From Xanthomonas sp. SI (GTDB lineage: Bacteria; Pseudomonadota; Gammaproteobacteria; Xanthomonadales; Xanthomonadaceae), in the NCBI RefSeq assembly GCF_014236855.1, contig NZ_CP051261.1:1054001-1118000 (forward strand): DNA of 64,000 bases. Direction: 5' to 3'. Under the pieces are notes generated by a model. That model was given only the letters and a program-made list of their open reading frames with translations, was not told the DNA's origin and did not search any database. A program made the position numbers and the translations under genes. This document shows, piece after piece, positions 1 through 64,000 of this stretch. Positions within the stretch are counted from its first letter, which is position 1, and each line of letters starts with the position of its first letter.

Positions 1-47
1 GGCCATGCCTCTGCTGGACGCGGATGCTCCAGGCACGATCGAGCGTT

Positions 48-71
48 TGTAGGAGCGGCTTCAGCCGCGAC
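48..71 (+). repeat. GTAG-type REP element, single copy
   Basis: One copy of the palindromic element with core TGTAGGAGCGGCTTCAGCCG. It recurs at 17124, 37616 and 54196, and as G/C-swapped variants at 48109 and 54250. GTAG-headed palindromes of this kind are known as REP sequences in Stenotrophomonas and Xanthomonas. The rest of bases 1-254 holds no gene I can support; the short reading frames there are repeat-derived or antisense. Confidence 0.7.
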
Positions 72-254
72 CTGAGCCATCAGCGACTGGGGATCGTTCC
101 GCAGCATGGCGCGAGACTGGTTGGCGCGATACGAGGTAGCCATGAACCATCGGTCGCGCCAGGTTTTGCCGGCAATGTCTGTTGCGACCGACGTCACTCC
201 TCCATTGCTCCGCTACACGCTCCGCTGGCGCTAAACAGCTGAAGTGGGCCTGCG

Positions 255-2270
255 TTATTGGGCCTCGGCCGGCGCCTCGCCCTCGCTGCGCACCAGCAAT
301 ACCGGCACATCCGACGGGCGATGCATGTCCTTGCGGGTGGGCAGCGTGTGCAGCGCGTCGGTGACCGCGTTGAGTGCGGGATCGGCGCCGCGCAGCGGGC
401 GCCACAGGCCGATCAGGTTGAAGTGGCGTTCGTAGCGCAGGCTCTGCGCGCTGCCCAGCCACAGCGGCACGTTGCCCGGTTGCAGCCGCGCCGGAGCCGG
501 CCACAGGCGCAAGGCATACAGTTCGCCGGGGCGCGGGCCGCGGCGCAGCATCAGCAGCGATTCCACCCGGGTGTCCAGCGTCGCCGGCAGCACCGGGACG
601 CGTTCGGCCTGGGTCTTGTAGTCGAGCAACTGCAGCGCCTGCTGCCAGCCGGCCTGCGGCTGCACGCGCCAGCCGGCGGCTTCGAGCTGGCGCTGCAGCG
701 GCGCCAGCGGTCCGGCCACCTGCAGGTCCAGCGGCCAGCGCTGGTCGTCGTCGAACTCGTTGCGCCGCGACGGCAGCAGCCGCCACTCGTCCTGCCACCA
801 CGCGCTGGCGGTCAGGTCCATCAGCACCGGCGGCGGCGGCTCGAACTTGGCCAGCTTGCGTTCCAGATCGCGCGGCGCGTACCACAGCGCCGCGGCCACG
901 AAGCCGCCGTAGAACAGCCAGGCCAGCGGCTTCATCCAGAACGCGCGGTTGAAGCGGCGGCGGTAGGCGATGCCCAGAACCAGCAGCCAGAAGATGCCGA
1001 ACAGCATGCCGCCGACCACGTCGCTGAGCCAATGCGCGCCCAGGTACAGGCGGGCGAAGCCGATCAGGGTCACCACCACGCCCGACAGCAGGTACGGCCA
1101 CACCCGCGAGCGCCCGGGCAGTTCGCGCGCGATCAGCACGGCGAAGAAGCCGAAGCTGATCGTGGCCATGGTCACCGCCACCGAGGGAAAGCCGAAGCCG
1201 CTGCTGGCGGCCGGCGGGCGCACCACGTGCACGGTGGTGCCGAGCAGCTTGGTCAGGGCCAGGCCGAAGGCCAGTGCCGCCAGCCAGTGCGCCGCGGCCA
1301 TCCAGCGCTGGCGCCAGATCAGGTAGACCAGGCCCAGCGTGGTGGCCGGCACCAATACCTGCCAGTCGCCGAGCGAGGCCAGCGCGGTCATCGGGTAGTC
1401 GGCCAGCGGATTGCGCAGCGCCAGCATCAGGTCGTGCACCGCCAGGTCCAGCCGCAGCGGCTCGCCGTGGCCGACCACCACCATCAGCAGCGCGAACCAA
1501 CCCCAGCCCAGCGCCAGCAGCATCACCGCCAGCATCGCCAGCGGCACCGACTCGCGCCGTTGCGGGTCGAACACCGCGACCGAGTAGCGGCCCAGCACCG
1601 GGTGCCGGCGCGACCAGTCCAGGCCGCGCGCCAGCAGCGCATCCATGTGCCCGGCCGACCAGCGATAGCCGTACAGCACGATCGCCCAGACCAGGCCCAG
1701 CGCCAGCACCAGCAGGCCCAGCACCAGGAACAGGCGCCCGGCGACCGCGGCCACCGCGTCGTAGGCCTGGCCGAGCAGCCAGCCCGGGCCCAGGAACAGC
1801 AGCGCCCAGGTCACCGCGGCGACGCCGCTGGCGACGAAGTAGCGGCGCAGCGGCATCTTCATCATCCCCGCCACGGCCGGCACGAACGGGCGGATCGCGC
1901 CGACGTAGCGCGCCACCAGGATGCTCTTGAAGGCATTGCGGCGGAACATCGCCTCGCCGCGATCCAGCAGCTGCGGATAGCGCCGGAACGGCCAGTAGTT
2001 GCGCAGCTGGTGGCCCCAGCGATGGCCGACCCAGTAGCTGAGCGCGTCGCCGGCCAGCGCGCCGAGGGCGGCGCTGACCACGGCGTACGGGCCGGAGATC
2101 TGGCCCAGCCCGATCAGCACCCCGATCGCGAACAGCAACGGCAGCGCCGGCACGATGGTGCCCAGCACGATGACCGCGTCGCAGAACGCGATCGCGAAGA
2201 TGACCGCGCCGGCCAGGATGGGATGCGTTGCGACCCACTCCAGCGTGGCGTCGATCCATGATGCATTCAT
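255..2270 (-). CDS. DedA / PAP2 phosphatase / LssY C-terminal fusion membrane protein
   Basis: A 671-residue multi-pass inner-membrane protein. Residues about 1-220 form a DedA (SNARE-associated, undecaprenyl-phosphate/lipid translocase type) domain, including GAIRPFVPAVAG. Residues about 230-430 resemble a PAP2 lipid phosphatase, and the soluble remainder matches the LssY C-terminal type. In the PAP2 part the RP of motif 1 and the HWLSD of motif 3 are present, but the usual PSGH of motif 2 reads PSVA. The catalytic-cycle histidine of motif 2 therefore seems missing, and phosphatase activity is uncertain. The start MNASWID was chosen because the DedA domain begins directly after it; the open frame continues upstream only through the oppositely oriented kinase gene. 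The gene is divergent from that kinase, with 48 bp between them. A role in lipid carrier recycling is inferred from family knowledge. Confidence 0.88.
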   Translation of the reverse strand: MNASWIDATLEWVATHPILAGAVIFAIAFCDAVIVLGTIVPALPLLFAIGVLIGLGQISGPYAVVSAALGALAGDALSYWVGHRWGHQLRNYWPFRRYPQLLDRGEAMFRRNAFKSILVARYVGAIRPFVPAVAGMMKMPLRRYFVASGVAAVTWALLFLGPGWLLGQAYDAVAAVAGRLFLVLGLLVLALGLVWAIVLYGYRWSAGHMDALLARGLDWSRRHPVLGRYSVAVFDPQRRESVPLAMLAVMLLALGWGWFALLMVVVGHGEPLRLDLAVHDLMLALRNPLADYPMTALASLGDWQVLVPATTLGLVYLIWRQRWMAAAHWLAALAFGLALTKLLGTTVHVVRPPAASSGFGFPSVAVTMATISFGFFAVLIARELPGRSRVWPYLLSGVVVTLIGFARLYLGAHWLSDVVGGMLFGIFWLLVLGIAYRRRFNRAFWMKPLAWLFYGGFVAAALWYAPRDLERKLAKFEPPPPVLMDLTASAWWQDEWRLLPSRRNEFDDDQRWPLDLQVAGPLAPLQRQLEAAGWRVQPQAGWQQALQLLDYKTQAERVPVLPATLDTRVESLLMLRRGPRPGELYALRLWPAPARLQPGNVPLWLGSAQSLRYERHFNLIGLWRPLRGADPALNAVTDALHTLPTRKDMHRPSDVPVLLVRSEGEAPAEAQ

Positions 2271-2318
2271 GGGGGGATTATAAGTGGGCGCGCATGGCGT
2301 TCCGCTTAAACTGCCGCG

Positions 2319-2993
2319 ATGACACGCGCGCCGGCCGCTTCCACCCAGATCCTCAAGTCCGACAGCTTCGGACGCATCCTGCTGGTACGCGAGGCCGACG
2401 GCCACGGCGAGCGCGTGTTCGTGCGCCGCGACCTGACCGCCGCGCCATGGTGGCTGCGCCTGCCGGCCTGGTGGCTGGCGCGGCGCGAGGCGCGGGCGCT
2501 GCAGCAGTTGTCGGGCATGGCGGCGACGCCGCAGCTGCGCGGCTGGGACGGCACCTTCCTGGACCGCAGCTACCTGGCCGGCGACGCGATGTACCAGCGT
2601 CCGCCGCGCGGCGACCTGGCCTACTTCCGCGCCGCCCGGCGCCTGCTGCAGCAGGTGCACCGGCGCGGCGTGGCGCACAACGATCTGGCCAAGGAAGCGA
2701 ATTGGCTGGTACTGGAGGACGGCAGTCCGGCGCTGATCGACTTCCAGCTGGCGGTGCGCGGCGCGCCGCGTTCGCGCTGGATGCGGTTGCTGGCGCGCGA
2801 GGACCTGCGCCACCTGCTCAAGCACAAGCGCATGTACTGCCGGCAGGCGCTGACCCCGGTCGAACTGCGCCTGCTCAAGCGCCACTCCTGGGTGCGCGAA
2901 CTGTGGTTCGCCACCGGCAAGCCGGTCTACCGCTTCGTGACCCGGCGCATTCTGAAGTGGGAAGACAACGAGGGGCAGGGGCCGAAGCCCTGA
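2319..2993 (+). CDS. RIO-like / lipopolysaccharide-kinase-type small protein kinase
   Basis: A 224-residue soluble protein with a minimal kinase fold. HNDLAKEAN (about residue 125) matches the catalytic loop HxDLxxxN. LIDFQLA (about residue 145) sits where DFG binds magnesium. A recognisable glycine-rich loop and a strong N-lobe lysine are less clear, as in RIO1 and Kdo/heptose-kinase-like families. Phosphotransfer to a protein or to lipid A core sugar is possible; the target cannot be decided from sequence. The gene is divergent from the DedA fusion gene and is followed at once by a heptamer repeat element. It probably makes a single-gene transcript. Confidence 0.75.
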   Translation: MTRAPAASTQILKSDSFGRILLVREADGHGERVFVRRDLTAAPWWLRLPAWWLARREARALQQLSGMAATPQLRGWDGTFLDRSYLAGDAMYQRPPRGDLAYFRAARRLLQQVHRRGVAHNDLAKEANWLVLEDGSPALIDFQLAVRGAPRSRWMRLLAREDLRHLLKHKRMYCRQALTPVELRLLKRHSWVRELWFATGKPVYRFVTRRILKWEDNEGQGPKP

Positions 2994-2999
2994 GAGGCC

Positions 3000-3118
3000 G
3001 GGATTCGGGATTGGGGATTCGGGATTGGTAAGGCGCATGGCTGTGTCTGGGGCTGTCCTGGCGGGGACGACAAAGGCGCTAAGCTGCGGCGAATCTCCAA
3101 TCCCGAATCCCCAATCCC
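3000..3118. repeat. Inverted heptamer-repeat element
   Basis: Tandem heptamers of the form GGGATTCG/GGGATTGG run from 3000 to 3028. The same motif appears in inverted form (CGAATCCCCAATCCC type) from 3091 to 3118. About 60 bp lie between. The inverted copy ends at the start codon of the SDR gene, so the element supplies that gene's leader. It belongs to the family also seen at 26200, 27876, 28671, 35979, 44585, 48057 and 50919. Confidence 0.85.
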
Positions 3119-3934
3119 ATGACGTTGCAAGGCAAAACCCTGTTCATCACCGGCGCCTCGCGCGGGATCGGTCTGGCGATCGCGCTGCGTGCGGCGCGCG
3201 ACGGCGCCAATATGGCGATCGCGGCCAAGTCGGCGGTGCCCAATCCGAAGTTGCCCGGCACCATCCACAGCGCCGCGGCGGCGGTCGAGGCGGCCGGCGG
3301 CCGCGCGCTGGCGCTGAAGTGCGATATCCGCGAGGAGGAGCAGGTGCGCGCGGCGGTGGCGGCGACGGTCGATGCGTTCGGCGGCATCGACATCCTGGTC
3401 AACAACGCCAGCGCGATCTGGCTGCGCGGCGCGCTGGACACGCCGATGAAACGTTTCGACCTGATGCAGCAGGTCAATGCGCGCGGCAGTTTCCTGTGCG
3501 CGCAGGCCTGTCTGCCGCACCTGCTGCGCAGCGCCAATCCGCACATCCTGACCCTGGCGCCGCCGCCGTCGCTGGATCCGAAATGGTGGGCGCCGCATAC
3601 CGGCTACACGCTGGCGAAGATGGGCATGAGCTTCGTGACCCTGGGCCTGGCCGGCGAATTCGGCCCGCAGGGCGTGGCGGTCAATGCGCTGTGGCCGCGC
3701 ACGCTGATTGCCACCGAAGCGCTGAACATGATCCCGGGCGTCGATGCGGGCAACGGCCGGCGTCCGGAGATCATGGCCGATGCGGCGCATGCGGTGCTGA
3801 CGCGCACCGCGGCCGGGTTCCATGGGCAGTTCCTGATCGACGACGAGGTGTTGGCCGCGGCCGGGGTGATCGACCTGTCCGGCTACGCGCTGGATCCGGC
3901 GCAGCCGTTGTTGCCGGATCTGTTCCTGGATTGA
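3119..3934 (+). CDS. Short-chain dehydrogenase (HSDL2-like SDR)
   Basis: A 271-residue NAD(P)-dependent oxidoreductase of the classical SDR fold. TGASRGIG (residues 11-18) is the cofactor-binding glycine motif and NNAS (about 99-102) the structural motif. The catalytic Tyr-x3-Lys is seen as YTLAK (about 162-166), with a serine about 12 residues before it in APPPS. The long insertion after the first beta-alpha unit (NPKLPGTIHSAA) is typical of hydroxysteroid-dehydrogenase-like protein 2 relatives. The substrate is unknown; lipid or fatty-acyl alcohols are the usual guess for this subgroup. The ATG at 3119 follows directly on the repeat element, and no strong Shine-Dalgarno is visible. Confidence 0.85.
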   Translation: MTLQGKTLFITGASRGIGLAIALRAARDGANMAIAAKSAVPNPKLPGTIHSAAAAVEAAGGRALALKCDIREEEQVRAAVAATVDAFGGIDILVNNASAIWLRGALDTPMKRFDLMQQVNARGSFLCAQACLPHLLRSANPHILTLAPPPSLDPKWWAPHTGYTLAKMGMSFVTLGLAGEFGPQGVAVNALWPRTLIATEALNMIPGVDAGNGRRPEIMADAAHAVLTRTAAGFHGQFLIDDEVLAAAGVIDLSGYALDPAQPLLPDLFLD

Positions 3935-4252
3935 GCGGGGCAGGCGCCGGCCGGTGCAGCGACAGTGCGTCCGTCGCGCCGCTGGCTGCAGGAGGGGCTT
4001 CAGCTCCGAACTTGACCGCAGACTGGAAACTTTCATGGATCGCGGCAGGGCTGATTTCTCTGCAGGATGTGCGGCCGAGGATTGGGCGCAACGTGGAGGT
4101 TTGATGCGGAGGCGCAGCGGTCTTCTGGATCGTCGGCCATCTCCACACAGCGGCGATTTTCAGTGGCAATGGCGCAAATTTAATAACTATGGGTGAATTA
4201 AATATTTCACCATTGCCCGCTATGCTTTCCGACCTTTCGCCGATCCTCGCTC
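3935..4252. other. Gene-free interval with degenerate REP
   Basis: About 318 bp without a credible gene. It holds one degenerate REP copy near 3991-4013 (GCAGGAGGGGCTTCAGCTCC). The right end is an AT-rich stretch (4177-4206) that probably contains the promoter and operator of the ROK regulator. Reading frames crossing it are short and lack family similarity. Confidence 0.6.
4192..4211. promoter_or_regulatory. Imperfect palindrome upstream of ROK regulator
   Basis: GGTGAATTAAATATTTCACC has six-base inverted arms (GGTGAA/TTCACC) in an otherwise GC-rich neighbourhood, 41 bp before the ROK start. ROK repressors commonly autoregulate through such palindromes. The assignment is inference from position and symmetry only. 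Confidence 0.45.
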
Positions 4253-5413
4253 ATGCCCGCTCCCGTCGCCGTCTCGCTGCCGCGCGCTTCCCGTTCCGTC
4301 CATGCCACGCATGCCGATCTGAGCGACAACGAGCGGCGCATGCTCGACAGCCTGCGCCTGTTCGGCACCGTCACCCGCGCCGATCTCAGCCGCATCACCG
4401 GATTGACCGTGCAATCGGCGGTGCGCCTGATCGATGGCCTGGCCGAGCGCGGGCTGGTGCTGATCGGCGCCTCGCTGGCGCATGGCGGCCGCGGCAAGCC
4501 GGGTGCGGCGATCGCGCTCAATCCCGCGCACGGCCATACCGTCGGCTACTCGATCGCCACCGACGCGCTGTCGCTGGCGCTGCTGGATTTCAGCGGCCAG
4601 GTCCGCGCCACCGCCGAGCACCGATTGCGTTCGACCGAGCCGGCGGCCTTGCTGGCGCAGTTGCGCGAGGCCGACGCGGCGCTGCTGGCCGCGGCTGGGC
4701 GCGGACTTGGGCCTCGGCTGGGCGCGGGCGTGGCGATGACCGGGTTCTTCGTCGATGGCGCCGAGCGCATGAATCCGCCCGATCCGCTGCGCGCGTTGGG
4801 CGAGCTGTCGATCGGCGACTGGCTGGCCGACGCGCTGGGCCTGCCGGTGTGGGTGGACAACGACGGCAGTGTCGCCGCGGTCGGCGAAAGCCTGCTCGGG
4901 GTCGGCCGCCAGTACCGCGATTTCGCCTATCTGTATTTCAGCTACGGTCTCGGCGGCGGCGTGGTGATCGACGGCGCCGTCCTGCGCGGTGCGCACGGCA
5001 ATGCCGGCGAGTTCGCCGGCATGCTGCCGGGGCCGGGCCTGGAGCGCGGCACGCTGGAACTGCTGCGGCAGATGTTGATCGAGGATGGGGTGATGCTGGC
5101 CGACGTCAGCGCGCTGGTGGCGGCCTACGATCCGTCCTGGCCGACGATCGAGCGCTGGATCGCGCGCGCGGTGCCGGGCCTGTCGCTGATCGTCTCGGCG
5201 ATCAGCGCCGTATTCGATCCGCAGGCGGTGGTGTTCGGCGGGCGCCTGCCGCGCGATCTGGCGCTGCGCCTGATCCCGCAGCTGCGCGTCGACAACCAGC
5301 CGCGGCGCGGCCAGGCGCGGCCATTGCCGGTGCTGCTGCCGGCCGCGGCGATGGCCGACGCCAGTGCGGTTGGCGCGGCCACGCTGCCGTTGAAGGCCTG
5401 CTACTTCCGCTGA
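4253..5413 (+). CDS. ROK-family transcriptional regulator
   Basis: A 386-residue protein with an N-terminal winged-helix DNA-binding region. Residues about 25-80 include VTRADLSRITGLTVQSAVRL, a MarR/ROK-type helix-turn-helix. A ROK sugar-kinase-like domain follows. The ROK signature appears as GAHGNAGEFAGM, but the CxCGxxGC zinc motif of kinases such as NagK/Mlc is absent (PGPGLERGTLE lies at that site), which suggests a regulator rather than an enzyme. The ligand is probably a sugar or sugar phosphate, which I cannot name. No sugar-utilisation gene is adjacent: glyoxalase I follows 165 bp later. The palindrome at 4192-4211 is the likely autoregulatory operator. Confidence 0.85.
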   Translation: MPAPVAVSLPRASRSVHATHADLSDNERRMLDSLRLFGTVTRADLSRITGLTVQSAVRLIDGLAERGLVLIGASLAHGGRGKPGAAIALNPAHGHTVGYSIATDALSLALLDFSGQVRATAEHRLRSTEPAALLAQLREADAALLAAAGRGLGPRLGAGVAMTGFFVDGAERMNPPDPLRALGELSIGDWLADALGLPVWVDNDGSVAAVGESLLGVGRQYRDFAYLYFSYGLGGGVVIDGAVLRGAHGNAGEFAGMLPGPGLERGTLELLRQMLIEDGVMLADVSALVAAYDPSWPTIERWIARAVPGLSLIVSAISAVFDPQAVVFGGRLPRDLALRLIPQLRVDNQPRRGQARPLPVLLPAAAMADASAVGAATLPLKACYFR

Positions 5414-5578
5414 AAGGCGTGTGCACGGCGTCCGTGCCGGCGGCTTGCCCGCGCCTGCACGCCGCGGGCGCTACCCTATGCGCCTGTGCAAGGACTTCGC
5501 TGTCGCGCCCCGTGTGGCGGCAGCGGCCGCAAATCGTGGCGGTCCTGCCCGTTTCCCCCATCCATTGGAGTTGTCGCG

Positions 5579-6001
5579 ATGAAATACCTGCATGCCATGA
5601 TCCGCGTCCACGATCTGCAGAAGACCAGCAAATTCTTCACCGAAGGCCTTGGCCTGAGCGAGACCCGGCGCATCGAGAACGAAGCCGGCAAGTTCACCCT
5701 GGTGTACTTCGGCGCGCCGCAGAACCCGGAGGCCGAAGTCGAGCTGACCTACAACTGGGGCTCGGACGAGGACTACGGCAGCGCCCGCAACTTCGGCCAT
5801 CTGGCGTTCGAGGTCGACGACATCTATGCGCTGTGCGCGCATCTGCAGGCTCAGGGCATCGTCATCAACCGCCCGCCGCGCGACGGGCGCATGGCCTTCG
5901 TGCGCAGCCCGGACCTGATCTCGATCGAGCTGCTGCAGAAGGGTGAGGCGCTGGCCCCGGCCGAGCCGTGGGCATCGATGCCCAATACCGGCGTGTGGTG
6001 A
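5579..6001 (+). CDS. gloA: Lactoylglutathione lyase (glyoxalase I)
   Basis: A 140-residue VOC-fold metalloenzyme that converts the methylglyoxal-glutathione hemithioacetal to S-lactoylglutathione in the cytoplasm. The ligand pattern of bacterial GlxI is visible: His5 (LHAMIRV), Glu in VELTYNWG (about residue 56), His in FGHLAFEVDD (about residue 74) and Glu in SIELLQKG (about residue 122). KTSKFFTEGLGL matches the conserved N-terminal helix. The start MKYLHAMI was chosen over an in-frame upstream codon because it fits the family length and follows a GGAG-containing leader. It is convergent with the potassium channel gene, 4 bp away. Confidence 0.93.
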   Translation: MKYLHAMIRVHDLQKTSKFFTEGLGLSETRRIENEAGKFTLVYFGAPQNPEAEVELTYNWGSDEDYGSARNFGHLAFEVDDIYALCAHLQAQGIVINRPPRDGRMAFVRSPDLISIELLQKGEALAPAEPWASMPNTGVW

Positions 6002-6005
6002 GGGC

Positions 6006-6875
6006 TCAGGGCGCGGTATCGGGCAACACCTGGCCGCAGCCCCGGCAATAGCCGGCGCTGCGGTCATGGCCTTGCAGGCCGCAGCGCGCGCAGCTGCGTT
6101 GATCCGGCGCGCGGTTGCGGTCGACGTCGCGCAGGCTGTTGGCCAACTCGGCGGTATAGATGCCGGTGGGCACGGCGATGATGCTGTAGCCGATCAGGAT
6201 CAGCACCGAGGTGATGGCGCGGCCCAGCGGCGTGAGCGGCGCGATGTCGCCGAAACCGACCGTGGCCATGGTCACGACCGCCCAGTACATGGCGGTGGGG
6301 ATGCTGGTGAAGCCGTTGGCCGGCCCTTCCACCACGTACATCAGCGCACCGAAGATCACCACCAGGGTGATCACGGTGAACAGGAACACGAACACCTTGC
6401 GCCGGCTGCGCCATAGCGCGTCGACCAGCAGGCTGCTTTCCTCCACGTAGCGGGTCAGCTTGAGGATGCGGAACAGCCGCAGCACCCGCAGCACGCGCAC
6501 CACCAAGAGCGTCTGCGCGCCGGGCAGCAGGAACGAGATGTAGGTGGGCAGGGTCGAGAGCAGATCGATCACGCCCCAGAAGCTCAGCGCATAGCGCAGC
6601 GGCCGCTTCACCGTCATCAGTCGCAACGCGTACTCGGCAGTGAACAGCGCAGTGAACGCCCATTCCAGCACGTACATGGAGCCGGCGTAGCGCGCATGCA
6701 GCGCCGGCACGCTGTCGGCCATGATCACCGCGACGCTGGCCACGATCGCCGCGACCAGCAGCAGATCGAAATTGCGCGAAGGCCGGGTGTCGTGCCGATA
6801 GATGATGTCGAACCAGCGCCGCCGCCAGCCGTGCTCGGTCGCCGGGGCGAGTTGGGGATCCAGGAAAAGTCGCAT
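6006..6875 (-). CDS. Voltage-gated-type potassium channel with C-terminal zinc ribbon
   Basis: A 289-residue six-helix ion channel. The selectivity filter TVGFGD (about residue 186) is preceded by a pore helix (AMYWAVVTMA), and an arginine-rich S4-like helix is seen in VVRVLRVLRLFRILKLTRYV. This is the Kch/KvAP-type voltage-sensor architecture. After the last helix the cytoplasmic tail carries two paired cysteines, CARC and CRGC, about 17 residues apart, which looks like a small zinc ribbon. The tail could gate the channel or bind a partner; that is inference. It is convergent with gloA and divergent from argD. Confidence 0.88.
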   Translation of the reverse strand: MRLFLDPQLAPATEHGWRRRWFDIIYRHDTRPSRNFDLLLVAAIVASVAVIMADSVPALHARYAGSMYVLEWAFTALFTAEYALRLMTVKRPLRYALSFWGVIDLLSTLPTYISFLLPGAQTLLVVRVLRVLRLFRILKLTRYVEESSLLVDALWRSRRKVFVFLFTVITLVVIFGALMYVVEGPANGFTSIPTAMYWAVVTMATVGFGDIAPLTPLGRAITSVLILIGYSIIAVPTGIYTAELANSLRDVDRNRAPDQRSCARCGLQGHDRSAGYCRGCGQVLPDTAP

Positions 6876-7117
6876 CCGCGCATGCTAACCCGGCCCTGTT
6901 CCGGCGGGCGCGTGCTTGCGCGCGCTGGCGAAGCACCTGGGGCGTCTGCCGAGTGTCGCCCCCAATCAATCCTGCTGCGGCTGGTAGTGCGCTGGTGGAT
7001 TCGTGTTCCTGGCCGTGCGCCGCCGCGGCGGCTGCGCGCGTGGGTCCGTTCGCGCCGGCCGCCACGCCGCGCAGCGGTCTTATACTCGTGTGCTGTCTCC
7101 CCCCAGGAATCCTTTCG

Positions 7118-8350
7118 ATGACCGCTTCCTCCGCCGCGGATCTGATGGCCCTCGGCCAGCACTACTACCTGCCGATCTACCGTCCGCGCCAACTGGTGCT
7201 GGAGCGCGGCCAGGGCGCCAAGGTGTGGGACAGCGAAGGCCGCGACTACATCGACCTGTCCGCCGGCATCGCGGTGTGCGGGCTCGGCCACAACGATCCG
7301 GACCTGACCGCGGCGCTGCTCGAGCAGGCCGGCAAGCTGTGGCACACCAGCAACGTGTTCTACAGCGAGCCGCCGCTGCGCCTGGCCGAGGAACTGGTCG
7401 CCGCGTCGCGCTTCGCGCAGCGGGTGTTCCTGTGCAATTCCGGCAGCGAGGCCAACGAGGCGGCGATCAAGCTGGTGCGCAAGTGGGCGGCCAGCCAGGG
7501 CCGCGCGCCGGACCGGCGGGTCATCGTCACCTTCCGCGGCAGCTTCCATGGCCGCACTCTGGCCGCGGTCACCGCCACCGCGCAGCCGAAGTACCAGGAA
7601 GGCTACGAGCCGCTGCCTGGCGGCTTCCGCTATGTGGATTTCAACGACATCGTGCAGCTGGAAACGGCGATGGCCGCCGGCGACGTGGCCGCGGTGATGC
7701 TGGAGCCGGTGCAGGGCGAGGGCGGGGTGATGCCTGCCGCGCCGGGCTTCCTGGCGCGGGTGCGCGCGCTGTGCGACCACCATGGCGCGTTGCTGCTGCT
7801 GGACGAGATCCAGTGCGGCATGGGCCGCACCGGCACGCTGTTCGCGCACTGGCAGGACGAGGTGACGCCGGACATCGTGACGCTGGCCAAGGCACTGGGC
7901 GGCGGTTTCCCGATCGGTGCGCTGCTGGCCGGACCGAAGGTGGCCGAGACGATGCAGTTCGGCGCGCATGGCAGTACGTTCGGCGGCAATCCGCTGGCCG
8001 CGGCGGTGGCGCGGGTGGCGCTGCGCAAGCTGGGGTCGGCGCCGATCGCGGCGAACGTGTCGCGGCAGGCGGCGGCGCTGCGGCACGGGTTGGCCGCGCT
8101 CAACGATGATTTCGCGCTGTTTTCGCAGGTGCGTGGGCGTGGCTTGATGCTGGGCGCGGTGCTGAATCAGGCGCATGCGGGGCAGGCTGGGGCGATCCTC
8201 GATCATGCCGCTGCGCAGGGGTTGTTGACGTTGCAGGCGGGGCCGGATGTGTTGCGCTTCTTGCCTTCGTTGAATATTACGGATCAGGAAGTGGCTGAGG
8301 GGTTGAAGCGGTTGCGGGCGGCGTTGCTGGCTTATGTCGGTAAGCGTTGA
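7118..8350 (+). CDS. argD: Acetylornithine aminotransferase (class III PLP enzyme)
   Basis: A 410-residue cytoplasmic aminotransferase that converts N-acetylglutamate semialdehyde to N-acetylornithine in arginine synthesis. It may also act on succinyl-diaminopimelate or ornithine. Landmarks are NSGSEANEAAIK (PLP phosphate binding), SFHGRTLA, LLLDEIQCGMGRTG and the Schiff-base lysine in TLAKALGGGFPIGA. The ATG at 7118 lies after an AGGA-type leader, and TATACT at 7081 could be its -10. It is monocistronic here. From about 8000 to the end the third codon position shifts from C/G to G/T, unlike the first two thirds, and the gene then runs straight into the repeat region. Confidence 0.88.
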   Translation: MTASSAADLMALGQHYYLPIYRPRQLVLERGQGAKVWDSEGRDYIDLSAGIAVCGLGHNDPDLTAALLEQAGKLWHTSNVFYSEPPLRLAEELVAASRFAQRVFLCNSGSEANEAAIKLVRKWAASQGRAPDRRVIVTFRGSFHGRTLAAVTATAQPKYQEGYEPLPGGFRYVDFNDIVQLETAMAAGDVAAVMLEPVQGEGGVMPAAPGFLARVRALCDHHGALLLLDEIQCGMGRTGTLFAHWQDEVTPDIVTLAKALGGGFPIGALLAGPKVAETMQFGAHGSTFGGNPLAAAVARVALRKLGSAPIAANVSRQAAALRHGLAALNDDFALFSQVRGRGLMLGAVLNQAHAGQAGAILDHAAAQGLLTLQAGPDVLRFLPSLNITDQEVAEGLKRLRAALLAYVGKR

Positions 8351-8390
8351 GGCGAATTGCTGTGTGGGTGTCGGTTGGCTTTTGATGCAA

Positions 8391-8763
<373 letters not shown>

Positions 8764-8826
8764 AATGGCCGCGAGCGTAGTGGCGGCTGCAGCGGACGCG
8801 GTTTCTGTCGGCGGTAGGCGCGTCGT

Positions 8827-9453
8827 CTAGCCCAGACCGTGCCGCGCAAGGGCGCGGCGTAAGGCGCGGGCGCCGCTGGCGGTTTCTGCGGGCATGCCGA
8901 TCGCGCGGGCGCCGCGGACGTTGACGAACAGGTCGTCGATGAACAGCGCTTGCCGCGCGGCGACGCCGAAATGGTCGAGCGCGCGGCGGTAGACCTCGGC
9001 CTGCGGTTTGCGTCCGCCGAGTGCGCCGCTGCACAGCACGCGCCCGCGCAGCAGCGGGAACAGGGTCGGCACGATCTGCGGGATCGCCTGGGCCATCAGT
9101 GCGCCGTTGTTGGTCAGCACGCCGATGTCGATCCTGTCGGCCAGCGCCAGCACGCGTTCGATCACGCCGGGATCGCCGCGACTGCCGGCCACGCGTGCGG
9201 CGATCCAGTCGGCTTCGTCCACATGCGCGCCCAACCCTTCGCCTAACCGGTGCAGATAGGCGACGGTGGCGATGTCGCCGCCGTCGTAGGCGGTTTCCAG
9301 TCCGGAAGCGAACAGGACCTCTCGCACCCGCGCCGGATCGCAGCCGCAGTGGGCGGCCAGGTGTGCGATGCGTGCCGTCCGCGAGTAGGTCGCCAGCACG
9401 CCGTCGAAGTCGAGCAGCAGCAATTTCGGGACAGGATGGATCAACGCGGCCAC
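8827..9453 (-). CDS. HAD-superfamily hydrolase
   Basis: About 208 residues with the haloacid dehalogenase motifs. Motif I is LLLDFDGVLA (nucleophile Asp, acid/base Asp). Motif II is GVLTNNG. Motif III has a lysine in GGRKPQAEVYRRAL. Motif IV is ALFIDDLFVNV. It is a subfamily I phosphatase or epoxide-hydrolase-like member with unknown substrate. No ATG lies near the domain start. A GTG at 9453 gives a short leader before motif I, and a TTG at 9444 is also possible, so the start is uncertain. It is divergent from the receptor gene, and its 5' region borders the direct-repeat promoter at 9583-9647. Confidence 0.78.
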   Translation of the reverse strand: MAALIHPVPKLLLLDFDGVLATYSRTARIAHLAAHCGCDPARVREVLFASGLETAYDGGDIATVAYLHRLGEGLGAHVDEADWIAARVAGSRGDPGVIERVLALADRIDIGVLTNNGALMAQAIPQIVPTLFPLLRGRVLCSGALGGRKPQAEVYRRALDHFGVAARQALFIDDLFVNVRGARAIGMPAETASGARALRRALARHGLG

Positions 9454-9582
9454 CGCGTCTGGCGCTGCGTGCAACGGCGCGGATGGGGCATGGGTCGGGT
9501 CCGGAGTGTCGGTGGCCGAGATTAACCCACTCGCCGCGGCGATGAGCGCCACTACCCGCCCCGTGATGCCTGCCCGCTCGCG

Positions 9583-9647
9583 CCCACCCGCTCGCTGCGC
9601 ACCTACCCGCCGGATCCGGCCGCCCGCCGCTGCGCGCTGGCTATGGT
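9583..9647 (+). promoter_or_regulatory. Direct-repeat activator promoter P1 (receptor 1)
   Basis: CCCACCCGCT at 9583 and CCTACCCGCC at 9602 are direct copies 19 bp apart. The hexamer TATGGT starts at 9642, 40 bp after the second copy. No plausible -35 hexamer is present, as expected for an activator-dependent promoter. A further CTACCCGCC lies at 9552. The same geometry is found at 12525-12589 and 21632-21696. The likely activator is the MalT-like protein encoded at 17229-20003; that link is inference. Confidence 0.7.
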
Positions 9648-9732
9648 CCCTGCACGCCGCGATCGCGGCGCCGCCGGTCGGGGAGCCGGTGCGCATCCAC
9701 GCCACATCCACGTCACCTCGGGGGTCTTGAAC

Positions 9733-12429
9733 ATGAGCAAGCGTTTGAACGCCGATCGTCTGGCGGAATCGGTATGCAGGGGATTGCGCAACGCACGTCA
9801 CGGCCACGGGCTGGCCACGCTGACGCTGCTGCTGGCCGGTGCGCAGGCGCTGCCGGCGCTGGCGGAAGAGCCGGGTGGCGAGGCCAAGACGCTGGACGCG
9901 ATCACCGTCATCTCCACCGGCACGCGCAAGACCAACATGGCGGTGACCGACAGCCCGGCGCCAATCCAGTTGGTGAGCGCGGACATGCTCAAGCAGTCGG
10001 CCGCGCCCGACCTGATCAACGCCATCGCCAACCAGGTGCCGTCGTACAACGCCAACCAGACCGGCAACGACATGGCGAGCCAGACGCTCACCGCCAGCCT
10101 GCGCAACCTGTCGCCCAACCACACGCTGGTGCTGGTCAACGGCAAGCGCCGCCACATCACCTCCAACGTCAACACCACCACCGGCGCGGCCTCGGCCGAT
10201 CTGTCGTTCATCCCGGCCGCGGCGATCGATCACGTCGAAGTGCTGACCGATGGCGCCGCGGCGCTGTACGGTTCGGACGCGATCGCCGGCGTCATCAACA
10301 TCATCCTCAAGAAGAACCACGACGGCGGCGAAGTGGACGCCGGTTACGCAGGCTACAAGGATGGCGGCGGCGGCACCGACTCGTGGGGTGCCAATATCGG
10401 CTTCGGCAGCGACGCGGCGTATTTCAGCCTCAGCGCCGAGGTCGAGAACCGCAAGACCGTGTACCGGCTCGGCTCGTACAGCTACGCCGACTGCGTGGCC
10501 AACTACGCCGACTGCTCGGCGGTGAATCCGGACATGGCCGATTTCCTGGCCGACGACGTCGAGGGCATGACCCTCAACGGGCGCTTCCCCAACGTCAACG
10601 CCTGGCTCAATCCGCCGGAAGTGCACCGCAAGGCGCTGTTCTTCAACTCCGGCGTGGTGCTCAGCGACACCCTGGAGTTCTACGCGTTCGGCAGCTACGG
10701 CAAGAAGACCGCGCAGTCGGAGGAGAACTACCGCCGTCCCAGCCAGGACGGCGGCTACGTCGATCCGGCGAGCGGCGAGGTCAGCCACAAGTATCCGTTG
10801 GGCTTCAATCCGTCCGAGGCCTCCGACGAGGTGGACTACGAGTTGAGCGCCGGGCTGAAGGGCGTGCTGGCCGATTGGTCCTGGGATTTCTCCAGCAGCT
10901 ACGGCAAGAACGAGATGGACGTGTACACGTTGAACTCGATGAACTTCAGCTTGTGGCAGGACTACGGTTATTCGCCGGAGGACTTCTACGACGGCAGTTT
11001 CTGGGCCAGCCAGTGGACCACCAATTTCAACGCCACGCACGATTTCGACATCGGCCTGTCGCAGCCGCTGACCTTCAACGCCGGCGTCGAGTACCGCCGC
11101 GACCAGTACGGCATCGATCCGGGCGATCCGACCTCGTACTACGGCGCCGGCGCGTCCTCGTTCCCCGGCTACAACCCGTTGTTCAACACCGGCTCCTACA
11201 GCCGCCACAGCTACGCCGCGTATGCCGACGTGGTGTTCAATCCGACCGAGAAGTGGCTGGTCGATGTGGCCGGGCGCTACGAGGACTACAGCGACTTCGG
11301 CAGCAAGGTGGTCGGCAAGCTGACCACGCGCTTCGACCTCACCGACACGTTCGCGGTGCGCGGCACCGCCAGCACCGGGTTCCGCGCGCCGACCCTGCAG
11401 GAGGGCTATTACTCGGCGGTGCAGGTCGGCCCGACCAGCGCCACCCCGACCCTGCAGCCCAACAGCGCGGCTGCCGCGGCGCTGGGCTTCGGCAGCCTGA
11501 AGCCGGAGACCAGCACCAACTACAGCCTCGGCTTCGTGTTCCGGCCGATGCAGAATTTCGACAGCACGCTGGATTTCTACCGCATCACCATCTCCGACCG
11601 CATCGGCGTCGGCACCTTTGAGTATTCCAAGGCCGGCCAGCCGGGCGACACCAACGGCGACGGCACGCCCGACGCCGCCTACAACGCCGCGCTGGGCCAG
11701 GCGCTGATTGATTTCGGCTATCTCGGCGGCATCGATCCGGCCGCGCCGGGCGGCTCGCTCGACGCCACCGCGCGGCAGGACATCTCGGTGGCGATCTTCA
11801 ACAATGCGCTGAAGACCCGCAGCACCGGCGTGGACTGGGTGACCAACTACATCACCGAGTTCGACTGGGGCTCGATCGACTGGATGCTGGCGGCCAACTA
11901 CAACAAGACCGAGGTGCTCAGCGCCAAGCCCGCGCCGGAGGTGCTCGGCGGCGCCACCATGTACAGCGCGGCGACGCTGATCAATCTGGAGAACAACGCG
12001 CCCAAGTACCGGGTCAACCTGGGCGCTACGTTCAACATCGGCAAGTTCAGCCTGCGCGTGACCGAGGCGGTCTATGGCCCGCAGTACCAGCTGGTGGCGC
12101 CGTACGACGAGTGGAACGGCGACATCTTCCCCGACAGCGTGCTGAGCCAGCTGGACGTGGTCGACGTCAACGGCGCGCCGTACTACAAGCAGAAGATCGG
12201 CACGATGGCGCTGACCAACGTCGAACTGACGTTCCGGCCCACCGAGCAGCTGACCGTCAGCGTCGGCGGCGACAACGTGTTCAACAAATACCCCGACAAG
12301 GTGCCGGCGGCGGCGTACGACTACCTGGAGAAGAACTATCTCAGCTACTACAACTCGCCGTACCTGACCGGCAGCCCGGTTGGTTACTTCGGCGCGCGCT
12401 ACTACGCCAAGCTGACCTACCGCTTCTGA
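9733..12429 (+). CDS. TonB-dependent outer-membrane receptor 1
   Basis: An 898-residue receptor. It has an extended N-terminal signal region (about residues 1-45, ending near ALPALAEE) and a TonB-box-like segment TLDAITVIS. The plug domain contains LVLVNGKRRH, LSFIPAAAIDHVEVLTDGAAALYGSDAIAGVINIILK and related motifs. A 22-strand barrel follows, ending in the outer-membrane C-terminal signature LTYRF. GFRAPTLQE is the usual barrel motif. Such receptors import siderophores, peptides, sugars or other scarce solutes using TonB energy. The substrate is not evident. The shared promoter geometry with the amine oxidase operon suggests uptake of its substrate or product. A palindromic repeat at 12440 closes the unit. 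Confidence 0.9.
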   Translation: MSKRLNADRLAESVCRGLRNARHGHGLATLTLLLAGAQALPALAEEPGGEAKTLDAITVISTGTRKTNMAVTDSPAPIQLVSADMLKQSAAPDLINAIANQVPSYNANQTGNDMASQTLTASLRNLSPNHTLVLVNGKRRHITSNVNTTTGAASADLSFIPAAAIDHVEVLTDGAAALYGSDAIAGVINIILKKNHDGGEVDAGYAGYKDGGGGTDSWGANIGFGSDAAYFSLSAEVENRKTVYRLGSYSYADCVANYADCSAVNPDMADFLADDVEGMTLNGRFPNVNAWLNPPEVHRKALFFNSGVVLSDTLEFYAFGSYGKKTAQSEENYRRPSQDGGYVDPASGEVSHKYPLGFNPSEASDEVDYELSAGLKGVLADWSWDFSSSYGKNEMDVYTLNSMNFSLWQDYGYSPEDFYDGSFWASQWTTNFNATHDFDIGLSQPLTFNAGVEYRRDQYGIDPGDPTSYYGAGASSFPGYNPLFNTGSYSRHSYAAYADVVFNPTEKWLVDVAGRYEDYSDFGSKVVGKLTTRFDLTDTFAVRGTASTGFRAPTLQEGYYSAVQVGPTSATPTLQPNSAAAAALGFGSLKPETSTNYSLGFVFRPMQNFDSTLDFYRITISDRIGVGTFEYSKAGQPGDTNGDGTPDAAYNAALGQALIDFGYLGGIDPAAPGGSLDATARQDISVAIFNNALKTRSTGVDWVTNYITEFDWGSIDWMLAANYNKTEVLSAKPAPEVLGGATMYSAATLINLENNAPKYRVNLGATFNIGKFSLRVTEAVYGPQYQLVAPYDEWNGDIFPDSVLSQLDVVDVNGAPYYKQKIGTMALTNVELTFRPTEQLTVSVGGDNVFNKYPDKVPAAAYDYLEKNYLSYYNSPYLTGSPVGYFGARYYAKLTYRF

Positions 12430-12439
12430 GCGGTTCGAG

Positions 12440-12478
12440 CCCCTCTCCCGCCGGGAGAGGGGTTGGGGTGAGGGTACG
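12440..12478. repeat. GC-rich palindromic repeat (CCCCTCTCCC...GGGAGAGGGG)
   Basis: An inverted repeat with arms CCCCTCTCCC/GGGAGAGGGG followed by TTGGGGTGAGGGTACG, 10 bp after receptor 1. It is the half-unit of the larger element duplicated at 25020-25290. The hairpin could act as a terminator or a transcript 3'-end stabiliser; it has no T tract. Confidence 0.7.
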
Positions 12479-12524
12479 TCCGCCAGCGGAGTGCTCGCCC
12501 GCGTAATGCCGCGCCGTCCGCGTC

Positions 12525-12589
12525 CCTACCCGCTCCATCGCGACCTACCCGCCGCACGCGGCCTGCGCCGCCGCCGCGGCGGCTATGGT
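12525..12589 (+). promoter_or_regulatory. Direct-repeat activator promoter P2 (amine oxidase operon)
   Basis: CCTACCCGCT at 12525 and CCTACCCGCC at 12544 are 19 bp apart. TATGGT starts at 12584, 40 bp after the second copy. A transcript from here would have a leader of only about 15 nt before the amine oxidase start. Spacing is identical to P1 and P3. Confidence 0.72.
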
Positions 12590-12610
12590 CGATCTGCAAT
12601 CCGTGAGGCG

Positions 12611-14218
12611 ATGTCGACGATGCAAGCAACAACCAAGGGCGCCATGACCCGCCGCCAATTGCTCGCCAGGATCGGTCTGGCCGGCGGCGGTGCGATGATG
12701 TATCAGGCGATGCACAGCTTGGGCATGGCCGCCGAATCTCGTTTCAACGGCGTGCCGCGGCTGGACGGCGACGCCAAGGGCGCCTCGGTGCTGGTGCTCG
12801 GCGCCGGCCTGGCCGGGCTGACCGCGGCCTACGAGCTGCGCAAGGCCGGCTATCGCGTGCAGGTGCTCGAGTACAACGCGCGTCCCGGTGGCCGCAACTG
12901 GACGCTGCGCGGCGGCGATCGCTACACCGAGCTGGGCGGCTTCGAGCAGCAATGCAGGTTCGACGAGGGCATGTACCTCAATCCCGGCCCGTGGCGCATC
13001 CCGCATCATCACAAGGCGGTGCTGTCCTACTGCAAGCAGTTCGGGGTGGCGCTGGAACCGTTCGTGCAGGTCAACTTCAACGCCTTGCTGCACAGCCGCG
13101 CCGGGTTCGGCGGCAAGCCGCAGCGCTTCCGCGACATCGACGCCGACTACAAGGGGCACGTGGCCGAACTGCTGGCCAAGAGCACTAAGCAGGGCGCGCT
13201 GGACGCGCAGGTGCAGCGCGAGGACCAGGAGATCCTGCTCGAGTCGCTGCGCAACTGGGGCGCGCTGGACAAGGACTTCGGCTACGTCAAAGGCCGCGAG
13301 AGCAGCGAGCGCCGCGGCTTCGCCAAGTATCCCGGCGGCGGCCTGTCCGGCAAGCCGCAATTCTCCGAACCGTTCAGCACCCAGGACATCCTGCGCTCGC
13401 GGCTGTGGGCCACGCTGGCGGCCGGCAACAACTACGAGATGCAGACCGCGATGTTCCAGCCGGTCGGCGGCATGGACCAGATCGGCAAGGCCTTCGCGCG
13501 CGAGCTCGGCGACGCGATCCGCTACAACGCGCGGGTCACCCGCATCGACCAGGACGCGCACGGGGTCAGCGTCGCCTACCAGGACGGCGACGGCGCCGAG
13601 CAACTGGCGAAAGCCGACTGGTGCGTGTGCACGATCCCGCTGTCGATCCTCAGCCGCATTCCGCTCGCGGTGGGCGAAAAGATGGCCGCGGCGATCGGCC
13701 AGGTGCCGTATGCGGCGTCGGTGAAGGTGGGGTTGCAGTTCAAGCGCCGTTTCTGGGAAGAGGATGAGGCGATCTACGGCGGCATCAGCTACACCGACCT
13801 GCCGATCACCTTGATCAGCTATCCGAGCACCGGTTTCCAGAGCGCCGGCAAGGGCGTGCTGCTCGGTGCCTACGTGTGGGGACTGGAGGCGTTCGAGTTC
13901 ACCTCGATGACGCCGCAGCAGCGCGTGACCAAGGCGGTGGAGTACGGCACGCACTTGCATCCGCAGTATCCGCGCGAATTCGACAACGGCATCGCCGTGG
14001 GCTGGCACCGGGTGCCGTTCACCCATGGCTGCTTCGGCGTGTGGAGCGACGCCGCGCGCGCCGAGCATTACGAAAACCTGTGCCAGATCGATGGCCGCGT
14101 CGCGCTCGCCGGCGAACACGCCTCGTACATTCCGGCCTGGCAGGAAGGGGCCATCACCTCGGCGCTGGATGCGATCGAGCGCCTGCATCGCCGCGTCGTC
14201 AATGGAGCCCGCGCATGA
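12611..14218 (+). CDS. Tat-exported flavin amine/amino-acid oxidase
   Basis: A 535-residue FAD enzyme of the flavin monoamine oxidase / L-amino-acid oxidase family. The N-terminus has a twin-arginine signal (TRRQLLARIG, hydrophobic stretch to about residue 40), so it should be folded with FAD and exported. The FAD Rossmann motif is VLVLGAGLAGLTAAYELRKAG, followed by the GG motif ARPGGRNWTLR. The C-terminal FAD motif GEHASYIPAWQEGAITSAL matches amino-acid oxidases. It should oxidise an amine or amino acid to an imine. With a cytochrome c gene overlapping its stop codon (ATGA), electrons probably go to the cytochrome rather than to oxygen; that is inference. ATG codons at 12611, 12620 and 12644 are possible starts. 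The first has GAGG just upstream. Confidence 0.85.
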   Translation: MSTMQATTKGAMTRRQLLARIGLAGGGAMMYQAMHSLGMAAESRFNGVPRLDGDAKGASVLVLGAGLAGLTAAYELRKAGYRVQVLEYNARPGGRNWTLRGGDRYTELGGFEQQCRFDEGMYLNPGPWRIPHHHKAVLSYCKQFGVALEPFVQVNFNALLHSRAGFGGKPQRFRDIDADYKGHVAELLAKSTKQGALDAQVQREDQEILLESLRNWGALDKDFGYVKGRESSERRGFAKYPGGGLSGKPQFSEPFSTQDILRSRLWATLAAGNNYEMQTAMFQPVGGMDQIGKAFARELGDAIRYNARVTRIDQDAHGVSVAYQDGDGAEQLAKADWCVCTIPLSILSRIPLAVGEKMAAAIGQVPYAASVKVGLQFKRRFWEEDEAIYGGISYTDLPITLISYPSTGFQSAGKGVLLGAYVWGLEAFEFTSMTPQQRVTKAVEYGTHLHPQYPREFDNGIAVGWHRVPFTHGCFGVWSDAARAEHYENLCQIDGRVALAGEHASYIPAWQEGAITSALDAIERLHRRVVNGARA

Positions 14219-14643
14219 AGCTCGATCGTCATTGGGTGCTCGCCGCGGCGGTCGCCGCCGCAGTGCTGGCGCTGATGCTGCCGCCGGCGATCGGCCCGGC
14301 CGCGGCGCAGAGTTCCGATGCCACGCCGCTGTATCCGCAGGCCGCGTTCGCCACCGCCTCCGGCGCCACCGTGTACGCGGCGATCTGCCAGAGCTGCCAC
14401 ATGCCCGGCGGGCAGGGCGCGCGCGGCGGCGGCGAGTATCCGGCGCTGGCCGGCAACCCCAAGGTGGCGGCGGCGCCGTACGTGGCGATGATGGTGCTCG
14501 ACGGCCGCGGCGGCATGCCCGGTTTCGCCGGCATGCTCAACGATCAGCAGGTCGCCGAGGTCGTGCACTACGTGCGCAGCCAGTTCGGCAACGACTATCC
14601 CGGCAAGCTCAGCGCCGACGAGGTGCGCACGCTGCGGCACTGA
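14215..14643 (+). CDS. Periplasmic c-type cytochrome
   Basis: A 142-residue class I cytochrome c. The Sec signal spans about residues 1-31, ending in AAAQSS. The haem site is CQSCH (Cys58, Cys61, His62), and the probable distal ligand is Met101 in GRGGMPGF. Its ATG overlaps the amine oxidase stop, so the two are translationally coupled. It is the likely direct electron acceptor of the exported flavoenzyme, passing electrons to azurin or a terminal oxidase. The closest general type is the small cytochrome c subunit found beside periplasmic dehydrogenases. Confidence 0.88.
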   Translation: MKLDRHWVLAAAVAAAVLALMLPPAIGPAAAQSSDATPLYPQAAFATASGATVYAAICQSCHMPGGQGARGGGEYPALAGNPKVAAAPYVAMMVLDGRGGMPGFAGMLNDQQVAEVVHYVRSQFGNDYPGKLSADEVRTLRH

Positions 14644-14686
14644 GCCGGTACCGTTTCATTCTCTTTTCGACCGCGAGGAGTTCCGC

Positions 14687-15196
14687 ATGCGCCGTTCGTT
14701 CGTTTCCCGCCCGCTCCGTGCCGGCCTGTGCGCCGCGCTGTGGTTGCCCGCCCTGGCCGGCGCCGCCGAGATCGTGCGCCACAAGATTCCCAACAGCGAT
14801 TTTCCGATTTCCGCGGCGGTGGAGATCCCGGCCGGCAAGACCACGGTCTATCTCAGCGGCGCGGTGCCGCGGCCGATCGATGCCAGCGCGCCGAAAGATT
14901 CGCCCGCCGCCTACGGCGACACCAAGGCGCAGACCGTCAGCGTGCTGTCGCAGATCGAGGCGCAGCTGCAAGGCATGGGCCTGGGCATGCGCGACGTGGT
15001 CAAGATGCAGGCGTTCCTGGTCGGCGATCCGGCGCTGGGCGGGAAGATGGATTTCGCCGGTTTCATGGAGGGCTACCGGCAGTTCTTCGGCACGCCCGCG
15101 CAGCCCAACCTGCCGTCGCGCTCGGCGTTCCAGATCGCCGCGCTGGGCAATCCGCTGTACCGCATCGAGATCGAAGTGGTCGCGGTGCGTCCGTAG
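14687..15196 (+). CDS. Secreted RidA-family imine/enamine deaminase
   Basis: A 169-residue protein with a Sec signal (about residues 1-27, cleavage near LAGAAE) in front of a full YjgF/RidA domain. The catalytic-site arginine typical of active RidA enzymes is present (Arg145 in NLPSRSAF). RidA proteins hydrolyse reactive 2-imino or enamine products to keto acids and ammonia. A secreted version beside an exported amine oxidase would do this job in the periplasm, which is inference from context. The ATG at 14687 follows GAGGAG. The cytosolic paralogue is at 48349-48732. Confidence 0.85.
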   Translation: MRRSFVSRPLRAGLCAALWLPALAGAAEIVRHKIPNSDFPISAAVEIPAGKTTVYLSGAVPRPIDASAPKDSPAAYGDTKAQTVSVLSQIEAQLQGMGLGMRDVVKMQAFLVGDPALGGKMDFAGFMEGYRQFFGTPAQPNLPSRSAFQIAALGNPLYRIEIEVVAVRP

Positions 15197-15227
15197 GTTC
15201 TTCGCCCTGTTTTCCAAGGAGTCCGTC

Positions 15228-16418
15228 ATGCAGCAGCCGTCGCGCTCGCGCCGCACGTTCCTCAAGGACTCGGCGCTGGTCGCCGCGGCCGGTTTCGGCG
15301 CGCCGTGGCTGGCGCAGGCCGTGCCCACCGCGGCGCAGGCGGCCAATGCCGAACTGGCGCCGGTGCTGATCAACGCCAACGAATATCCCGGCGGCCCGTC
15401 GCCGGCCGCGCAGCGCGCGATCGCGGCGATCGCGTCCAGCGGCGGCCGCTACCTGGGCGAGCTGCAACTGGAATTGCTGCAGACCCTTGCCGACCAGCTC
15501 GGCGTGGGCATCGATCACCTGATGGCCTACGCCGGTTCCACCGAGCCGCTGGACTACACCATGCTGGCGTTCACTTCGCCCAGCGCGTCGCTGGTCACCG
15601 CCGATCCCACCTTCGAATCCGGCTGGCGCGCCGCTGCGCGCAACGGCGCCAAGGTGATCAAGGTGCCGCTGCGCAAGGACGACGCGCACGACGTGCAGGC
15701 GATGTGCGCCGCCGACGCCAACGCCGGGGTGCTCTACATCTGCAACCCGAACAATCCCACCGGTTCGGTGACCGCACGCAAGGACCTGGACTACGCGCTG
15801 GCGCACAAGCCCAAGGGCAGCGTGCTGGTGGTCGACGAGGCGTATCTGCATTTTTCCGACAGCGCCAGCAGCATGGTCGATCGCGTCGCCGCCGGCGACG
15901 ATGTGATCGTGCTGCGCACCTTCTCCAAGCTCTACGGCATGGCTGGCATTCGCCTGGGCTATGCGGTGGCGCGGCCGGAGCTGTTGGCCAAGCTCAAGTT
16001 CTACAGTGTCAACAGCCTGCCGGTAACCGCGGTCGCCGCCGGCTTGGCCAGCCTGCGCGATCCGGCGCTGGTGCCGCAGCGACGCGCGCTCAACAGCGCC
16101 ATCCGCAACGATGTAGTGCGCTGGCTCGGCGCGCAGGGCCATGCGTGCACGGCGTCGGAAAGCAATTGCTTCATGGTCGACGTAAAGCGCCCGGCGCAGG
16201 AGTTCATGGACGCGATGGCCACTTATGGCGTATTCGTCGGCCGCAGCTGGGCGTTGTGGCCGAACCGTTCGCGCATCACCATTGGTACCGCGGCGGAGAT
16301 GGCGCGGTTCAAGCGCGCGTTCGCGCAGGTGGCGGCCGGCCAGCGCGGGCCGCTGCCGGTACCTGCACCGAGGATGGCGCTGCACGATCCTTTGCACGGA
16401 TTCTTCCGCAACGCCTAG
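15228..16418 (+). CDS. Tat-exported class I/II PLP aminotransferase (HisC-like)
   Basis: A 396-residue aminotransferase fold preceded by a twin-arginine signal (SRRTFLKDSA, then a hydrophobic run and AQA-type cleavage near residue 39). Motifs are ICNPNNPTGS (Asn175 region), VVDEAYLHF (Asp203, Tyr206) and the PLP lysine Lys234 in TFSKLYGMAGIRLGY, so the active site looks complete. The overall type resembles histidinol-phosphate aminotransferase. Exported PLP enzymes are uncommon; PvdN of the pyoverdine pathway is a known precedent. It has a strong AAGGAG ribosome-binding site (15216-15221), and a similar CCAAGGAGTCCGTC leader precedes the azurin gene. Confidence 0.85.
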   Translation: MQQPSRSRRTFLKDSALVAAAGFGAPWLAQAVPTAAQAANAELAPVLINANEYPGGPSPAAQRAIAAIASSGGRYLGELQLELLQTLADQLGVGIDHLMAYAGSTEPLDYTMLAFTSPSASLVTADPTFESGWRAAARNGAKVIKVPLRKDDAHDVQAMCAADANAGVLYICNPNNPTGSVTARKDLDYALAHKPKGSVLVVDEAYLHFSDSASSMVDRVAAGDDVIVLRTFSKLYGMAGIRLGYAVARPELLAKLKFYSVNSLPVTAVAAGLASLRDPALVPQRRALNSAIRNDVVRWLGAQGHACTASESNCFMVDVKRPAQEFMDAMATYGVFVGRSWALWPNRSRITIGTAAEMARFKRAFAQVAAGQRGPLPVPAPRMALHDPLHGFFRNA

Positions 16419-16459
16419 CGCTGCCCGCGCCGGATGCTGCAGTGCACGAGGGCTTGTCG

Positions 16460-16488
16460 TTGACAAACATTTGCGCAAAGGCAGACAG
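16460..16488 (+). promoter_or_regulatory. Possible promoter before azurin
   Basis: TTGACA at 16460 is a perfect -35 hexamer, but the sequence 17 bp later (AGACAG) is a poor -10. The palindrome TTTGCGCAAA at 16470-16479 lies within the spacer and could be an operator. Azurin may therefore have its own start site besides read-through from the operon. Confidence 0.3.
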
Positions 16489-16569
16489 TCGTGGCGACGC
16501 CGCTGTGCGCGTAGCGCATGCTGGCGAGGTTCGCGTTGCTGTGCCATCCCCATTGCCAAGGAGTCCGTC

Positions 16570-17025
16570 TTGAAAGCGAAGTCGCTGTCCCCCTTACTGG
16601 TCCTCGCCGCGCTCGCGTTCGCGCCGGCGGCCTGGGCCAAGACCTGTGCGGTGACCATCACCGGCACCGACCAGATGTCCTTCGACCAGCCGCAGATCAA
16701 GGTCGCCGCCGACTGCACCGAAGTGGCGCTGACGCTCAAGCACAGCGGCAAGCTCACGGCCGCGGTGATGGGCCACAACTGGGTGCTGGCCAAGACACCG
16801 GACTTCCAGGCGGTGGCCAATGCCGGCACCAGTTCCAGCCTGGCCGACAACTACCTGCCGAAGAACGACGCGCGGATCATCGCGCACACCAAGGTGATCG
16901 GCGCCGGGCAGTCGGACACGGTCAAGTTCTCCACCGCCAAGCTCACCAAGGGCGGCGACTACACGTTCTTCTGCTCGTTCCCGGGGCACTGGGCGATGAT
17001 GAAGGGCAAGTTCGTGTTCGGTTGA
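16570..17025 (+). CDS. Azurin (periplasmic blue copper protein)
   Basis: A 151-residue precursor with a Sec signal (about residues 1-23, AAWAKT). Ligand spacing fits azurin exactly: His69, Cys135, His140 and Met144 correspond to His46, Cys112, His117 and Met121, and Cys26/Cys49 to the conserved disulfide. It carries single electrons between periplasmic redox proteins. The start is TTG at 16570, supported by AAGGAGTCCGTC directly before it and by the signal-peptide length. No in-frame ATG fits. Being last in the series oxidase, cytochrome, RidA, aminotransferase, azurin, it may accept electrons from the cytochrome. Confidence 0.9.
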   Translation: MKAKSLSPLLVLAALAFAPAAWAKTCAVTITGTDQMSFDQPQIKVAADCTEVALTLKHSGKLTAAVMGHNWVLAKTPDFQAVANAGTSSSLADNYLPKNDARIIAHTKVIGAGQSDTVKFSTAKLTKGGDYTFFCSFPGHWAMMKGKFVFG

Positions 17026-17123
17026 GCGGCCGCGGTTGCGCTGCAGGTTGCGATCAGCGATCTGCAGCGCCTTTCGAACATGATGGCGCCGCAGGCTTCG
17101 GCCTGCGTCAGCGCCGACTCACC

Positions 17124-17193
17124 TGTAGGAGCGGCTTCAGCCGCGACCGGGCTTTCCCGGTAAAACCCGGCCGCGGCTGAAGCCGCTCCTACA
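17124..17193. repeat. Inverted REP pair between convergent genes
   Basis: Two REP copies in opposite orientation (17124-17145 and 17172-17193) form a near-perfect long hairpin between azurin and the convergent regulator gene. It probably ends or protects both transcripts. The rest of 17026-17228 holds nothing else I can support. Confidence 0.75.
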
Positions 17194-17228
17194 GGACCGC
17201 GACGACGCTCGCGATTGCGGGATCGCAC

Positions 17229-20003
17229 TCAGTCCAGTGCGGCATCCGGCGGCGCCATGCGCTGCAGCAGCCCGCGCTGCAGCGCGCTGGCCAGCGCCGC
17301 TTCGCGGGTGCCGGCTTCCAGTTTGCGGTACAGGTTCTTCAGGTGGAACTTGACCGTGTTTTCCGACAGCGCCAGGCGTCGCGCGATCTGCTTGTTCGCG
17401 TCGCCCTGCGCCAGCAGCGCCAGCACTTCCAGTTCGCGTTCGCTGAACAGGTCGGCGCCGCTGTCCTGGTCGTGGCGCAGCTTGTCCAGCAGCGCCTGGA
17501 TGGTCATCGCCAGCGTGGTGTTCGGCGCGGCCTGCGGATCCTGCTGGCGCGCCATGCGCAGCAGCGCCTTGCCCGGCACGCCCAGTTCCAGCAGGCATTG
17601 CCAGGCCTGGGTGCTGGCCACGTGCTGCAGCGCGTGGCGCAGATAGGGCAGGGCGGCGGCGGATTCGCCGCGGTCGTGCAGCACCAGCGCGATGCGCGCG
17701 CGCACTCGCGCCAGTTGCACCTGGTTGTCGGCGGCCACGCAGGCCGCCTCCACGCCTTGCAGTACCGCCAGCGCGGCGCGGGTGCGTCCGCCCAGGCGGT
17801 GCCAGCGGGCCAGGGCGAAGCCGAGCGCGGCGAGAAAGCGCCAATCCTGCGGCTGGCCCAGCGCGTGCGCGAACCGCGCTTCGCCGCCGGTGCGCGCGAC
17901 CAGTACGTCGATCGCCGGCGACGGTGGCTGGTCGAGCAGCACGTGCAGCCGCCAGGCCAGCGCCAGGTCGGCGAGCCGGCCCAGGTGCCGCGCGTGCGCG
18001 ATGCGGTCGATGTGGTCGAGCAGTTCCAGCGCAGCGCGGCCGCTGCGGTCGTGTTGTCGCGCCAGCACCAGCGCGGTCTCGTAGCCGGCGGCATAGATGT
18101 CCAGCCAGCCGTCGTGCTGCTCCAGGAAACCCAGCGCCGGCTGCAGGCAGTCGGCGGCCTCGTCGTAGCGGCCGTGCTCGCATTGCAGCTGTGCCAGCAG
18201 GCATTGGCTGACCGCCTGCAGGGTGGGATCGAGCTGCTGCTGGCGCTGGGCGATGGCTAGCGCCTGGCGGCAGGTGGCCTCGGCCCGCTCCAATTGGCCG
18301 CGGTAGTAGTGGCTCTGCGCCAGATGGATCAGCGCATAGCTGGCGCCGACCTCGCTGCCGCTGGCCTGCATCGCGCTGCCGGCCAGCTGCGCATAGCGCT
18401 CGGCGCCGGCGAAATCGGCGCGGCCCAGCGCGGTGGTGGCGCAGATACACCACAGCGTGCCGCGGCCCAGGCTGTCGTCCTCGTCCAGCGCCGCCGCCTG
18501 CGCGGCGATCTGCGCCAGTCCGCGCGGGTTGGCGCAGACCTGGTCGAGCAGGTCGCGCAGCAACGCCACCACCACCGTGTAGTCGCGCTCGAACGGCGCG
18601 CGCACCTGCTCGGGAAAATCGCGGAAGCGTTCCAGCAGGGTCTGCGCGTGCGCGAATTCGCCCAGCTTCATGTGCAGGTAGGCCTGGGTCAGGTTCAGCG
18701 CCGGCCGCTCGCCGATGCTGCTGCGCGGGAAGCGGCGCAGCAGCGCGCGGATCGGCGCGGTGCCGTGGCGCAGCAGCAACTGCCAGGTGCCGGCGCGGGC
18801 GATGCAGTCGGCGGCGCTGTCGATCGCGCCGCCGCGCACCGCATGCCGCACCGCTTCGGGCAACTGCCCGTGCGCGTCGAACCAGTGCGCGGCGCGCCGG
18901 TGCAGCTGCGGCGCCAGTCCGGGCGTGTCGCGTTCCAGCTGCTGGTACAGATAATCGGCGAACAGCGGATGGAAGCGGAACCATTCGTGCTCGCCGTCCA
19001 GCGCCACCAGCAGGCCCTGGAAGTGCGCCAGCCGCTCCAGCAGGCGGCCGCTGTCGTCGCGCTCGCGCACCGCATCGGCGAGCGCGGCGTTGAACCGTTC
19101 CAGCGGCGAGAGCTGCAGCAGCAATGCGCGCAAGGCTGGATCCAGGTCGTTGAGCACCTGTTCGGCCAGATACGCCGCCAGCTCGGCGGTGCGTCCGGAG
19201 AACCGGCCGAGGTCGTCGCGGCGGCGTTCGTCGCCGCCCAGCCACAGTCCGGCCAGTTGCAGCGCGACCGCCCAGCCCTCGGTCTGCCGGCGCAGTTGGC
19301 GGGCCATCGCCGCCGGCACCTGCGGTCCCAGCAGCGCCAGCGTCTCGGCGTCGTCTAGCGCCAGTTCGCGGGCGCCGATGCGTTCCAGCTGGCCTTGCAG
19401 CGCCCAGCGCGCCAATGGCAGCGCCGGCGCGCGCCGGGTCGCCAGCAGCAGGTGCAATTGGCCGCCGGCGTGTTCGACCAGCCGCGTCACCACCTCGTCG
19501 AGCGCGCTGGCGTGGCCGCGGTCGTAGTCGTCGAGGATCACCAGCAGGCGCCGCGGCGCGGCACGGATCGCGCGGATCAGCACCGGCAGGGTGCATGCCA
19601 CCTCCAGGTCCTGGCCCTGCTGCTGCAGCGCGGCCTGCAAGGACGCGCCGAGGTCGATCCCGGCACCGCGCGCGGCCAGCGCCAGGTAGGCGAGGAAACG
19701 CCCTGGATCGGCATCGTCCTCGTCCAGCGACAGCCACGCCACCGCGGCCTCGCCGCGCTCGCGCAGGCGCTGGTGCCATTGCCCGAGCAAGGTGGTCTTG
19801 CCGAAGCCGGGCGGCGCCAGCAACATGGTCAGCGGCAGCTCGGCGGCGCGGTCCAGGTGCTGCAGCAAGGCCTCGCGCGGCACCGCGGCCACGCGCGAGC
19901 GCGGCGGCGCCAGTTTGTCGGCCAGCACCCAGTCGGGCATGGCGGGACTGTCGTGCGCGGCCGCAGGAAAACGCGGATTCAACAGCGTGACAGGCTTGAG
20001 CAT
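17229..20003 (-). CDS. MalT-like large LuxR-family transcriptional activator (LAL/STAND ATPase)
   Basis: A 924-residue regulator. The N-terminal nucleotide-binding domain has Walker A APPGFGKT (residues 63-70) and Walker B LLVILDD (153-159). A middle of winged-helix and TPR-like helical repeats follows (about 330-840). The C-terminal LuxR helix-turn-helix (about 855-915) contains SERELEVLALLAQGDANKQIARRL and SENTVKFHLKNLYRKL. MalT-type proteins bind an inducer and ATP, oligomerise, and bind direct repeats upstream of target promoters. The direct repeats at 9583, 12525 and 21632 fit that mode, so these are its likely targets. A second possible start is Met22 (19940), whose MPDWVLADKLAPPR fits the family N-terminus well. 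Confidence 0.88.
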   Translation of the reverse strand: MLKPVTLLNPRFPAAAHDSPAMPDWVLADKLAPPRSRVAAVPREALLQHLDRAAELPLTMLLAPPGFGKTTLLGQWHQRLRERGEAAVAWLSLDEDDADPGRFLAYLALAARGAGIDLGASLQAALQQQGQDLEVACTLPVLIRAIRAAPRRLLVILDDYDRGHASALDEVVTRLVEHAGGQLHLLLATRRAPALPLARWALQGQLERIGARELALDDAETLALLGPQVPAAMARQLRRQTEGWAVALQLAGLWLGGDERRRDDLGRFSGRTAELAAYLAEQVLNDLDPALRALLLQLSPLERFNAALADAVRERDDSGRLLERLAHFQGLLVALDGEHEWFRFHPLFADYLYQQLERDTPGLAPQLHRRAAHWFDAHGQLPEAVRHAVRGGAIDSAADCIARAGTWQLLLRHGTAPIRALLRRFPRSSIGERPALNLTQAYLHMKLGEFAHAQTLLERFRDFPEQVRAPFERDYTVVVALLRDLLDQVCANPRGLAQIAAQAAALDEDDSLGRGTLWCICATTALGRADFAGAERYAQLAGSAMQASGSEVGASYALIHLAQSHYYRGQLERAEATCRQALAIAQRQQQLDPTLQAVSQCLLAQLQCEHGRYDEAADCLQPALGFLEQHDGWLDIYAAGYETALVLARQHDRSGRAALELLDHIDRIAHARHLGRLADLALAWRLHVLLDQPPSPAIDVLVARTGGEARFAHALGQPQDWRFLAALGFALARWHRLGGRTRAALAVLQGVEAACVAADNQVQLARVRARIALVLHDRGESAAALPYLRHALQHVASTQAWQCLLELGVPGKALLRMARQQDPQAAPNTTLAMTIQALLDKLRHDQDSGADLFSERELEVLALLAQGDANKQIARRLALSENTVKFHLKNLYRKLEAGTREAALASALQRGLLQRMAPPDAALD

Positions 20004-20179
20004 GTCGCCATGAGTGTCTGCAGCAGTCGCCCTCGCGCCCTCTGGCGGTTCGGGTGACGGTACGGAGTCGGCCGCGTGCCGGCTTGCCGCGCAGATCGCG
20101 GAAAGCTCGGGTGCGGCGCCGATTCCACGGGCCCCCGCCCTGATGCCGTCCGTTGGCCGTGAACGTTGAACTTATGACA

Positions 20180-20208
20180 CGGCCGCGACAAAAGCAAAGT
20201 CGCGACCG
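20180..20208. other. Hairpin in hemL-regulator interval
   Basis: CGGCCGCGAC and GTCGCGACCG form an inverted repeat with a 9-base loop (AAAAGCAAA), 17 bp beyond the hemL stop. It may be the 3'-end structure of hemL, though no T tract follows on the minus strand. The remainder of 20004-20224 shows no gene. Confidence 0.4.
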
Positions 20209-20224
20209 GCTGCTCAGTTTTCGT

Positions 20225-21517
<1,293 letters not shown>

Positions 21518-21631
21518 GGGGTGGGAATCCTTGGCGAGCTGGCCGGGCCGATGGGCCGGGCGCGGAGCGATGCCGCCTATTGTCGCGGCTGCCGCCTGCA
21601 CGTGCCATGTCGCCCGCCGTCTGGACGCCTA

Positions 21632-21696
21632 CCTACCCGCCCGCCACGCACCTACCCGCCACGGCCGGCTCCGTCGTGTGATCCGCTGCCTAGTAT
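21632..21696 (+). promoter_or_regulatory. Direct-repeat activator promoter P3 (receptor 2)
   Basis: CCTACCCGCC at 21632 and again at 21651 are 19 bp apart. TAGTAT starts at 21691, 40 bp after the second copy, as in P1 and P2. The leader to the receptor start would be about 150 nt. Both copies are perfect here, so this may be the strongest of the three sites. Confidence 0.72.
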
Positions 21697-21852
21697 CGAA
21701 ACGTCCAGGGGCGCACGGCCCGATCGCCGACAGCGAGCGGCCGTGCGATGGGCGGAGTTTGCACAGGGTTCGCGGGGCGCGCCATCGGCCATTGGCGTCG
21801 CACCTGCATTTTTCGTTGGGTTGCCAACGATCTTCATCTTCGGGGAGAGAGC

Positions 21853-24800
21853 ATGCACCGTACGATCCGCAAGAGCGCCTTGGCGCTCGCGTTGGCGCTT
21901 GCCGCCGGCAATGGCTATGCGCAGTCCACCACCGGCAGCATCGTCGGCAGCGTGCCGCCCGGCGCCGGCGAAAGCAGCGTGCTGATCACCAACACCAGCG
22001 GCTTCAGCCGCGAGGTCAAGGTGGACGAACGCGGCCGCTACGCGCAGGGCAATCTGCCGCTGGGCACCTACACGGTCACGCTCAAGCGCGACGGCCAGGT
22101 GGTGGAGACGCGCGAGAACATCAGCCTGGTGGTCGGCGCCGGCACCGAAGTCGGCTTCGGCGGCCCAGCGCAGACGCTGGATGCGGTGAACGTGGTGGCC
22201 GGCAACGTGGCCAGGATCGACGTGGCCAGCGTCGACAGCCGCACCGTGATCACCGCCGAGCAACTGGCGGTGCTGCCGCTGGGCCGCAGCGCCGAGGCCA
22301 TCGCCTTGCTGGCGCCGGGCGTGGTCGCCAACAGCGGCGGCTACGACAACGGCCCGCTCGGCGGTTCGCTGGCCAGCTTCGGCGGCTCGGCGGCGAGCGA
22401 GAACGCGTATTACCTCAACGGCTTCAACACCACCGATCCGGCCAGCAGCCTGGGCGGGCTGACCCTGCCGTACGGCGCGATCGACCAGCAGGAAATCTTC
22501 ACCGGCGGCTACGGCGCGCAATACGGCCGTTCCAACGGCGGCGTGATCAGCCAGGTCGGCAAGCGCGGCAGCAACGACTGGCACTTCGGCGCGGCGGTGA
22601 TCTGGCAGCCGGACAGCCTCAGCGCCCGGCAGAGCGACCTGTATTTCCGCAAGGACAGCGTGTACTGGGATCCGAACAACGCCAAGTACACCGCCGGCAA
22701 CTACATGCCGCTGAGCGAGACCAAGGCCGATCAGACCACCTACAGCGCCTACCTCGGCGGCCCGCTGGTGCAGGACCGGTTGTTCTTCTTCCTGGCGCTG
22801 GAGCAGGTCGATTCCAGCGGCACCCGCGTCGCCGATGCGCGCGTCACCTCCGGCGGCATCTCCGGTTCGCCGTGGACCCGCTACGACTACAAGCAGACCC
22901 GCGCCTACGCCAAGATCGACTGGCAGATCAGCGACAACCACCTGCTCGAATTCACCGGCGCGCAGGACAAGGCGCGCACCAACGGCAACATCTACGGCTA
23001 CGACTACGTCAACCGCGAGGTCGGCAGCTACAAGGGCCGCGAAGGCAAGAACGAGTTCGGCCCGACCCTGTTTCTGGGCAAGTACACCGGCTATTTCGGC
23101 GACAACCTCACCTTGACCGCGCTGTACGGCAAGGAGAGCCTGCCCAACAAGCTCACCGCGATCGGCTACGACGCCGGCAACGGTCCGTTCCTCAACAGCG
23201 TCGCCAACCAGAATCCGGCCTATACCGGCGGCACCGCGATCGGCAATGCGCAGACGGTGGTCTCGATCACCGATCCGGACCGCGAGTACAAGAAGGACAA
23301 CCTGCGCCTGAATCTCAATTGGCGCCTCGGCGCGCACAGCATCGATTTCGGCATCGACAACCAGAAGAGCGAGGCGATCAACATCGGCTCGTACAAGTCC
23401 GGCCCCGGCTATGCCTGGACCTACGGCTACACCCCGGACCCGTACGGCCTCAACAGCGGCGGCCAGGTCAGCGGCTCGGTGGCCGAGGACGGCAGCATCG
23501 GCGTGCCCAGCCCGGGCCTGGCCGATCCCACCTACGGCAGCGGCGGCTACTACGTCACCCAGGACATCGACACCAACCTGTATTCCTACGACGCCAAGCA
23601 GACCGCGTACTACGTCGAAGACCATTGGCAGGCCACCGACAGATTGATGCTCTCGCTCGGCGTGCGCAACGACAGCTTCACCAACTACACCCCGTTCGGC
23701 CAGGCCTACATCGAGCTGAAGAACCAGTGGGCGCCGCGGCTGGGCTTCAGCTGGGACGTCCACGGCGATTCCAGCCTGAAGGTGTACGGCAACATCGGCC
23801 GCTACTACCTCGGCCTGCCGCTGTCGCCGGCGGGCCTGTTCACCCCAGCGGTGTCCACCAGCACCTACTACACCTACAGCGGCATCAACGCCGACGGCAC
23901 GCCGATCCTGGCCACCCAGCTGGCGCCGCCGGTGTCGGCCAATTCGCGCTTCGGCCGGCTCGCCGACGTGCGCACCGCGGTGGTCGAGGACATCAAGGGC
24001 GAGAACCAGGACGAGGTCATTCTCGGCTTCACCACGGTGTTGCCGAACGACTGGGTGTTCGGCGTGCGCGGCACCCACCGCCGGCTCAACGACGGCATCG
24101 ACGACACCAACCTGGACAACTCCAACGCGGGCCTGGTGGCCGCGGCGGCCGCGGCGGGCGTGGACATCGACTGGACCAAGAACGCCAGCGCGGCGCTGGT
24201 CAATCCGGGCAAGACCAATACCTACCGGGTGGTCGGGACCGACGGCCAGGTGCACGCGTTGACCGTGACCCGCGAGCAGGGCGGCTACCCCGAATTCAAG
24301 CGCCGTTATTCGGCGCTGGAATTCAACCTGGAGCGTCCGTTCGACGGCCGCTGGTACACCAAGATGAGCTACGTGTGGTCGCACAGTTACGGCACCACCG
24401 AAGGCCAGCTGCGTTCGGACCTGTGGCGCACCGGCGGCGCGCTGGGCAGCTGGCGACCTCGACCACGCAGAGCTGGGACCACGCGGCGCTGATGGAGAAC
24501 TTCAACGGCAACCAGTCCAACGACCGCCGCCATCAGCTGAAGGCGTACGGCTTCTACCAGCTGACCGAGGAGTGGGGCACGTCCGCAAACCTGAGCCTGA
24601 TTTCCGGCGCGCCACGGCCGTGCCTGGGCTATTACTACGGCAGCAACTACGACGCCGGCGACCGCGACCCGGCCGGCTACGCCAATCCCAGTATCACCGG
24701 CGGCCCGTACCACTTCTGCTACAACCCGGCCACCGGCACCGGCGAAGCGTCGCCGCCGGGATCGCACGGCAACCTGAGCTGGGTGGCGCAGCTCGACCTG

Positions 24801-25001
24801 GGCCTGACCTACAAGCCGAAGTTCGCCGAAGGCAAACTGGCGCTGAGCCTGGACGTGTTCAACGTCACCAACCGGCAGACGGTGACCAACGTCTATCCGT
24901 TCTCCGAATTGAATCCGGGCGAAGTCAATCCGCTATGGAACCAGGCGGTGGCGTACCAGGCGCCGCGCTCGGCCCGGGTGACGCTGAGCTACGACTTCTG
25001 A
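21853..25001 (+). pseudogene. TonB-dependent receptor 2 (Oar-like), interrupted by a frameshift
   Basis: The gene starts with a signal peptide (MHRTIRKSALALALALAAG, cleavage near GYAQ). A carboxypeptidase-regulatory-like Ig-type domain follows (about residues 25-100, STTGSIVGSV to GTYTVTLKRDGQ), then a plug and a barrel of the Oar-like class. The reading frame is intact to about 24453 (SDLWRTGGALG). It then goes out of frame and stops at 24492. The missing C-terminus continues in another frame as GQLATSTTQSWDH to the barrel end VTLSYDF at 25001. Loss of one base near 24444-24456, for example in a GGCCAG site that now reads GGCAG, would explain this. Repaired length is about 1049 residues. It may be a recent inactivation or a sequencing error. 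Confidence 0.82.
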
Positions 25002-25019
25002 GCGCGCATGGTTCTAAAG

Positions 25020-25290
25020 CCCCTCTCCCCCCGGGAGAGGGGTTGGGGTGAGGGTACGTGCGCGAAGCGCCTCGCCGAGTTGGATGCACGAGGCTTCGCC
25101 CGTACCCTCATCCGCCCCTGCGGGGCACCTTCTCCCGAGGGGAGAAGGGAAGAGTCAAAGCCCCTCTCCCACCGGGAGAGGGGTTGGGGTGAGGGTACGG
25201 CGCGAAGCGTCTCGCAGAGTTTGGGGCACGAGGCTGCGCCCGTACCCTCATCCGGCCCTGCGGGCCACCTTCTCCCGATGGGAGAAGGAA
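25020..25290. repeat. Tandemly duplicated 130-bp palindromic element
   Basis: Two units, 25020-25150 and 25161-25290, lie 141 bp apart. Each begins CCCCTCTCC, continues through GGGGTTGGGGTGAGGGTACG, passes a short variable centre rich in GCGAAGCG, and returns as CGTACCCTCATCC to a TTCTCCC/GGGAGAAGG hairpin. Each unit is thus largely self-complementary. The pair fills the space between the convergent receptor 2 and thiE genes. A half-unit is found at 12440. Confidence 0.8.
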
Positions 25291-25300
25291 CAGCCGCGGC

Positions 25301-25924
25301 TCAGTCGAAGCAGGCGCGGTACGCAGCCAGGGCTGCGCGCGGATCCTCGGCGTCGAACACGCCGCTGATCACCGCCAGCAGGTCGGCGCCGGCGGCGACC
25401 AGGGCGCGGCCGTTGTCGGGGCTCACCCCGCCGATCGCCACCCGCGGCAATCCCAGCGCCGCGGCATCGCGCAGCAGGCCGGGGTCGGCGCGGCGCGTGG
25501 TCACTTTGCTGCGGGTGGGGAAGAACGCGCCGAAAGCAACATAGCTGGCGCCGGCCGCGGCGGCGGTGCGGGCCAGCGCGAGGTCGTCGTAGCACGAGGC
25601 GCCGATCAGGGCGCCGGCACCGAGCGCAGCGCGCGCGGCGGCCAGGTCGCCGTCGTCTTCGCCCAGGTGCACGCCGGCGGCGCCGACCGCCTGCGCCAGG
25701 GCCACATCGTCGTTGACGATCAGCGGCACCCCGGCCTGCGCGCACAGTGCCTGCAGCGCCGTCGCCTGGGCCAGGCGCTGCGCCGCGTCGGCGCGCTTGT
25801 TGCGGTACTGCAGCCAGGTCGGGCCGTGGCCGAGCAGCGGCGCCACGCGCGCCAGCAGGCGTTCGCCGTCGGCCTCGTCGGGCGTGATCAGGTAGACGCC
25901 GCGAGGCGGCGGTGATGCATTCAT
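25301..25924 (-). CDS. thiE: Thiamine-phosphate synthase
   Basis: A 207-residue TIM-barrel enzyme joining the hydroxymethylpyrimidine and thiazole moieties to thiamine phosphate. Diagnostic motifs are [10 protein letters not shown] (residues about 36-45), [41 protein letters not shown] and [10 protein letters not shown]. The start [14 protein letters not shown] was chosen to fit the family length; the upstream extension is unlikely because it overlaps the divergent rubredoxin promoter region. No TPP riboswitch could be recognised in the 74 bp upstream. Confidence 0.93.
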
Positions 25925-25998
25925 GGAGGAGCCTTCCGGTGTGCAGGCGAGGGTGGGACAATGCCCTCCCGTTCGGCCCGTAGACCCGCGATTATCCA

Positions 25999-26190
25999 AT
26001 GAGCGATGCCACTGCCACCACCTACCGCGCCTGGATGTGCGTCGTCTGCGGCTTCATCTACAAGGAAATCGACGGCCTGCCGGAAGAGGGCATCGCCCCC
26101 GGCACCCGCTGGGAAGACGTGCCCGACACCTGGACCTGCCCGGACTGCGGCGTGACCAAGGACGATTTCGAGATGGTGGAGATGGACTGA
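25999..26190 (+). CDS. Rubredoxin
   Basis: A 63-residue iron protein with the two Cys pairs of a FeS4 site: CVVCGF (Cys14, Cys17) and [11 protein letters not shown] (Cys47, Cys50). [25 protein letters not shown] is the usual loop between them. It is a soluble one-electron carrier; in these bacteria it often serves hydroxylases or rubredoxin reductases encoded elsewhere. It is divergent from thiE with 74 bp between, and is followed by a repeat element. Confidence 0.95.
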
Positions 26191-26199
26191 TTGAAGGCC

Positions 26200-26401
26200 G
26201 GGATTTGGGATTCGGCATTGGGGATTCGCAAAAGCGGCCTCGGCGGTTATCCGGCGATTGCTTCGGCCTGTAGGAGTGGCTTTAATTCCGGCGCATGCCG
26301 ATAAACCAGGTCGGAGTTGAACCGTCCCACAGGACGCGGCGAATCCGCAGCCACCGCCGAACCGGCCTTTGCGAATCCCCAATCCCAAATCCCCAATCCC
26401 G
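26200..26401. repeat. Heptamer inverted element with nested REP pair
   Basis: GGGATTTGGGATTCGGCATT-type heptamers (26200-26229) and their inverted counterpart (26372-26401) enclose a degenerate REP inverted pair (26269-26333). The inner flanks are also complementary (GCAAAAGCGG near the left arm, CCGGCCTTTGC near the right). The whole 200-bp interval can fold as one long hairpin between rubredoxin and the convergent SirB1-like gene. Confidence 0.8.
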
Positions 26402-26405
26402 GCCC

Positions 26406-27251
26406 TCAATGCATCCGCTGCGCGCGCGCGCTCAGTTCCACCAGGCGTTCGCGGATCGGCAGCACGTCGTTGGCTTCCGGGTTCAGTTGCAGGTAGCGGC
26501 CCAGGTCGCGGCGCGCGCCGGGGACATAGTCCATCTGCAGGTAGGCCAGGCCGCGGTCGCGCAGGGCTTCGGGCTGGTCGGGCATCAGTTTGAGTACGCG
26601 GTCGGCGCTGCGCGCGGCGCGGTCCCACTCGTCGCGTTCGGCGTAGACGCCGTGCAGGTTGCGCAGCACCCGGGTCAGGATCGCGCGGTGCGGCGCCGGG
26701 TCCAGGATCTGCAGCAGCGCGCGGTCGTCCGGGGTCTCGCCGCCCAGGTGCGGACGCGCGCGTTCGCGAAGTTCTTCCACCGCCAGCGGGCGGCCGCCGT
26801 TGAACGGGTCCATCACCAGCAGGCCGTCGTCCACCGGCAGACGCACCAGGAAGTGCCCGGGGAAGGACACGCCGTCGAGCGGGATGTCCAGCCGCCGCGC
26901 CACTTCCATCTGCACCAGCGCCAGCGAGATCGGATTGCCGAGGCGGCGCTCGAACACCTCGTTCATGTAGCTGTTGCGCGGGTCGTAGTACTCGTCGTGG
27001 TTGCCGCTGTAGCCGAGTTCTTCGAACAGGTGGCGGTTGATCGCGGCCATCTTCAGCGGCCACGGCTCGATCATCGCCACTTCGTGGCGCAGATGCTCGG
27101 CGTGGTTCTGCGCCAGCGTGTCGTAGTGCTCGGCATCCAGTTCCGGATACTCGTCGCGGGCGATCAGCAGCGCGGTGGCCAGCAGCGGCAGCGCATCGTC
27201 GTCCAGCGCGGCCAGGGTGTTCCAGCTCGGCAATGTCAGTCGGTCGACCAT
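26406..27251 (-). CDS. SirB1-family transglutaminase-like protein with TPR tail
   Basis: A 281-residue cytoplasmic protein. The N-terminal two thirds match the SirB1/transglutaminase-like family. Conserved blocks are YYDPRNSYMNEVFERRLGNPISL and VSFPGHFLVRL. The C-terminal part (about residues 195-270) has TPR-like helices (RADRVLKLMPDQPEALRDRG). A cysteine is not seen at the usual protease position, so an enzymatic role is doubtful. Function is unknown. The start MVDRLTLPSW fits the domain. It is followed downstream by a repeat and preceded by the DUF192 gene, 107 bp away on the same strand. Confidence 0.83.
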   Translation of the reverse strand: MVDRLTLPSWNTLAALDDDALPLLATALLIARDEYPELDAEHYDTLAQNHAEHLRHEVAMIEPWPLKMAAINRHLFEELGYSGNHDEYYDPRNSYMNEVFERRLGNPISLALVQMEVARRLDIPLDGVSFPGHFLVRLPVDDGLLVMDPFNGGRPLAVEELRERARPHLGGETPDDRALLQILDPAPHRAILTRVLRNLHGVYAERDEWDRAARSADRVLKLMPDQPEALRDRGLAYLQMDYVPGARRDLGRYLQLNPEANDVLPIRERLVELSARAQRMH

Positions 27252-27358
27252 GGCCCAAGACTGGCCGCAAAGTGCGACGCGATCAAGTCCGGGGGTTCCC
27301 GACAGCGGTGTCGGGTTCAGCGCCACAGCGGCGGCGCTTTTCCCGACGCCGGCGCGGC

Positions 27359-27808
27359 TCAGCGGGCCTTGGGGATGCCCGGGTCGAAGCTCAGTTCGGC
27401 GCCGTCCTGCAGCTGGAGTTGCGCGGCCTGGCCGGCATTGAGTTCCAGCACGTAGCGCGCCGGGGCGTTGCTGGGATACGGCGGGCAGGCGTTGCCGGCC
27501 GAGCACGGCGGCACGTCGCGCTGCTGCGCCACCAGCTTGCGCTGGGTGTCGAAGTACAGGATGTCCAGCGCGATCTTGGTGTTCTTCATCCAGTACGCCT
27601 GCGGTTCCTCGCGGTCGTGGATGAACAGCATGCCGTGGTCGGCGTCCATCTGGTCGCGGAACATCAGCCCGCGCGCGCGGGTCGCATCGTCCTGGGCCAG
27701 CTCGACCTGATAGCGGTGCCCGGCCAGTTCCACCCAATGGCCACCGGCGCTGGCGCAGCCGCTGAGGGTCAGCAGGACGAGGACGAACAGGGCGCGGAAC
27801 AGGGACAT
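27359..27808 (-). CDS. DUF192 lipoprotein/secreted protein
   Basis: A 149-residue protein with an N-terminal signal and lipobox-like LTLSGC (Cys18), so it is probably anchored in a membrane facing the periplasm. The DUF192 core is recognisable from LAQDDATRARGLMFRDQMDADHGMLFIHD, the AYWMKNTKIALDILYFD block and the end PARYVLELNAGQA. DUF192 proteins are widespread with unknown function. MSLFRALF was taken as start because it opens the signal peptide. The upstream part of the frame is repeat-derived sequence. Confidence 0.88.
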   Translation of the reverse strand: MSLFRALFVLVLLTLSGCASAGGHWVELAGHRYQVELAQDDATRARGLMFRDQMDADHGMLFIHDREEPQAYWMKNTKIALDILYFDTQRKLVAQQRDVPPCSAGNACPPYPSNAPARYVLELNAGQAAQLQLQDGAELSFDPGIPKAR

Positions 27809-27875
27809 GGCGGTGCCGGGGAAGGTGGGATCAGCGCGCACCTTGTTGCATGGTGGGTGGCGAGTCAATAGAGCC

Positions 27876-28001
27876 GGGATTCGGGATTGGGGATTGGGGA
27901 TTCGTAAGAGCGGGGAGCTGCGGCCGGAGGTGCTTTCGGCTTTTGCGAATCCCCAATCCCCAATCCCCAATCCCTAATCCCGAATCCCGAATCCCGAATC
28001 C
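27876..28001. repeat. Inverted heptamer-repeat element
   Basis: Forward GGGATTCG/GGGATTGG heptamers at 27876-27904 and a longer inverted array at 27946-28001 (about eight heptamers), with about 40 bp between. It lies just after the rpiA stop codon, between rpiA and the DUF192 gene. This is the longest array of this family in the window. Confidence 0.85.
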
Positions 28002-28010
28002 CCGCGCGTC

Positions 28011-28658
28011 CTACAGGACGCGCGGCGGCTCGCCACCGACGATCACCACGTCGGCCGGGCGGCGCGCGAACAGGCCGACGCAGACCACGCCGGGGATCTG
28101 GTTCAGTTCGCGCTCCAGCGCCACCGGATCGGTGATGCCGAGGTTGTGTACGTCGAGCACCACGTTGCCGTTGTCGGTGACCACGCCGTCGCGCCACACC
28201 GGCTGGCCGCCGGTGCGCGCCAGGATCTCGCGCGCGACCAGGCTGCGCGCCATCGGGATCACCTCGATCGGCAGCGGGAACGCACCCAGCGTCCGCACCT
28301 GCTTGCTCGGGTCGATGATGCAGACGAAGCGCTCGCTGGCCTCGGCGATGATCTTCTCGCGGGTCAGCGCCGCGCCGCCGCCCTTGATCAGGCAGCGGTT
28401 CGCATCGCACTCGTCGGCGCCGTCCACGTACAGCGACAGGTTGCCGGTGTGGTTCAGCTCCAGCACCTCGATGCCGTGCTGGCGCAGGCGCGCAGTGCTC
28501 TGCTCGGAGCTGGACACCGCACCCTTGATGCGATGGCCGATGCGGCCCAGCGCATCGATGAAGTAGGCCACGGTGGAGCCGGTGCCGACGCCGACGATCA
28601 TGCCGTCTTCGACGTATTCGATGGCTTTTTCGGCGGCCAGGCGCTTGCTTTCGGACAT
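28011..28658 (-). CDS. rpiA: Ribose-5-phosphate isomerase A
   Basis: A 215-residue cytoplasmic isomerase that interconverts ribose-5-phosphate and ribulose-5-phosphate in the pentose phosphate pathway. Motifs are [16 protein letters not shown] (phosphate loop), [19 protein letters not shown] (catalytic Asp) and [14 protein letters not shown] (Lys). The length matches the family. It is flanked on both sides by heptamer elements, so it is likely transcribed alone. Confidence 0.96.
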
Positions 28659-28670
28659 TGGTAAGGGCTC

Positions 28671-28757
28671 GGGATTAGGGATTCGGGATTGGAGATTCGT
28701 GAAAAACAGGGCGGGCAGGGCAGGAGACGAATCCCCAATGCCCAATCCCAAATCCCC
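28671..28757. repeat. Compact inverted heptamer-repeat element
   Basis: Forward heptamers at 28671-28699 and inverted heptamers at 28728-28757, separated by only about 28 bp. It fills the gap between rpiA and the EVE-domain gene and would fold as a stable hairpin. Confidence 0.8.
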
Positions 28758-28759
28758 GG

Positions 28760-29226
<467 letters not shown>

Positions 29227-29230
<4 letters not shown>

Positions 29231-29820
29231 GCGGGGAGATCGGTCGCGGTCAGGAGGGTGAGGGAGTCGGTGCAGACCGCATCCAGCGCCACGTCCCGGG
29301 CGGCGATGGGCAGCGCGTCGACCTGCTGCACAGCGAACGCGGCGCCGACCAGCCAGGGCGGAGGCGCTTGCCGCTGGCGAAATGCGAAGCTGCGATCATA
29401 CCAGCCGCCCCCCATGCCCAGGCGTCCGCCGCCGGCGTCGAAGCCGACCAGCGGCGCCACCACCAGCGCCATCTGCTCCGGCGCCAGCGTCGCCTCGGCG
29501 GCGACGTCGGGTTCGGGAATGCCGTAGCGGTTGGCGGTCAGCGGCTGCCCCGGGCGCCACGGCGCGAAACGCAGGGTCTTGCCGCTGAGCACCGGCAGGC
29601 AGTACTGCACGCTGGCCGGCAGGCTCAATTGCCAGCGGTGCAGCGCGATCTCCCCGTCCATCGCCCAATAGCCGGCGACGTGGCCGTGCTGCGGCGCGAA
29701 CGGCAGGTCCAGCAAGCGCTGCGCCAGCGCGTCGGCGGCGGCCAGGCGCGTGGCTGCGGGGAGCGCGCGGCGGCGCGCGCGCAGTTGCTGGCGCAGGAGG
29801 TCGCGGTCGTCGGGAGTCAT
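29227..29820 (-). CDS. fau: 5-formyltetrahydrofolate cyclo-ligase
   Basis: A 197-residue enzyme converting 5-formyl-THF to 5,10-methenyl-THF with ATP. Key motifs are [16 protein letters not shown] (basic N-terminal segment), [23 protein letters not shown] (nucleotide/folate loop) and [25 protein letters not shown] near the end. In many gammaproteobacteria fau follows 6S RNA directly; here a thioesterase gene lies between them. The gene is coupled to the EVE gene. Confidence 0.93.
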
Positions 29821-29898
29821 CGGGCAGGTGCGGGAAGGGACGGCGCTATTGTCGGTGCCGGCGCGTGGACTGGCTAGGGCGTTGCCGCCGACGCGGCG

Positions 29899-30678
29899 TC
29901 ACGCGTAGATCGCCACCGTCTGCCGGCCCGACAGCACCAGTTGCCCGGCTTCGTTCCAGATCTGCATGTCCTGCAGCGAGTAGCCGTCGGCGGCGTGCTG
30001 GCTGGCCGAGCGCAGCAGGAACCAGTCGCCAGCCGCGGCCGGCTGCGGGAAATCCAGGGTCCAGGTCATCGAGCTGACCGGCGCCGGTTCGGTGAAGCAG
30101 GCCATCGCCGCCGGCGGCAGGCTGTCGCCGAGCGCGACCAGGGCCAGGCTCGGATCCACGCCCGCGCTATCAAGATGGCGCACCCAGACCATCAGTTCCG
30201 GGCTGGCGGCGCCGGACACCGGCAGGGCGCCACCGGCCAGGCGCATCTCGAAGTTGCCGACGAACGCCGGAGTAATCGCACTGGCGGCGATCGGCGCTGC
30301 GGCGTCGGGTCCGCACACCGCGGGCCGCGCAGGCATGAAGTCGTGGGCGATGCGGCTGGGGCGCGGCTGCGCGAATAGCAGCGCCGCGCGCAGCGCGAGC
30401 TGCGTGCCGGCCAGGCAATCGACCGCGATCGAGGTGGCGGACTTGCCCTGGCGCAGCAGCTGCGCTTGGAAACGCAAGGTGGCGTCGGTGGGGCCGACGA
30501 ACCAGATATGCGCCGACTTCAGCGGCGGCAGCGCGGACGGCGCGGCGCGCTGCGCGGTCTGCAGCGCCAGCGCCGCGGACAGGCCACCGAAGGCGGTGCG
30601 TCCCTGCAACCAGCTGGCAGGCACGTCGAACCCGGCGTTCGGGTCGAAGCGGTCGATGATCTGGGCGAACGAGGGCAT
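29899..30678 (-). CDS. Acyl-CoA thioesterase (TesB-like double hotdog)
   Basis: A 259-residue protein with two hotdog repeats typical of TesB-type thioesterases. The first half contains LQGRTAFGGLSAALALQTA and the second WTLDFPQPAAAGDWFLLRSASQHAADGYSLQDMQIWNEAGQLV. It should hydrolyse acyl-CoA, with unknown chain preference. A GGAGA Shine-Dalgarno precedes the ATG. It sits between the 6S RNA gene and fau, all on the minus strand, 78 bp from fau. Confidence 0.85.
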   Translation of the reverse strand: MPSFAQIIDRFDPNAGFDVPASWLQGRTAFGGLSAALALQTAQRAAPSALPPLKSAHIWFVGPTDATLRFQAQLLRQGKSATSIAVDCLAGTQLALRAALLFAQPRPSRIAHDFMPARPAVCGPDAAAPIAASAITPAFVGNFEMRLAGGALPVSGAASPELMVWVRHLDSAGVDPSLALVALGDSLPPAAMACFTEPAPVSSMTWTLDFPQPAAAGDWFLLRSASQHAADGYSLQDMQIWNEAGQLVLSGRQTVAIYA

Positions 30679-30821
30679 GCGGCGTCTCCTGGAAGGGCGC
30701 GACAGTATCCCAGGCTTGCGCCGGCGGCTGGTCGGTGCGCAGTTGCGTGCGCTGCAGGGAGGCCAGCGGCGGCGCCGATGCGATGCGTCGTCGGGCGCGG
30801 CGCACGCGGACGCGGACGCGC

Positions 30822-30853
30822 AAAAGGAAACGGCGCCTTGCGGCGCCGTTTCC
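30822..30853 (-). terminator. Intrinsic terminator of 6S RNA
   Basis: On the minus strand, GGAAACGGCGCC-GCAA-GGCGCCGTTTCC followed by TTTTG: a 12-bp stem, GCAA loop and short T run just downstream of the 6S 3' end. Confidence 0.85.
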
Positions 30854-30859
30854 GGGATA

Positions 30860-31049
30860 TTGCATTCTCCGCCGTAGACGATGCGTGCGAAACGACCTTG
30901 AACCCGGGGTTCAAGTGGGATAGCTGGGGAACCATCGGGCTTCCCGCTACAAGGCGGACCTGCACACCCGATTCCGTCGCCATCCCGTGGTCGTAATTAA
31001 GGGACAAGGCGAATGTTTGCACACGCTGTCGTTTACAGCAGAGAACGCA
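30860..31049 (-). ncRNA. ssrS: 6S RNA
   Basis: About 190 nt between zapA and the fau region, its usual place. The 3' half contains CTTGAACCCCGGGTTCAAGG followed by CGGCGGAGAATGC, closely matching the conserved 3' part of 6S RNA. The 5' end GCGTTCTCTGCTGT pairs with ACGGCGGAGAATGC to form the closing stem. 6S RNA imitates an open promoter and holds sigma-70 RNA polymerase in stationary phase. Ends were placed from the TATACT box upstream (31055-31060) and the terminator downstream. Frames across it are not coding. Confidence 0.92.
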
Positions 31050-31054
31050 AACGA

Positions 31055-31060
31055 AGTATA
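31055..31060 (-). promoter_or_regulatory. -10 box of 6S RNA promoter
   Basis: TATACT on the minus strand, about 7 nt before the predicted 5' end of 6S RNA. The -35 region is weak (CTAGCC or nearby). Confidence 0.6.
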
Positions 31061-31145
31061 GCGCCGTCGCCGCGCTTGGCTAGTCCGTTCGTCGGTCGCG
31101 CGGTACGGCGCAATTCACGTTGATGATCGAAATGCGAGGCGGGTA

Positions 31146-31439
31146 TCAACGCGCCGTATCGACCACGCCGTCGAGCCGGCGATTGAGATCGGCGAGCGTG
31201 CGCGTCATCTCATGATCGCGCCGCGCCTGCTCGTCGCGCAGTTGCTGCAGTTCGTGCGCCAGGTTCAGGGCGGCCAGCACCGCGACCCGGTCCACCGCGG
31301 CCATGCGGTTGCTGCCGCGCACCTCGCGCATCTTCGCGTCGAGCAGGCGCGCGGCGGCGAGCAGGCTGTCGCGTTCTTCGGCCTCGACGCCGACGGTGTA
31401 TTCGCGGTCCAGGATGCGGACGCTGACCGGTTCGCTCAC
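31146..31439 (-). CDS. zapA: Cell division protein ZapA
   Basis: A 97-residue FtsZ-ring stabiliser. The N-terminal ZapA fold is EPVSVRILDREYTVGVEAEERDSLLAAARLLDAKM, followed by a helix with SNRMAAVDRVAVLAALNLAHEL and a coiled-coil end. The start is a GTG (31439) overlapping the stop of the upstream ZapB-like gene (GTGA), so the two are translationally coupled. Position next to 6S RNA supports the assignment. Confidence 0.93.
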   Translation of the reverse strand: MSEPVSVRILDREYTVGVEAEERDSLLAAARLLDAKMREVRGSNRMAAVDRVAVLAALNLAHELQQLRDEQARRDHEMTRTLADLNRRLDGVVDTAR

Positions 31440-31657
31440 GTGTGCTGCTCCAGCGACTTGAGCCGGGTGATCATCGCCTCGACCCGCGAGCGCGCCTGTT
31501 CGTTCTTGGTCAGCAACTGCGAGCGCTCGCCGATCAACTGCTCCTGCTGCTGGCGCAGGCTGCGGTTCTCGTCGGTGAGGCGCTGGCAACGCTCGACCAG
31601 CGTCTCCACGCGTGTGGCGAGGGTGCGAAGCTGGGCGAGGGCGTCGGGGCTGTCCAT
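31436..31657 (-). CDS. ZapB-like coiled-coil protein (TIGR02449 family)
   Basis: A 73-residue protein that is nearly all alpha-helical heptads (LATRVETLVERCQRLTDENRSL and LLTKNEQARSRVEAMITRLKSLEQ). It has the size and place of the small coiled-coil family found upstream of zapA in pseudomonads and xanthomonads. A role in division-ring assembly with ZapA is likely from context. The start MDSPDALAQL was preferred; an ATG six codons upstream (31675) is also possible. Confidence 0.8.
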   Translation of the reverse strand: MDSPDALAQLRTLATRVETLVERCQRLTDENRSLRQQQEQLIGERSQLLTKNEQARSRVEAMITRLKSLEQHT

Positions 31658-31724
31658 GGCGCCCACGATAGGCATGCGCCCGAGCGGCGGTCAAGACGCC
31701 GGCGGAGGGCGCGACGGCCGCCGC

Positions 31725-33944
31725 TCAGGCGGGCAGCAGCAGCGGCTGCCGCAGCAACTGCAGGCAGGCGTCCGGTTCCAGTGCCGGCGCGACCAGATGG
31801 CCCTGGATCTCGTCGCAGCCGTGCTGGCGCAGGAACGCCAGCTGGCCGGGCAGCTCCACGCCTTCGGCGACCACTTTCAGGGTCAGCGAGTGGCCCATCG
31901 CGATGATGGTGCTGGTGATCGCCTCGTCGTCCGGATCGCGGGTCAGGTCGCCGATGAATTCCTGGTCGATCTTCAAGGTGTTGATCGGCAAGCGCTTCAG
32001 GTAGGCCAGCGACGAATAGCCGGTGCCGAAGTCGTCGATCGCCAGGGCCAGGCCCAGGGCGCGGCAGGCATGCAGGGTGGCGGCGTTCTTGCCGACCTGC
32101 GACATCACCACGCTTTCGGTGAGTTCCAGCTCGACGTTGGCGGCCGGGACCCCGGTCTCGGCCAGGATCCGCGCCATCAACGCCGGCAGGTCGCCGCGCT
32201 CGAGCTGGATCGCCGACACGTTGACCGACATGCACAAGTCGGTCAGGCCCAGCTGGCGCCAGTCGCGCAGCGTGCTGCAGGCCTGGCGCAGCACCCATTC
32301 GCCGATCTCCAGGATCAGGCCGGTTTCCTCGGCCAGGGGAATGAACTGGCTCGGCGAGACCGTGCCGAAATCGGCGCTGTGCCAGCGCAGCAGCGCTTCC
32401 ACGCCGACCACGCGCTGCTCGCGCAGCGAATAGCGCGGCTGGTAGACCAGCTTCAGCTCCTGGTCGAACGGGATCTTGCGCAGGCTGCTGGCCAGCGTGG
32501 CGCGGTGGCGGGTGGCCTCGTCCATGCGCGCCGAATAGACCTGCACGTTGCGGCGCCCGGCCGCCTTGGCCTGGTACATCGCGGTGTCGGCGTGCTTGAG
32601 CAGTTCGCTGGGCAGCAACGCGTGCTGCGGGAACAGCGAGATGCCGATCGACGAGGAGATCGCCACTTCGCGGCGGTCCTCCAGTTGCAGCGGCGCATCG
32701 AACGCGGCCAGCACGCGCGTGGCGACGGCTTCGGCCTCGGCCTGGTCGGCGATGTCCTCCACCACCACGGTGAATTCGTCGCCGGCCAGGCGCGCGACCG
32801 TGTGCTGCGGGCCCACCGCCTGCTGCAGGCGTTCGGCGACCGCGCGCAGCACCCGGTCGCCGACCGCATGGCCGAGCGAATCGTTGATGTCCTTGAACCG
32901 GTCCAGGTCCAGGAACAGCACCGCCACCGAACTGCCCTGGCGCCGCGCACGCACGATCGAGCGCGCCAGCCGCTCGGACAGCAGCGCGCGGTTGGGCAGG
33001 CTGGTCAGCGTGTCGTAGTTGGCCAGGTAGCGCAGTTCCTGCTCGGCGCGCTTCTGGTCGGTGATGTCTTCCAGCACCACCACGTGGAAGCTGTGCCGGC
33101 CGTCGGCGTCGCCGACCGTGTTGCGGCGCACGTGGCAGAGGATTTCCAGGCCGTCCTTGCGCCGCTTCCAGGCATCGCCGCGCCAGGAGCGGCCGTGCTC
33201 GAGCGATGGCGCGGCGGGCACGTCGGGCGCATGGTCGAGCAGGGTCATCGGCTGGCCCAGCACCTCGCGTTCGCTGTAGCCGGTGATGCGGGTGAAGGCC
33301 GGATTGACCGAGATGAAGCGCAGGTCTTCGTCCAGCACCGCGACCGCCTCGCTCATGCTGCGCAGCACTTCGCTGGCGATGCGCCGTTCCAGGTCGGCCT
33401 GGCGGTGCGAGGTGATGTCGCGCGCGGTGCCGGCGAGCCGGCGCGGTTTGCCGGCGGCGTCGTAGTCGACCACGCGGCCGCGCACCCGCGCCCACAGCCA
33501 CACGCCGTCGCCGGCCAGGTCCACCCGGTACTCGGCCACGTAGACCGGGGTCAGGCCCTGCAGGTGTTCGCGCAGCGCGCGCTCGGCCTGCGGCACGTCG
33601 TCGGGGTGGATGCGCAGCGGATCGTCCTCGCGGATCACCATGGTGATCTCCTGCGCGTGCGGCGCCGCTTCGTCGGCGCGCATGCGGCGCAGCTTGCGTT
33701 GCTGCAGGTCGTAGTCCCAGAAGTGCTCGCCGGAGGCCCACAGCGCCAGCTTCAGGTGGCGGTCGCGCTGCTGCAGCTGCTGCTGGCGTTTCTGCTGTTG
33801 CTGCATGCGCCGCCGCCAGTGCAGCGCCTGCAGCGCGGAAACCACGGCGGCCACCGCCAGGATCGCCGCTGCGGCGGCCCAGCCCCAGCGCCAGTCCGTT
33901 CCGGCATAACCGGCAATTCCCGCAGCGACGTGCTCGATCGACAT
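31725..33944 (-). CDS. PAS-GGDEF-EAL cyclic-di-GMP signalling protein
   Basis: A 739-residue inner-membrane protein. One N-terminal membrane helix (about residues 20-42) is followed by a glutamine-rich coiled coil, two PAS domains (about 60-185 and 185-315), GGDEF (about 315-475) and EAL (about 490-735). The GGDEF site is AGDEF and could be active; no RxxD inhibitory site is seen before it. The EAL domain looks complete, with GVEALLRW, SVNVSAIQLE, ELELTES, AIDDFGTGYSSL, LKIDQEF, AEGVEL and QGHL all present. Phosphodiesterase activity is therefore expected, with the GGDEF part regulatory or weakly active. It is divergent from the YgfB gene. Confidence 0.92.
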   Translation of the reverse strand: MSIEHVAAGIAGYAGTDWRWGWAAAAAILAVAAVVSALQALHWRRRMQQQQKRQQQLQQRDRHLKLALWASGEHFWDYDLQQRKLRRMRADEAAPHAQEITMVIREDDPLRIHPDDVPQAERALREHLQGLTPVYVAEYRVDLAGDGVWLWARVRGRVVDYDAAGKPRRLAGTARDITSHRQADLERRIASEVLRSMSEAVAVLDEDLRFISVNPAFTRITGYSEREVLGQPMTLLDHAPDVPAAPSLEHGRSWRGDAWKRRKDGLEILCHVRRNTVGDADGRHSFHVVVLEDITDQKRAEQELRYLANYDTLTSLPNRALLSERLARSIVRARRQGSSVAVLFLDLDRFKDINDSLGHAVGDRVLRAVAERLQQAVGPQHTVARLAGDEFTVVVEDIADQAEAEAVATRVLAAFDAPLQLEDRREVAISSSIGISLFPQHALLPSELLKHADTAMYQAKAAGRRNVQVYSARMDEATRHRATLASSLRKIPFDQELKLVYQPRYSLREQRVVGVEALLRWHSADFGTVSPSQFIPLAEETGLILEIGEWVLRQACSTLRDWRQLGLTDLCMSVNVSAIQLERGDLPALMARILAETGVPAANVELELTESVVMSQVGKNAATLHACRALGLALAIDDFGTGYSSLAYLKRLPINTLKIDQEFIGDLTRDPDDEAITSTIIAMGHSLTLKVVAEGVELPGQLAFLRQHGCDEIQGHLVAPALEPDACLQLLRQPLLLPA

Positions 33945-34105
33945 GGCGGGAAGAGGGCTTCGGTCAGGAAAGGGGGTGGTGGAGTGTAGGCGCCCGCCGG
34001 AAGCCTTAACAAGCAGCGCGACACATGCGGATTGCTACACTGCGCAGTCCCGCTCCGCCGCTGGCCCCGACTCTCGGTGGCGAGCGCACAACAGGCCTTG
34101 CGTCC

Positions 34106-34651
34106 ATGATCGAACTTCCTAGCGCCGACGACGTCACCCAAGCCAGCCAGCAACTGGGCCTGGCCGCGTCGGCGGCCGAACTCCACGGCGCGTTGTGCGG
34201 CTGGCTGGCCGGCGGCGGCGCCGACCTGGCGGCGTGGCCGGCCGCGGTGCTGGCCGATGCCGGCATCGCCACGCCGCGCCGCGGCGACGTGCTGGACCGC
34301 TTGCGCGAGGCCACTGCCGCGCAGTTGGAGGACCGCGATTTCGCCTTCGACCTGGTCCTGGCCGATGCCGGCGCGCCGCTGTCCGAGCGCGCCGATGCGC
34401 TGTTCGACTGGTGCCGCGGCTTTCTCGGCGGTTTCGGCCTGGCCGCCGGGGCCAAGCCGCCGTTGTCGGAAGAAGGCGAAGAATCGCTGCAGGATCTGGC
34501 GCGGCTGGCGCAGGCCAGCACCGACGATTTCGACAGCGCCGACGAGGACGAGGACGCGCTGGCCGAGATCGAGGAATTCGTGCGCGTGGCCGCGCTGCTG
34601 CTGCACAGCGACTGCGTGCTCGGCCCGCGCCATCGGCAACGCCTGAACTGA
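34106..34651 (+). CDS. UPF0149 (YgfB-like) protein
   Basis: A 181-residue acidic protein of the YgfB/UPF0149 family. Conserved blocks are [17 protein letters not shown] near the start, [15 protein letters not shown] in the middle and [14 protein letters not shown] near the end. The function is poorly defined; in Pseudomonas a homologue affects antibiotic tolerance genes. In many gammaproteobacteria ygfB precedes pepP, as here, with one base between the two frames, so they form an operon. Confidence 0.93.
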
Positions 34652-34654
34652 GTG

Positions 34655-36016
34655 ATGAAACGACTCACCGGCATCGGCGCGGGCGAATACGCGCGTCGGC
34701 GCAAACAGTTGATGGACATGGCCGGCGACCACGCCATCCTGGTGCTGCCGAGCGCACCGGAGCGGGTGCGCAGCCACGACACCCATTACCCGTACCGGCA
34801 GGATTCGGACTTCTGGTATCTGTGCGGTTTCCCCGAGCCGGAGGCGGTGCTGGTGCTGGTGCCCGGGCGCAAGCACGGCGAGGCGCTGCTGTTCTGCCGC
34901 GAGCGCGATCCCGAGCGCGAGGCCTGGGACGGCCCGCGCGAAGGCCAGGACGGCGCGGTGGAACGCTACGGCATGGACGATGCCTATCCGATCGAGGACC
35001 TCGACGAGATCCTGCCGGGCCTGCTGGAAGGCCGCTCGCGGGTCTACTACCACTTCGGCCGGGATGTCGATTTCGACCTCAAGCTGATCGGCTGGGTCAA
35101 TCGGGTGCGCGAGCAGGTGCGGCATGGCGCGCAGCCGCCGCACGAGTTCCTGGAGCTGGGCCACCTGCTGCACGAGCAGCGCCTGTTCAAGTCGCGCGAC
35201 GAGATCGCGCTGATGCAGGTCGCCGCCGACCTCAGCGTGGCCGCGCATCGTGCGGCGATGCGGCTGGCGCGGCCGGGCATCCACGAATACCAGTTGCAAG
35301 CCGAGATCGAACGCGAGTTCCGCGCCGGCGACGCCTGGCCCGCCTACGGCAGCATCGTCGGCAGCGGCGCCAACGCCTGCGTGCTGCATTACCGCGCCAA
35401 CGCCGCGCGCCTGCGCGACGGCGACCTGGTGCTGGTCGACGCCGGCGCCGAGTACCGCGGCTACGCCGCCGACATCACCCGCACCTTCCCGGTCAGCGGC
35501 CGCTTCAGCGCCGAGCAGCGCGCGCTGCACGAGCTGGTCGGCGCCGCGCATGCGGCGGCGCTGGCGCAGGCGCGGCCGGGCGTGGCCTACGAGGCCGGGC
35601 ACCTGGCGGCGGTGCAGACCCTCACCGAAGGCCTGCTGCGGCTGGGCCTGCTCAAGGGCACGCTGGAGCAGAACCTGGCCGATGGCGACTACCGGCGTTT
35701 CTACCGGCACAAGACCGGGCACTGGCTCGGCCTGGACGTGCACGACGTCGGCGACTACAAGCTGGCCGGCGCCTCGCGCCTGCTCGAGCCGGGCATGGTC
35801 TTCACCATCGAACCGGGGCTGTACATCGCCGCCGACGACAAACAGGTGGAGCCGCGCTGGCGCGGCATCGGCATCCGCACCGAAGACGACGTGCTGATCA
35901 CCGACGACGGCCACCGCGTGCTGACCGCCGCGCTGGCGCGCAGCGCCGAGGAGATCGAGGCCTTGATGGCTGGGAAACGGGAATCGGGAATGGGTAAAGC
36001 GGCAGGTCGCGCGTGA
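34655..36016 (+). CDS. pepP: Xaa-Pro aminopeptidase P
   Basis: A 453-residue M24B metallopeptidase removing N-terminal residues before proline. Metal ligands are visible as LVDAGAEYRGYAADITRTF (two Asp), TGHWLGLDVHDVG (His), FTIEPGLY (Glu) and GIRTEDDVLIT (Glu). A GTG at 34652 directly before this ATG is an alternative start. The last 20 or so residues (GKRESGMGKAAGRA) are encoded by a heptamer repeat and are probably an add-on to the native C-terminus. Confidence 0.95.
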   Translation: MKRLTGIGAGEYARRRKQLMDMAGDHAILVLPSAPERVRSHDTHYPYRQDSDFWYLCGFPEPEAVLVLVPGRKHGEALLFCRERDPEREAWDGPREGQDGAVERYGMDDAYPIEDLDEILPGLLEGRSRVYYHFGRDVDFDLKLIGWVNRVREQVRHGAQPPHEFLELGHLLHEQRLFKSRDEIALMQVAADLSVAAHRAAMRLARPGIHEYQLQAEIEREFRAGDAWPAYGSIVGSGANACVLHYRANAARLRDGDLVLVDAGAEYRGYAADITRTFPVSGRFSAEQRALHELVGAAHAAALAQARPGVAYEAGHLAAVQTLTEGLLRLGLLKGTLEQNLADGDYRRFYRHKTGHWLGLDVHDVGDYKLAGASRLLEPGMVFTIEPGLYIAADDKQVEPRWRGIGIRTEDDVLITDDGHRVLTAALARSAEEIEALMAGKRESGMGKAAGRA

Positions 36017-36101
36017 CGTGGACGTCCGCAAGCGGAAACCTCAGGTGATCGCTTTTAAGCCTTTGCTTTTGCGATTCCCCATTCTCGATTCCCCATTCCC
36101 G
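35979..36101. repeat. Heptamer-repeat variant (GGGAATCG type) overlapping pepP end
   Basis: A forward array at 35979-35996 lies inside the last codons of pepP. The inverted array is at 36072-36101 (GCGATTCCCCATT type), just after the pepQ stop codon. The unit has an A inserted relative to the other elements (GGGAATC in place of GGGATTC). Confidence 0.7.
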
Positions 36102-36108
36102 GCGGCCG

Positions 36109-37437
36109 TCAGGCCGCCAAAGCGAACGCCGGCCGCGTCAGGTTCTCCGGTTCGCCGTCGGTGCAGGCCACCTCATCTTCGATGCGGATGCCGCCGTAGG
36201 GCTTGAACTGCTCGATCCGGTTCCAGTCCACGCTGGCGGCATGGCCGTTCTGCTTGACCTCGTCCAGCAGCATGTCGATGAAGTACACGCCCGGTTCGAT
36301 CGTCACCACCATGCCTGGTTCCAGCACGCGGGTCATGCGCAGGTAGGGATGACCGGCGGGGCGTTCGATGCGGCCGCCGCGGTCGCTGGCGGCGAAGCCG
36401 GCCACGTCGTGCACCTGCAGGCCGATCGGATGGCCGAGGCCGTGCGGGAAGAACGCGGCGCTGACGCCAGTGGCCAGCGCGGCTTCCGGCGACACGGTGA
36501 TCACGCCGAAGTCCTTGAGCACGCCCATCAGCGCCAGGTGCGCGTCGATGTGCAGCTGCTTGTAGTCCACGCCGGCACGCACATCCTGGCCCATGCGGAT
36601 CTGCGCGGCGTCGACCGCGTCGATCAGTGCCTGGAACTCGCTGCCGGTGTCGGCGGCGTAGCTGCGGGTGATGTCGCTGGCGTAGCCGTGCGCGGAGGCG
36701 CCGGCATCGATCAGGAAGCTGCGCCTCTGCGCCGGCGCCTGCCGCTCCAGTTCGGTGTAGTGCAACACCGCGCCGTGTTCGTTCAGCGCCACGATGTTCC
36801 CGTACGGCAGCTCGTTGGCGTCCTGGCCCACCGCGCTGCAATACGCCATGTGGATCTCGAACTCGCTGCGGCCGTCGCGGAACGCGGCTTCGGCGGCGCG
36901 GTGGCCGCGTACCGCCAGGTGCTGCGCCTGGCGCATGAGCACCAGTTCGTAGGCGGTCTTGTAGGCGCGGTGGTACTCCAGGTACTGCACCACCGCTTCG
37001 GGATTGTTCGGCACGTAGTCGCCCAGCGCGCTCTGCGCTTCGCCGAGGATCGCGCAGCGCGCGGCCGGTCCCGGCAGCAGCGCCAGCGCCTCTTCCGGGC
37101 TGCGGATGACGTGGATGTCGCAATGCTCGACCCACCAGCCGTTCGGTGCGGCCGGCACCACGTGCCAGTAGTCGCGCGGCTGGTGGAAGATCAGCTGCGG
37201 GCGGCGCCCCGGGGTGTAGACCAGCCAGCTGTTCGGCACCCTGGTCAGCGGCAGCCAGGCCTTGAACTGCGGGTTCACCGCGTACGGATAGTCGCGATCG
37301 TCGAACAGCTGGTAGTGCAGGCTGCCGCTGGGCACGAGCAGATGGTCGAAGCCGCCGCGCGCCAGCGCCGTGTCGGCGCGTTGCGCCAGCGTGCGCAGGT
37401 GGTCGGCGTACAGGGCGCTGGGGTCTTGCTGGATCAT
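36109..37437 (-). CDS. pepQ: Xaa-Pro dipeptidase (M24)
   Basis: A 442-residue cytoplasmic metallopeptidase cleaving X-Pro dipeptides. Metal ligands: Asp in FLIDAGAS, Asp in YASDITRSY, His in FFPHGLGHPIGLQVHDVAG, Glu in VTIEPGVYF and Glu in IRIEDEVA. The N-terminal creatinase-type domain (about residues 1-165) fits the PepQ form. It is convergent with pepP, which does the related aminopeptidase reaction; the two are in different transcription units. The start MIQQDPSALYADHL fits the family length. Confidence 0.94.
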   Translation of the reverse strand: MIQQDPSALYADHLRTLAQRADTALARGGFDHLLVPSGSLHYQLFDDRDYPYAVNPQFKAWLPLTRVPNSWLVYTPGRRPQLIFHQPRDYWHVVPAAPNGWWVEHCDIHVIRSPEEALALLPGPAARCAILGEAQSALGDYVPNNPEAVVQYLEYHRAYKTAYELVLMRQAQHLAVRGHRAAEAAFRDGRSEFEIHMAYCSAVGQDANELPYGNIVALNEHGAVLHYTELERQAPAQRRSFLIDAGASAHGYASDITRSYAADTGSEFQALIDAVDAAQIRMGQDVRAGVDYKQLHIDAHLALMGVLKDFGVITVSPEAALATGVSAAFFPHGLGHPIGLQVHDVAGFAASDRGGRIERPAGHPYLRMTRVLEPGMVVTIEPGVYFIDMLLDEVKQNGHAASVDWNRIEQFKPYGGIRIEDEVACTDGEPENLTRPAFALAA

Positions 37438-37615
37438 GGCGGCGGCTCGGTCGGCGATGCGGAAAGGCAGGCGCCAAGTTTGCCGCAAACGGCACGCGCG
37501 CGTTGACGCACCGCGTGCCTGCGCATGGCATGCGGCTATGTGTAGGCGTAGCCGGGAAGCGGTAGGCGTTGCCAAGCCCGACGGATCTTTTTCCATCTTG
37601 TGCAGGCGATGAAAC

Positions 37616-37683
37616 TGTAGGAGCGGCTTCAGCCGCGACAGACTCCATCGAGAGTGTCTGTCGCGGCTGAAGCCGCTCCTACA
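37616..37683. repeat. Inverted REP pair
   Basis: Two full REP copies in opposite orientation around a short centre with its own inverted repeat (AGACTCCATCGAGAGTGTCT). It lies between the start of pepQ and the end of the PilZ gene. Bases 37438-37615 show no gene. Confidence 0.78.
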
Positions 37684-37710
37684 GGGGGCGCCGGCGATGC
37701 TGCCGGCGCG

Positions 37711-38052
37711 CTACCCGGCCGGGCCGGCGTTGATCCATTGCCGCAGCAGCTCGCGATGCGCCGGCGAGATGGTCAGGAAGCGGAAGCCGGCCCAGGCCTG
37801 GCCCGGCGCCTGCGCGCGTTCGCTCCACAACAGGTGCACGCCGACGTCGATCTGCGCCTCGCGGCCGAGTTGCGGCAGCGCGAAGCGCAACTGGTACAGC
37901 GCGTCCTCGTGCAGCGGCACCGAGGCCAGCAACAGCATGCCGCTCTCGGAGAGGTTGCCGAGCCGGCCGACCACGGCGTCTTCCATCATGTCCAGCACCG
38001 GCACCATGTCCGGGACCTGGCGGCGCGGCGAACGGCGGGCTTCGGCGATCAT
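37711..38052 (-). CDS. PilZ-domain protein
   Basis: A 113-residue single-domain PilZ protein. The c-di-GMP-binding RxxxR appears as RRSPRRQVPDM near the N-terminus, and the second motif D/NxSxxG as GNLSESGMLL. It should bind c-di-GMP and act through a partner. Its ATG overlaps the DUF1631 stop (ATGA), so the two are co-translated and may work together. Confidence 0.88.
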   Translation of the reverse strand: MIAEARRSPRRQVPDMVPVLDMMEDAVVGRLGNLSESGMLLLASVPLHEDALYQLRFALPQLGREAQIDVGVHLLWSERAQAPGQAWAGFRFLTISPAHRELLRQWINAGPAG

Positions 38053-40559
38053 GCGTCCTCCAGGGTGTCGGCGGGGACCGGCGCGCCGGCGAGAGTGCGC
38101 AAGGCGCGCACGGTGGCGTGCCAGGCGCGGTCGATGAGGCGCGCGCGGTCCTCGGTGACGATCCGTGCCTGGCTCTGCGCCAGCAGCCGCGACAGCGCAT
38201 CCAGCGAGTACTCGGCGGTCTTGTGTCCGCGCTGGTTGACGAACAGGGCGCGGTCGGTGATCGGGCTGTACCAGGACAGGCGCTGCCGTTTCAGGTCGCC
38301 CTGCTGGTTGGTCACGAATTCGAACCAGGTGCCGAACGGCAGGCTGCGCAGCCGCGCATAGGCCGCTTGCTCGGCTTCGTTGCGCGGCGCCAGCAGCGGC
38401 CGCTCGCCATCCTCGCCCTGATCGCCGAGGCGGGTGCGCGCCTTCAATTTGGCGCTGAGTTCGGTGCGCGAGGTCAGCGTGTCGCCGCCGCCGGGGGTGG
38501 ACAGGCGCCGCGCGATCGCCTCGGCTTCGTCCTGGTGGTAGCCGACCTGCAGCAGGGCGTTGCGCACTTCGCCGGCCAGGTCCGGATCGGGGTCGCCGCC
38601 GCTGGCGCGGCAGGTGACCTCGGCGATGCACTGGCTCAGCTGCTTGCGCTCGCGCCATGCATCGGAGTCTTCGCCCTGGCGCAGCAGGGTCAGGGTCAGC
38701 ACATCGGACCAGGCCTGGTTCAGCAGCGCCTGCACGAACTTGGGCGGCTCCCAGGTCCGGCACAGCGCTTCCAGCGTGGCGCTGGCCAATTCCTTGGCCA
38801 CCTCCAGCCGCTCCTTGCCGCGTGCGGCCTCGATATGCCGGCGCTCGGCGATCTCGGCCTTGTGCGCCAACGCGCGGTACTGCGCCAGGATGTCCTGGTG
38901 GGCCTGCTCGAAGACCTGCTCGTCGCCCTCGTATTCCTCGACCACCCGGTCGACGGTCTGGTTCAACTTCAGCAGCAACTGCGGATCGGTGTCCTCTTCG
39001 CTGAGCCAGGTGGCGCCGGACTCGGCGACCGCATTGAGCAGCTCGCGCGCCGGGTGCTGGCTGCGCACGAAGAACGCGCTGTCCTGCAGCGCGGCGCGCA
39101 CCAGCGGCACCTGCAGGCGCTCCAGCAGAGCGGCGGCCGGCGCATCGCTGCGCACTTCGCGTTCGATTTCCGCGTACAGCAGGCCGAGCAGGTCGAAGGT
39201 GTCGGCATCCTGCGGCGCCAGCGCCGCCTGCGGGCCATGTTCGCTGCGCAGCGTGGCCAGCAGCGCCGCCTGCACGTCGCGCACCTGGCGGCGCCCGCGC
39301 AGGCCGGCCAGGGTGCTGTGCGCCGGCGGTTGCGCCTGCAGTTCGCCCAAGGCCTGCAGCAGCGATGCGGTGGGCACGGCGGAGGCGCTGGCCTGGACGG
39401 AGGCGCTCGCCGCGCCACTTGCGGCGGCGCGCGGGGCCGGCATCGGGACGTTGCCGGATGACGCAGGCATCGCTGTCGCTGCGGCAGCGGGGACGGCGCC
39501 TGCGGGCATCGCACCCGCGGTCCCGGCCGGCGCCGTCTGGGTGGCCGGCACCATCGCACGGTCGCGTGCGGCAGCGAGCAGCTGGCGCAGCGTGGCCAAG
39601 TCGGTCGGTGCGTTGTCGGGCGTGGCCGGCGCGGCGCTTGCCGCCGTCGCGGCATTGGCCGCGGTCGGCGGCGGCAGCGGGGGCGCTGCGCTGGGCGGGG
39701 CCGCTTCGCCGCCGGCGGCACCGGGGCCCGGGCCGGACCAGCCGCCGGGCGCCGCCTGTCCGGACCAACCGGTAGCCGGGCGCGTGGCGGAGGACGGGCG
39801 GGGCGCGGCGCGGTTGCCGGCGGCCGCGGCGGGCGCGCTCGTCGGCCGCGCCACGTAGGGCAGGTAGACCAGGCCGGGCAGCACGCCGGCGTGCGCCAGC
39901 AGCACGTTGGCGCGTTCCACCATCTCGCCGTAGCGGACCAGCGCCTGGCGCTCGAAGGCGCGGTACAGGGTCAGCTGCGCGTCCAGCCCCAGGCGCAGTT
40001 CCTCGCCGGCCTCGCGCAGGATCCGGCACAGCAGGTGCGGCCCCAGCGGCGTGTGCTCGGCTTCGAACGCCGGCCGCGCGGCGAGTACACCGAAACGCTG
40101 GCCGAGCAGTTGCAGCGGGGTGCTGGCCCGCGCCGCCTCGCGCCGGGCGATGTCGTGCAGGACGATGTCGCGGTCGATGTCCACGTCGGCGACCAGGGTC
40201 AGCATCTGCATCGCCGCGCTGGCCTTGTCCTGGCGCAGCAGGCCGACCGGGGCGAGCGGCAGCCGCAGTGTGGCCAGGGCCGCTTCCAGTTGCGCTTTGT
40301 AGAACGGCGCGAAGCGCTCGCGGCGCGCCCGCAGGCCCTGCAGTTCCTGGTAGATGTCCTCCTGCAGCTGGCTGTTGCGCGCGCGTTCGGCCTGGTCGAA
40401 AAGCTCGCGTTCCAGCTCGCTCAGGGTCGACTGCAACGGCGCTTCCAGCGTCTGCCACACCAGGCCGGTCAGCGCCTCCAGGATGTCGCGCACGCGCGTG
40501 GGCAGGGCGGCGCTGGCGAGCGTCGCCGGGCTTGCCGACGGAATGGCAGACAATGACAT
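38049..40559 (-). CDS. DUF1631-domain protein
   Basis: An 836-residue protein matching the DUF1631 family, large mostly helical proteins of unknown role found in pseudomonads and xanthomonads. Residues about 255-420 are a low-complexity Ala/Pro-rich linker, with helical regions on either side. The C-terminal part contains LPFGTWFEFVTNQQGDLKRQRLSWYSPITDRALFVNQRG, which resembles a divergent PilZ-type barrel. Coupling to a true PilZ protein suggests c-di-GMP-linked function. The start MSLSAIPSAS was chosen; an upstream ATG would add 14 residues. Confidence 0.85.
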   Translation of the reverse strand: MSLSAIPSASPATLASAALPTRVRDILEALTGLVWQTLEAPLQSTLSELERELFDQAERARNSQLQEDIYQELQGLRARRERFAPFYKAQLEAALATLRLPLAPVGLLRQDKASAAMQMLTLVADVDIDRDIVLHDIARREAARASTPLQLLGQRFGVLAARPAFEAEHTPLGPHLLCRILREAGEELRLGLDAQLTLYRAFERQALVRYGEMVERANVLLAHAGVLPGLVYLPYVARPTSAPAAAAGNRAAPRPSSATRPATGWSGQAAPGGWSGPGPGAAGGEAAPPSAAPPLPPPTAANAATAASAAPATPDNAPTDLATLRQLLAAARDRAMVPATQTAPAGTAGAMPAGAVPAAAATAMPASSGNVPMPAPRAAASGAASASVQASASAVPTASLLQALGELQAQPPAHSTLAGLRGRRQVRDVQAALLATLRSEHGPQAALAPQDADTFDLLGLLYAEIEREVRSDAPAAALLERLQVPLVRAALQDSAFFVRSQHPARELLNAVAESGATWLSEEDTDPQLLLKLNQTVDRVVEEYEGDEQVFEQAHQDILAQYRALAHKAEIAERRHIEAARGKERLEVAKELASATLEALCRTWEPPKFVQALLNQAWSDVLTLTLLRQGEDSDAWRERKQLSQCIAEVTCRASGGDPDPDLAGEVRNALLQVGYHQDEAEAIARRLSTPGGGDTLTSRTELSAKLKARTRLGDQGEDGERPLLAPRNEAEQAAYARLRSLPFGTWFEFVTNQQGDLKRQRLSWYSPITDRALFVNQRGHKTAEYSLDALSRLLAQSQARIVTEDRARLIDRAWHATVRALRTLAGAPVPADTLEDA

Positions 40560-40646
40560 CCTGTGATCGCCGTTTGATTTCCGGGGTCCGGTATGTAACA
40601 CGTTTCTGGCGGCGCAACCATGTTGGCGGCGGCCTGGCGCAGCATT

Positions 40647-41804
40647 TCAGAGCATGAACAGGGCGACCACGTCGTTGGTGAAGCGCCGTCCCAGTTCGGT
40701 CGGCAGCGCATGCCCGGATTCCACATGCAGCCAGCCCCGCGCCTGTGCCTGGGCCAGCGCCGGAGCGATCGTCTCCGGTTCCAGGCCGGTGCGCACGGCG
40801 AAGTCGCGCAACGCGAACCCCTGGTTCAGGCGCAGCGCATTGAGCATGTATTCGAACGGACGCCGCTCGGCGCCGATCCAGTCGTCGCCGCCGATCGCCG
40901 CCGGGGTGCCGGCGGCGGCCAGGAACGCCTGCGGATGCTTGGTCTTCCAGCGCCGCAGGATGTTCTGCTCGGCGCCGGAGCTGATCTTGCCGTGGGCGCC
41001 GGCGCCGATGCCCAGGTAGTCGCCGAACTTCCAGTAGTTGAGGTTGTGCGCGCACTGGTAGCCGTCGCGGGCGTAGGCGCTGACTTCGTACTGGGCGTAG
41101 CCGGCCGCGGCCAGCAGCGCCTGGCAGTGCTCCTGCATGTCCCAGGCGTCGTCGTCCTCGGGAATGCCCTGCGGCGGGCGCGCGGCGAATACCGTGTTCG
41201 GTTCCAGGGTCAGCTGGTAATGGCTGATGTGGGTGGGCTGCAGCGCCAGCGCGCGCGCGATGTCGCTCTCCGCCCCGGCCAGGGTCTGCTGCGGCAGCGC
41301 GTACATCAGGTCCAGATTGAAGTTGGCGTAGCCGGCGTCCTGCGCCAGCTTCACCGCGCGCTCGGCATCGGCGCTGTCGTGGATCCGGCCCAGGCGCTGC
41401 AGCGCGGCGTCGTCGAAGCTCTGGATGCCGAAGCTGAGCCGGTTGACCCCGGCCGCCAGGTAGCGGTCGAAGCGCCCGTGCTCGGCGGTGCCCGGGTTGG
41501 TCTCCAGGGTGATTTCCAGGTTCGGCGCGAAGCGCAGGCGCGCGCTGGCCGCCTGCAGAAAACGGTCGATCGCCTCGGCCGGAAACAGGCTGGGGGTGCC
41601 GCCGCCGAAGAACACGGTCTGTACGGTGCGGCCCCAGACCAGCGGCAGGTCCTGGTCCAGATCGCGGATCAGCGCGTCCACGTAGTCGTCGAACGGCAGC
41701 GCGCCCTTGGCCGCATGCGAGTTGAAATCGCAGTACGGGCATTTGCGCACGCACCAGGGCAGGTGCACGTACAGCGACAGCGGGGGCGGGATCAGCGGCG
41801 GCAT
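40647..41804 (-). CDS. hemW: Radical SAM haem chaperone HemW
   Basis: A 385-residue HemW. The [4Fe-4S] site is CVRKCPYCDF (Cys18, Cys22, Cys25), followed by FFGGGTPSLF, LETNPGTAEHGRF and LSFGIQSFDD. The C-terminal HemN-like domain is present. HemW delivers haem to client proteins; older annotations call it an oxygen-independent coproporphyrinogen oxidase. It is upstream of DUF1631, about 90 bp away on the same strand. Confidence 0.94.
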   Translation of the reverse strand: MPPLIPPPLSLYVHLPWCVRKCPYCDFNSHAAKGALPFDDYVDALIRDLDQDLPLVWGRTVQTVFFGGGTPSLFPAEAIDRFLQAASARLRFAPNLEITLETNPGTAEHGRFDRYLAAGVNRLSFGIQSFDDAALQRLGRIHDSADAERAVKLAQDAGYANFNLDLMYALPQQTLAGAESDIARALALQPTHISHYQLTLEPNTVFAARPPQGIPEDDDAWDMQEHCQALLAAAGYAQYEVSAYARDGYQCAHNLNYWKFGDYLGIGAGAHGKISSGAEQNILRRWKTKHPQAFLAAAGTPAAIGGDDWIGAERRPFEYMLNALRLNQGFALRDFAVRTGLEPETIAPALAQAQARGWLHVESGHALPTELGRRFTNDVVALFML

Positions 41805-41907
41805 CAGGCGGGCAGTGTAGGGCGGTGGGCTGGCGCGGCGGCGTATGCGCGCCGCTGTGGCGGGGACTGCGTCTTGAAAGCGACCGGCTGCGCCAGCGCA
41901 GCGGCCG

Positions 41908-42501
41908 CTACAGCGACGCCAGCCGCTGCTTCAGCAGCGCCAGCGCCTGGCCGCGGTGGCTGATCCGGTTCTTCAGCGCCAGCGGCATCTGCGCCGCGCT
42001 CTGGCCGTGGTCCGGATCGAAGAACACCGGATCGTAGCCATGGCCGCCGTCGCCGGCGCGCGCATGCAGGATGCGCCCGCGCCAGCGGCCTTCCACCAGC
42101 AGCGGTTGCGGGTCTTCGGCATGCCGCAGCAGCACCAGCACGCAATAGAAATGCGCGGTGCGCTGCGCGTCGGGGACATCGCGCAGTGCGTGCAGCAGCT
42201 TGTCGATGTTGGCCGCGGCATTGCCGTGTTCGCCGGCATAGCGCGCCGAGTACAGCCCGGGCGCGCCGCGCAGCGCGTCCACGCAGATGCCCGAGTCGTC
42301 GGCCAGCGCTGGCAGGCCGGTGACCTGGGCCGCGTGGCGCGCCTTCAGCAGCGCGTTCTCGACGAAGGTCAGGCCGGTCTCGTCGGCATCGCGCACGCCG
42401 AGCGTGGACTGCGCGACCAGGTCGATGCCGGCGCCGTCGAGCAGCGCATGCAGTTCTTCGAGCTTGCCGGCATTGCTGCTGGCCAGGACCAGGGTCTTCA
42501 T
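41908..42501 (-). CDS. rdgB: dITP/XTP pyrophosphatase
   Basis: A 197-residue house-cleaning nucleotidase of the Ham1/RdgB family that removes dITP and [13 protein letters not shown] near the start binds the nucleotide; the [23 protein letters not shown] block and [17 protein letters not shown] are diagnostic. The start [13 protein letters not shown] fits the family exactly. It overlaps the VOC gene by four bases. Confidence 0.95.
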
Positions 42502-42890
42502 TGCTTGGGTTCCAGCAGGTCCCACTTGGTGCCGTACAGGTCGCGGAACACCGCGACCGTGCCATAGGGTTCCGCGCGCGGGGATTCGAGGAACTCCACG
42601 CCCTGCGCCAGCATCGCGGCGTGGTCGCGGGCGAAATCGTCGGTGTACAGGAAGTGGTCCACGCGCCCGCCGGTCTGGTCGCCGATCCGCGCGCGCTGCG
42701 CGTCGTCGCCGGGTTCGGCCAGCAGCAGCGCGGCATCGTCGCTGCCGCCCGGGCCGACCACCACCCAGCGCTTACCGTCGCCGAGCGCCACGTCCTGCAG
42801 CAGGGCGAAACCGAGCTTGCCGGTGTACCAGGCGATCGCCGCGTCGTAGTCGGCCACGACCAGCGTGGTCAGCGCGATCCGCCGCTTCAC
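42498..42890 (-). CDS. VOC-superfamily protein
   Basis: A 130-residue glyoxalase-fold protein. It begins [30 protein letters not shown], a typical VOC opening, and ends [32 protein letters not shown]. The metal-binding residues are not clear enough to name an enzyme. The start is a GTG (42890) overlapping the rph stop, and the end overlaps rdgB. It is therefore translated within the rph-VOC-rdgB operon. Confidence 0.85.
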
Positions 42891-43612
42891 CGCGCCAGCG
42901 CCTCGCGCTGGGCGGCAAGCAGTTGGCCGATGCCGGTTTCGGCCAATGCCAGCAGCGCATCCAGTTCGTCGCGGCGGAACGCGTGGCCTTCGGCGGTGCC
43001 CTGGATTTCGATGAAGCCGCCACCGTCGTTCATCACCACGTTCATGTCGGTGTCGCAGTCGCTGTCCTCGGCGTAGTCCAGATCCAGCACCGGCGTGCCG
43101 CGGTAGACGCCGACCGAGACCGCGGCGACCGCGCCGAGCACCACCGGCTTCTTCAGGTCGCCGCGCTTCTGCAGCCAGTTCACCGCGTCCATCAGCGCCA
43201 CGTAGGCGCCGGTGATGGCCGCGGTGCGGGTGCCGCCGTCGGCCTGCAGCACGTCGCAGTCCAGCGTGATGGTGCGCTCGCCCAGTGCATTGCGGTCCAC
43301 GCAGGCGCGCAGCGCGCGCCCGATCAGGCGCTGGATTTCCAGCGTGCGCCCGCCCTGCTTGCCGCGCGCGGCCTCGCGGTCGGAACGCGAATGGGTGGCG
43401 CGCGGCAGCATGCCGTATTCGGCGGTGACCCAGCCTTCGCCCTTGCCGCGCAGGAAGCCCGGGACCCGGTTCTCCACGCTGGCGGTGCACAGCACGCGGG
43501 TGTCGCCGAAGCTGACCAGCACCGAGCCTTCGGCGTGACGGGTGAAGGCGCGTTCGATGCGCACCGGGCGCAGTTGATCGGCCGTGCGGCCACTGGGACG
43601 GGAAAAGGACAT
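42887..43612 (-). CDS. rph: Ribonuclease PH
   Basis: A 241-residue phosphorolytic 3'-exoribonuclease trimming tRNA 3' ends. Motifs are [52 protein letters not shown] and [24 protein letters not shown]. It is the first gene of the rph-VOC-rdgB set and is divergent from yicC, as in many gammaproteobacteria. Confidence 0.97.
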
Positions 43613-43721
43613 GGGGATCGATCCGGAGGTGTCGTGAGGGCCGGGCGCGGCAGCGGGCCGGGCCGTGGGAGCTGAGAGGCGCTAGGTTACCATTCGCGCT
43701 TTGCACGCACCGGAACAGCAC

Positions 43722-44582
43722 ATGATCCGCAGCATGACCGCCTTCGCCGGCGCCGAGCGCATCACTCCCTGGGGCACGCTGGGCTGCGAACTGCGCTCGG
43801 TCAACCACCGTTTCCTGGAAGTGGGCGTGCGCCTGCCGGAAGAGCTGCGCGCGCTGGAGCCGCAGTTGCGCGAGCGCCTGGCCGCCCGCGTCAGCCGCGG
43901 CAAGCTGGACCTGATGCTGCGCCTGCGCGCGCCCGACGCCGCGCAGTCGCTGGCGGTGAACGAGCCGCTGGTCGAACAGCTGGCGGTGCTCGCGCAACGG
44001 CTCGGCGCGCGCTTCCCGCAGCTGCAGGTGCAGTTCGCAGACCTGCTGCAGCTGCCCGGCGTGCTGCAGGGGCAGGCGGTCGACCCGGCCGCGCTGCAGG
44101 CGCAGGCGCTGGAGCTGCTGGACGAGGTGGTGGCCGAGTTCGTCGCCGCGCGCGAGCGCGAGGGCGGCAAGCTGGCCGCGGCCATCGTCGAGCGGGTCGA
44201 TGCGGTCGAGCGCGTCGCCGCCGAGGTGAAGCAGCTGATTCCGGCCATCCGCGAGGGCCAGCGGACCAAGCTGGCCGCGCGCCTGGCCGACCTGCCGCAT
44301 CCGGTCGATCCGGGCCGTGCCGAGCAGGAACTGGTGCTGTGGCTGCAGAAACTCGATGTGGACGAGGAACTGGACCGGCTCGACAGCCACATCAAGGAGA
44401 TCCGCCGCGTGCTGCGCCAGCCCGAGCCGGCCGGCCGGCGCCTGGATTTCCTGATGCAGGAATTCAATCGCGAGGCCAACACCCTGGGCTCCAAGTCGGT
44501 GGACAGCCGCACCTCCAACGCGGCGGTGGAGCTGAAGGTGCTGATCGACCAGATCCGCGAGCAGGTGCAGAACCTGGAGTAG
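43722..44582 (+). CDS. yicC: YicC-family ribonuclease
   Basis: A 286-residue protein that begins MIRSMTAFAGAERITPWG. It contains CELRSVNHRFLEVGVRLP, SRGKLDLMLRL, ELDRLDSHIKEIRRVL and the C-terminal LDFLMQEFNREANTLGSKS with DSRTSNAAVELKVLIDQIREQVQN. E. coli YicC is reported to cleave RNA and to affect small-RNA turnover. It is divergent from rph and lies upstream of gmk, separated by a heptamer element. Confidence 0.95.
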   Translation: MIRSMTAFAGAERITPWGTLGCELRSVNHRFLEVGVRLPEELRALEPQLRERLAARVSRGKLDLMLRLRAPDAAQSLAVNEPLVEQLAVLAQRLGARFPQLQVQFADLLQLPGVLQGQAVDPAALQAQALELLDEVVAEFVAAREREGGKLAAAIVERVDAVERVAAEVKQLIPAIREGQRTKLAARLADLPHPVDPGRAEQELVLWLQKLDVDEELDRLDSHIKEIRRVLRQPEPAGRRLDFLMQEFNREANTLGSKSVDSRTSNAAVELKVLIDQIREQVQNLE

Positions 44583-44584
44583 CC

Positions 44585-44725
44585 GGATTGGGGATTCGGG
44601 ATTGGGGATTGGCACAGCGGATCCGGCGTCGGCCGGGGCGCGCTCAATACCGGGTAGCATATTGTCCCCGTGGGTGCTGGCCCGCGGCCCTGTTCGCGAA
44701 TCCCGATTCCCCAATCCCGACTCCC
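44585..44725. repeat. Inverted heptamer-repeat element
   Basis: Forward heptamers at 44585-44612 and inverted heptamers at 44697-44725, about 85 bp apart. The right arm ends 7 bp before the gmk start codon and so forms part of its leader. A possible -10 (TAGCAT, near 44655) lies between the arms. Confidence 0.75.
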
Positions 44726-44732
44726 TGATCCT

Positions 44733-45362
44733 ATGCGCGGCACTCTCTATATCGTTGCGGCGCCTTCCGGCGCCGGCAAGAGCAGCATCGTCAACGCCAC
44801 GTTGGCGCGCGATCCGCAGATCGCGCTGTCGATCTCGTTCACCTCGCGCGCGCCGCGGCCGGGCGAGCGCCATGCCGAGCACTATCACTTCGTGTCCGCC
44901 GACGAGTTCCAGGGCATGATCGATGCCGGCGACTTCTTCGAGTACGCCCGCGTCCACGGCGACTGGAAGGGCACCGCGCGGCAATCGGTGGAGCCGCAGC
45001 TGGCCGCCGGCCACGACGTGCTGCTGGAGATCGACTGGCAGGGCGCGCGCCAGGTGCGGGCCAAGGTGCCCGACGCGGTCAGCGTGTTCATCCTGCCGCC
45101 GTCGCGGGCGGCGCTGGAGCAGCGCATGCGCAAGCGCGGCCAGGACAGCGAGGCGGTGATCGCGCAGCGGCTGGCCGCGGCGCGCGAGGAGATGTCGCAC
45201 TACGCCGACTTCGACTACGTGATCGTCAACGAGGACTTCGACACCGCGGTGGGCGAGATGTGCGCGATCTTCGTCGCCAGCCGCCTGCGGCGCCTGCCGC
45301 AACAGCAGCGGCATGCCGATCTGATCGCGGCGCTGCTCGACCAGGATCAGGCAACTGGCTGA
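44733..45362 (+). CDS. gmk: Guanylate kinase
   Basis: A 209-residue enzyme phosphorylating GMP to GDP. The P-loop is APSGAGKSS (residues 9-17). GMP-binding motifs SFTSRAPRPGE and YHFVSADEFQGMIDAGDFFEYARVHG follow, then LLEIDWQGA. The start codon fits the family. No clear Shine-Dalgarno is seen because of the repeat next to it. It precedes rpoZ and spoT, a common arrangement. Confidence 0.97.
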   Translation: MRGTLYIVAAPSGAGKSSIVNATLARDPQIALSISFTSRAPRPGERHAEHYHFVSADEFQGMIDAGDFFEYARVHGDWKGTARQSVEPQLAAGHDVLLEIDWQGARQVRAKVPDAVSVFILPPSRAALEQRMRKRGQDSEAVIAQRLAAAREEMSHYADFDYVIVNEDFDTAVGEMCAIFVASRLRRLPQQQRHADLIAALLDQDQATG

Positions 45363-45389
45363 TTCCAAAGGAAACTGAATGACAGCGGG

Positions 45390-45418
45390 TTGATTTCAGC
45401 CGGCCCGCGCCCTACAAT
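45390..45418 (+). promoter_or_regulatory. Sigma-70 promoter of rpoZ
   Basis: TTGATT (45390) and TACAAT (45413) with 17 bp between. It lies in the gmk-rpoZ gap, about 57 bp before the rpoZ ATG. Confidence 0.65.
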
Positions 45419-45474
45419 CGCCGCCCTTTCCCTCATTCGAGCGCGTGGCCGTCACCGGCCCGCCGGGAGCCCGC

Positions 45475-45774
45475 ATGGCCCGCATCACCGTAGAAGATTG
45501 CCTGGAAGTCGTTAACAACCGTTTCGAACTGGTCATGATGGCGTCCAAGCGCGCCCGCCAGCTCGCCAACGGCGTGCAGGCCACCCTCGACAACACCGAA
45601 TCGGCCGACAAGCCGACGGTGCTGGCGCTGCGCGAGATCGCCGCGCGCAAGATCGACAACGCGCTGATCGACGAAGTCGAGAAGTCCGAGCGCGAGCGTG
45701 CCGAGCGCGAAGCGCTGGAGTGGGCCGCGGCCGAGGTCGTCGCCGACGAAGACATGTCCAAGAACGACGACTGA
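45475..45774 (+). CDS. rpoZ: RNA polymerase omega subunit
   Basis: A 99-residue subunit that helps assemble RNA polymerase and forms part of the ppGpp site. It begins [33 protein letters not shown] and ends with an acidic tail. GGGAG precedes the ATG; the longer frame from 45445 is not needed. Confidence 0.97.
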
Positions 45775-45803
45775 CCGCGTCACCGCGCTCGGAACGTCTG
45801 CCG

Positions 45804-45834
45804 AACAGCCCGCATCCGCGGGCTGTTTCGTTTT
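45804..45834 (+). terminator. Intrinsic terminator after rpoZ
   Basis: AACAGCCCGC and GCGGGCTGTT form a 10-bp stem around ATCC, followed by TCGTTTT. Some transcription may read through into spoT. Confidence 0.75.
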
Positions 45835-45875
45835 GCGGGTTTGCCGTCCTCGCGCCGCTGGCATAGTCTTCGCGC

Positions 45876-48047
45876 ATGAACCCAGGCCCTTCTGCCCAGG
45901 TCGCCACCGCCGCGCCATCGCCGGCCAACGAGGCGATCCCCGACTACGTTCTGCAACTCGAACGCAGCGCCAGCTATCTGCCGGCCGAGCAGATCCCGCT
46001 GCTGCGGCGCGCGTGGGAAGTGGGCGCGGCCGCGCATGCCGGGCAGACCCGCAAGTCGGGCGAGCCCTACATCACCCATCCGGTGGCGGTGGCCGGGGTG
46101 CTGGCCGAGCTCGGCCTGGACGTGGAGGCGCTGATCGCGGCGATCCTGCACGACACCATCGAAGACACGCCACTGACCCGCGCCGAACTGGCCGCCGAAT
46201 TCGGCGAGGCGGTGGCCGAACTGGTCGATGGCGTCACCAAGCTGGACAAGCTGAAGTTCCGCGACCGCCAGGAAGCGGCGGCCGAGAGCTTCCGCAAGAT
46301 GCTGCTGGCGATGTCGCGCGACCTGCGCGTGATCATGATCAAGCTCGCCGACCGCCTGCACAACATGCGCACGCTCGGCGCGCAGAGCGCCGAGGCGCGC
46401 AGCCGCATCGCCCGCGAGACGCTGGAGATCTACGCGCCGATCGCGCAGCGCCTGGGCATGAGCCTGATGAAGTCCGAGCTGCAGAACCTCGGCTTCCGCG
46501 CGCTGCATCCGTGGCGCCACGCGATCATCGAAAAGCACATCCGCAGCCAGCCGGTGGTGCGCCGCGAGTCGATGGCGCAGGTGGAGGTGCAGCTGTCGCA
46601 GCGGCTGGCCAAGGAGGGGCTGGAGCACCGCCTGGTCAGCCGGATCAAGACCCCGTGGAGCATCTACAACAAGATGCGCGACGAGAACAAATCCTTCGAC
46701 CAGGTGATGGACGTGTTCGGCTTCCGCCTGGTGGTGCGCGGGGTGCCGGACTGCTACCACGCGCTGGGCGCGGTGCACGCCACGTTCAAGCCGCTGGACG
46801 CGCGCTTCCGCGACTTCATCGCCATTCCCAAGGCCAACGGCTACCAGTCGCTGCACACGGTGCTGTTCGGCCCCTACGGCTCGCCGATCGAAGTGCAGAT
46901 CCGCACCGAGGAAATGGACCTGATCGCCGAGCGCGGCGTGGCCGCGCACTGGACCTACAAGTTCGGCGGCGATTCGCCCAACAGCGCGCAGAGCCGCGCG
47001 CATGCGTGGATCGTCGAATTGATCGAATCGCAGCGCGCCGCCGGTTCGTCGCTGGAATTCCTCGACAACGTCAAGGTCGACCTGTTCCCGGACGAGGTCT
47101 ACCTGTTCACCCCGAAGGGCAAGATCCTGGCGCTGCCGCGCAATTCCACCGCGCTGGATTTCGCCTATGCGGTGCATACCGACGTCGGCAACCGCGCGGT
47201 GGCGTCGCGGGTGGACAAGAAGCTGGTGCCGCTGCGCACCAAGCTGGTCAGCGGGCAGACCGTGGAAGTGATCACCGCGCGTTCGGCCACGCCCAAGCCG
47301 CAGTGGCTGGAGTTCGTGGTCAGCAGCAAGGCGCGCACCGCGATCCGCCATCAGCTCAAGCAACTCGAGCACGAGGACGCGGTGCAGCTCGGCCACCGCA
47401 TGCTCGACCGCGCGCTGGAGGCGATGGACAGCGCGCTGGAGCGGCTGCCGAAGGGGCGTCTGGACTCGTTCCTCAGCGAGCACCGCTATCCGCGCCTGGA
47501 GGCGCTGCTGGCCGACATCGCGCTGGGCAACTGGATGCCGAACCAGGCCGCGCAGGCGCTGATGGCCTATGCGGAACTGCGCGGCGGCGGCCTGTCCAAG
47601 CATTCGCAGGAAAAGATCCTGATCAACGGCACCGAGCGCGGCGTGGTCAGCTTCGCCAACTGCTGCCAGCCGATTCCCGGCGACGAGATCATGGGTTACC
47701 ACACCGCCGGCAAGGGCATCGTCGTGCACCGGCTGGATTGCCCGAACCTGGCCGAACTGCGCAAGTCGCCGGAGCGCTGGGTGCCGATCGGCTGGGACAC
47801 CAGCGTCATCGGCGACTACGACACCGCATTGGTGGTGGACGTGGAGAACCGCACCGGCGTGCTGGCGCAGCTGGCCGCGGCGATCGCGCAGAGCCAGTCC
47901 AACATCGAGCGCGTGGACTACCTGGACCGCGACTTCAACGCCGCGGTGCTGCGCTTCAATATCCAGGTGCGCGACCGCAACCACCTGGCCGAAGTGATGC
48001 GCCGGTTGCGGCGGCTGACGGCGGTGCAGAGTGTGCGGCGCCAGTAG
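45876..48047 (+). CDS. spoT: Bifunctional (p)ppGpp synthetase/hydrolase SpoT
   Basis: A 723-residue RelA/SpoT protein with four parts. The HD hydrolase domain (about 45-200) contains AAILHDTIEDTPLT and KLADRLHNMRTL. The synthetase (about 240-350) contains RIKTPWSIYNKM and RFRDFIAIPKANGYQSLHT; RFRD fits the RxKD-type loop of bifunctional enzymes. TGS (about 410-470) contains FTPKGKILALPRNSTALDFAYAVH. The C-terminal zinc-finger-like/ACT region includes NCCQPIPGDEI. Both active sites look intact. It makes and degrades the starvation signal ppGpp in the cytoplasm. It follows rpoZ as in E. coli. Confidence 0.96.
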   Translation: MNPGPSAQVATAAPSPANEAIPDYVLQLERSASYLPAEQIPLLRRAWEVGAAAHAGQTRKSGEPYITHPVAVAGVLAELGLDVEALIAAILHDTIEDTPLTRAELAAEFGEAVAELVDGVTKLDKLKFRDRQEAAAESFRKMLLAMSRDLRVIMIKLADRLHNMRTLGAQSAEARSRIARETLEIYAPIAQRLGMSLMKSELQNLGFRALHPWRHAIIEKHIRSQPVVRRESMAQVEVQLSQRLAKEGLEHRLVSRIKTPWSIYNKMRDENKSFDQVMDVFGFRLVVRGVPDCYHALGAVHATFKPLDARFRDFIAIPKANGYQSLHTVLFGPYGSPIEVQIRTEEMDLIAERGVAAHWTYKFGGDSPNSAQSRAHAWIVELIESQRAAGSSLEFLDNVKVDLFPDEVYLFTPKGKILALPRNSTALDFAYAVHTDVGNRAVASRVDKKLVPLRTKLVSGQTVEVITARSATPKPQWLEFVVSSKARTAIRHQLKQLEHEDAVQLGHRMLDRALEAMDSALERLPKGRLDSFLSEHRYPRLEALLADIALGNWMPNQAAQALMAYAELRGGGLSKHSQEKILINGTERGVVSFANCCQPIPGDEIMGYHTAGKGIVVHRLDCPNLAELRKSPERWVPIGWDTSVIGDYDTALVVDVENRTGVLAQLAAAIAQSQSNIERVDYLDRDFNAAVLRFNIQVRDRNHLAEVMRRLRRLTAVQSVRRQ

Positions 48048-48056
48048 GGGTGGGCC

Positions 48057-48172
48057 GGGATTGGGGATTCGGGATTGGGGATTCGCAAGTGCGCGCCAGC
48101 TGCGCTTTTGTAGGAGGGGCTTCAGCCCCGACGCCTTGCCGATAAAGCGTCGGGGCTGAAGCCCCTCCTACA
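48057..48172. repeat. Heptamer array followed by REP inverted pair
   Basis: Forward heptamers at 48057-48085 without an inverted partner, then a REP pair of the GGAGGGGCTTCAGCCCC variant (48109-48172) in inverted orientation. It lies after the spoT stop and probably ends its transcript. Confidence 0.78.
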
Positions 48173-48223
48173 GGAGGCGGTTGCGCCGCAGCGCGCAAAA
48201 AGCGCCTTTTTGCATCAAGCCGC

Positions 48224-48251
48224 TTGACAGCGATTTGCCCCGGGGCAGCAT
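48224..48251 (+). promoter_or_regulatory. Possible ridA promoter upstream of heptamer array
   Basis: TTGACA (48224) and CAGCAT (48246) with 16 bp between. If used, the 56-bp array that follows would be in the 5' leader. The alternative -10 is TAAAAT at 48315, directly after the array, 28 bp upstream of the ridA ATG. Confidence 0.4.
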
Positions 48252-48258
48252 CCTGCCG

Positions 48259-48314
48259 TCCCGAGTCCCGAGTCCCGAGTCCCGAGTCCCGAGTCCCGAG
48301 TCCCGAGTCCCGAG
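48259..48314. repeat. Eight exact TCCCGAG tandem repeats
   Basis: Eight perfect copies of the heptamer TCCCGAG, ending where TAAAAT (48315-48320) begins. It is a microsatellite-like tract that can change copy number by slippage. A shorter relative lies at 56036-56064. Confidence 0.95.
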
Positions 48315-48348
48315 TAAAATACCCATTCCCTTTTCCGTTGGAGCAGCC

Positions 48349-48732
48349 ATGTCCCGCCAGATCATCCACACCGAGCAGGCGCCGGCCGCGATCGGCCCGT
48401 ATTCGCAGGCGGTGCGCGCCGGCAACACGGTGTATTTCTCCGGGCAGATCCCGCTGGATCCGGCCACCGGTGAGGTCGTGCCGGGCGATGTCGGCGCGCA
48501 GGCACGCCGCGCCTTCGACAACCTCAAGGCGGTGGCCGAGGCGGCCGGCGGTTCGCTCGACCGGATCGTGCGGCTGGGCCTGTACCTGACCGACCTGTCG
48601 CAGTTCGCCCAGGTCAATGCGGTGATGCAGGACTATTTCCAGGCGCCGTTCCCCGCGCGTTCCACCATCGAAGTGTCCGGCCTGCCGAAAGGCGTCGGCT
48701 TCGAGGTCGATGCGGTGATGGTGCTCGACTGA
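48349..48732 (+). CDS. ridA: RidA (cytoplasmic 2-iminopropanoate deaminase)
   Basis: A 127-residue RidA without signal peptide. Landmarks are APAAIGPYSQAVRAGNTVYFSGQIPLDPATGE at the N-terminus and the catalytic arginine in FPARSTIEVSGLPKG. It hydrolyses enamine/imine intermediates released by PLP enzymes in the cytosol. It lies 9 bp before recG, so the two are co-transcribed. Confidence 0.95.
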   Translation: MSRQIIHTEQAPAAIGPYSQAVRAGNTVYFSGQIPLDPATGEVVPGDVGAQARRAFDNLKAVAEAAGGSLDRIVRLGLYLTDLSQFAQVNAVMQDYFQAPFPARSTIEVSGLPKGVGFEVDAVMVLD

Positions 48733-48741
48733 CCATCGCCC

Positions 48742-50898
48742 GTGCCGCGCGTGCAGGTTCCGGCGCCGGCGCTGTCGGCGGCAGGCGAGGCGCCGTTGTC
48801 GGCGCTGCCGGGCGTCGGCCCGAAGGTCGCCGAGAAGTTCGCCGCGCGCGGCCTGCTGACCCTGCAGGACCTGTGGCTGCACCTGCCGCTGCGCTATGAG
48901 GACCGCACCCGGCTAACCCCGGTGGCGGCGCTGCAGCCGGGCGTGCCGGCGCAGGTCGAAGTACGGGTGGAGGCGGTGGATCGCGGTTTCCGCTACCGGC
49001 CGATGCTGCGCGTGGCGGTGGCCGACGACTCGCGCGCCACCCTGGTGCTGCGCTTCTTCCAGTTCCGCGCCGCGCAGGTGGCGCAGTTCGCGGTCGGCGC
49101 GCGGCTGCGCGCGTTCGGCACGCCCAAGCCGGGCCAGCACGGCCTGGAGATCGTGCATCCGAGTTACCAGATCCTCGCTGGCGATGACCTCGCAGGTCTG
49201 GACGACAGCCTGGACCCGGTGTATCCGGCGGTCGAAGGCATCGGCCCGGCGACGCTGCGCAAGCTGATCGGGCAGGCGCTGGACCGGCTGCCCGACGAAG
49301 CGTCGCTGGAGCTGCTGCCGGCCGCGATGCTGGCCGAACTGGGGCTGCCGTCGCTGCGCAGCGCGCTGCTGATCGCGCACCGGCCGCCGCCGCAGGCCGA
49401 TCTGGGCGCGCTCGCCGCCGGCCTGCATCCGGCGCAGCAGCGGCTGGCGCTGGAAGAATTGCTTGCCCACCATCTGAGCCTGCGCCGCCAGCGCATCGCG
49501 CTGCAGCGGCAGCGTTCGCCGTCGTTGCGCGGGCGCGGCCTGCTGGCCAAGCGCCTGCAGCAGTCGTTGCCGTTCCAGCTCACCGGCGCGCAGCAGCGGG
49601 TGTTCGCGCAGATCCGCGCCGACCTGGAAAAACCCTCGCCGATGCTGCGCCTGGTGCAGGGCGACGTCGGCAGCGGCAAGACCGTGGTCGCGGCGCTGGC
49701 GGCGATGCTGGCGGTGGACAAGGGCAAGCAGGCTGCGCTGGCGGCGCCGACCGAATTGCTCGCCGAGCAGCACCTGGCGAACCTGCGTGCTTGGCTGGAG
49801 CCGCTGGGCATCCGCGTCGCCTGGCTGGCCGGCAAGGTCACCGGCAAGGCGCGCGCCGCGGTGCTGGCGCAGATCGCCTCGGGCGAGGCGCAGGTGGTGG
49901 TCGGCACGCACGCGCTGATGCAGGCGGCCGTGGCGTTCCACGACCTGGCCCTGGCCATCGTCGACGAGCAGCACCGTTTCGGCGTGCACCAGCGCCTGGC
50001 GCTGCGCGACAAGGGCGCCACCGGTGCGGGCGTGCCGCACCAGTTGGTGATGACCGCCACCCCGATCCCGCGCACGCTGGCGATGGCCGCGTACGCGGAC
50101 CTGGACGTGTCGGCGATCGACGAGTTGCCGCCCGGGCGCACCCCGGTGCAGACCATCGTGCTCAGTGCCGAGCGCCGCCCGGAGCTGGTGCAGCGCATCC
50201 GCGTGGCCTGCGCCGAAGGCCGCCAGGCGTACTGGGTGTGCACCTTGATCGACGAAGCCGAGGACAGCGACAAGCCGGCGCAGGGGCAGGGCGGCGGCGC
50301 GGGCAACCGCATCGATGCCAGCGCCGCGCAGGCCACCTACGACGCCTTGTCGGCGCAACTGCCGGAACTGAAGGTGGGCCTGGTGCACGGGCGCATGAAG
50401 GGCGCCGAGAAGCAGGCGGCGATGCGCGCGTTCAAGCAGGGCGAGATCGACCTGCTGGTCGCCACCACGGTCATCGAGGTCGGCGTGGACGTGCCCAATG
50501 CCTCGCTGATGATCATCGAGAACGCCGAGCGCCTGGGCCTGGCGCAGCTGCACCAGCTGCGCGGCCGGGTCGGGCGCGGCGCGGCCGCGTCGAGCTGCGT
50601 GCTGATGTACCAGGCGCCGTTGTCGGCGATGGCGCGGCAGCGGCTGCAGACCATGCGCCAGACCAACGACGGCTTCGTCATCGCCGAGAAGGACCTGGAA
50701 CTGCGCGGCCCCGGCGAGTTGCTCGGCACCCGCCAGACCGGCCTGGCCGCGTTCCGCGTCGCCGACCTGGCGCGCGACGCCGGCCTGCTGCCGCGGGTGC
50801 ATGCGCTGGCCGAACGGCTGCTGGCCGAATCGCCGGGGCTGGCCGATGGCATCGTCGCGCGCTGGGTCGGCGGCGCGGCGCGGTTCGCGGGAGCTTAG
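48742..50898 (+). CDS. recG: ATP-dependent DNA helicase RecG
   Basis: A 718-residue helicase that remodels stalled replication forks and Holliday junctions. The N-terminal wedge/OB domain is followed by helicase motifs: LVQGDVGSGKTVVA (I), AAPTELLAEQH (Ia), IVDEQHRFG (II), MTATPIPRT (III), VATTVIEVGVDVPNA (V) and HQLRGRVGRG (VI). The start is a GTG at 48742, 9 bp after ridA. The length matches the family. Confidence 0.95.
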   Translation: MPRVQVPAPALSAAGEAPLSALPGVGPKVAEKFAARGLLTLQDLWLHLPLRYEDRTRLTPVAALQPGVPAQVEVRVEAVDRGFRYRPMLRVAVADDSRATLVLRFFQFRAAQVAQFAVGARLRAFGTPKPGQHGLEIVHPSYQILAGDDLAGLDDSLDPVYPAVEGIGPATLRKLIGQALDRLPDEASLELLPAAMLAELGLPSLRSALLIAHRPPPQADLGALAAGLHPAQQRLALEELLAHHLSLRRQRIALQRQRSPSLRGRGLLAKRLQQSLPFQLTGAQQRVFAQIRADLEKPSPMLRLVQGDVGSGKTVVAALAAMLAVDKGKQAALAAPTELLAEQHLANLRAWLEPLGIRVAWLAGKVTGKARAAVLAQIASGEAQVVVGTHALMQAAVAFHDLALAIVDEQHRFGVHQRLALRDKGATGAGVPHQLVMTATPIPRTLAMAAYADLDVSAIDELPPGRTPVQTIVLSAERRPELVQRIRVACAEGRQAYWVCTLIDEAEDSDKPAQGQGGGAGNRIDASAAQATYDALSAQLPELKVGLVHGRMKGAEKQAAMRAFKQGEIDLLVATTVIEVGVDVPNASLMIIENAERLGLAQLHQLRGRVGRGAAASSCVLMYQAPLSAMARQRLQTMRQTNDGFVIAEKDLELRGPGELLGTRQTGLAAFRVADLARDAGLLPRVHALAERLLAESPGLADGIVARWVGGAARFAGA

Positions 50899-50918
50899 TC
50901 GTGGCTGGCGCCACGGCT

Positions 50919-50961
50919 GGGATTCGGGATTCGGGATTGGGGATTGGGGATTGGGGATGCG
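50919..50961. repeat. Forward heptamer array without inverted partner
   Basis: Six heptamers of GGGATTCG/GGGATTGG type after recG. No inverted copy is found before the next gene at 51044. Confidence 0.85.
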
Positions 50962-51043
50962 CCAGAGCCGTGGAAGCCCGGCTTTCCACGGCCGCGCCGC
51001 GGTGCCAGACTCGGCGGCCGAACGGACTGACGAAGAATCACGC

Positions 51044-51982
51044 ATGAGCGACAAGATTCCCCTGTTGATCGACACCGATCCCGGCGTGGACGATGCCCTG
51101 GCCCTGCTGATGGCCTTCGCCGACGAGCGCCACGCCGTGGTCGGCCTGACCATTGCCGCCGGCAACGTCGGCCTGCAGCACACCGTGCGCAATGCGCTGA
51201 AGCTGTGCGAAGTGGCTGGGCGCGAGGACGTGCCGGTGTTCGCCGGCTGCGCCGATCCGCTGCTGCATCCGGCGGTGGACGCCGCCCACGTGCACGGCCT
51301 GGACGGTTTCGGCGATGTCGGCCTGGCGCCGGCGGCGCGCGGCGCCGAGTCCGAGCATGCGGCGCTGGCGATCCTGCGCCTGTCGCACCAGTACGCCGGC
51401 GCGCTGCTGCTGGTCGCGCTCGGTCCGCTGACCAACATCGCGCTGGCGCTGAAGCTGGATCCGACCTTGCCGCAGCGGGTACGCCGTTTCGTGGTGATGG
51501 GCGGGGCGATCACCTGCCACGGCAACATCACCCCGGCCGCCGAGTTCAACATCGCCTTCGATCCGGAAGCGGCGCACATCGTGTTTTCCGGGTTCCCGCA
51601 CATCGAGGTCGCCGACTGGGAGGCCACCGTCGCGCATGGCCTGCCGCACCGCGAGGTCGAGCAGTGGCTGGCCGCGGATGCCGACAAGGCGCGCTTCTAC
51701 GAGGAGATCTCGCGCAAGACCCGGCTGTGGTCGGAGGATTCGCGCGGCGAGCACTGGTATGCCGCCGATGCGCTGGCGATGGCCTGGGCGCTGCAGCCCG
51801 AGGGCGCGCTGGAGGTGCAGTCGCGGCCGCTGCAGGTCGAACTGGCCGGGGTCCACAGCCGCGGCGCCACGCTGGTCGACTGGAACCGCCAGCTGGGCCT
51901 GGCCGACAACGCGGCCATGCTGATCCGCTACGACCAGGCCCGTTTCCAGGCGCTGGCGCGCGCGGCGGTGGGCGCCGGCTGA
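51044..51982 (+). CDS. Inosine-uridine-type nucleoside hydrolase
   Basis: A 312-residue hydrolase of the IUNH family. The calcium-binding motif DTDPGVDDALALL is at residues 10-22. Other blocks are AGNVGLQHTVRNALKL, VALGPLTNIALAL, VVMGGAITCHGNITPAAEFNIAFDPEAA and a C-terminal Asp region. It should cleave nucleosides to base and ribose; purine or pyrimidine preference cannot be told. No signal peptide is present. Confidence 0.9.
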   Translation: MSDKIPLLIDTDPGVDDALALLMAFADERHAVVGLTIAAGNVGLQHTVRNALKLCEVAGREDVPVFAGCADPLLHPAVDAAHVHGLDGFGDVGLAPAARGAESEHAALAILRLSHQYAGALLLVALGPLTNIALALKLDPTLPQRVRRFVVMGGAITCHGNITPAAEFNIAFDPEAAHIVFSGFPHIEVADWEATVAHGLPHREVEQWLAADADKARFYEEISRKTRLWSEDSRGEHWYAADALAMAWALQPEGALEVQSRPLQVELAGVHSRGATLVDWNRQLGLADNAAMLIRYDQARFQALARAAVGAG

Positions 51983-52075
51983 GCCCGGCAGGCGGCGGCC
52001 CGGGCGCGGGCCGCCGTGGTCGGGGCCGCTGCGTCGACACCTTGGCGGCGGACGTGAATTCGGCGCAAGTTGTTC

Positions 52076-52105
52076 TTGCGTGCAGGCCGGGTGAGTTGCT
52101 ATAGT
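52076..52105 (+). promoter_or_regulatory. Promoter of rpmE2
   Basis: TTGCGT (52076) and TATAGT (52100) with 18 bp between, about 38 bp before the L31 start codon. Confidence 0.55.
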
Positions 52106-52142
52106 TTCCCTCTTGTCCAGCAGCCCCCTACGGTGCGAGCCC

Positions 52143-52385
52143 ATGAAGGCCGACATCCATCCCAAGTACCACAATGTCGTGTTTCACGACGTCACCTCCG
52201 ATTTCAAGATCCTGACCCGTTCGACCATGTCCTCGAAGGACAAGGTCAAGTGGGAGGACGGCGAAGAATATCCGCTGGTCAAGGTCGAAATTTCCTCGGC
52301 TTCGCACCCGTTCTATACGGGCAAGCACAAGGTCATCGACACCAGCGGCCGCATCGACAAGTTCCAGAAGCGCTACGCGCGCTGA
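52143..52385 (+). CDS. rpmE2: 50S ribosomal protein L31 type B
   Basis: An 80-residue L31 of the zinc-free (C-minus) type. It starts [29 protein letters not shown] and has no CxxC motif. The ending [17 protein letters not shown] is typical. It lacks an adjacent zinc-uptake regulator. It has its own promoter and a strong terminator. Confidence 0.95.
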
Positions 52386-52407
52386 TCGAGCGGTCGAAGT
52401 GATGAAG

Positions 52408-52437
52408 AAGGCCGCGCCCTGCGCGGCTTTCTTTTTT
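52408..52437 (+). terminator. Intrinsic terminator after rpmE2
   Basis: AAGGCCGCGC and GCGCGGCTTT form the stem around CCT, followed by CTTTTTT. Confidence 0.85.
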
Positions 52438-52576
52438 GGCGTCCCCGATGCATCGATTCCCGGCCGTGATGTCGGCGTAGATTCTCCCGTCCTGGCGACG
52501 GCGAGGATGCAACGCTGTGTCGCTGTCGCACCCTCGCTCTACGACTTCAGTACGAGCGACTACTCAAATGTTGCTG

Positions 52577-52585
52577 TGCGATAAT
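52577..52585 (+). promoter_or_regulatory. Extended -10 element before gltA
   Basis: TGCGATAAT resembles an extended -10 (TGn followed by GATAAT), about 88 bp before the gltA start. No clear -35. Bases 52438-52576 hold nothing else recognisable. Confidence 0.4.
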
Positions 52586-52673
52586 GGCGCGATCCGTGGT
52601 AATTGCCGTGGACTTCCTTCACGCGTCTGTTCGCAAAGTACGGACAGGCGCCTTCCACTGAGGAGCGCACACT

Positions 52674-53963
52674 GTGTCCGATCTTGATCAGGTCACGCTG
52701 AATGCCGGCGACAAGTCGGTCGTTCTGCCGGTACTCAAACCCACCTTGGGCAACGATTGCGTCGACATTTCCAAGTTGACCAAAGAAACCGGTCTGTTCA
52801 CCTACGACTCGGGCTTCACCGCGACCGCCAGCTGCAAGTCGGCGATCACCTACATCGACGGCGACAACGGCGTGCTGCTGTACCGCGGCTACCCGATCGA
52901 GCAGCTGGCCGAGAAGTCCAACTTCCTCGAAGTGGCCTACCTGCTGATGAACGGCGAGCTGCCCACCGCCGACGAATTCAAGACCTTCGACCACGAAGTG
53001 ACGCATCACACGATGATGCATGAGTCGCTGAAGAACTTCCTCGGCGGCTTCCGCCACGACGCGCACCCGATGGCGATGATGGCCGGTACCGTGGCCTCGC
53101 TGTCGGCGTTCTACCACGACACGCTGGACCTCAACGATCCGGAACAGCGGCGCCTGGCCGCGATCCGCCTGATCGCCAAGGTGCCGACGATCGCCGCCGC
53201 GGCGCACCGCTATTCGATCGGCTGGCCGATCCGCTACCCGCGCAACAACCTCGGCTACGTCGACCGCTTCCTGCACATGATGTTCGAAGTGCCGAGCGAG
53301 CAGCTGGAGATGAATCCGGTCGTGGCCAAGGCGCTGGACCTGCTGTTCATCCTGCACGCCGACCATGAGCAGAACGCCTCGACCTCGACCGTGCGTCTGG
53401 TCGGTTCCACCGGCGCCAATCCGTACGCTTCCGTCGCCGCGGGCATCACCGCGCTGTGGGGCCCGGCGCACGGCGGCGCCAACGAAGCCGTGCTGAAGAT
53501 GCTGGAAGAGATCGGCACCGCCGACAACGTCGAGAGCGCCGTGGCCAAGGCCAAGGACAAGAACTCGAGCTTCCGCCTGATGGGCTTCGGCCACCGCGTC
53601 TACAAGAACTTCGATCCGCGCGCCAAGATCATCCGCGAGATGACCCACAAGGTGCTGGGCGAACTGGGCGTCAACGATCCGCTGCTGGAAGTGGCGCTGA
53701 AGCTGGAAGAGGCCGCGCTGAAGGACGACTACTTCGTGCAGCGCAAGCTGTACCCGAACGTCGACTTCTACTCGGGCATCATCTACAAGGCGCTGAACAT
53801 TCCGGTGGAGATGTTCACCGTGATGTTCGCCATCGCGCGCACCGCGGGTTGGGTGTCGCATTGGCTGGAACAGCAGGTCGATCCGGAAATGAAGATCGGC
53901 CGTCCGCGCCAGATCTACACCGGCTACGACAAGCGCGACTACAAGGCCGACGGCCAGCGCTGA
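52674..53963 (+). CDS. gltA: Citrate synthase
   Basis: A 429-residue type II (hexameric, NADH-sensitive class) citrate synthase that condenses oxaloacetate and acetyl-CoA. Active-site blocks are [16 protein letters not shown] (His), [16 protein letters not shown] (His, Arg) and [10 protein letters not shown] (Asp). The start is a GTG at 52674 with GAGGAG 10 bp before it. It is monocistronic, with a terminator directly after. Confidence 0.97.
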
Positions 53964-53991
53964 GTGCGCTGCCGCTGTTCTGTCGCAATCG

Positions 53992-54018
53992 AACGCCCCG
54001 CTTTGCGGGGCGTTTTTT
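53992..54018 (+). terminator. Intrinsic terminator after gltA
   Basis: AACGCCCCGC and GCGGGGCGTT form a 10-bp stem around TTT, followed by TTTT. Confidence 0.9.
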
Positions 54019-54082
54019 ATGGGCTGACCACAGGGCGGCTGCCTTTCCGGAGGCCTCGCGTCGCGGCTGATGATCTTAGGCC

Positions 54083-54272
54083 GCCCCGAGTCGCTCCCAC
54101 AAACATGTATGCATTCACCGCGCTGAAGCGCTTTTCATGTGGGAAGGGTTTCAGTCCCGACAGTATCTGCAGCCGGAAGGTCTGCCGCTTCGTTCGTCGC
54201 GGCTGAAGCCGCTCCTACAGAGACTCGCGGCCAACTCACTGGATGCACTGTGGGAGGGACTTCAGTCCCGAC
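54083..54272. repeat. Cluster of degenerate REP copies
   Basis: The 54019-54338 gap (320 bp) contains at least three REP relatives: GTGGGAAGGGTTTCAGTCCC at 54139, a canonical copy in inverse orientation at 54196-54219, and GTGGGAGGGACTTCAGTCCC at 54250, plus a fragment (TCGCTCCCACAAACA) near 54090. No gene is seen in it. Confidence 0.65.
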
Positions 54273-54338
54273 GCTTTTCCGCAGCCGCGCCGCGACGCTG
54301 GCCGGATTCGGAATTCGAATTCATTGCCGAGAAGCCCG

Positions 54339-55157
54339 CTAATGCTCGGCCGGCACTTCGATCTGCGCCACCAGCGCATGGCTGTCGGCGTCGTGCATGC
54401 GCGCGATGCCGTCGAGGTCGAGCAGGTAGAAGTGGCCGCGGTCGGTCAGGAAATGCCAGGCCAGCACCTGGCTGCCGTTGTGTTGGTGGCTGGGGTCGCC
54501 GGCGGTGATGCGGTCCAGCGTGTGCCCGCTGTCGGCGCACAGGCGGCGGATCAGTTTCATGTAGCGCGGCTCGTTTTGCAGCGCTGCGGCGATGCGTTCG
54601 AGGCGATCGGGCAGGGCGGCGCCACGGCGCTCGACCTCGGCCTGCATCTGCTCGATCGACAGCGCCACCAACCGCGGATGCGCGCGCAGCCAGGCCGAAT
54701 TCAGGGCGATCAGGTCTTCCTCTTCGGCCAGCGCGAAGAACGCATCGCCATGCCGGTCGAGCGCGTCACGCGCGGGGTTGTCGCCGAAGTACTCGCCGTC
54801 CATGAATGCCTGCAGCGTGTCCTCGTCCATCTGTTCGAGCAGCGCGCGGCTGGCCGCGTACAGCGCTGCATGCCGCGGCGCCTGCATCGCCTGCAGGCCG
54901 CGTCCGACCTGGTCCAGTACCAGCGGATCGGCGTTGCAGTTGTAGACGAACTGGGCGAAGCCGCCGTTTTCCACCTGCGCCACGTAGAAGTCGACGTAGT
55001 AGCTGCACATCGCATCGGCGGCGATCTCGTGCGGACGCAGCCACTGGTCGAGCTGGGCGTTGATGAAGCTGATGTTGGACTGGATCGGCGCGTACGCGTC
55101 GTCGCTGGCGAGACTGTTGCGCGAGACGACGATGGCGTCGGGCGGAATGGCGGGCAT
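54339..55157 (-). CDS. DUF4375 (DMP19-like) protein
   Basis: A 272-residue soluble protein. The central region (residues about 30-150) matches the DUF4375/DMP19 family: ADAMCSYYVDFYVAQVENGGFAQFVYNC, followed by GRGLQAMQAPRHAALYAASRALLEQ. The C-terminal 120 residues show no recognised domain. DMP19-like proteins are thought to imitate DNA or bind PilZ-like partners; the function here is unknown. It forms a tentative operon with the next upstream gene, 55 bp away. Confidence 0.78.
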   Translation of the reverse strand: MPAIPPDAIVVSRNSLASDDAYAPIQSNISFINAQLDQWLRPHEIAADAMCSYYVDFYVAQVENGGFAQFVYNCNADPLVLDQVGRGLQAMQAPRHAALYAASRALLEQMDEDTLQAFMDGEYFGDNPARDALDRHGDAFFALAEEEDLIALNSAWLRAHPRLVALSIEQMQAEVERRGAALPDRLERIAAALQNEPRYMKLIRRLCADSGHTLDRITAGDPSHQHNGSQVLAWHFLTDRGHFYLLDLDGIARMHDADSHALVAQIEVPAEH

Positions 55158-55212
55158 GCAACGGGGTCCGTTGGCGGAAAGGAATCGGTGCGACGGCGCG
55201 GCGCGCGGGCGC

Positions 55213-55860
55213 TCAGCGGCGCTGCTGGTAGTCGGCGATGTCCTGCTCGGTCAGCAGCTGCCGCAACTGGCTTTCCGAGGCGCGCCGCATCGGCTTCTCG
55301 TCGACCTGCGACAGCGGCGCCTGGCGCAGCGCGTCGTAGGGCAGCACGGTCAGGTCGAAGGTCAGCTCTTCGGCGGCGAACAGCCAAACCGGGAAGTCCT
55401 CGCTGCGTTCGCGGTCCAGGCGCAGCCGGCGCGTGCGCGATTCGGCCGGGATCCGGTGTTCTTCGAGGAAGCGCGCCACCGCGTCGGCGTCGTCGCTGTG
55501 CAGGTGCAACTGCACCGGGCTGTTGCCATCGGCAGTGCCGTCGTGCACCGGGCCGACCAGGCGCGGCGCGAAGCCATGCAGGAAGTCCATCGCGCGCAAC
55601 GCGGCCTCGCGGCGCAGGCGCAGGCCGCCGGCGTGGTCGGGTCCGGCGAACAGGCGCTGGTACTCGCGCAGCGCATCCTCGATCTCGCGGTTGCGCGGCA
55701 GCGAGGCGTCGTCGTGGATGCCGAGCCGCTCGGCGGCCTTCAGCTTGGCCTGGTGGAAGTCGCGGATGCCGCCTTCGGCCATCAGCCGGGCGGCTTCGTG
55801 GGCCAGCCGGCGGCGGCGTTCGTGCGTGCGGGTCTGGGCATGTTGCCGAGCGTGGTGCAT
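55213..55860 (-). CDS. Conserved hypothetical protein
   Basis: A 215-residue soluble protein I cannot assign to a family. The N-terminus is very rich in His and Arg (MHHARQHAQTRTHERRRRL), followed by a helical segment (AEGGIRDFHQAKLKAAERLGI) and a mixed fold with GPVHDGTADGNSPVQLHLHSDDADAV. No membrane segment or signal is seen. Codon usage matches its neighbours, so it is a real gene. It lies between the DUF4375 gene and mrcA, all on the minus strand. Confidence 0.7.
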   Translation of the reverse strand: MHHARQHAQTRTHERRRRLAHEAARLMAEGGIRDFHQAKLKAAERLGIHDDASLPRNREIEDALREYQRLFAGPDHAGGLRLRREAALRAMDFLHGFAPRLVGPVHDGTADGNSPVQLHLHSDDADAVARFLEEHRIPAESRTRRLRLDRERSEDFPVWLFAAEELTFDLTVLPYDALRQAPLSQVDEKPMRRASESQLRQLLTEQDIADYQQRR

Positions 55861-56035
55861 GGGCCGCCTCCCTCAAAGCCTGCCCCGACTGTACAACAGC
55901 GCGGTGACATCGGCATGCAGCGCGATCGACGCGCCGGACAGCCGCTGCAGTCCGCTCGGCCGGCCTCTGCGACGCGGCATCGCCTCGTGGCGATTCCGCC
56001 AGCCATCGCCGCCTCGGCACCGGGACCCGCCGCGT

Positions 56036-56064
56036 TCCCGAGTCCCCGGTCCCGAGTCCCGAAC
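56036..56064. repeat. Short TCCCGAG-type repeat
   Basis: Four imperfect copies of the TCCCGAG heptamer just after the mrcA stop codon, related to the exact array at 48259-48314. Confidence 0.7.
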
Positions 56065-56069
56065 GTCGA

Positions 56070-58499
56070 TCAGAAAATATCGAACGCCGCGTCGTCGGTC
56101 TTCTGGTCCTGCAGGCCGTAGTCGAACTCCTGGATGCGATCCATGTCCTCGACCTTGACCCATTCGGTGGCGCCGTTTAGCGTGGCCTGGACCATGCCGG
56201 CCGGCGGGTCGTTGCTGGCGATCGGCTTGTCCTTCAGCGCCACGCGCATGTATTCGATCCAGATCGGCAGCGCCGCCTTGCCGCCGTACTCGCGGTAGCC
56301 GAGCGAACGGAAATCGTCGCGGCCGACCCACACGGTGGTCACGTACGGGCCGCCGAAGCCGGAGAACCAGGCGTCGCGGTGGTCGTTGGTGGAGCCGGTC
56401 TTGCCGCCGATGTCCGCACGCCCCAGCACCTTGGCCGGCGTGCCGGTACCGCGCTGGACCACGTCGCGCATCATCGAGACCAACTGATAGGCGGTGCGCT
56501 CGTCGATCGCGCGCGGCGCCACCTTGGCTTCGGGGTCGGTCGCCGGCGCAGTCTCGGCCGGGGTCGCTGCGGCGGTGGCCGCAGGCTTGGGTGCCGGCGG
56601 CGGCGCCGCACTGCCGAAGTTGAAGCCGTCGACGACCTGGCTGGCCGGAGTGGCGACACCGCCGACGCTGCCGCAGCTGCGGCAGGCGGTGGGCGGATGC
56701 TCCTGGAACAGCACGTTGCCGTCGCGGTCGGTGACCTTGTCGATGATCCAGGTGTCCACCCGCGAGCCGCCATTGGCGAACACCGCATAGCCGCGCGCCA
56801 CCGACAGCGGGGTCAGCGAGGCGGTACCCAGCGACATCGACAGGTTGGGCGGCAGCTCGGCCTCCTGGAAGCCGAACTGGCTGATGTATTTGCGCGCGAA
56901 GTCCACGCCGATGCTGTCGAGCAGGCGCACCGAGACCAGGTTGCGCGACTGCACCAGCGCCTCGCGCAGGCGCATCGGGCCGCGGAAGCCGCCGCCGTCG
57001 TTCTGCGGCGACCAGGTCTTGCCGCGGCGGTCGCGGAACACCACCGGCGCATCGAGCACGATCGAGGCCGGATTGAAGCCCTTCTCGAACGCGGCCGCAT
57101 ACAGGAACGGCTTGAAGCTGGAACCCGGCTGGCGCCGCGCCTGGGTGGCGCGGTTGAACTTGTTGCCGGCATAGCTGAAGCCGCCGACCAGGGCGCGCAG
57201 CGCGCCGTTGTTGGCGTCCAGCGAGACCAGCGCCGACTGCCCGCGCGGCAGCTGGGTGACTTCCCACTCGCCCGGCTTGTCGCCGGCCTGGATCCGCACC
57301 AGGTCGCCGCGCTTGAGCAGGGTGGCGGGGCTGCGCCCGGTCCAGCGGCTGGAGGCGACCGGCAACACCAGTTCGGTCTTGTTGGCCAGCACCACGCTGG
57401 CACTGCCGTCGCTGCCGGTGGCGGCGACGATGCTCGGCAGCATCCCGCCCTGCGCATTGATCCCGGCCAGGTGGCTGGCCAGCGCGGCCGCGTCGGCATC
57501 GGCGGCGACGTCGAAATGCTTCTCCACGCCATTCCAGCCATGGCGGCGGTCGTAGATCACCAGGCCCTGGCGCACCGCGTGGTTGGCCGCGGCCTGTAGC
57601 TCGGGGTCGATGGTGGTGGTGACGTGGTAGCCCTTGTCGAGCACGTCGCCGCCGAAGCGGGCGATCATTTCCTGGCGCACCAGCTCGGCCACGTAGGGCG
57701 ACTCGACCTCGACCGGGCGCTCGTGCGGGGTCGCGTGCATCGGCACCGCCTTGGCCGCGTCGGCCTCGGCCTGGGTGACGAAGCCCAGCGCGGCCATGCG
57801 GCTGAGCACGTAGTTGTCGCGGCGCTGCTTGGCGCGCTCGGGGTTGCTGATCGGGTTGCCGCTGGACGGGAACTTGGGAATGCTGGACAGCGAGGCCATC
57901 TCGTCCAGGCTCAGTTCGTTGAGCTTCTTGCCGTAGTAGTACTCGGCCGCGGCGGCGACGCCGTAGGCGCGGTTGCCGAAGAAGCTCTTGTTGAGGTACA
58001 GCTCGAAGATCTCGTCCTTGCTCAGCTCGGCCTCGATCTTGCGCGCCAGCAGGATCTCGGCCAGCTTGCGGGTATAGCTGTATTCGGAGCTCAGGAAGAA
58101 CTGGCGGGCGACCTGCTGGGTGATGGTCGAGCCGCCCGGCACGCGCTTGTCGCTGGTGGTGGCCAGCAGCCACACCGCGCGGGCGATGCCTTTGTAGTCG
58201 ACCCCGCCGTGCTGGTAGAAACGGGCGTCCTCGGTGGCCAGGAACGCCTGCTTCAGCCGTTCCGGCACGTCCTTCATGGTGATCGGATAGCGCCGCGTCT
58301 CGCCGAACAGGGCCATCAGCTTGCCATCGCTGGCATAGACGTACATGGGCTCCTGCAGCTCCACCTGACGCAGCGTCTGCACGTCGGGAAGCTTGGAGGA
58401 AACGACGTAATACAGCCCGCCGGCGGCGGCTGCTCCGATCAGGGCGAGGACGACGAACGTGACCAGCGCCCAGCGCAGCCAACGACGAAAACGGGGCAT
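56070..58499 (-). CDS. mrcA: Penicillin-binding protein 1A
   Basis: An 809-residue bifunctional peptidoglycan synthase with one N-terminal membrane helix (about 8-30). The glycosyltransferase domain contains [19 protein letters not shown] and [14 protein letters not shown]. An OB-like insert follows, then the transpeptidase with [14 protein letters not shown] (Ser-x-x-Lys), SRN at [12 protein letters not shown] and [15 protein letters not shown] (Lys-Thr-Gly). All motifs are intact. It is divergent from pilM, an arrangement also known in Pseudomonas. The start [12 protein letters not shown] was chosen to fit the cytoplasmic tail length. Confidence 0.96.
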
Positions 58500-58535
58500 C
58501 GAGAGAGATTCCGATTGCAGATTTCTTGGGCGCAG

Positions 58536-58541
58536 AGTATA
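58536..58541 (-). promoter_or_regulatory. Probable -10 box of mrcA
   Basis: TATACT on the minus strand, 37 bp before the mrcA start. The -35 is unclear. Confidence 0.4.
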
Positions 58542-58617
58542 GAGTACGCCGGGGAAAGGCTGGGGCCGATTCCGGGGATGCGACCGGTTTGCTGCCATGG
58601 GATACGTTGTGACGTAG

Positions 58618-59774
<1,157 letters not shown>

Positions 59775-59775
<1 letters not shown>

Positions 59776-60551
59776 TGGCAAAAATCAATCTGCTGCCCTG
59801 GCGGGCGGAGCGGCGCAAGCAGCGCGAGCGCGAGTTCTACGCGATGCTGGGCTTCGCCGCGCTGGCCGGCGTGCTGCTGGCGCTGCTGATCTGGTTCTAC
59901 TACGACCGCCAGATCACCGGGCAGAACGAGCGCAATGCCTACCTGCAGACCGAGATCGACAAGGTCAAGGCGCAGAACAAGGAAATCGACAAGCTCGACG
60001 AGCAGAAGCGGCGCCTGCTGGCGCGCAAGCGGGTCATCGAGGAACTGCAGGCCAAGCGCTCGCAGATGGTGCACCTGTTCGATTCGCTGGTGCGCACGAT
60101 CCCCGACGGCGTGGTGCTGACCGCGGTCAAGCAGGAAGGCGACATCCTGACCCTGGAAGGGCGCTCGCAATCCAATGCACGAGTCAGCGCCTACATGCGC
60201 AACCTCGAGGGCTCGGGCTGGATGACCAATCCGGAGCTGTCGGTGATCGAAGCCAAGGCGCAGGAGAAGGAGGTCAAGGGGCCGATCGTCGACGCCAAGG
60301 CCTTGCCGTACGTGTTCACCCTCAAGGTCAAGCTGCCGGTACCGGGCGATGCCGCGGACGCCATGCCTGACGCTGCCGCGCCGGCGCCAGGCGCGCCTGC
60401 CGCAGCTCCGGCTCCGGGCGCCGCCGCGCCGGCACCCGCTGCCGTTCCCGCGCCTGCCGCACCGTCTGCACCGACCGCACCCGCGACGCCGCCGGCCGCC
60501 GCGCCGGCGCCGCCAGCCGCCACGCCAGCGCAACAGGGACCGGCGTCATGA
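59775..60551 (+). CDS. pilN: Type IV pilus inner-membrane protein PilN
   Basis: A 258-residue bitopic protein. The conserved INLLPWRAERRKQRE tail (residues 3-17) binds PilM, a membrane helix (about 26-45) follows, then a periplasmic coiled coil and ferredoxin-like domain. The last 65 or so residues are a long Ala/Pro-rich tail (from about residue 195) not found in shorter homologues. It pairs with PilO and overlaps its gene by four bases. Confidence 0.95.
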
Positions 60552-61222
60552 GCAAGAAATTCAACGTAAAAGACCTGGACTTCAACAATCTCGGCAACTG
60601 GCCGCAGCAGGCCAAGATCGGCTTCTGCGTGCTGGTCACGCTGTTCATCCTGATCCTGTCCTGGTTCCTGCTGCTCAGCGACAAGCGCGACGAGCTGGGA
60701 ACGTTGGAGCAGAAGGAAACCGAACTGCGCGCTTCGTTCGAGAAGGAGCAGAGCCGTGCGGTCAATCTCGAGCCGCTGAGGCAGCAGCTGGCGCAGATGG
60801 AGCAGGTGCTGCAACAGATGCTGCGGCAGCTGCCGAGCAAGACCGAAATGCCGGACCTGATCATCGACATCTCGCAGACAGCGTTGTCCAGCGGCCTGGC
60901 CAACGAACTGTTCCAGCCGGGCCCGGAGTCGCCGAAGGAGTTTTACGCGGAGAAGCCGATCGCGCTGCGCATGGTCGGCAGCTATCACCAGTTCGGCGCC
61001 TTCGTCAGCGGCGTGGCGTCGCTGCCGCGGGTGGTGATCCTGACCATGCACGACATCAATCTCAAGCCCAAGGACAAGAAGGTCGGCATCACCGCGCGCG
61101 GTGAGCTGGAGCTGTCCGGCACGGTCAAGACCTACCGCTACCTGGACGACAAGGAGATGGCGGATCAGGAAAAGGCGGCGGCTGCGGCGAAGAAGGGTTC
61201 CAAGCAAGGCGGTGGCGCATGA
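60548..61222 (+). CDS. pilO: Type IV pilus inner-membrane protein PilO
   Basis: A 224-residue bitopic protein with a membrane helix (about 27-47), a coiled coil (LGTLEQKETELRASFEKEQSRAVNLEPLRQQL) and a ferredoxin-like periplasmic domain. It forms a heterodimer with PilN and contacts PilP. The C-terminus is Lys/Ala rich. It overlaps pilP by four bases. Confidence 0.95.
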   Translation: MSKKFNVKDLDFNNLGNWPQQAKIGFCVLVTLFILILSWFLLLSDKRDELGTLEQKETELRASFEKEQSRAVNLEPLRQQLAQMEQVLQQMLRQLPSKTEMPDLIIDISQTALSSGLANELFQPGPESPKEFYAEKPIALRMVGSYHQFGAFVSGVASLPRVVILTMHDINLKPKDKKVGITARGELELSGTVKTYRYLDDKEMADQEKAAAAAKKGSKQGGGA

Positions 61223-61758
61223 AGCGGCGGACCAGGGCATTCAAGTGCTTGGCGGGGCTGGCGCTGGTGGCGCTGCTCGGCGGTTGCGGCCGTAGCGTGA
61301 CCAATGGCCCGGGCGAAACGTCGAACCTGGAGAACTGGGTCAAGGAAGTGCGCGCGCGGCCAGCGCAGCCGCTGGAGCCGCTGCCGGTGATGCAGCAGTT
61401 CGAGACCTTCGAATATGCGGCGCAGGGCCTGCGCGATCCGTTCAGCGACGCCTGGACGAGTCCGGACGGCAACAACGGGCTGCGTCCGGATCCGAACCGG
61501 CGCAAGGAGCCGCTGGAGCAGTTCCCGCTGGACGGCCTGAAGATGGTCGGCACGCTGGGCAACGGGGCGGGCCTGGTGGCGCTGGTGATGGCGCCGGACA
61601 AGGTGACGTATCGGGTCCGTCCCGGCATCTACATGGGGCAGAGCGATGGCCGCGTGACCGGGGTGCACGAGGATCGCATCGATTTGATTGAACTGGTGCC
61701 GGATGGCGCTGGCGGTTGGCTGGAACGTCCGGCTGCCGTGGCGCTGGACGATCAATGA
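61219..61758 (+). CDS. pilP: Type IV pilus lipoprotein PilP
   Basis: A 179-residue lipoprotein with signal and lipobox LGGC (Cys at about residue 23). The HR-type C-terminal beta domain contains RRKEPLEQFPLDGLKMVGTLGNG, VRPGIYMGQSDGRVTGVHEDRIDLIEL. It joins the PilNO platform to the PilQ secretin. Confidence 0.95.
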   Translation: MKRRTRAFKCLAGLALVALLGGCGRSVTNGPGETSNLENWVKEVRARPAQPLEPLPVMQQFETFEYAAQGLRDPFSDAWTSPDGNNGLRPDPNRRKEPLEQFPLDGLKMVGTLGNGAGLVALVMAPDKVTYRVRPGIYMGQSDGRVTGVHEDRIDLIELVPDGAGGWLERPAAVALDDQ

Positions 61759-61778
61759 TTGATTATGGGGATAGCACG

Positions 61779-63680
61779 ATGACTTTTTCCAAAGCCCTGA
61801 GCCTGCGTCCCATCCGGCGCCACGCGACGGTGCGGCTACGCGCATTGGGGTTGGCGGCGCTGCTGGGGAGTTCGGCCGCGATGGGCGCGGCGCTGGCGGC
61901 GACGCCTGCGGCGGGTCCGGCGCAGGCGACAGCGCAGGCACCGGCCAAGCTCACGGTGTCGAAGATCGACTTCAAGCGCGGCGACGGCGATGCGGGGCGG
62001 CTGATCCTGCACTTCAGCGGCGCCGGCGCCAGTCCCGACTTGCGCACCCAGGGCAACACCGTGGTGGTCGATGTCGGCAACGCCGCGTTGCCGGCGGAGT
62101 TGCAGCATCCGCTCAACGTCACCGATTTCGCCACTCCGGTACAGCGCATCGACGCCAAGCCGTACGCCGGCGGCGCGCAGCTGGTGCTGAGCACCAATGG
62201 CGCGTTCGAGTCGATGGCCTACCAGTCCGGGAACGAATATGTGGTGGAGATTTCGCCGCGGACCTCGGCGCCGGCGGTGGGCGCGGTCAGCGCGGCCACG
62301 GTCAGCCAGGCGGCGGCGCAGGTCGCCGCGCGCGGCTATAGCGGCCGCCCGGTGACGTTCAACTTCCAGGACGTGCCGGTGCGCACCGTGCTGCAGCTGA
62401 TCGCCGAGGAATCCAACCTCAACATCGTCGCCTCCGACACCGTGCAGGGCAGCGTCACTCTGCGCCTGGTCAACGTGCCGTGGGACCAGGCGCTGGACAT
62501 CGTGCTGCGCGCCAAGGGCCTGGACAAGCGCCGCGACGGCGCCGTGGTCTGGGTCGCGCCGCAGCAGGAGCTGGCCAAGTTCGAGCAGGACAAGGAAGAC
62601 GCGCGGATCGCGATCGAGAACCGCGAGGACCTGAGCACCGACTACATCCAGATCAACTACCACAGCGCCAGCACGATCTTCAAAGCGCTGACCGAGGCCA
62701 AGGGGATCGGCGGCGGCTCCGGTGGCGGAGGCGGTGGCGGCGGCGGTAGCGGCCAGACCGACAACGGCTTCCTGTCGCCGCGCGGGCGCATCGTCGCCGA
62801 CGAGCGCACCAACACGCTGATGATCAGCGACATTCCGAAGAAGATCGCGCAGATGCGCGAGCTGATCAATGTCATCGACCGTCCGGTCGACCAGGTGCTG
62901 ATCGAGGGCCGCATCGTCATCGCGACCGATACCTTCGCCCGCGATCTGGGCGCCAAGTTCGGCATCGGCGGCACCCATACCTACGGCGACAACACCGCTA
63001 CCGTCGGCAGCGGGGCGGCGGGCGGCGGCAGCGCGGCCACGCGCGGGCTCAACGTCGATCTGAGCGGTCCCAGCCTCACCAGTGCGACGACCTTGCCGAG
63101 CCTGGCCTATACGCTGCTCGGATCCAACTTCAACTTGGATCTGGAGCTGTCGGCGCTGCAGGAAGAGGGCCGTGGCGAAGTCATCTCCAACCCTCGCATC
63201 GTCACTTCCAACCAGCGCGAAGCGGTGATCAAGCAAGGTAAGGAAATCGGCTACGTCACCATCACCGGCGGTACCGGCGGGACTGCGGCGACGCCGAACG
63301 TGCAGTTCAAGGAAGTGCTGTTGGAACTGAAGGTCACCCCGACCATCACCGACGACAATCGCGTCTTCCTGAACATGAACGTGAAGAAGGACGAGGTCGA
63401 GCGCTTCGTGGTGCTGGATAACTACGGCACGGTCCCGGAAATCAACCGCCGCGAGATCAATACCGCAGTGCTGGTGGACGACGGCCAGACCGTGGTGATC
63501 GGCGGCGTGTACGAGTTCAGCGACCGCAACAGCATTTCCAAGGTGCCGTTCCTGGGCGATATCCCGTTCCTGGGCAATCTGTTCAAGAAGCGCGGCCGCA
63601 GCAAGAGCAAGGCCGAGCTGCTGATCTTCGTGACCCCGAAGGTGATGCGCGTGGCCAAGCGCGCGCCTGCCGCCGGCTGA
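61779..63680 (+). CDS. pilQ: Type IV pilus secretin PilQ
   Basis: A 633-residue outer-membrane secretin. Signal peptide (about 1-47), one AMIN domain (about 55-165) for peptidoglycan binding, an STN/N0 domain (VTFNFQDVPVRTVLQLIAEESNLNIV), an N1 domain interrupted by a glycine-rich loop (GGGSGGGGGGGGGSGQ, about 62715-62756), then the secretin core with VISNPRIVTSNQREAVIKQG and the C-terminal GRSKSKAELLIFVTPKV. Many PilQ proteins have two or more AMIN domains. The ATG at 61779 has GGGGA 8 bp before it; an in-frame ATG at 61755 overlaps the pilP stop. Confidence 0.95.
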   Translation: MTFSKALSLRPIRRHATVRLRALGLAALLGSSAAMGAALAATPAAGPAQATAQAPAKLTVSKIDFKRGDGDAGRLILHFSGAGASPDLRTQGNTVVVDVGNAALPAELQHPLNVTDFATPVQRIDAKPYAGGAQLVLSTNGAFESMAYQSGNEYVVEISPRTSAPAVGAVSAATVSQAAAQVAARGYSGRPVTFNFQDVPVRTVLQLIAEESNLNIVASDTVQGSVTLRLVNVPWDQALDIVLRAKGLDKRRDGAVVWVAPQQELAKFEQDKEDARIAIENREDLSTDYIQINYHSASTIFKALTEAKGIGGGSGGGGGGGGGSGQTDNGFLSPRGRIVADERTNTLMISDIPKKIAQMRELINVIDRPVDQVLIEGRIVIATDTFARDLGAKFGIGGTHTYGDNTATVGSGAAGGGSAATRGLNVDLSGPSLTSATTLPSLAYTLLGSNFNLDLELSALQEEGRGEVISNPRIVTSNQREAVIKQGKEIGYVTITGGTGGTAATPNVQFKEVLLELKVTPTITDDNRVFLNMNVKKDEVERFVVLDNYGTVPEINRREINTAVLVDDGQTVVIGGVYEFSDRNSISKVPFLGDIPFLGNLFKKRGRSKSKAELLIFVTPKVMRVAKRAPAAG

Positions 63681-63733
63681 CGCGCCGGCCTTGCCGAACG
63701 ACGGCGCACAGGCCAGCATCGCGGCGGTATCGA

Positions 63734-63761
63734 GACGGGAGAAGCATCTGCTTCTCCCGTC
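63734..63761. terminator. Palindromic hairpin after pilQ
   Basis: GACGGGAGAAGCA and TGCTTCTCCCGTC form a perfect 13-bp stem with a two-base centre, followed by GTCGTTTG. It probably marks the end of the pilMNOPQ transcript, though the T run is poor. Confidence 0.65.
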
Positions 63762-63857
63762 GTCGTTTGTGCCGGCGGATGAGGCAAATCTGAATTTGCG
63801 GCCGATTGTTGCGCTGGACGCAGAACCATTTCACCGCCGATGGGTCAAACTCGGCAC

Positions 63858-64000
63858 ATGAACACCACGCCCTCCAGCTTCGATCCCACTCCCGCCGCGC
63901 CCGAGCAGCAGCGCCTGCACGCGGCGTTCCTTGCCCTGCGCGACGGCCTGTCCGAAACCATCGTCGGCCAGTCCGCGTTGGTGGAGCGCTTGCTGATCGC
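63858..64000 (+). CDS. MoxR-family AAA ATPase (5' part, cut by window edge)
   Basis: The first 47 codons of a protein beginning MNTTPSSFDPTPAAPEQQRL. It continues FLALRDGLSETIVGQSALVERLLIA, the usual opening of MoxR AAA+ ATPases (IVGQxxLVERLLIAL) just before Walker A. The rest lies beyond the window. MoxR proteins act as chaperones, often with VWA-domain partners. Confidence 0.8.
   Translation, partial: MNTTPSSFDPTPAAPEQQRLHAAFLALRDGLSETIVGQSALVERLLI

What the first reader, a model, noticed from the sequence alone, without database searches (positions are those of the whole stretch)
12611..17025. Exported amine-oxidation cluster: Tat flavin oxidase, cytochrome c, secreted RidA, Tat aminotransferase, azurin
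Five consecutive genes on one strand each carry an export signal: Tat for the FAD and PLP enzymes, Sec for cytochrome, RidA and azurin. The set makes chemical sense as one periplasmic pathway. The flavin enzyme makes an imine, RidA hydrolyses it, the aminotransferase acts on a related amino or keto compound, and electrons go to cytochrome c and azurin. I know no named system with this composition; clustering of RidA with flavin oxidases is known in general. The substrate is unknown, and a tailoring role as in pyoverdine maturation is as possible as catabolism.
Basis: partly seen in the sequence, partly recalled or inferred. Interest (0 to 1): 0.78.

Follow-up and report, generated by a model that had tools for sequence, protein, structure and literature searches.

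The report
Exported amino-acid oxidation module in Xanthomonas
A Xanthomonas gene group appears to pull electrons out of amino acids outside the inner membrane and feed them to a cytochrome; its core was already described in a plant-friendly bacterium, but here it carries an extra exported transaminase, two uptake receptors, a regulator and a shared DNA element, while the neighbouring azurin gene looks like a bystander.

Summary
The five genes and their export signals are real. The first three (Tat flavoenzyme, cytochrome c, exported Rid) match the published lao-cccA-ridA cluster of Gluconacetobacter diazotrophicus, where lao insertions stop auxin formation from tryptophan (PMC5053998). The flavoenzyme is an L-amino-acid oxidase relative, not a monoamine oxidase. 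In 80 of 80 named loci it keeps the twin arginine, the carboxylate-binding Arg/Tyr and a cytochrome c next door; with the NicA2 precedent (PMC12224317) this predicts an L-amino-acid:cytochrome c dehydrogenase.

Azurin is probably not part of it. Four congeners lacking the module keep azurin and hemL in place but lack three interleaved blocks: TonB receptor 1 + oxidase operon, a MalT-like regulator, TonB receptor 2. One relative with the whole oxidase operon has a truncated azurin. In the window, receptor 1, the oxidase operon and receptor 2 share a promoter element (CYACCCGC-N11-CTACCCGC, then a -10-like box). So the unit spans about 9.5-25.0 kb.

The Tat transaminase, seen beside the module only in Xanthomonadaceae, is related to PtaA but below its cut-off. 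Best guess: periplasmic deamination of L-amino acids, with transamination coupled to the keto acids. Substrate, electron acceptor and transaminase role are inferred. Novelty: variant of a known kind.

The parts
9584..9610 (+). Direct repeat CCACCCGC-N11-CTACCCGC upstream of receptor 1 (proposed operator)
9639..9647 (+). GGCTATGGT, proposed -10 box, 28 nt after the repeat
9733..12429 (+). TonB-dependent receptor 1
   Evidence: Plug + barrel; in 12 of the 13 module-bearing genomes of the genus and none of the 7 others at E<=1e-150, with at most 46 first-look candidates scored per genome
12526..12552 (+). Direct repeat CTACCCGC-N11-CTACCCGC upstream of the oxidase operon (proposed operator)
12581..12589 (+). 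GGCTATGGT, proposed -10 box, 28 nt after the repeat
12611..14218 (+). Tat-exported FAD L-amino acid oxidoreductase (LAAO family)
   Evidence: Best solved relative 2jae, Rhodococcus opacus LAAO, 321 bits; RR, R129, K372, Y421 in 80 of 80
14215..14643 (+). Exported monohaem cytochrome c (CQSCH, candidate axial M101)
   Evidence: C, C, H and M101 kept in 80 of 80
14687..15196 (+). Exported Rid-family imine deaminase, Rid3-like
   Evidence: Best solved relatives PSPTO3006 and PFL1385, both Rid3 in PMC5619798; R145 in 52 of 52
15228..16418 (+). Tat-exported PLP aminotransferase, PRK09105 subfamily, distant from PtaA
   Evidence: RR in 15 of 16 and candidate PLP lysine K234 in 15 of 16 loci, the exceptions (L042, L034) being damaged genes; present in the same 13 of 20 genomes as the oxidase
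16570..17025 (+). Azurin: neighbour, judged NOT part of the module
   Evidence: TIGR02695 over cut-off; kept where the module is missing
17229..20003 (-). MalT-like LuxR-family regulator (NTPase-like + TPR + GerE), proposed regulator
   Evidence: present at E<=1e-60 in exactly the 13 of 20 genomes that have the oxidase
20225..21601 (-). Glutamate-1-semialdehyde aminomutase (hemL): neighbour, not part of the module
   Evidence: kept at 90-91% DNA identity in the four module-less loci; name recalled, not run against a family library
21633..21659 (+). Direct repeat CTACCCGC-N11-CTACCCGC upstream of receptor 2 (proposed operator); GCCTAGTATC at the -10 position
21853..24492 (+). TonB-dependent receptor 2 (Plug, OMP_b-brl_4; CarboxypepD_reg below cut-off), reading frame broken near its 3' end

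Best explanation
The unit is a regulated periplasmic L-amino acid deamination module. Two TonB receptors bring in the substrate or its carrier (inferred). The Tat-exported LAAO-family flavoenzyme takes two electrons from an L-alpha-amino acid and passes them to the cytochrome c encoded next door, hence to the respiratory chain, rather than mainly to O2 (inferred from gene pairing and the NicA2/CycN precedent). The exported Rid3 protein hydrolyses the imino acid to the 2-oxo acid and ammonia (inferred from family activity). In Xanthomonadaceae a Tat-exported transaminase was added; it most likely uses the 2-oxo acids as amino acceptors, so that the pair deaminates amino acids that the flavoenzyme does not take itself (inferred, weakest step). 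The MalT-like regulator probably controls receptor 1, the operon and receptor 2 through the shared 19-bp-period direct repeat (inferred). Azurin and hemL are bystanders. Shown here: gene content, conservation, joint absence of the three blocks and the shared promoter element.
For: LAAO relationship: 321 bits to 2jae against about 50 bits to monoamine oxidase B. R129 and Y421, aligned with the residues that bind the carboxylate in LAAOs (role recalled), in 80 of 80. Cytochrome c adjacent in 80 of 80 named loci and, in two random draws of whole genomes, in 20 of 33 loci examined (19 window-like downstream, 1 haem ORF directly upstream, placed by hand), which with 13 named rows lie on one side of one branch, 33 rows, SH-aLRT 98. 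Tat signal plus adjacent cytochrome c predicts dehydrogenases in PMC12224317. lao insertion in G. diazotrophicus leaves tryptophan unused and stops IAA; that paper cites ccm mutants with 5% of the IAA. Its lao primers encode peptides whose best or joint best matches in the window oxidase lie at the same residue numbers, 404-410 and 447-453. An M20-type peptidase family follows the module in 9 Bradyrhizobium-like and 7 Mesorhizobium/Aminobacter loci of the 80, peptide-transporter-type genes in 8 (Pfam run on one member of each), fitting an amino acid or peptide diet. Oxidase, aminotransferase and regulator are present in the same 13 of 20 genomes, receptor 1 in 12 of these and no other; receptor 2 is missing from the locus in the four module-less genomes examined.
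Against: No activity was measured. K372, taken as the lysine linked with O2 reactivity (equivalence to NicA2 Lys340 recalled, not aligned here), is retained, but PMC12224317 says that lysine is retained in nearly all dehydrogenases too. The 80 named loci are the best 80 of 555 confirmed relatives, so close kin are over-represented. In the random draws 10 of 33 oxidase loci have no cytochrome c ORF within reach, 7 of these with Rid alone. In PMC12224317 most tested TAT-bearing enzymes without CytC react well with O2. The transaminase occurs in only 16 of 80 loci and is damaged in 2 of them. Regulator-to-operator binding is untested; in the 14 named Xanthomonas other than X. bonasiae the repeat pattern was found upstream of the oxidase in none. 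Receptor 2 was not sought genome-wide.
Confidence: 0.65

Rival explanations
1. Auxin module: the natural substrate is L-tryptophan and the product indole-3-pyruvate, a precursor of IAA, as in G. diazotrophicus.
For: Same three genes; lao mutants lose IAA and leave tryptophan. Chlamydomonas periplasmic LAO1 with a Rid-like partner also makes IAA from tryptophan. Several carriers (Xanthomonas, Bradyrhizobium, Mesorhizobium) are plant-associated genera (recalled).
Against: The window genome has no match over the cut-off for indolepyruvate decarboxylase TIGR03394, only three weaker ones (91-120 bits, cut-off 554.5); none of 14 control genomes is over it either, so the test is weak. It is a special case of the best explanation rather than a contradiction.
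Confidence: 0.25
2. Tailoring module for an exported or imported natural product (as PvdN/PtaA act on pyoverdine): receptors import it, the enzymes modify an amino acid residue of it.
For: Two TonB receptors; the aminotransferase's nearest named equivalog is PtaA (406 bits); PtaA occurs in species without pyoverdine.
Against: PtaA cut-off (500) not met. The core is kept in lineages without the receptors or the aminotransferase. Biosynthetic or pyoverdine genes were not searched for.
Confidence: 0.12
3. A true O2-using, H2O2-producing periplasmic L-amino acid oxidase; the cytochrome c serves peroxide or other chemistry.
For: Characterised LAAOs are mostly oxidases (recalled); the candidate O2-related lysine is retained.
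Against: Cytochrome c next door in all 80 named loci and on one side of a branch in the random draws; Tat plus CytC was a good predictor of dehydrogenase function in PMC12224317.
Confidence: 0.15
4. The first reader's five-protein chain with azurin as electron acceptor.
For: Azurin lies downstream of the aminotransferase in all 15 named Xanthomonas loci and in two same-family genomes of other genera, G035 and G020, so the neighbourhood is old.
Against: Azurin kept without the module in 4 genomes, truncated in one module-bearing genome, not beside the module in Pseudoxanthomonas GM95, with its own conserved upstream region. Odds set at 0.08 rather than 0.06 after rechecking G020.
Confidence: 0.08

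Closest known systems
lao-cccA-ridA cluster of Gluconacetobacter diazotrophicus PAL5 (PMC5053998; abstract, passages and Results part 1 seen)
   Same: Tat LAAO of 533 aa, cytochrome c and RidA genes in one cluster; residue positions encoded by its lao primers fall on the same numbers in the window oxidase; the paper names Xanthomonas among genomes with the arrangement.
   Different: No transaminase, receptors, regulator or operator in the parts seen; substrate tested was tryptophan; electron acceptor not shown.
NicA2/CycN and other cytochrome c-using amine dehydrogenases (PMC12224317; passages and section 13 seen)
   Same: FAD amine oxidoreductase superfamily, Tat signal, adjacent Sec-exported cytochrome c.
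   Different: Found by searching with NicA2; the window enzyme is in the LAAO branch, and no entry called nicotine oxidoreductase is among the 60 best of 109 PDB hits. 'L-amino acid' and 'amino acid oxidase' do not occur in its main text; genus names seem to be missing from the held text, so their absence says nothing.
Rhodococcus opacus L-amino acid oxidase (2jae)
   Same: Closest solved relative over almost the whole length; carboxylate-binding Arg and Tyr align.
   Different: Its gene surroundings were not examined; known as an O2-using oxidase (recalled).
PtaA / PvdN periplasmic PLP enzymes of pyoverdine maturation (PMC6206403; passages seen)
   Same: Tat-exported folded PLP enzyme acting in the periplasm; PtaA is the nearest named equivalog.
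   Different: PtaA cut-off not met; the substrate here is unknown.
Chlamydomonas LAO1/LAO2(RidA) (PMC10805672; passages seen)
   Same: Extracytoplasmic L-amino acid oxidase with a Rid partner, deaminates L-Trp to IPyA.
   Different: Eukaryotic, produces H2O2; no cytochrome c in its described gene cluster.

Membership tests
lao-cccA-ridA cluster | Tat-signalled LAAO, cytochrome c and Rid clustered on one strand | tested here: met
lao-cccA-ridA cluster | Homology of the oxidase to GDI2456 | tested here: met
   Only by primer-encoded peptides: YPSHGYF and QVIHPNY fall at 404-410 and 447-453 in both, 4 of 7 and 3 of 7 identities; the first is the best placement, the second shares the top score with one other place. 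cccA/ridA peptides match partly and not at the same numbers. The full sequence was not retrieved.
lao-cccA-ridA cluster | Needed for conversion of L-Trp to IPyA/IAA | not testable with these tools
   Shown for G. diazotrophicus only
Cytochrome c-using FAO dehydrogenase | Tat signal plus adjacent cytochrome c gene | tested here: met
   80 of 80 named loci
Cytochrome c-using FAO dehydrogenase | Slow with O2, fast with the cognate cytochrome c | not testable with these tools
   -
Cytochrome c-using FAO dehydrogenase | Falls in the NicA2/Pnao clades 1-3 of PMC12224317 | not tested
   No NicA2 sequence was retrieved
L-amino acid oxidase family | Amino_oxidase domain with carboxylate-binding Arg and Tyr | tested here: met
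   R129 and Y421 in 80 of 80. Roles recalled.
Rid3 imine deaminase | Closest to Rid3 proteins and catalytic Arg kept | tested here: met
   nearest among solved structures only
PtaA equivalog (NF051461) | Score over 500 bits | tested here: not met
   406.5 bits
PRK09105 aminotransferase subfamily | Score over 444 bits | tested here: met
   546.4 bits
Azurin | TIGR02695 over 105.1 bits | tested here: met
   183.5 bits
MalT (NF003420 equivalog) | Score over 537 bits | tested here: not met
   293.5 bits: MalT-like only

The most novel reading that the evidence does not exclude
The Xanthomonadaceae form is a periplasmic transdeamination cycle. The 2-oxo acids made by flavoenzyme plus Rid recharge the pyridoxamine form of the Tat-exported transaminase, whose amino donor can then be almost any amino acid, and the electrons leave through the dedicated cytochrome c. 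This would answer how periplasmic transaminases regain PLP, which PMC6206403 leaves as 'somehow regenerated'. It would also make the whole LAAO-cytochrome c-Rid3 clade respiratory amino acid dehydrogenases mis-named as oxidases.
Probability: 0.25. Interest if true: 0.7.

Novelty: new variant of a known kind. Interest (0 to 1): 0.5.

Why it matters
If right, a large family annotated as monoamine or amino acid oxidases across Alpha- and Gammaproteobacteria would be cytochrome c dehydrogenases that draw respiratory electrons from amino acids in the periplasm without making peroxide. The Xanthomonas form adds a defined gene set (two receptors, enzymes, regulator, shared promoter element) with sharply bounded natural absences, so that function and inducer can be tested. 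It also offers an amino acceptor source for periplasmic transaminases, an open point in the pyoverdine review cited.

Tried and rejected
Azurin as a component: rejected (see rivals). Monoamine oxidase: rejected on scores. PtaA membership: rejected on cut-off. Origin of the transaminase from the ligA-locus paralogue: the quick tree puts the paralogue elsewhere, but the deep forks have support of only 84-94, so left open. Indolepyruvate decarboxylase in the own genome: nothing over cut-off, and no control genome over it either, so uninformative. Sigma-70 scan of 9400-17400: no site, expected 0.8; the shared element was found by comparing the two upstream regions instead. Structure prediction was not run: the sequence relation to 2jae was judged enough. 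That something is not in print rests on the held library only: searches listed no title or abstract start on the transaminase, receptors, regulator or operator of this cluster; six papers were opened in part, the others seen as listing only.
Full report
WHAT IS THERE. Window 12611-17025 holds five + strand genes as described: FAD oxidase, cytochrome c, Rid, PLP aminotransferase, azurin. Oxidase and cytochrome c overlap by ATGA; the aminotransferase follows Rid by 31 nt; 151 nt separate it from azurin, which starts with TTG. The oxidase and the aminotransferase carry twin-arginine motifs, the others Sec-like starts. The genome has tatC. Upstream lies a TonB receptor (9733-12429), downstream on the other strand a MalT-like LuxR-family regulator (17229-20003) and hemL, then a second TonB receptor from about 21853.

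WHAT THE ENZYMES ARE. The oxidase's best solved relative is Rhodococcus opacus L-amino acid oxidase (2jae, 321 bits); other LAAOs, some of them reconstructed ancestors, follow (159 bits and less), monoamine oxidases only at about 50 bits. Arg129 and Tyr421 align with the Arg and Tyr that hold the substrate carboxylate in LAAOs (roles recalled); both, and Lys372, are kept in 80 of 80 named relatives. So the substrate is most likely an L-alpha-amino acid with a free carboxylate. The Rid protein is closest to PSPTO3006 and PFL1385 among solved structures, classed as Rid3 and active on several imino acids in PMC5619798 (passages); Arg145 is kept in 52 of 52. PMC4433059 (passages) had already reported that RidA, or sometimes Rid3, genes cluster with FAD amine oxidase genes. 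The cytochrome has one CXXCH and a conserved Met101 (80 of 80). The aminotransferase is in PRK09105 (546 bits, cut-off 444); its nearest named equivalog, PtaA, is below cut-off (406, cut-off 500).

HOW WIDELY THE SET IS CONSERVED. One scan of genome contigs gave 80 named loci, the best of 555 confirmed relatives, so close kin are over-represented. Cytochrome c follows the oxidase in 80 of 80; Rid follows in 52 of 80 and lies somewhere in the locus in 56; a receptor with some similarity to receptor 1 precedes it in 25; the aminotransferase is present in 16 (15 Xanthomonas, Pseudoxanthomonas GM95; damaged in L034 and L042); azurin in 15, all Xanthomonas; the regulator in 15 (short contigs make these lower bounds). 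Beyond these 80, two same-family genomes of other genera, G035 and G020, carry all five genes plus regulator and hemL in the same order. One contig of G020 has the length (109,545) of a Stenotrophomonas sp. MMGLT7 contig, so G020 is probably that strain.

RANDOM DRAWS. To lessen the bias I used two draws of whole genomes: 6 of 369 Gammaproteobacteria and 27 of 398 genomes of the phylum have an oxidase at E<=1e-60, own genome included in both; the draws overlap, and at most 3 candidates per genome were scored. Of the 33 loci examined (window included; one further place gave no locus), 19 have a window-like cytochrome c downstream, 1 (L152) a haem ORF directly upstream, 3 another kind of haem ORF downstream, and 10 none in reach; Rid lies downstream on the same strand in 23 of 33, with only about 1.5 kb visible. 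On a quick tree of these plus 13 of the 80 named rows (46 rows), the 33 rows with cytochrome c pairing of the first two kinds lie on one side of one branch, SH-aLRT 98, 1 change against a shuffled mean of 11.4; L152 was assigned by hand and the root is unknown. An M20-type peptidase family follows the module in 7 Mesorhizobium/Aminobacter loci, with peptide-type transporter genes in 8, and another M20 family, with a signal-like start in the example viewed, in 9 Bradyrhizobium-like loci (Pfam on one member each).

THE CORE IS ALREADY KNOWN. PMC5053998 (abstract, passages, Results part 1) describes lao-cccA-ridA in G. diazotrophicus PAL5: a Tat LAAO, a cytochrome c and RidA. Two Tn5 insertions in lao abolished IAA and left tryptophan in the medium. 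In the mutant tested, cccA and ridA transcripts fell too, and the parts seen report no complementation, so the effect cannot be pinned on lao alone. The authors suggest electron transfer by cytochrome c and imine hydrolysis by RidA, and state that the arrangement occurs in Caulobacter and Xanthomonas. The two lao primers encode YPSHGYF at codons 404-410 and QVIHPNY at 447-453; the window oxidase has YPSTGFQ and THLHPQY at exactly these residues, each a best or joint best placement. PMC12224317 (passages, section 13) shows for NicA2 relatives that Tat signal plus adjacent cytochrome c marks cytochrome c dehydrogenases, and suggests the sign may work in other families. This LAAO clade looks like such a case.

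AZURIN LOOKS LIKE A BYSTANDER; THE REAL UNIT IS LARGER. In the window's genus (20 genomes, own included) the oxidase is in 13, the cluster-type aminotransferase and the regulator in the same 13, receptor 1 in 12 of these, azurin in 17. The seven genomes without the oxidase are four with azurin (G003, G005, G012, G019) and three without it (G002, G016, G017). In the four, DNA alignment to the window shows flanks, azurin (about 16419/16433-17025/17044) and hemL (about 20225-21615) in place at about 80-91% identity, and three gaps: about 9.4/9.5-16.4 kb (receptor 1, oxidase, cytochrome c, Rid, aminotransferase), about 17.0-20.2 kb (regulator) and about 21.6-25.0 kb (receptor 2). Receptor 2 has no match in these four loci (it was not sought elsewhere in those genomes). 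The upstream region of azurin is conserved with and without the module, from just after the aminotransferase stop. One module-bearing genome (G010, L117) has an azurin lacking its second half, and in Pseudoxanthomonas GM95 the regulator follows the aminotransferase with no azurin match between. On the other side, azurin does sit behind the module in every named Xanthomonas locus and in G035 and G020, so the neighbourhood is old. Whether the four genomes reflect one event or several, loss or never-gained, was not tested.

A SHARED PROMOTER ELEMENT. Comparing the upstream DNA of receptor 1 and of the oxidase showed a common block: CYACCCGC-N11-CTACCCGC, then 28 nt, then GGCTATGGTC. In the window the repeat occurs three times, upstream of receptor 1, the oxidase operon and receptor 2 (0.30 expected with up to 2 mismatches). 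The repeat with GGCTATGGT 15-35 nt on occurs twice in the 5.25-Mb genome, both here; the reversed control pattern not at all. In 290 kb of Xanthomonas and Pseudoxanthomonas loci two half-sites CYACCC[GA] occur 17 times at a period of 19 bp and 0-2 times at each other period from 10 to 30. In 1.01 Mb of other loci they occur once at 19, no more than at 12, 22 or 30, though that one lies 108 bp upstream of the oxidase match in Stenotrophomonas L056. In the window's genus the element is upstream of the oxidase in 12 of 13 module-bearing genomes, not in G009, which has it upstream of its receptors. A -10-like box follows at the same distance in most. The four module-less loci have none. Against this: of the 14 named Xanthomonas other than X. 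bonasiae (L031), none has the pattern upstream of the oxidase, 2 have it upstream of receptor 1, 10 just beyond hemL (where receptor 2 begins in those stretches that reach it), and 4 nowhere in the stretch held. That the MalT-like regulator binds it is inference from co-occurrence.

MECHANISM. Inferred order: receptors 1 and 2 admit the substrate or its carrier; the flavoenzyme oxidises an L-amino acid; cytochrome c takes the electrons; Rid3 hydrolyses the imine. The transaminase could exchange amino groups with the 2-oxo acids formed, widening the substrate range and regaining its own PLP form. PMC6206403 (passages) says that for PtaA this regeneration is assumed but unexplained. Which amino acid is natural is unknown; tryptophan is the only one with genetic support in a bacterium that I saw, in another genus.

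VERDICT. Observation confirmed; interpretation partly supported. A variant of a published cluster, with an added exported transaminase, two receptors, a regulator and a shared element that I did not find in print within the held library. Interest 0.5.

Noticed in passing
window 21853-25001: TonB receptor 2 is split by a frameshift near 24.4-24.5 kb; in relative L122 both pieces lie in one frame. Mutation or sequencing error cannot be told apart.
   Followed up: partly
window 17124-17193: Near-perfect palindrome between azurin and the regulator (106 nt fold at -72.9 kcal/mol as RNA, z -8.95); its 21-nt arm has 8 matches (up to 3 mismatches) in the window against 0.01 expected, so a dispersed repeat.
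   Followed up: partly
L115:7555-8685 (G000:C1 about 3.15 Mb): A second Tat aminotransferase, 52% identical, in the window genome beside DNA-ligase- and SMC-like genes (names recalled); matches of this level (52-56%) are in 18 of 20 genomes of the genus, not in G010 and G001 at E<=1e-50.
   Followed up: partly
L117 (G010): Azurin lacks its second half although the oxidase operon and regulator are whole.
   Followed up: yes
L034, L042: In X. bromi and X. populi the aminotransferase is shortened or in pieces, and in L034 the regulator is in pieces too: decay of the module in some lineages.
   Followed up: no
L090, L102, L133/L152: Doubled modules: tandem oxidase-cytochrome pairs in Pseudoxanthomonas composti, two oxidases in a Nevskia MAG, and two oxidase genes about 1.4 kb apart on opposite strands in genome G563.
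   Followed up: no
L125, L126, L143, L148, L150, L151, L154: Related Tat oxidases (35-41% identical) with Rid but no cytochrome c in reach: candidates for O2 use or another acceptor.
   Followed up: partly
L111-L113, near 11.7-13.1 kb: Where receptor 2 is missing, a stretch matching window 25016-25288 recurs at about 140-bp steps.
   Followed up: no
L057, L053: A MAG labelled Eremiobacteraeota shows the same conserved gene order as Dyella loci, and one labelled Ferrovum has an oxidase 68% identical to the window's: possible binning errors.
   Followed up: no
L018 (G032): Oxidase N-terminal part with a stop, with part of Rid directly after or overlapping it: a possible remnant of the module in a fragmented genome.
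   Followed up: no
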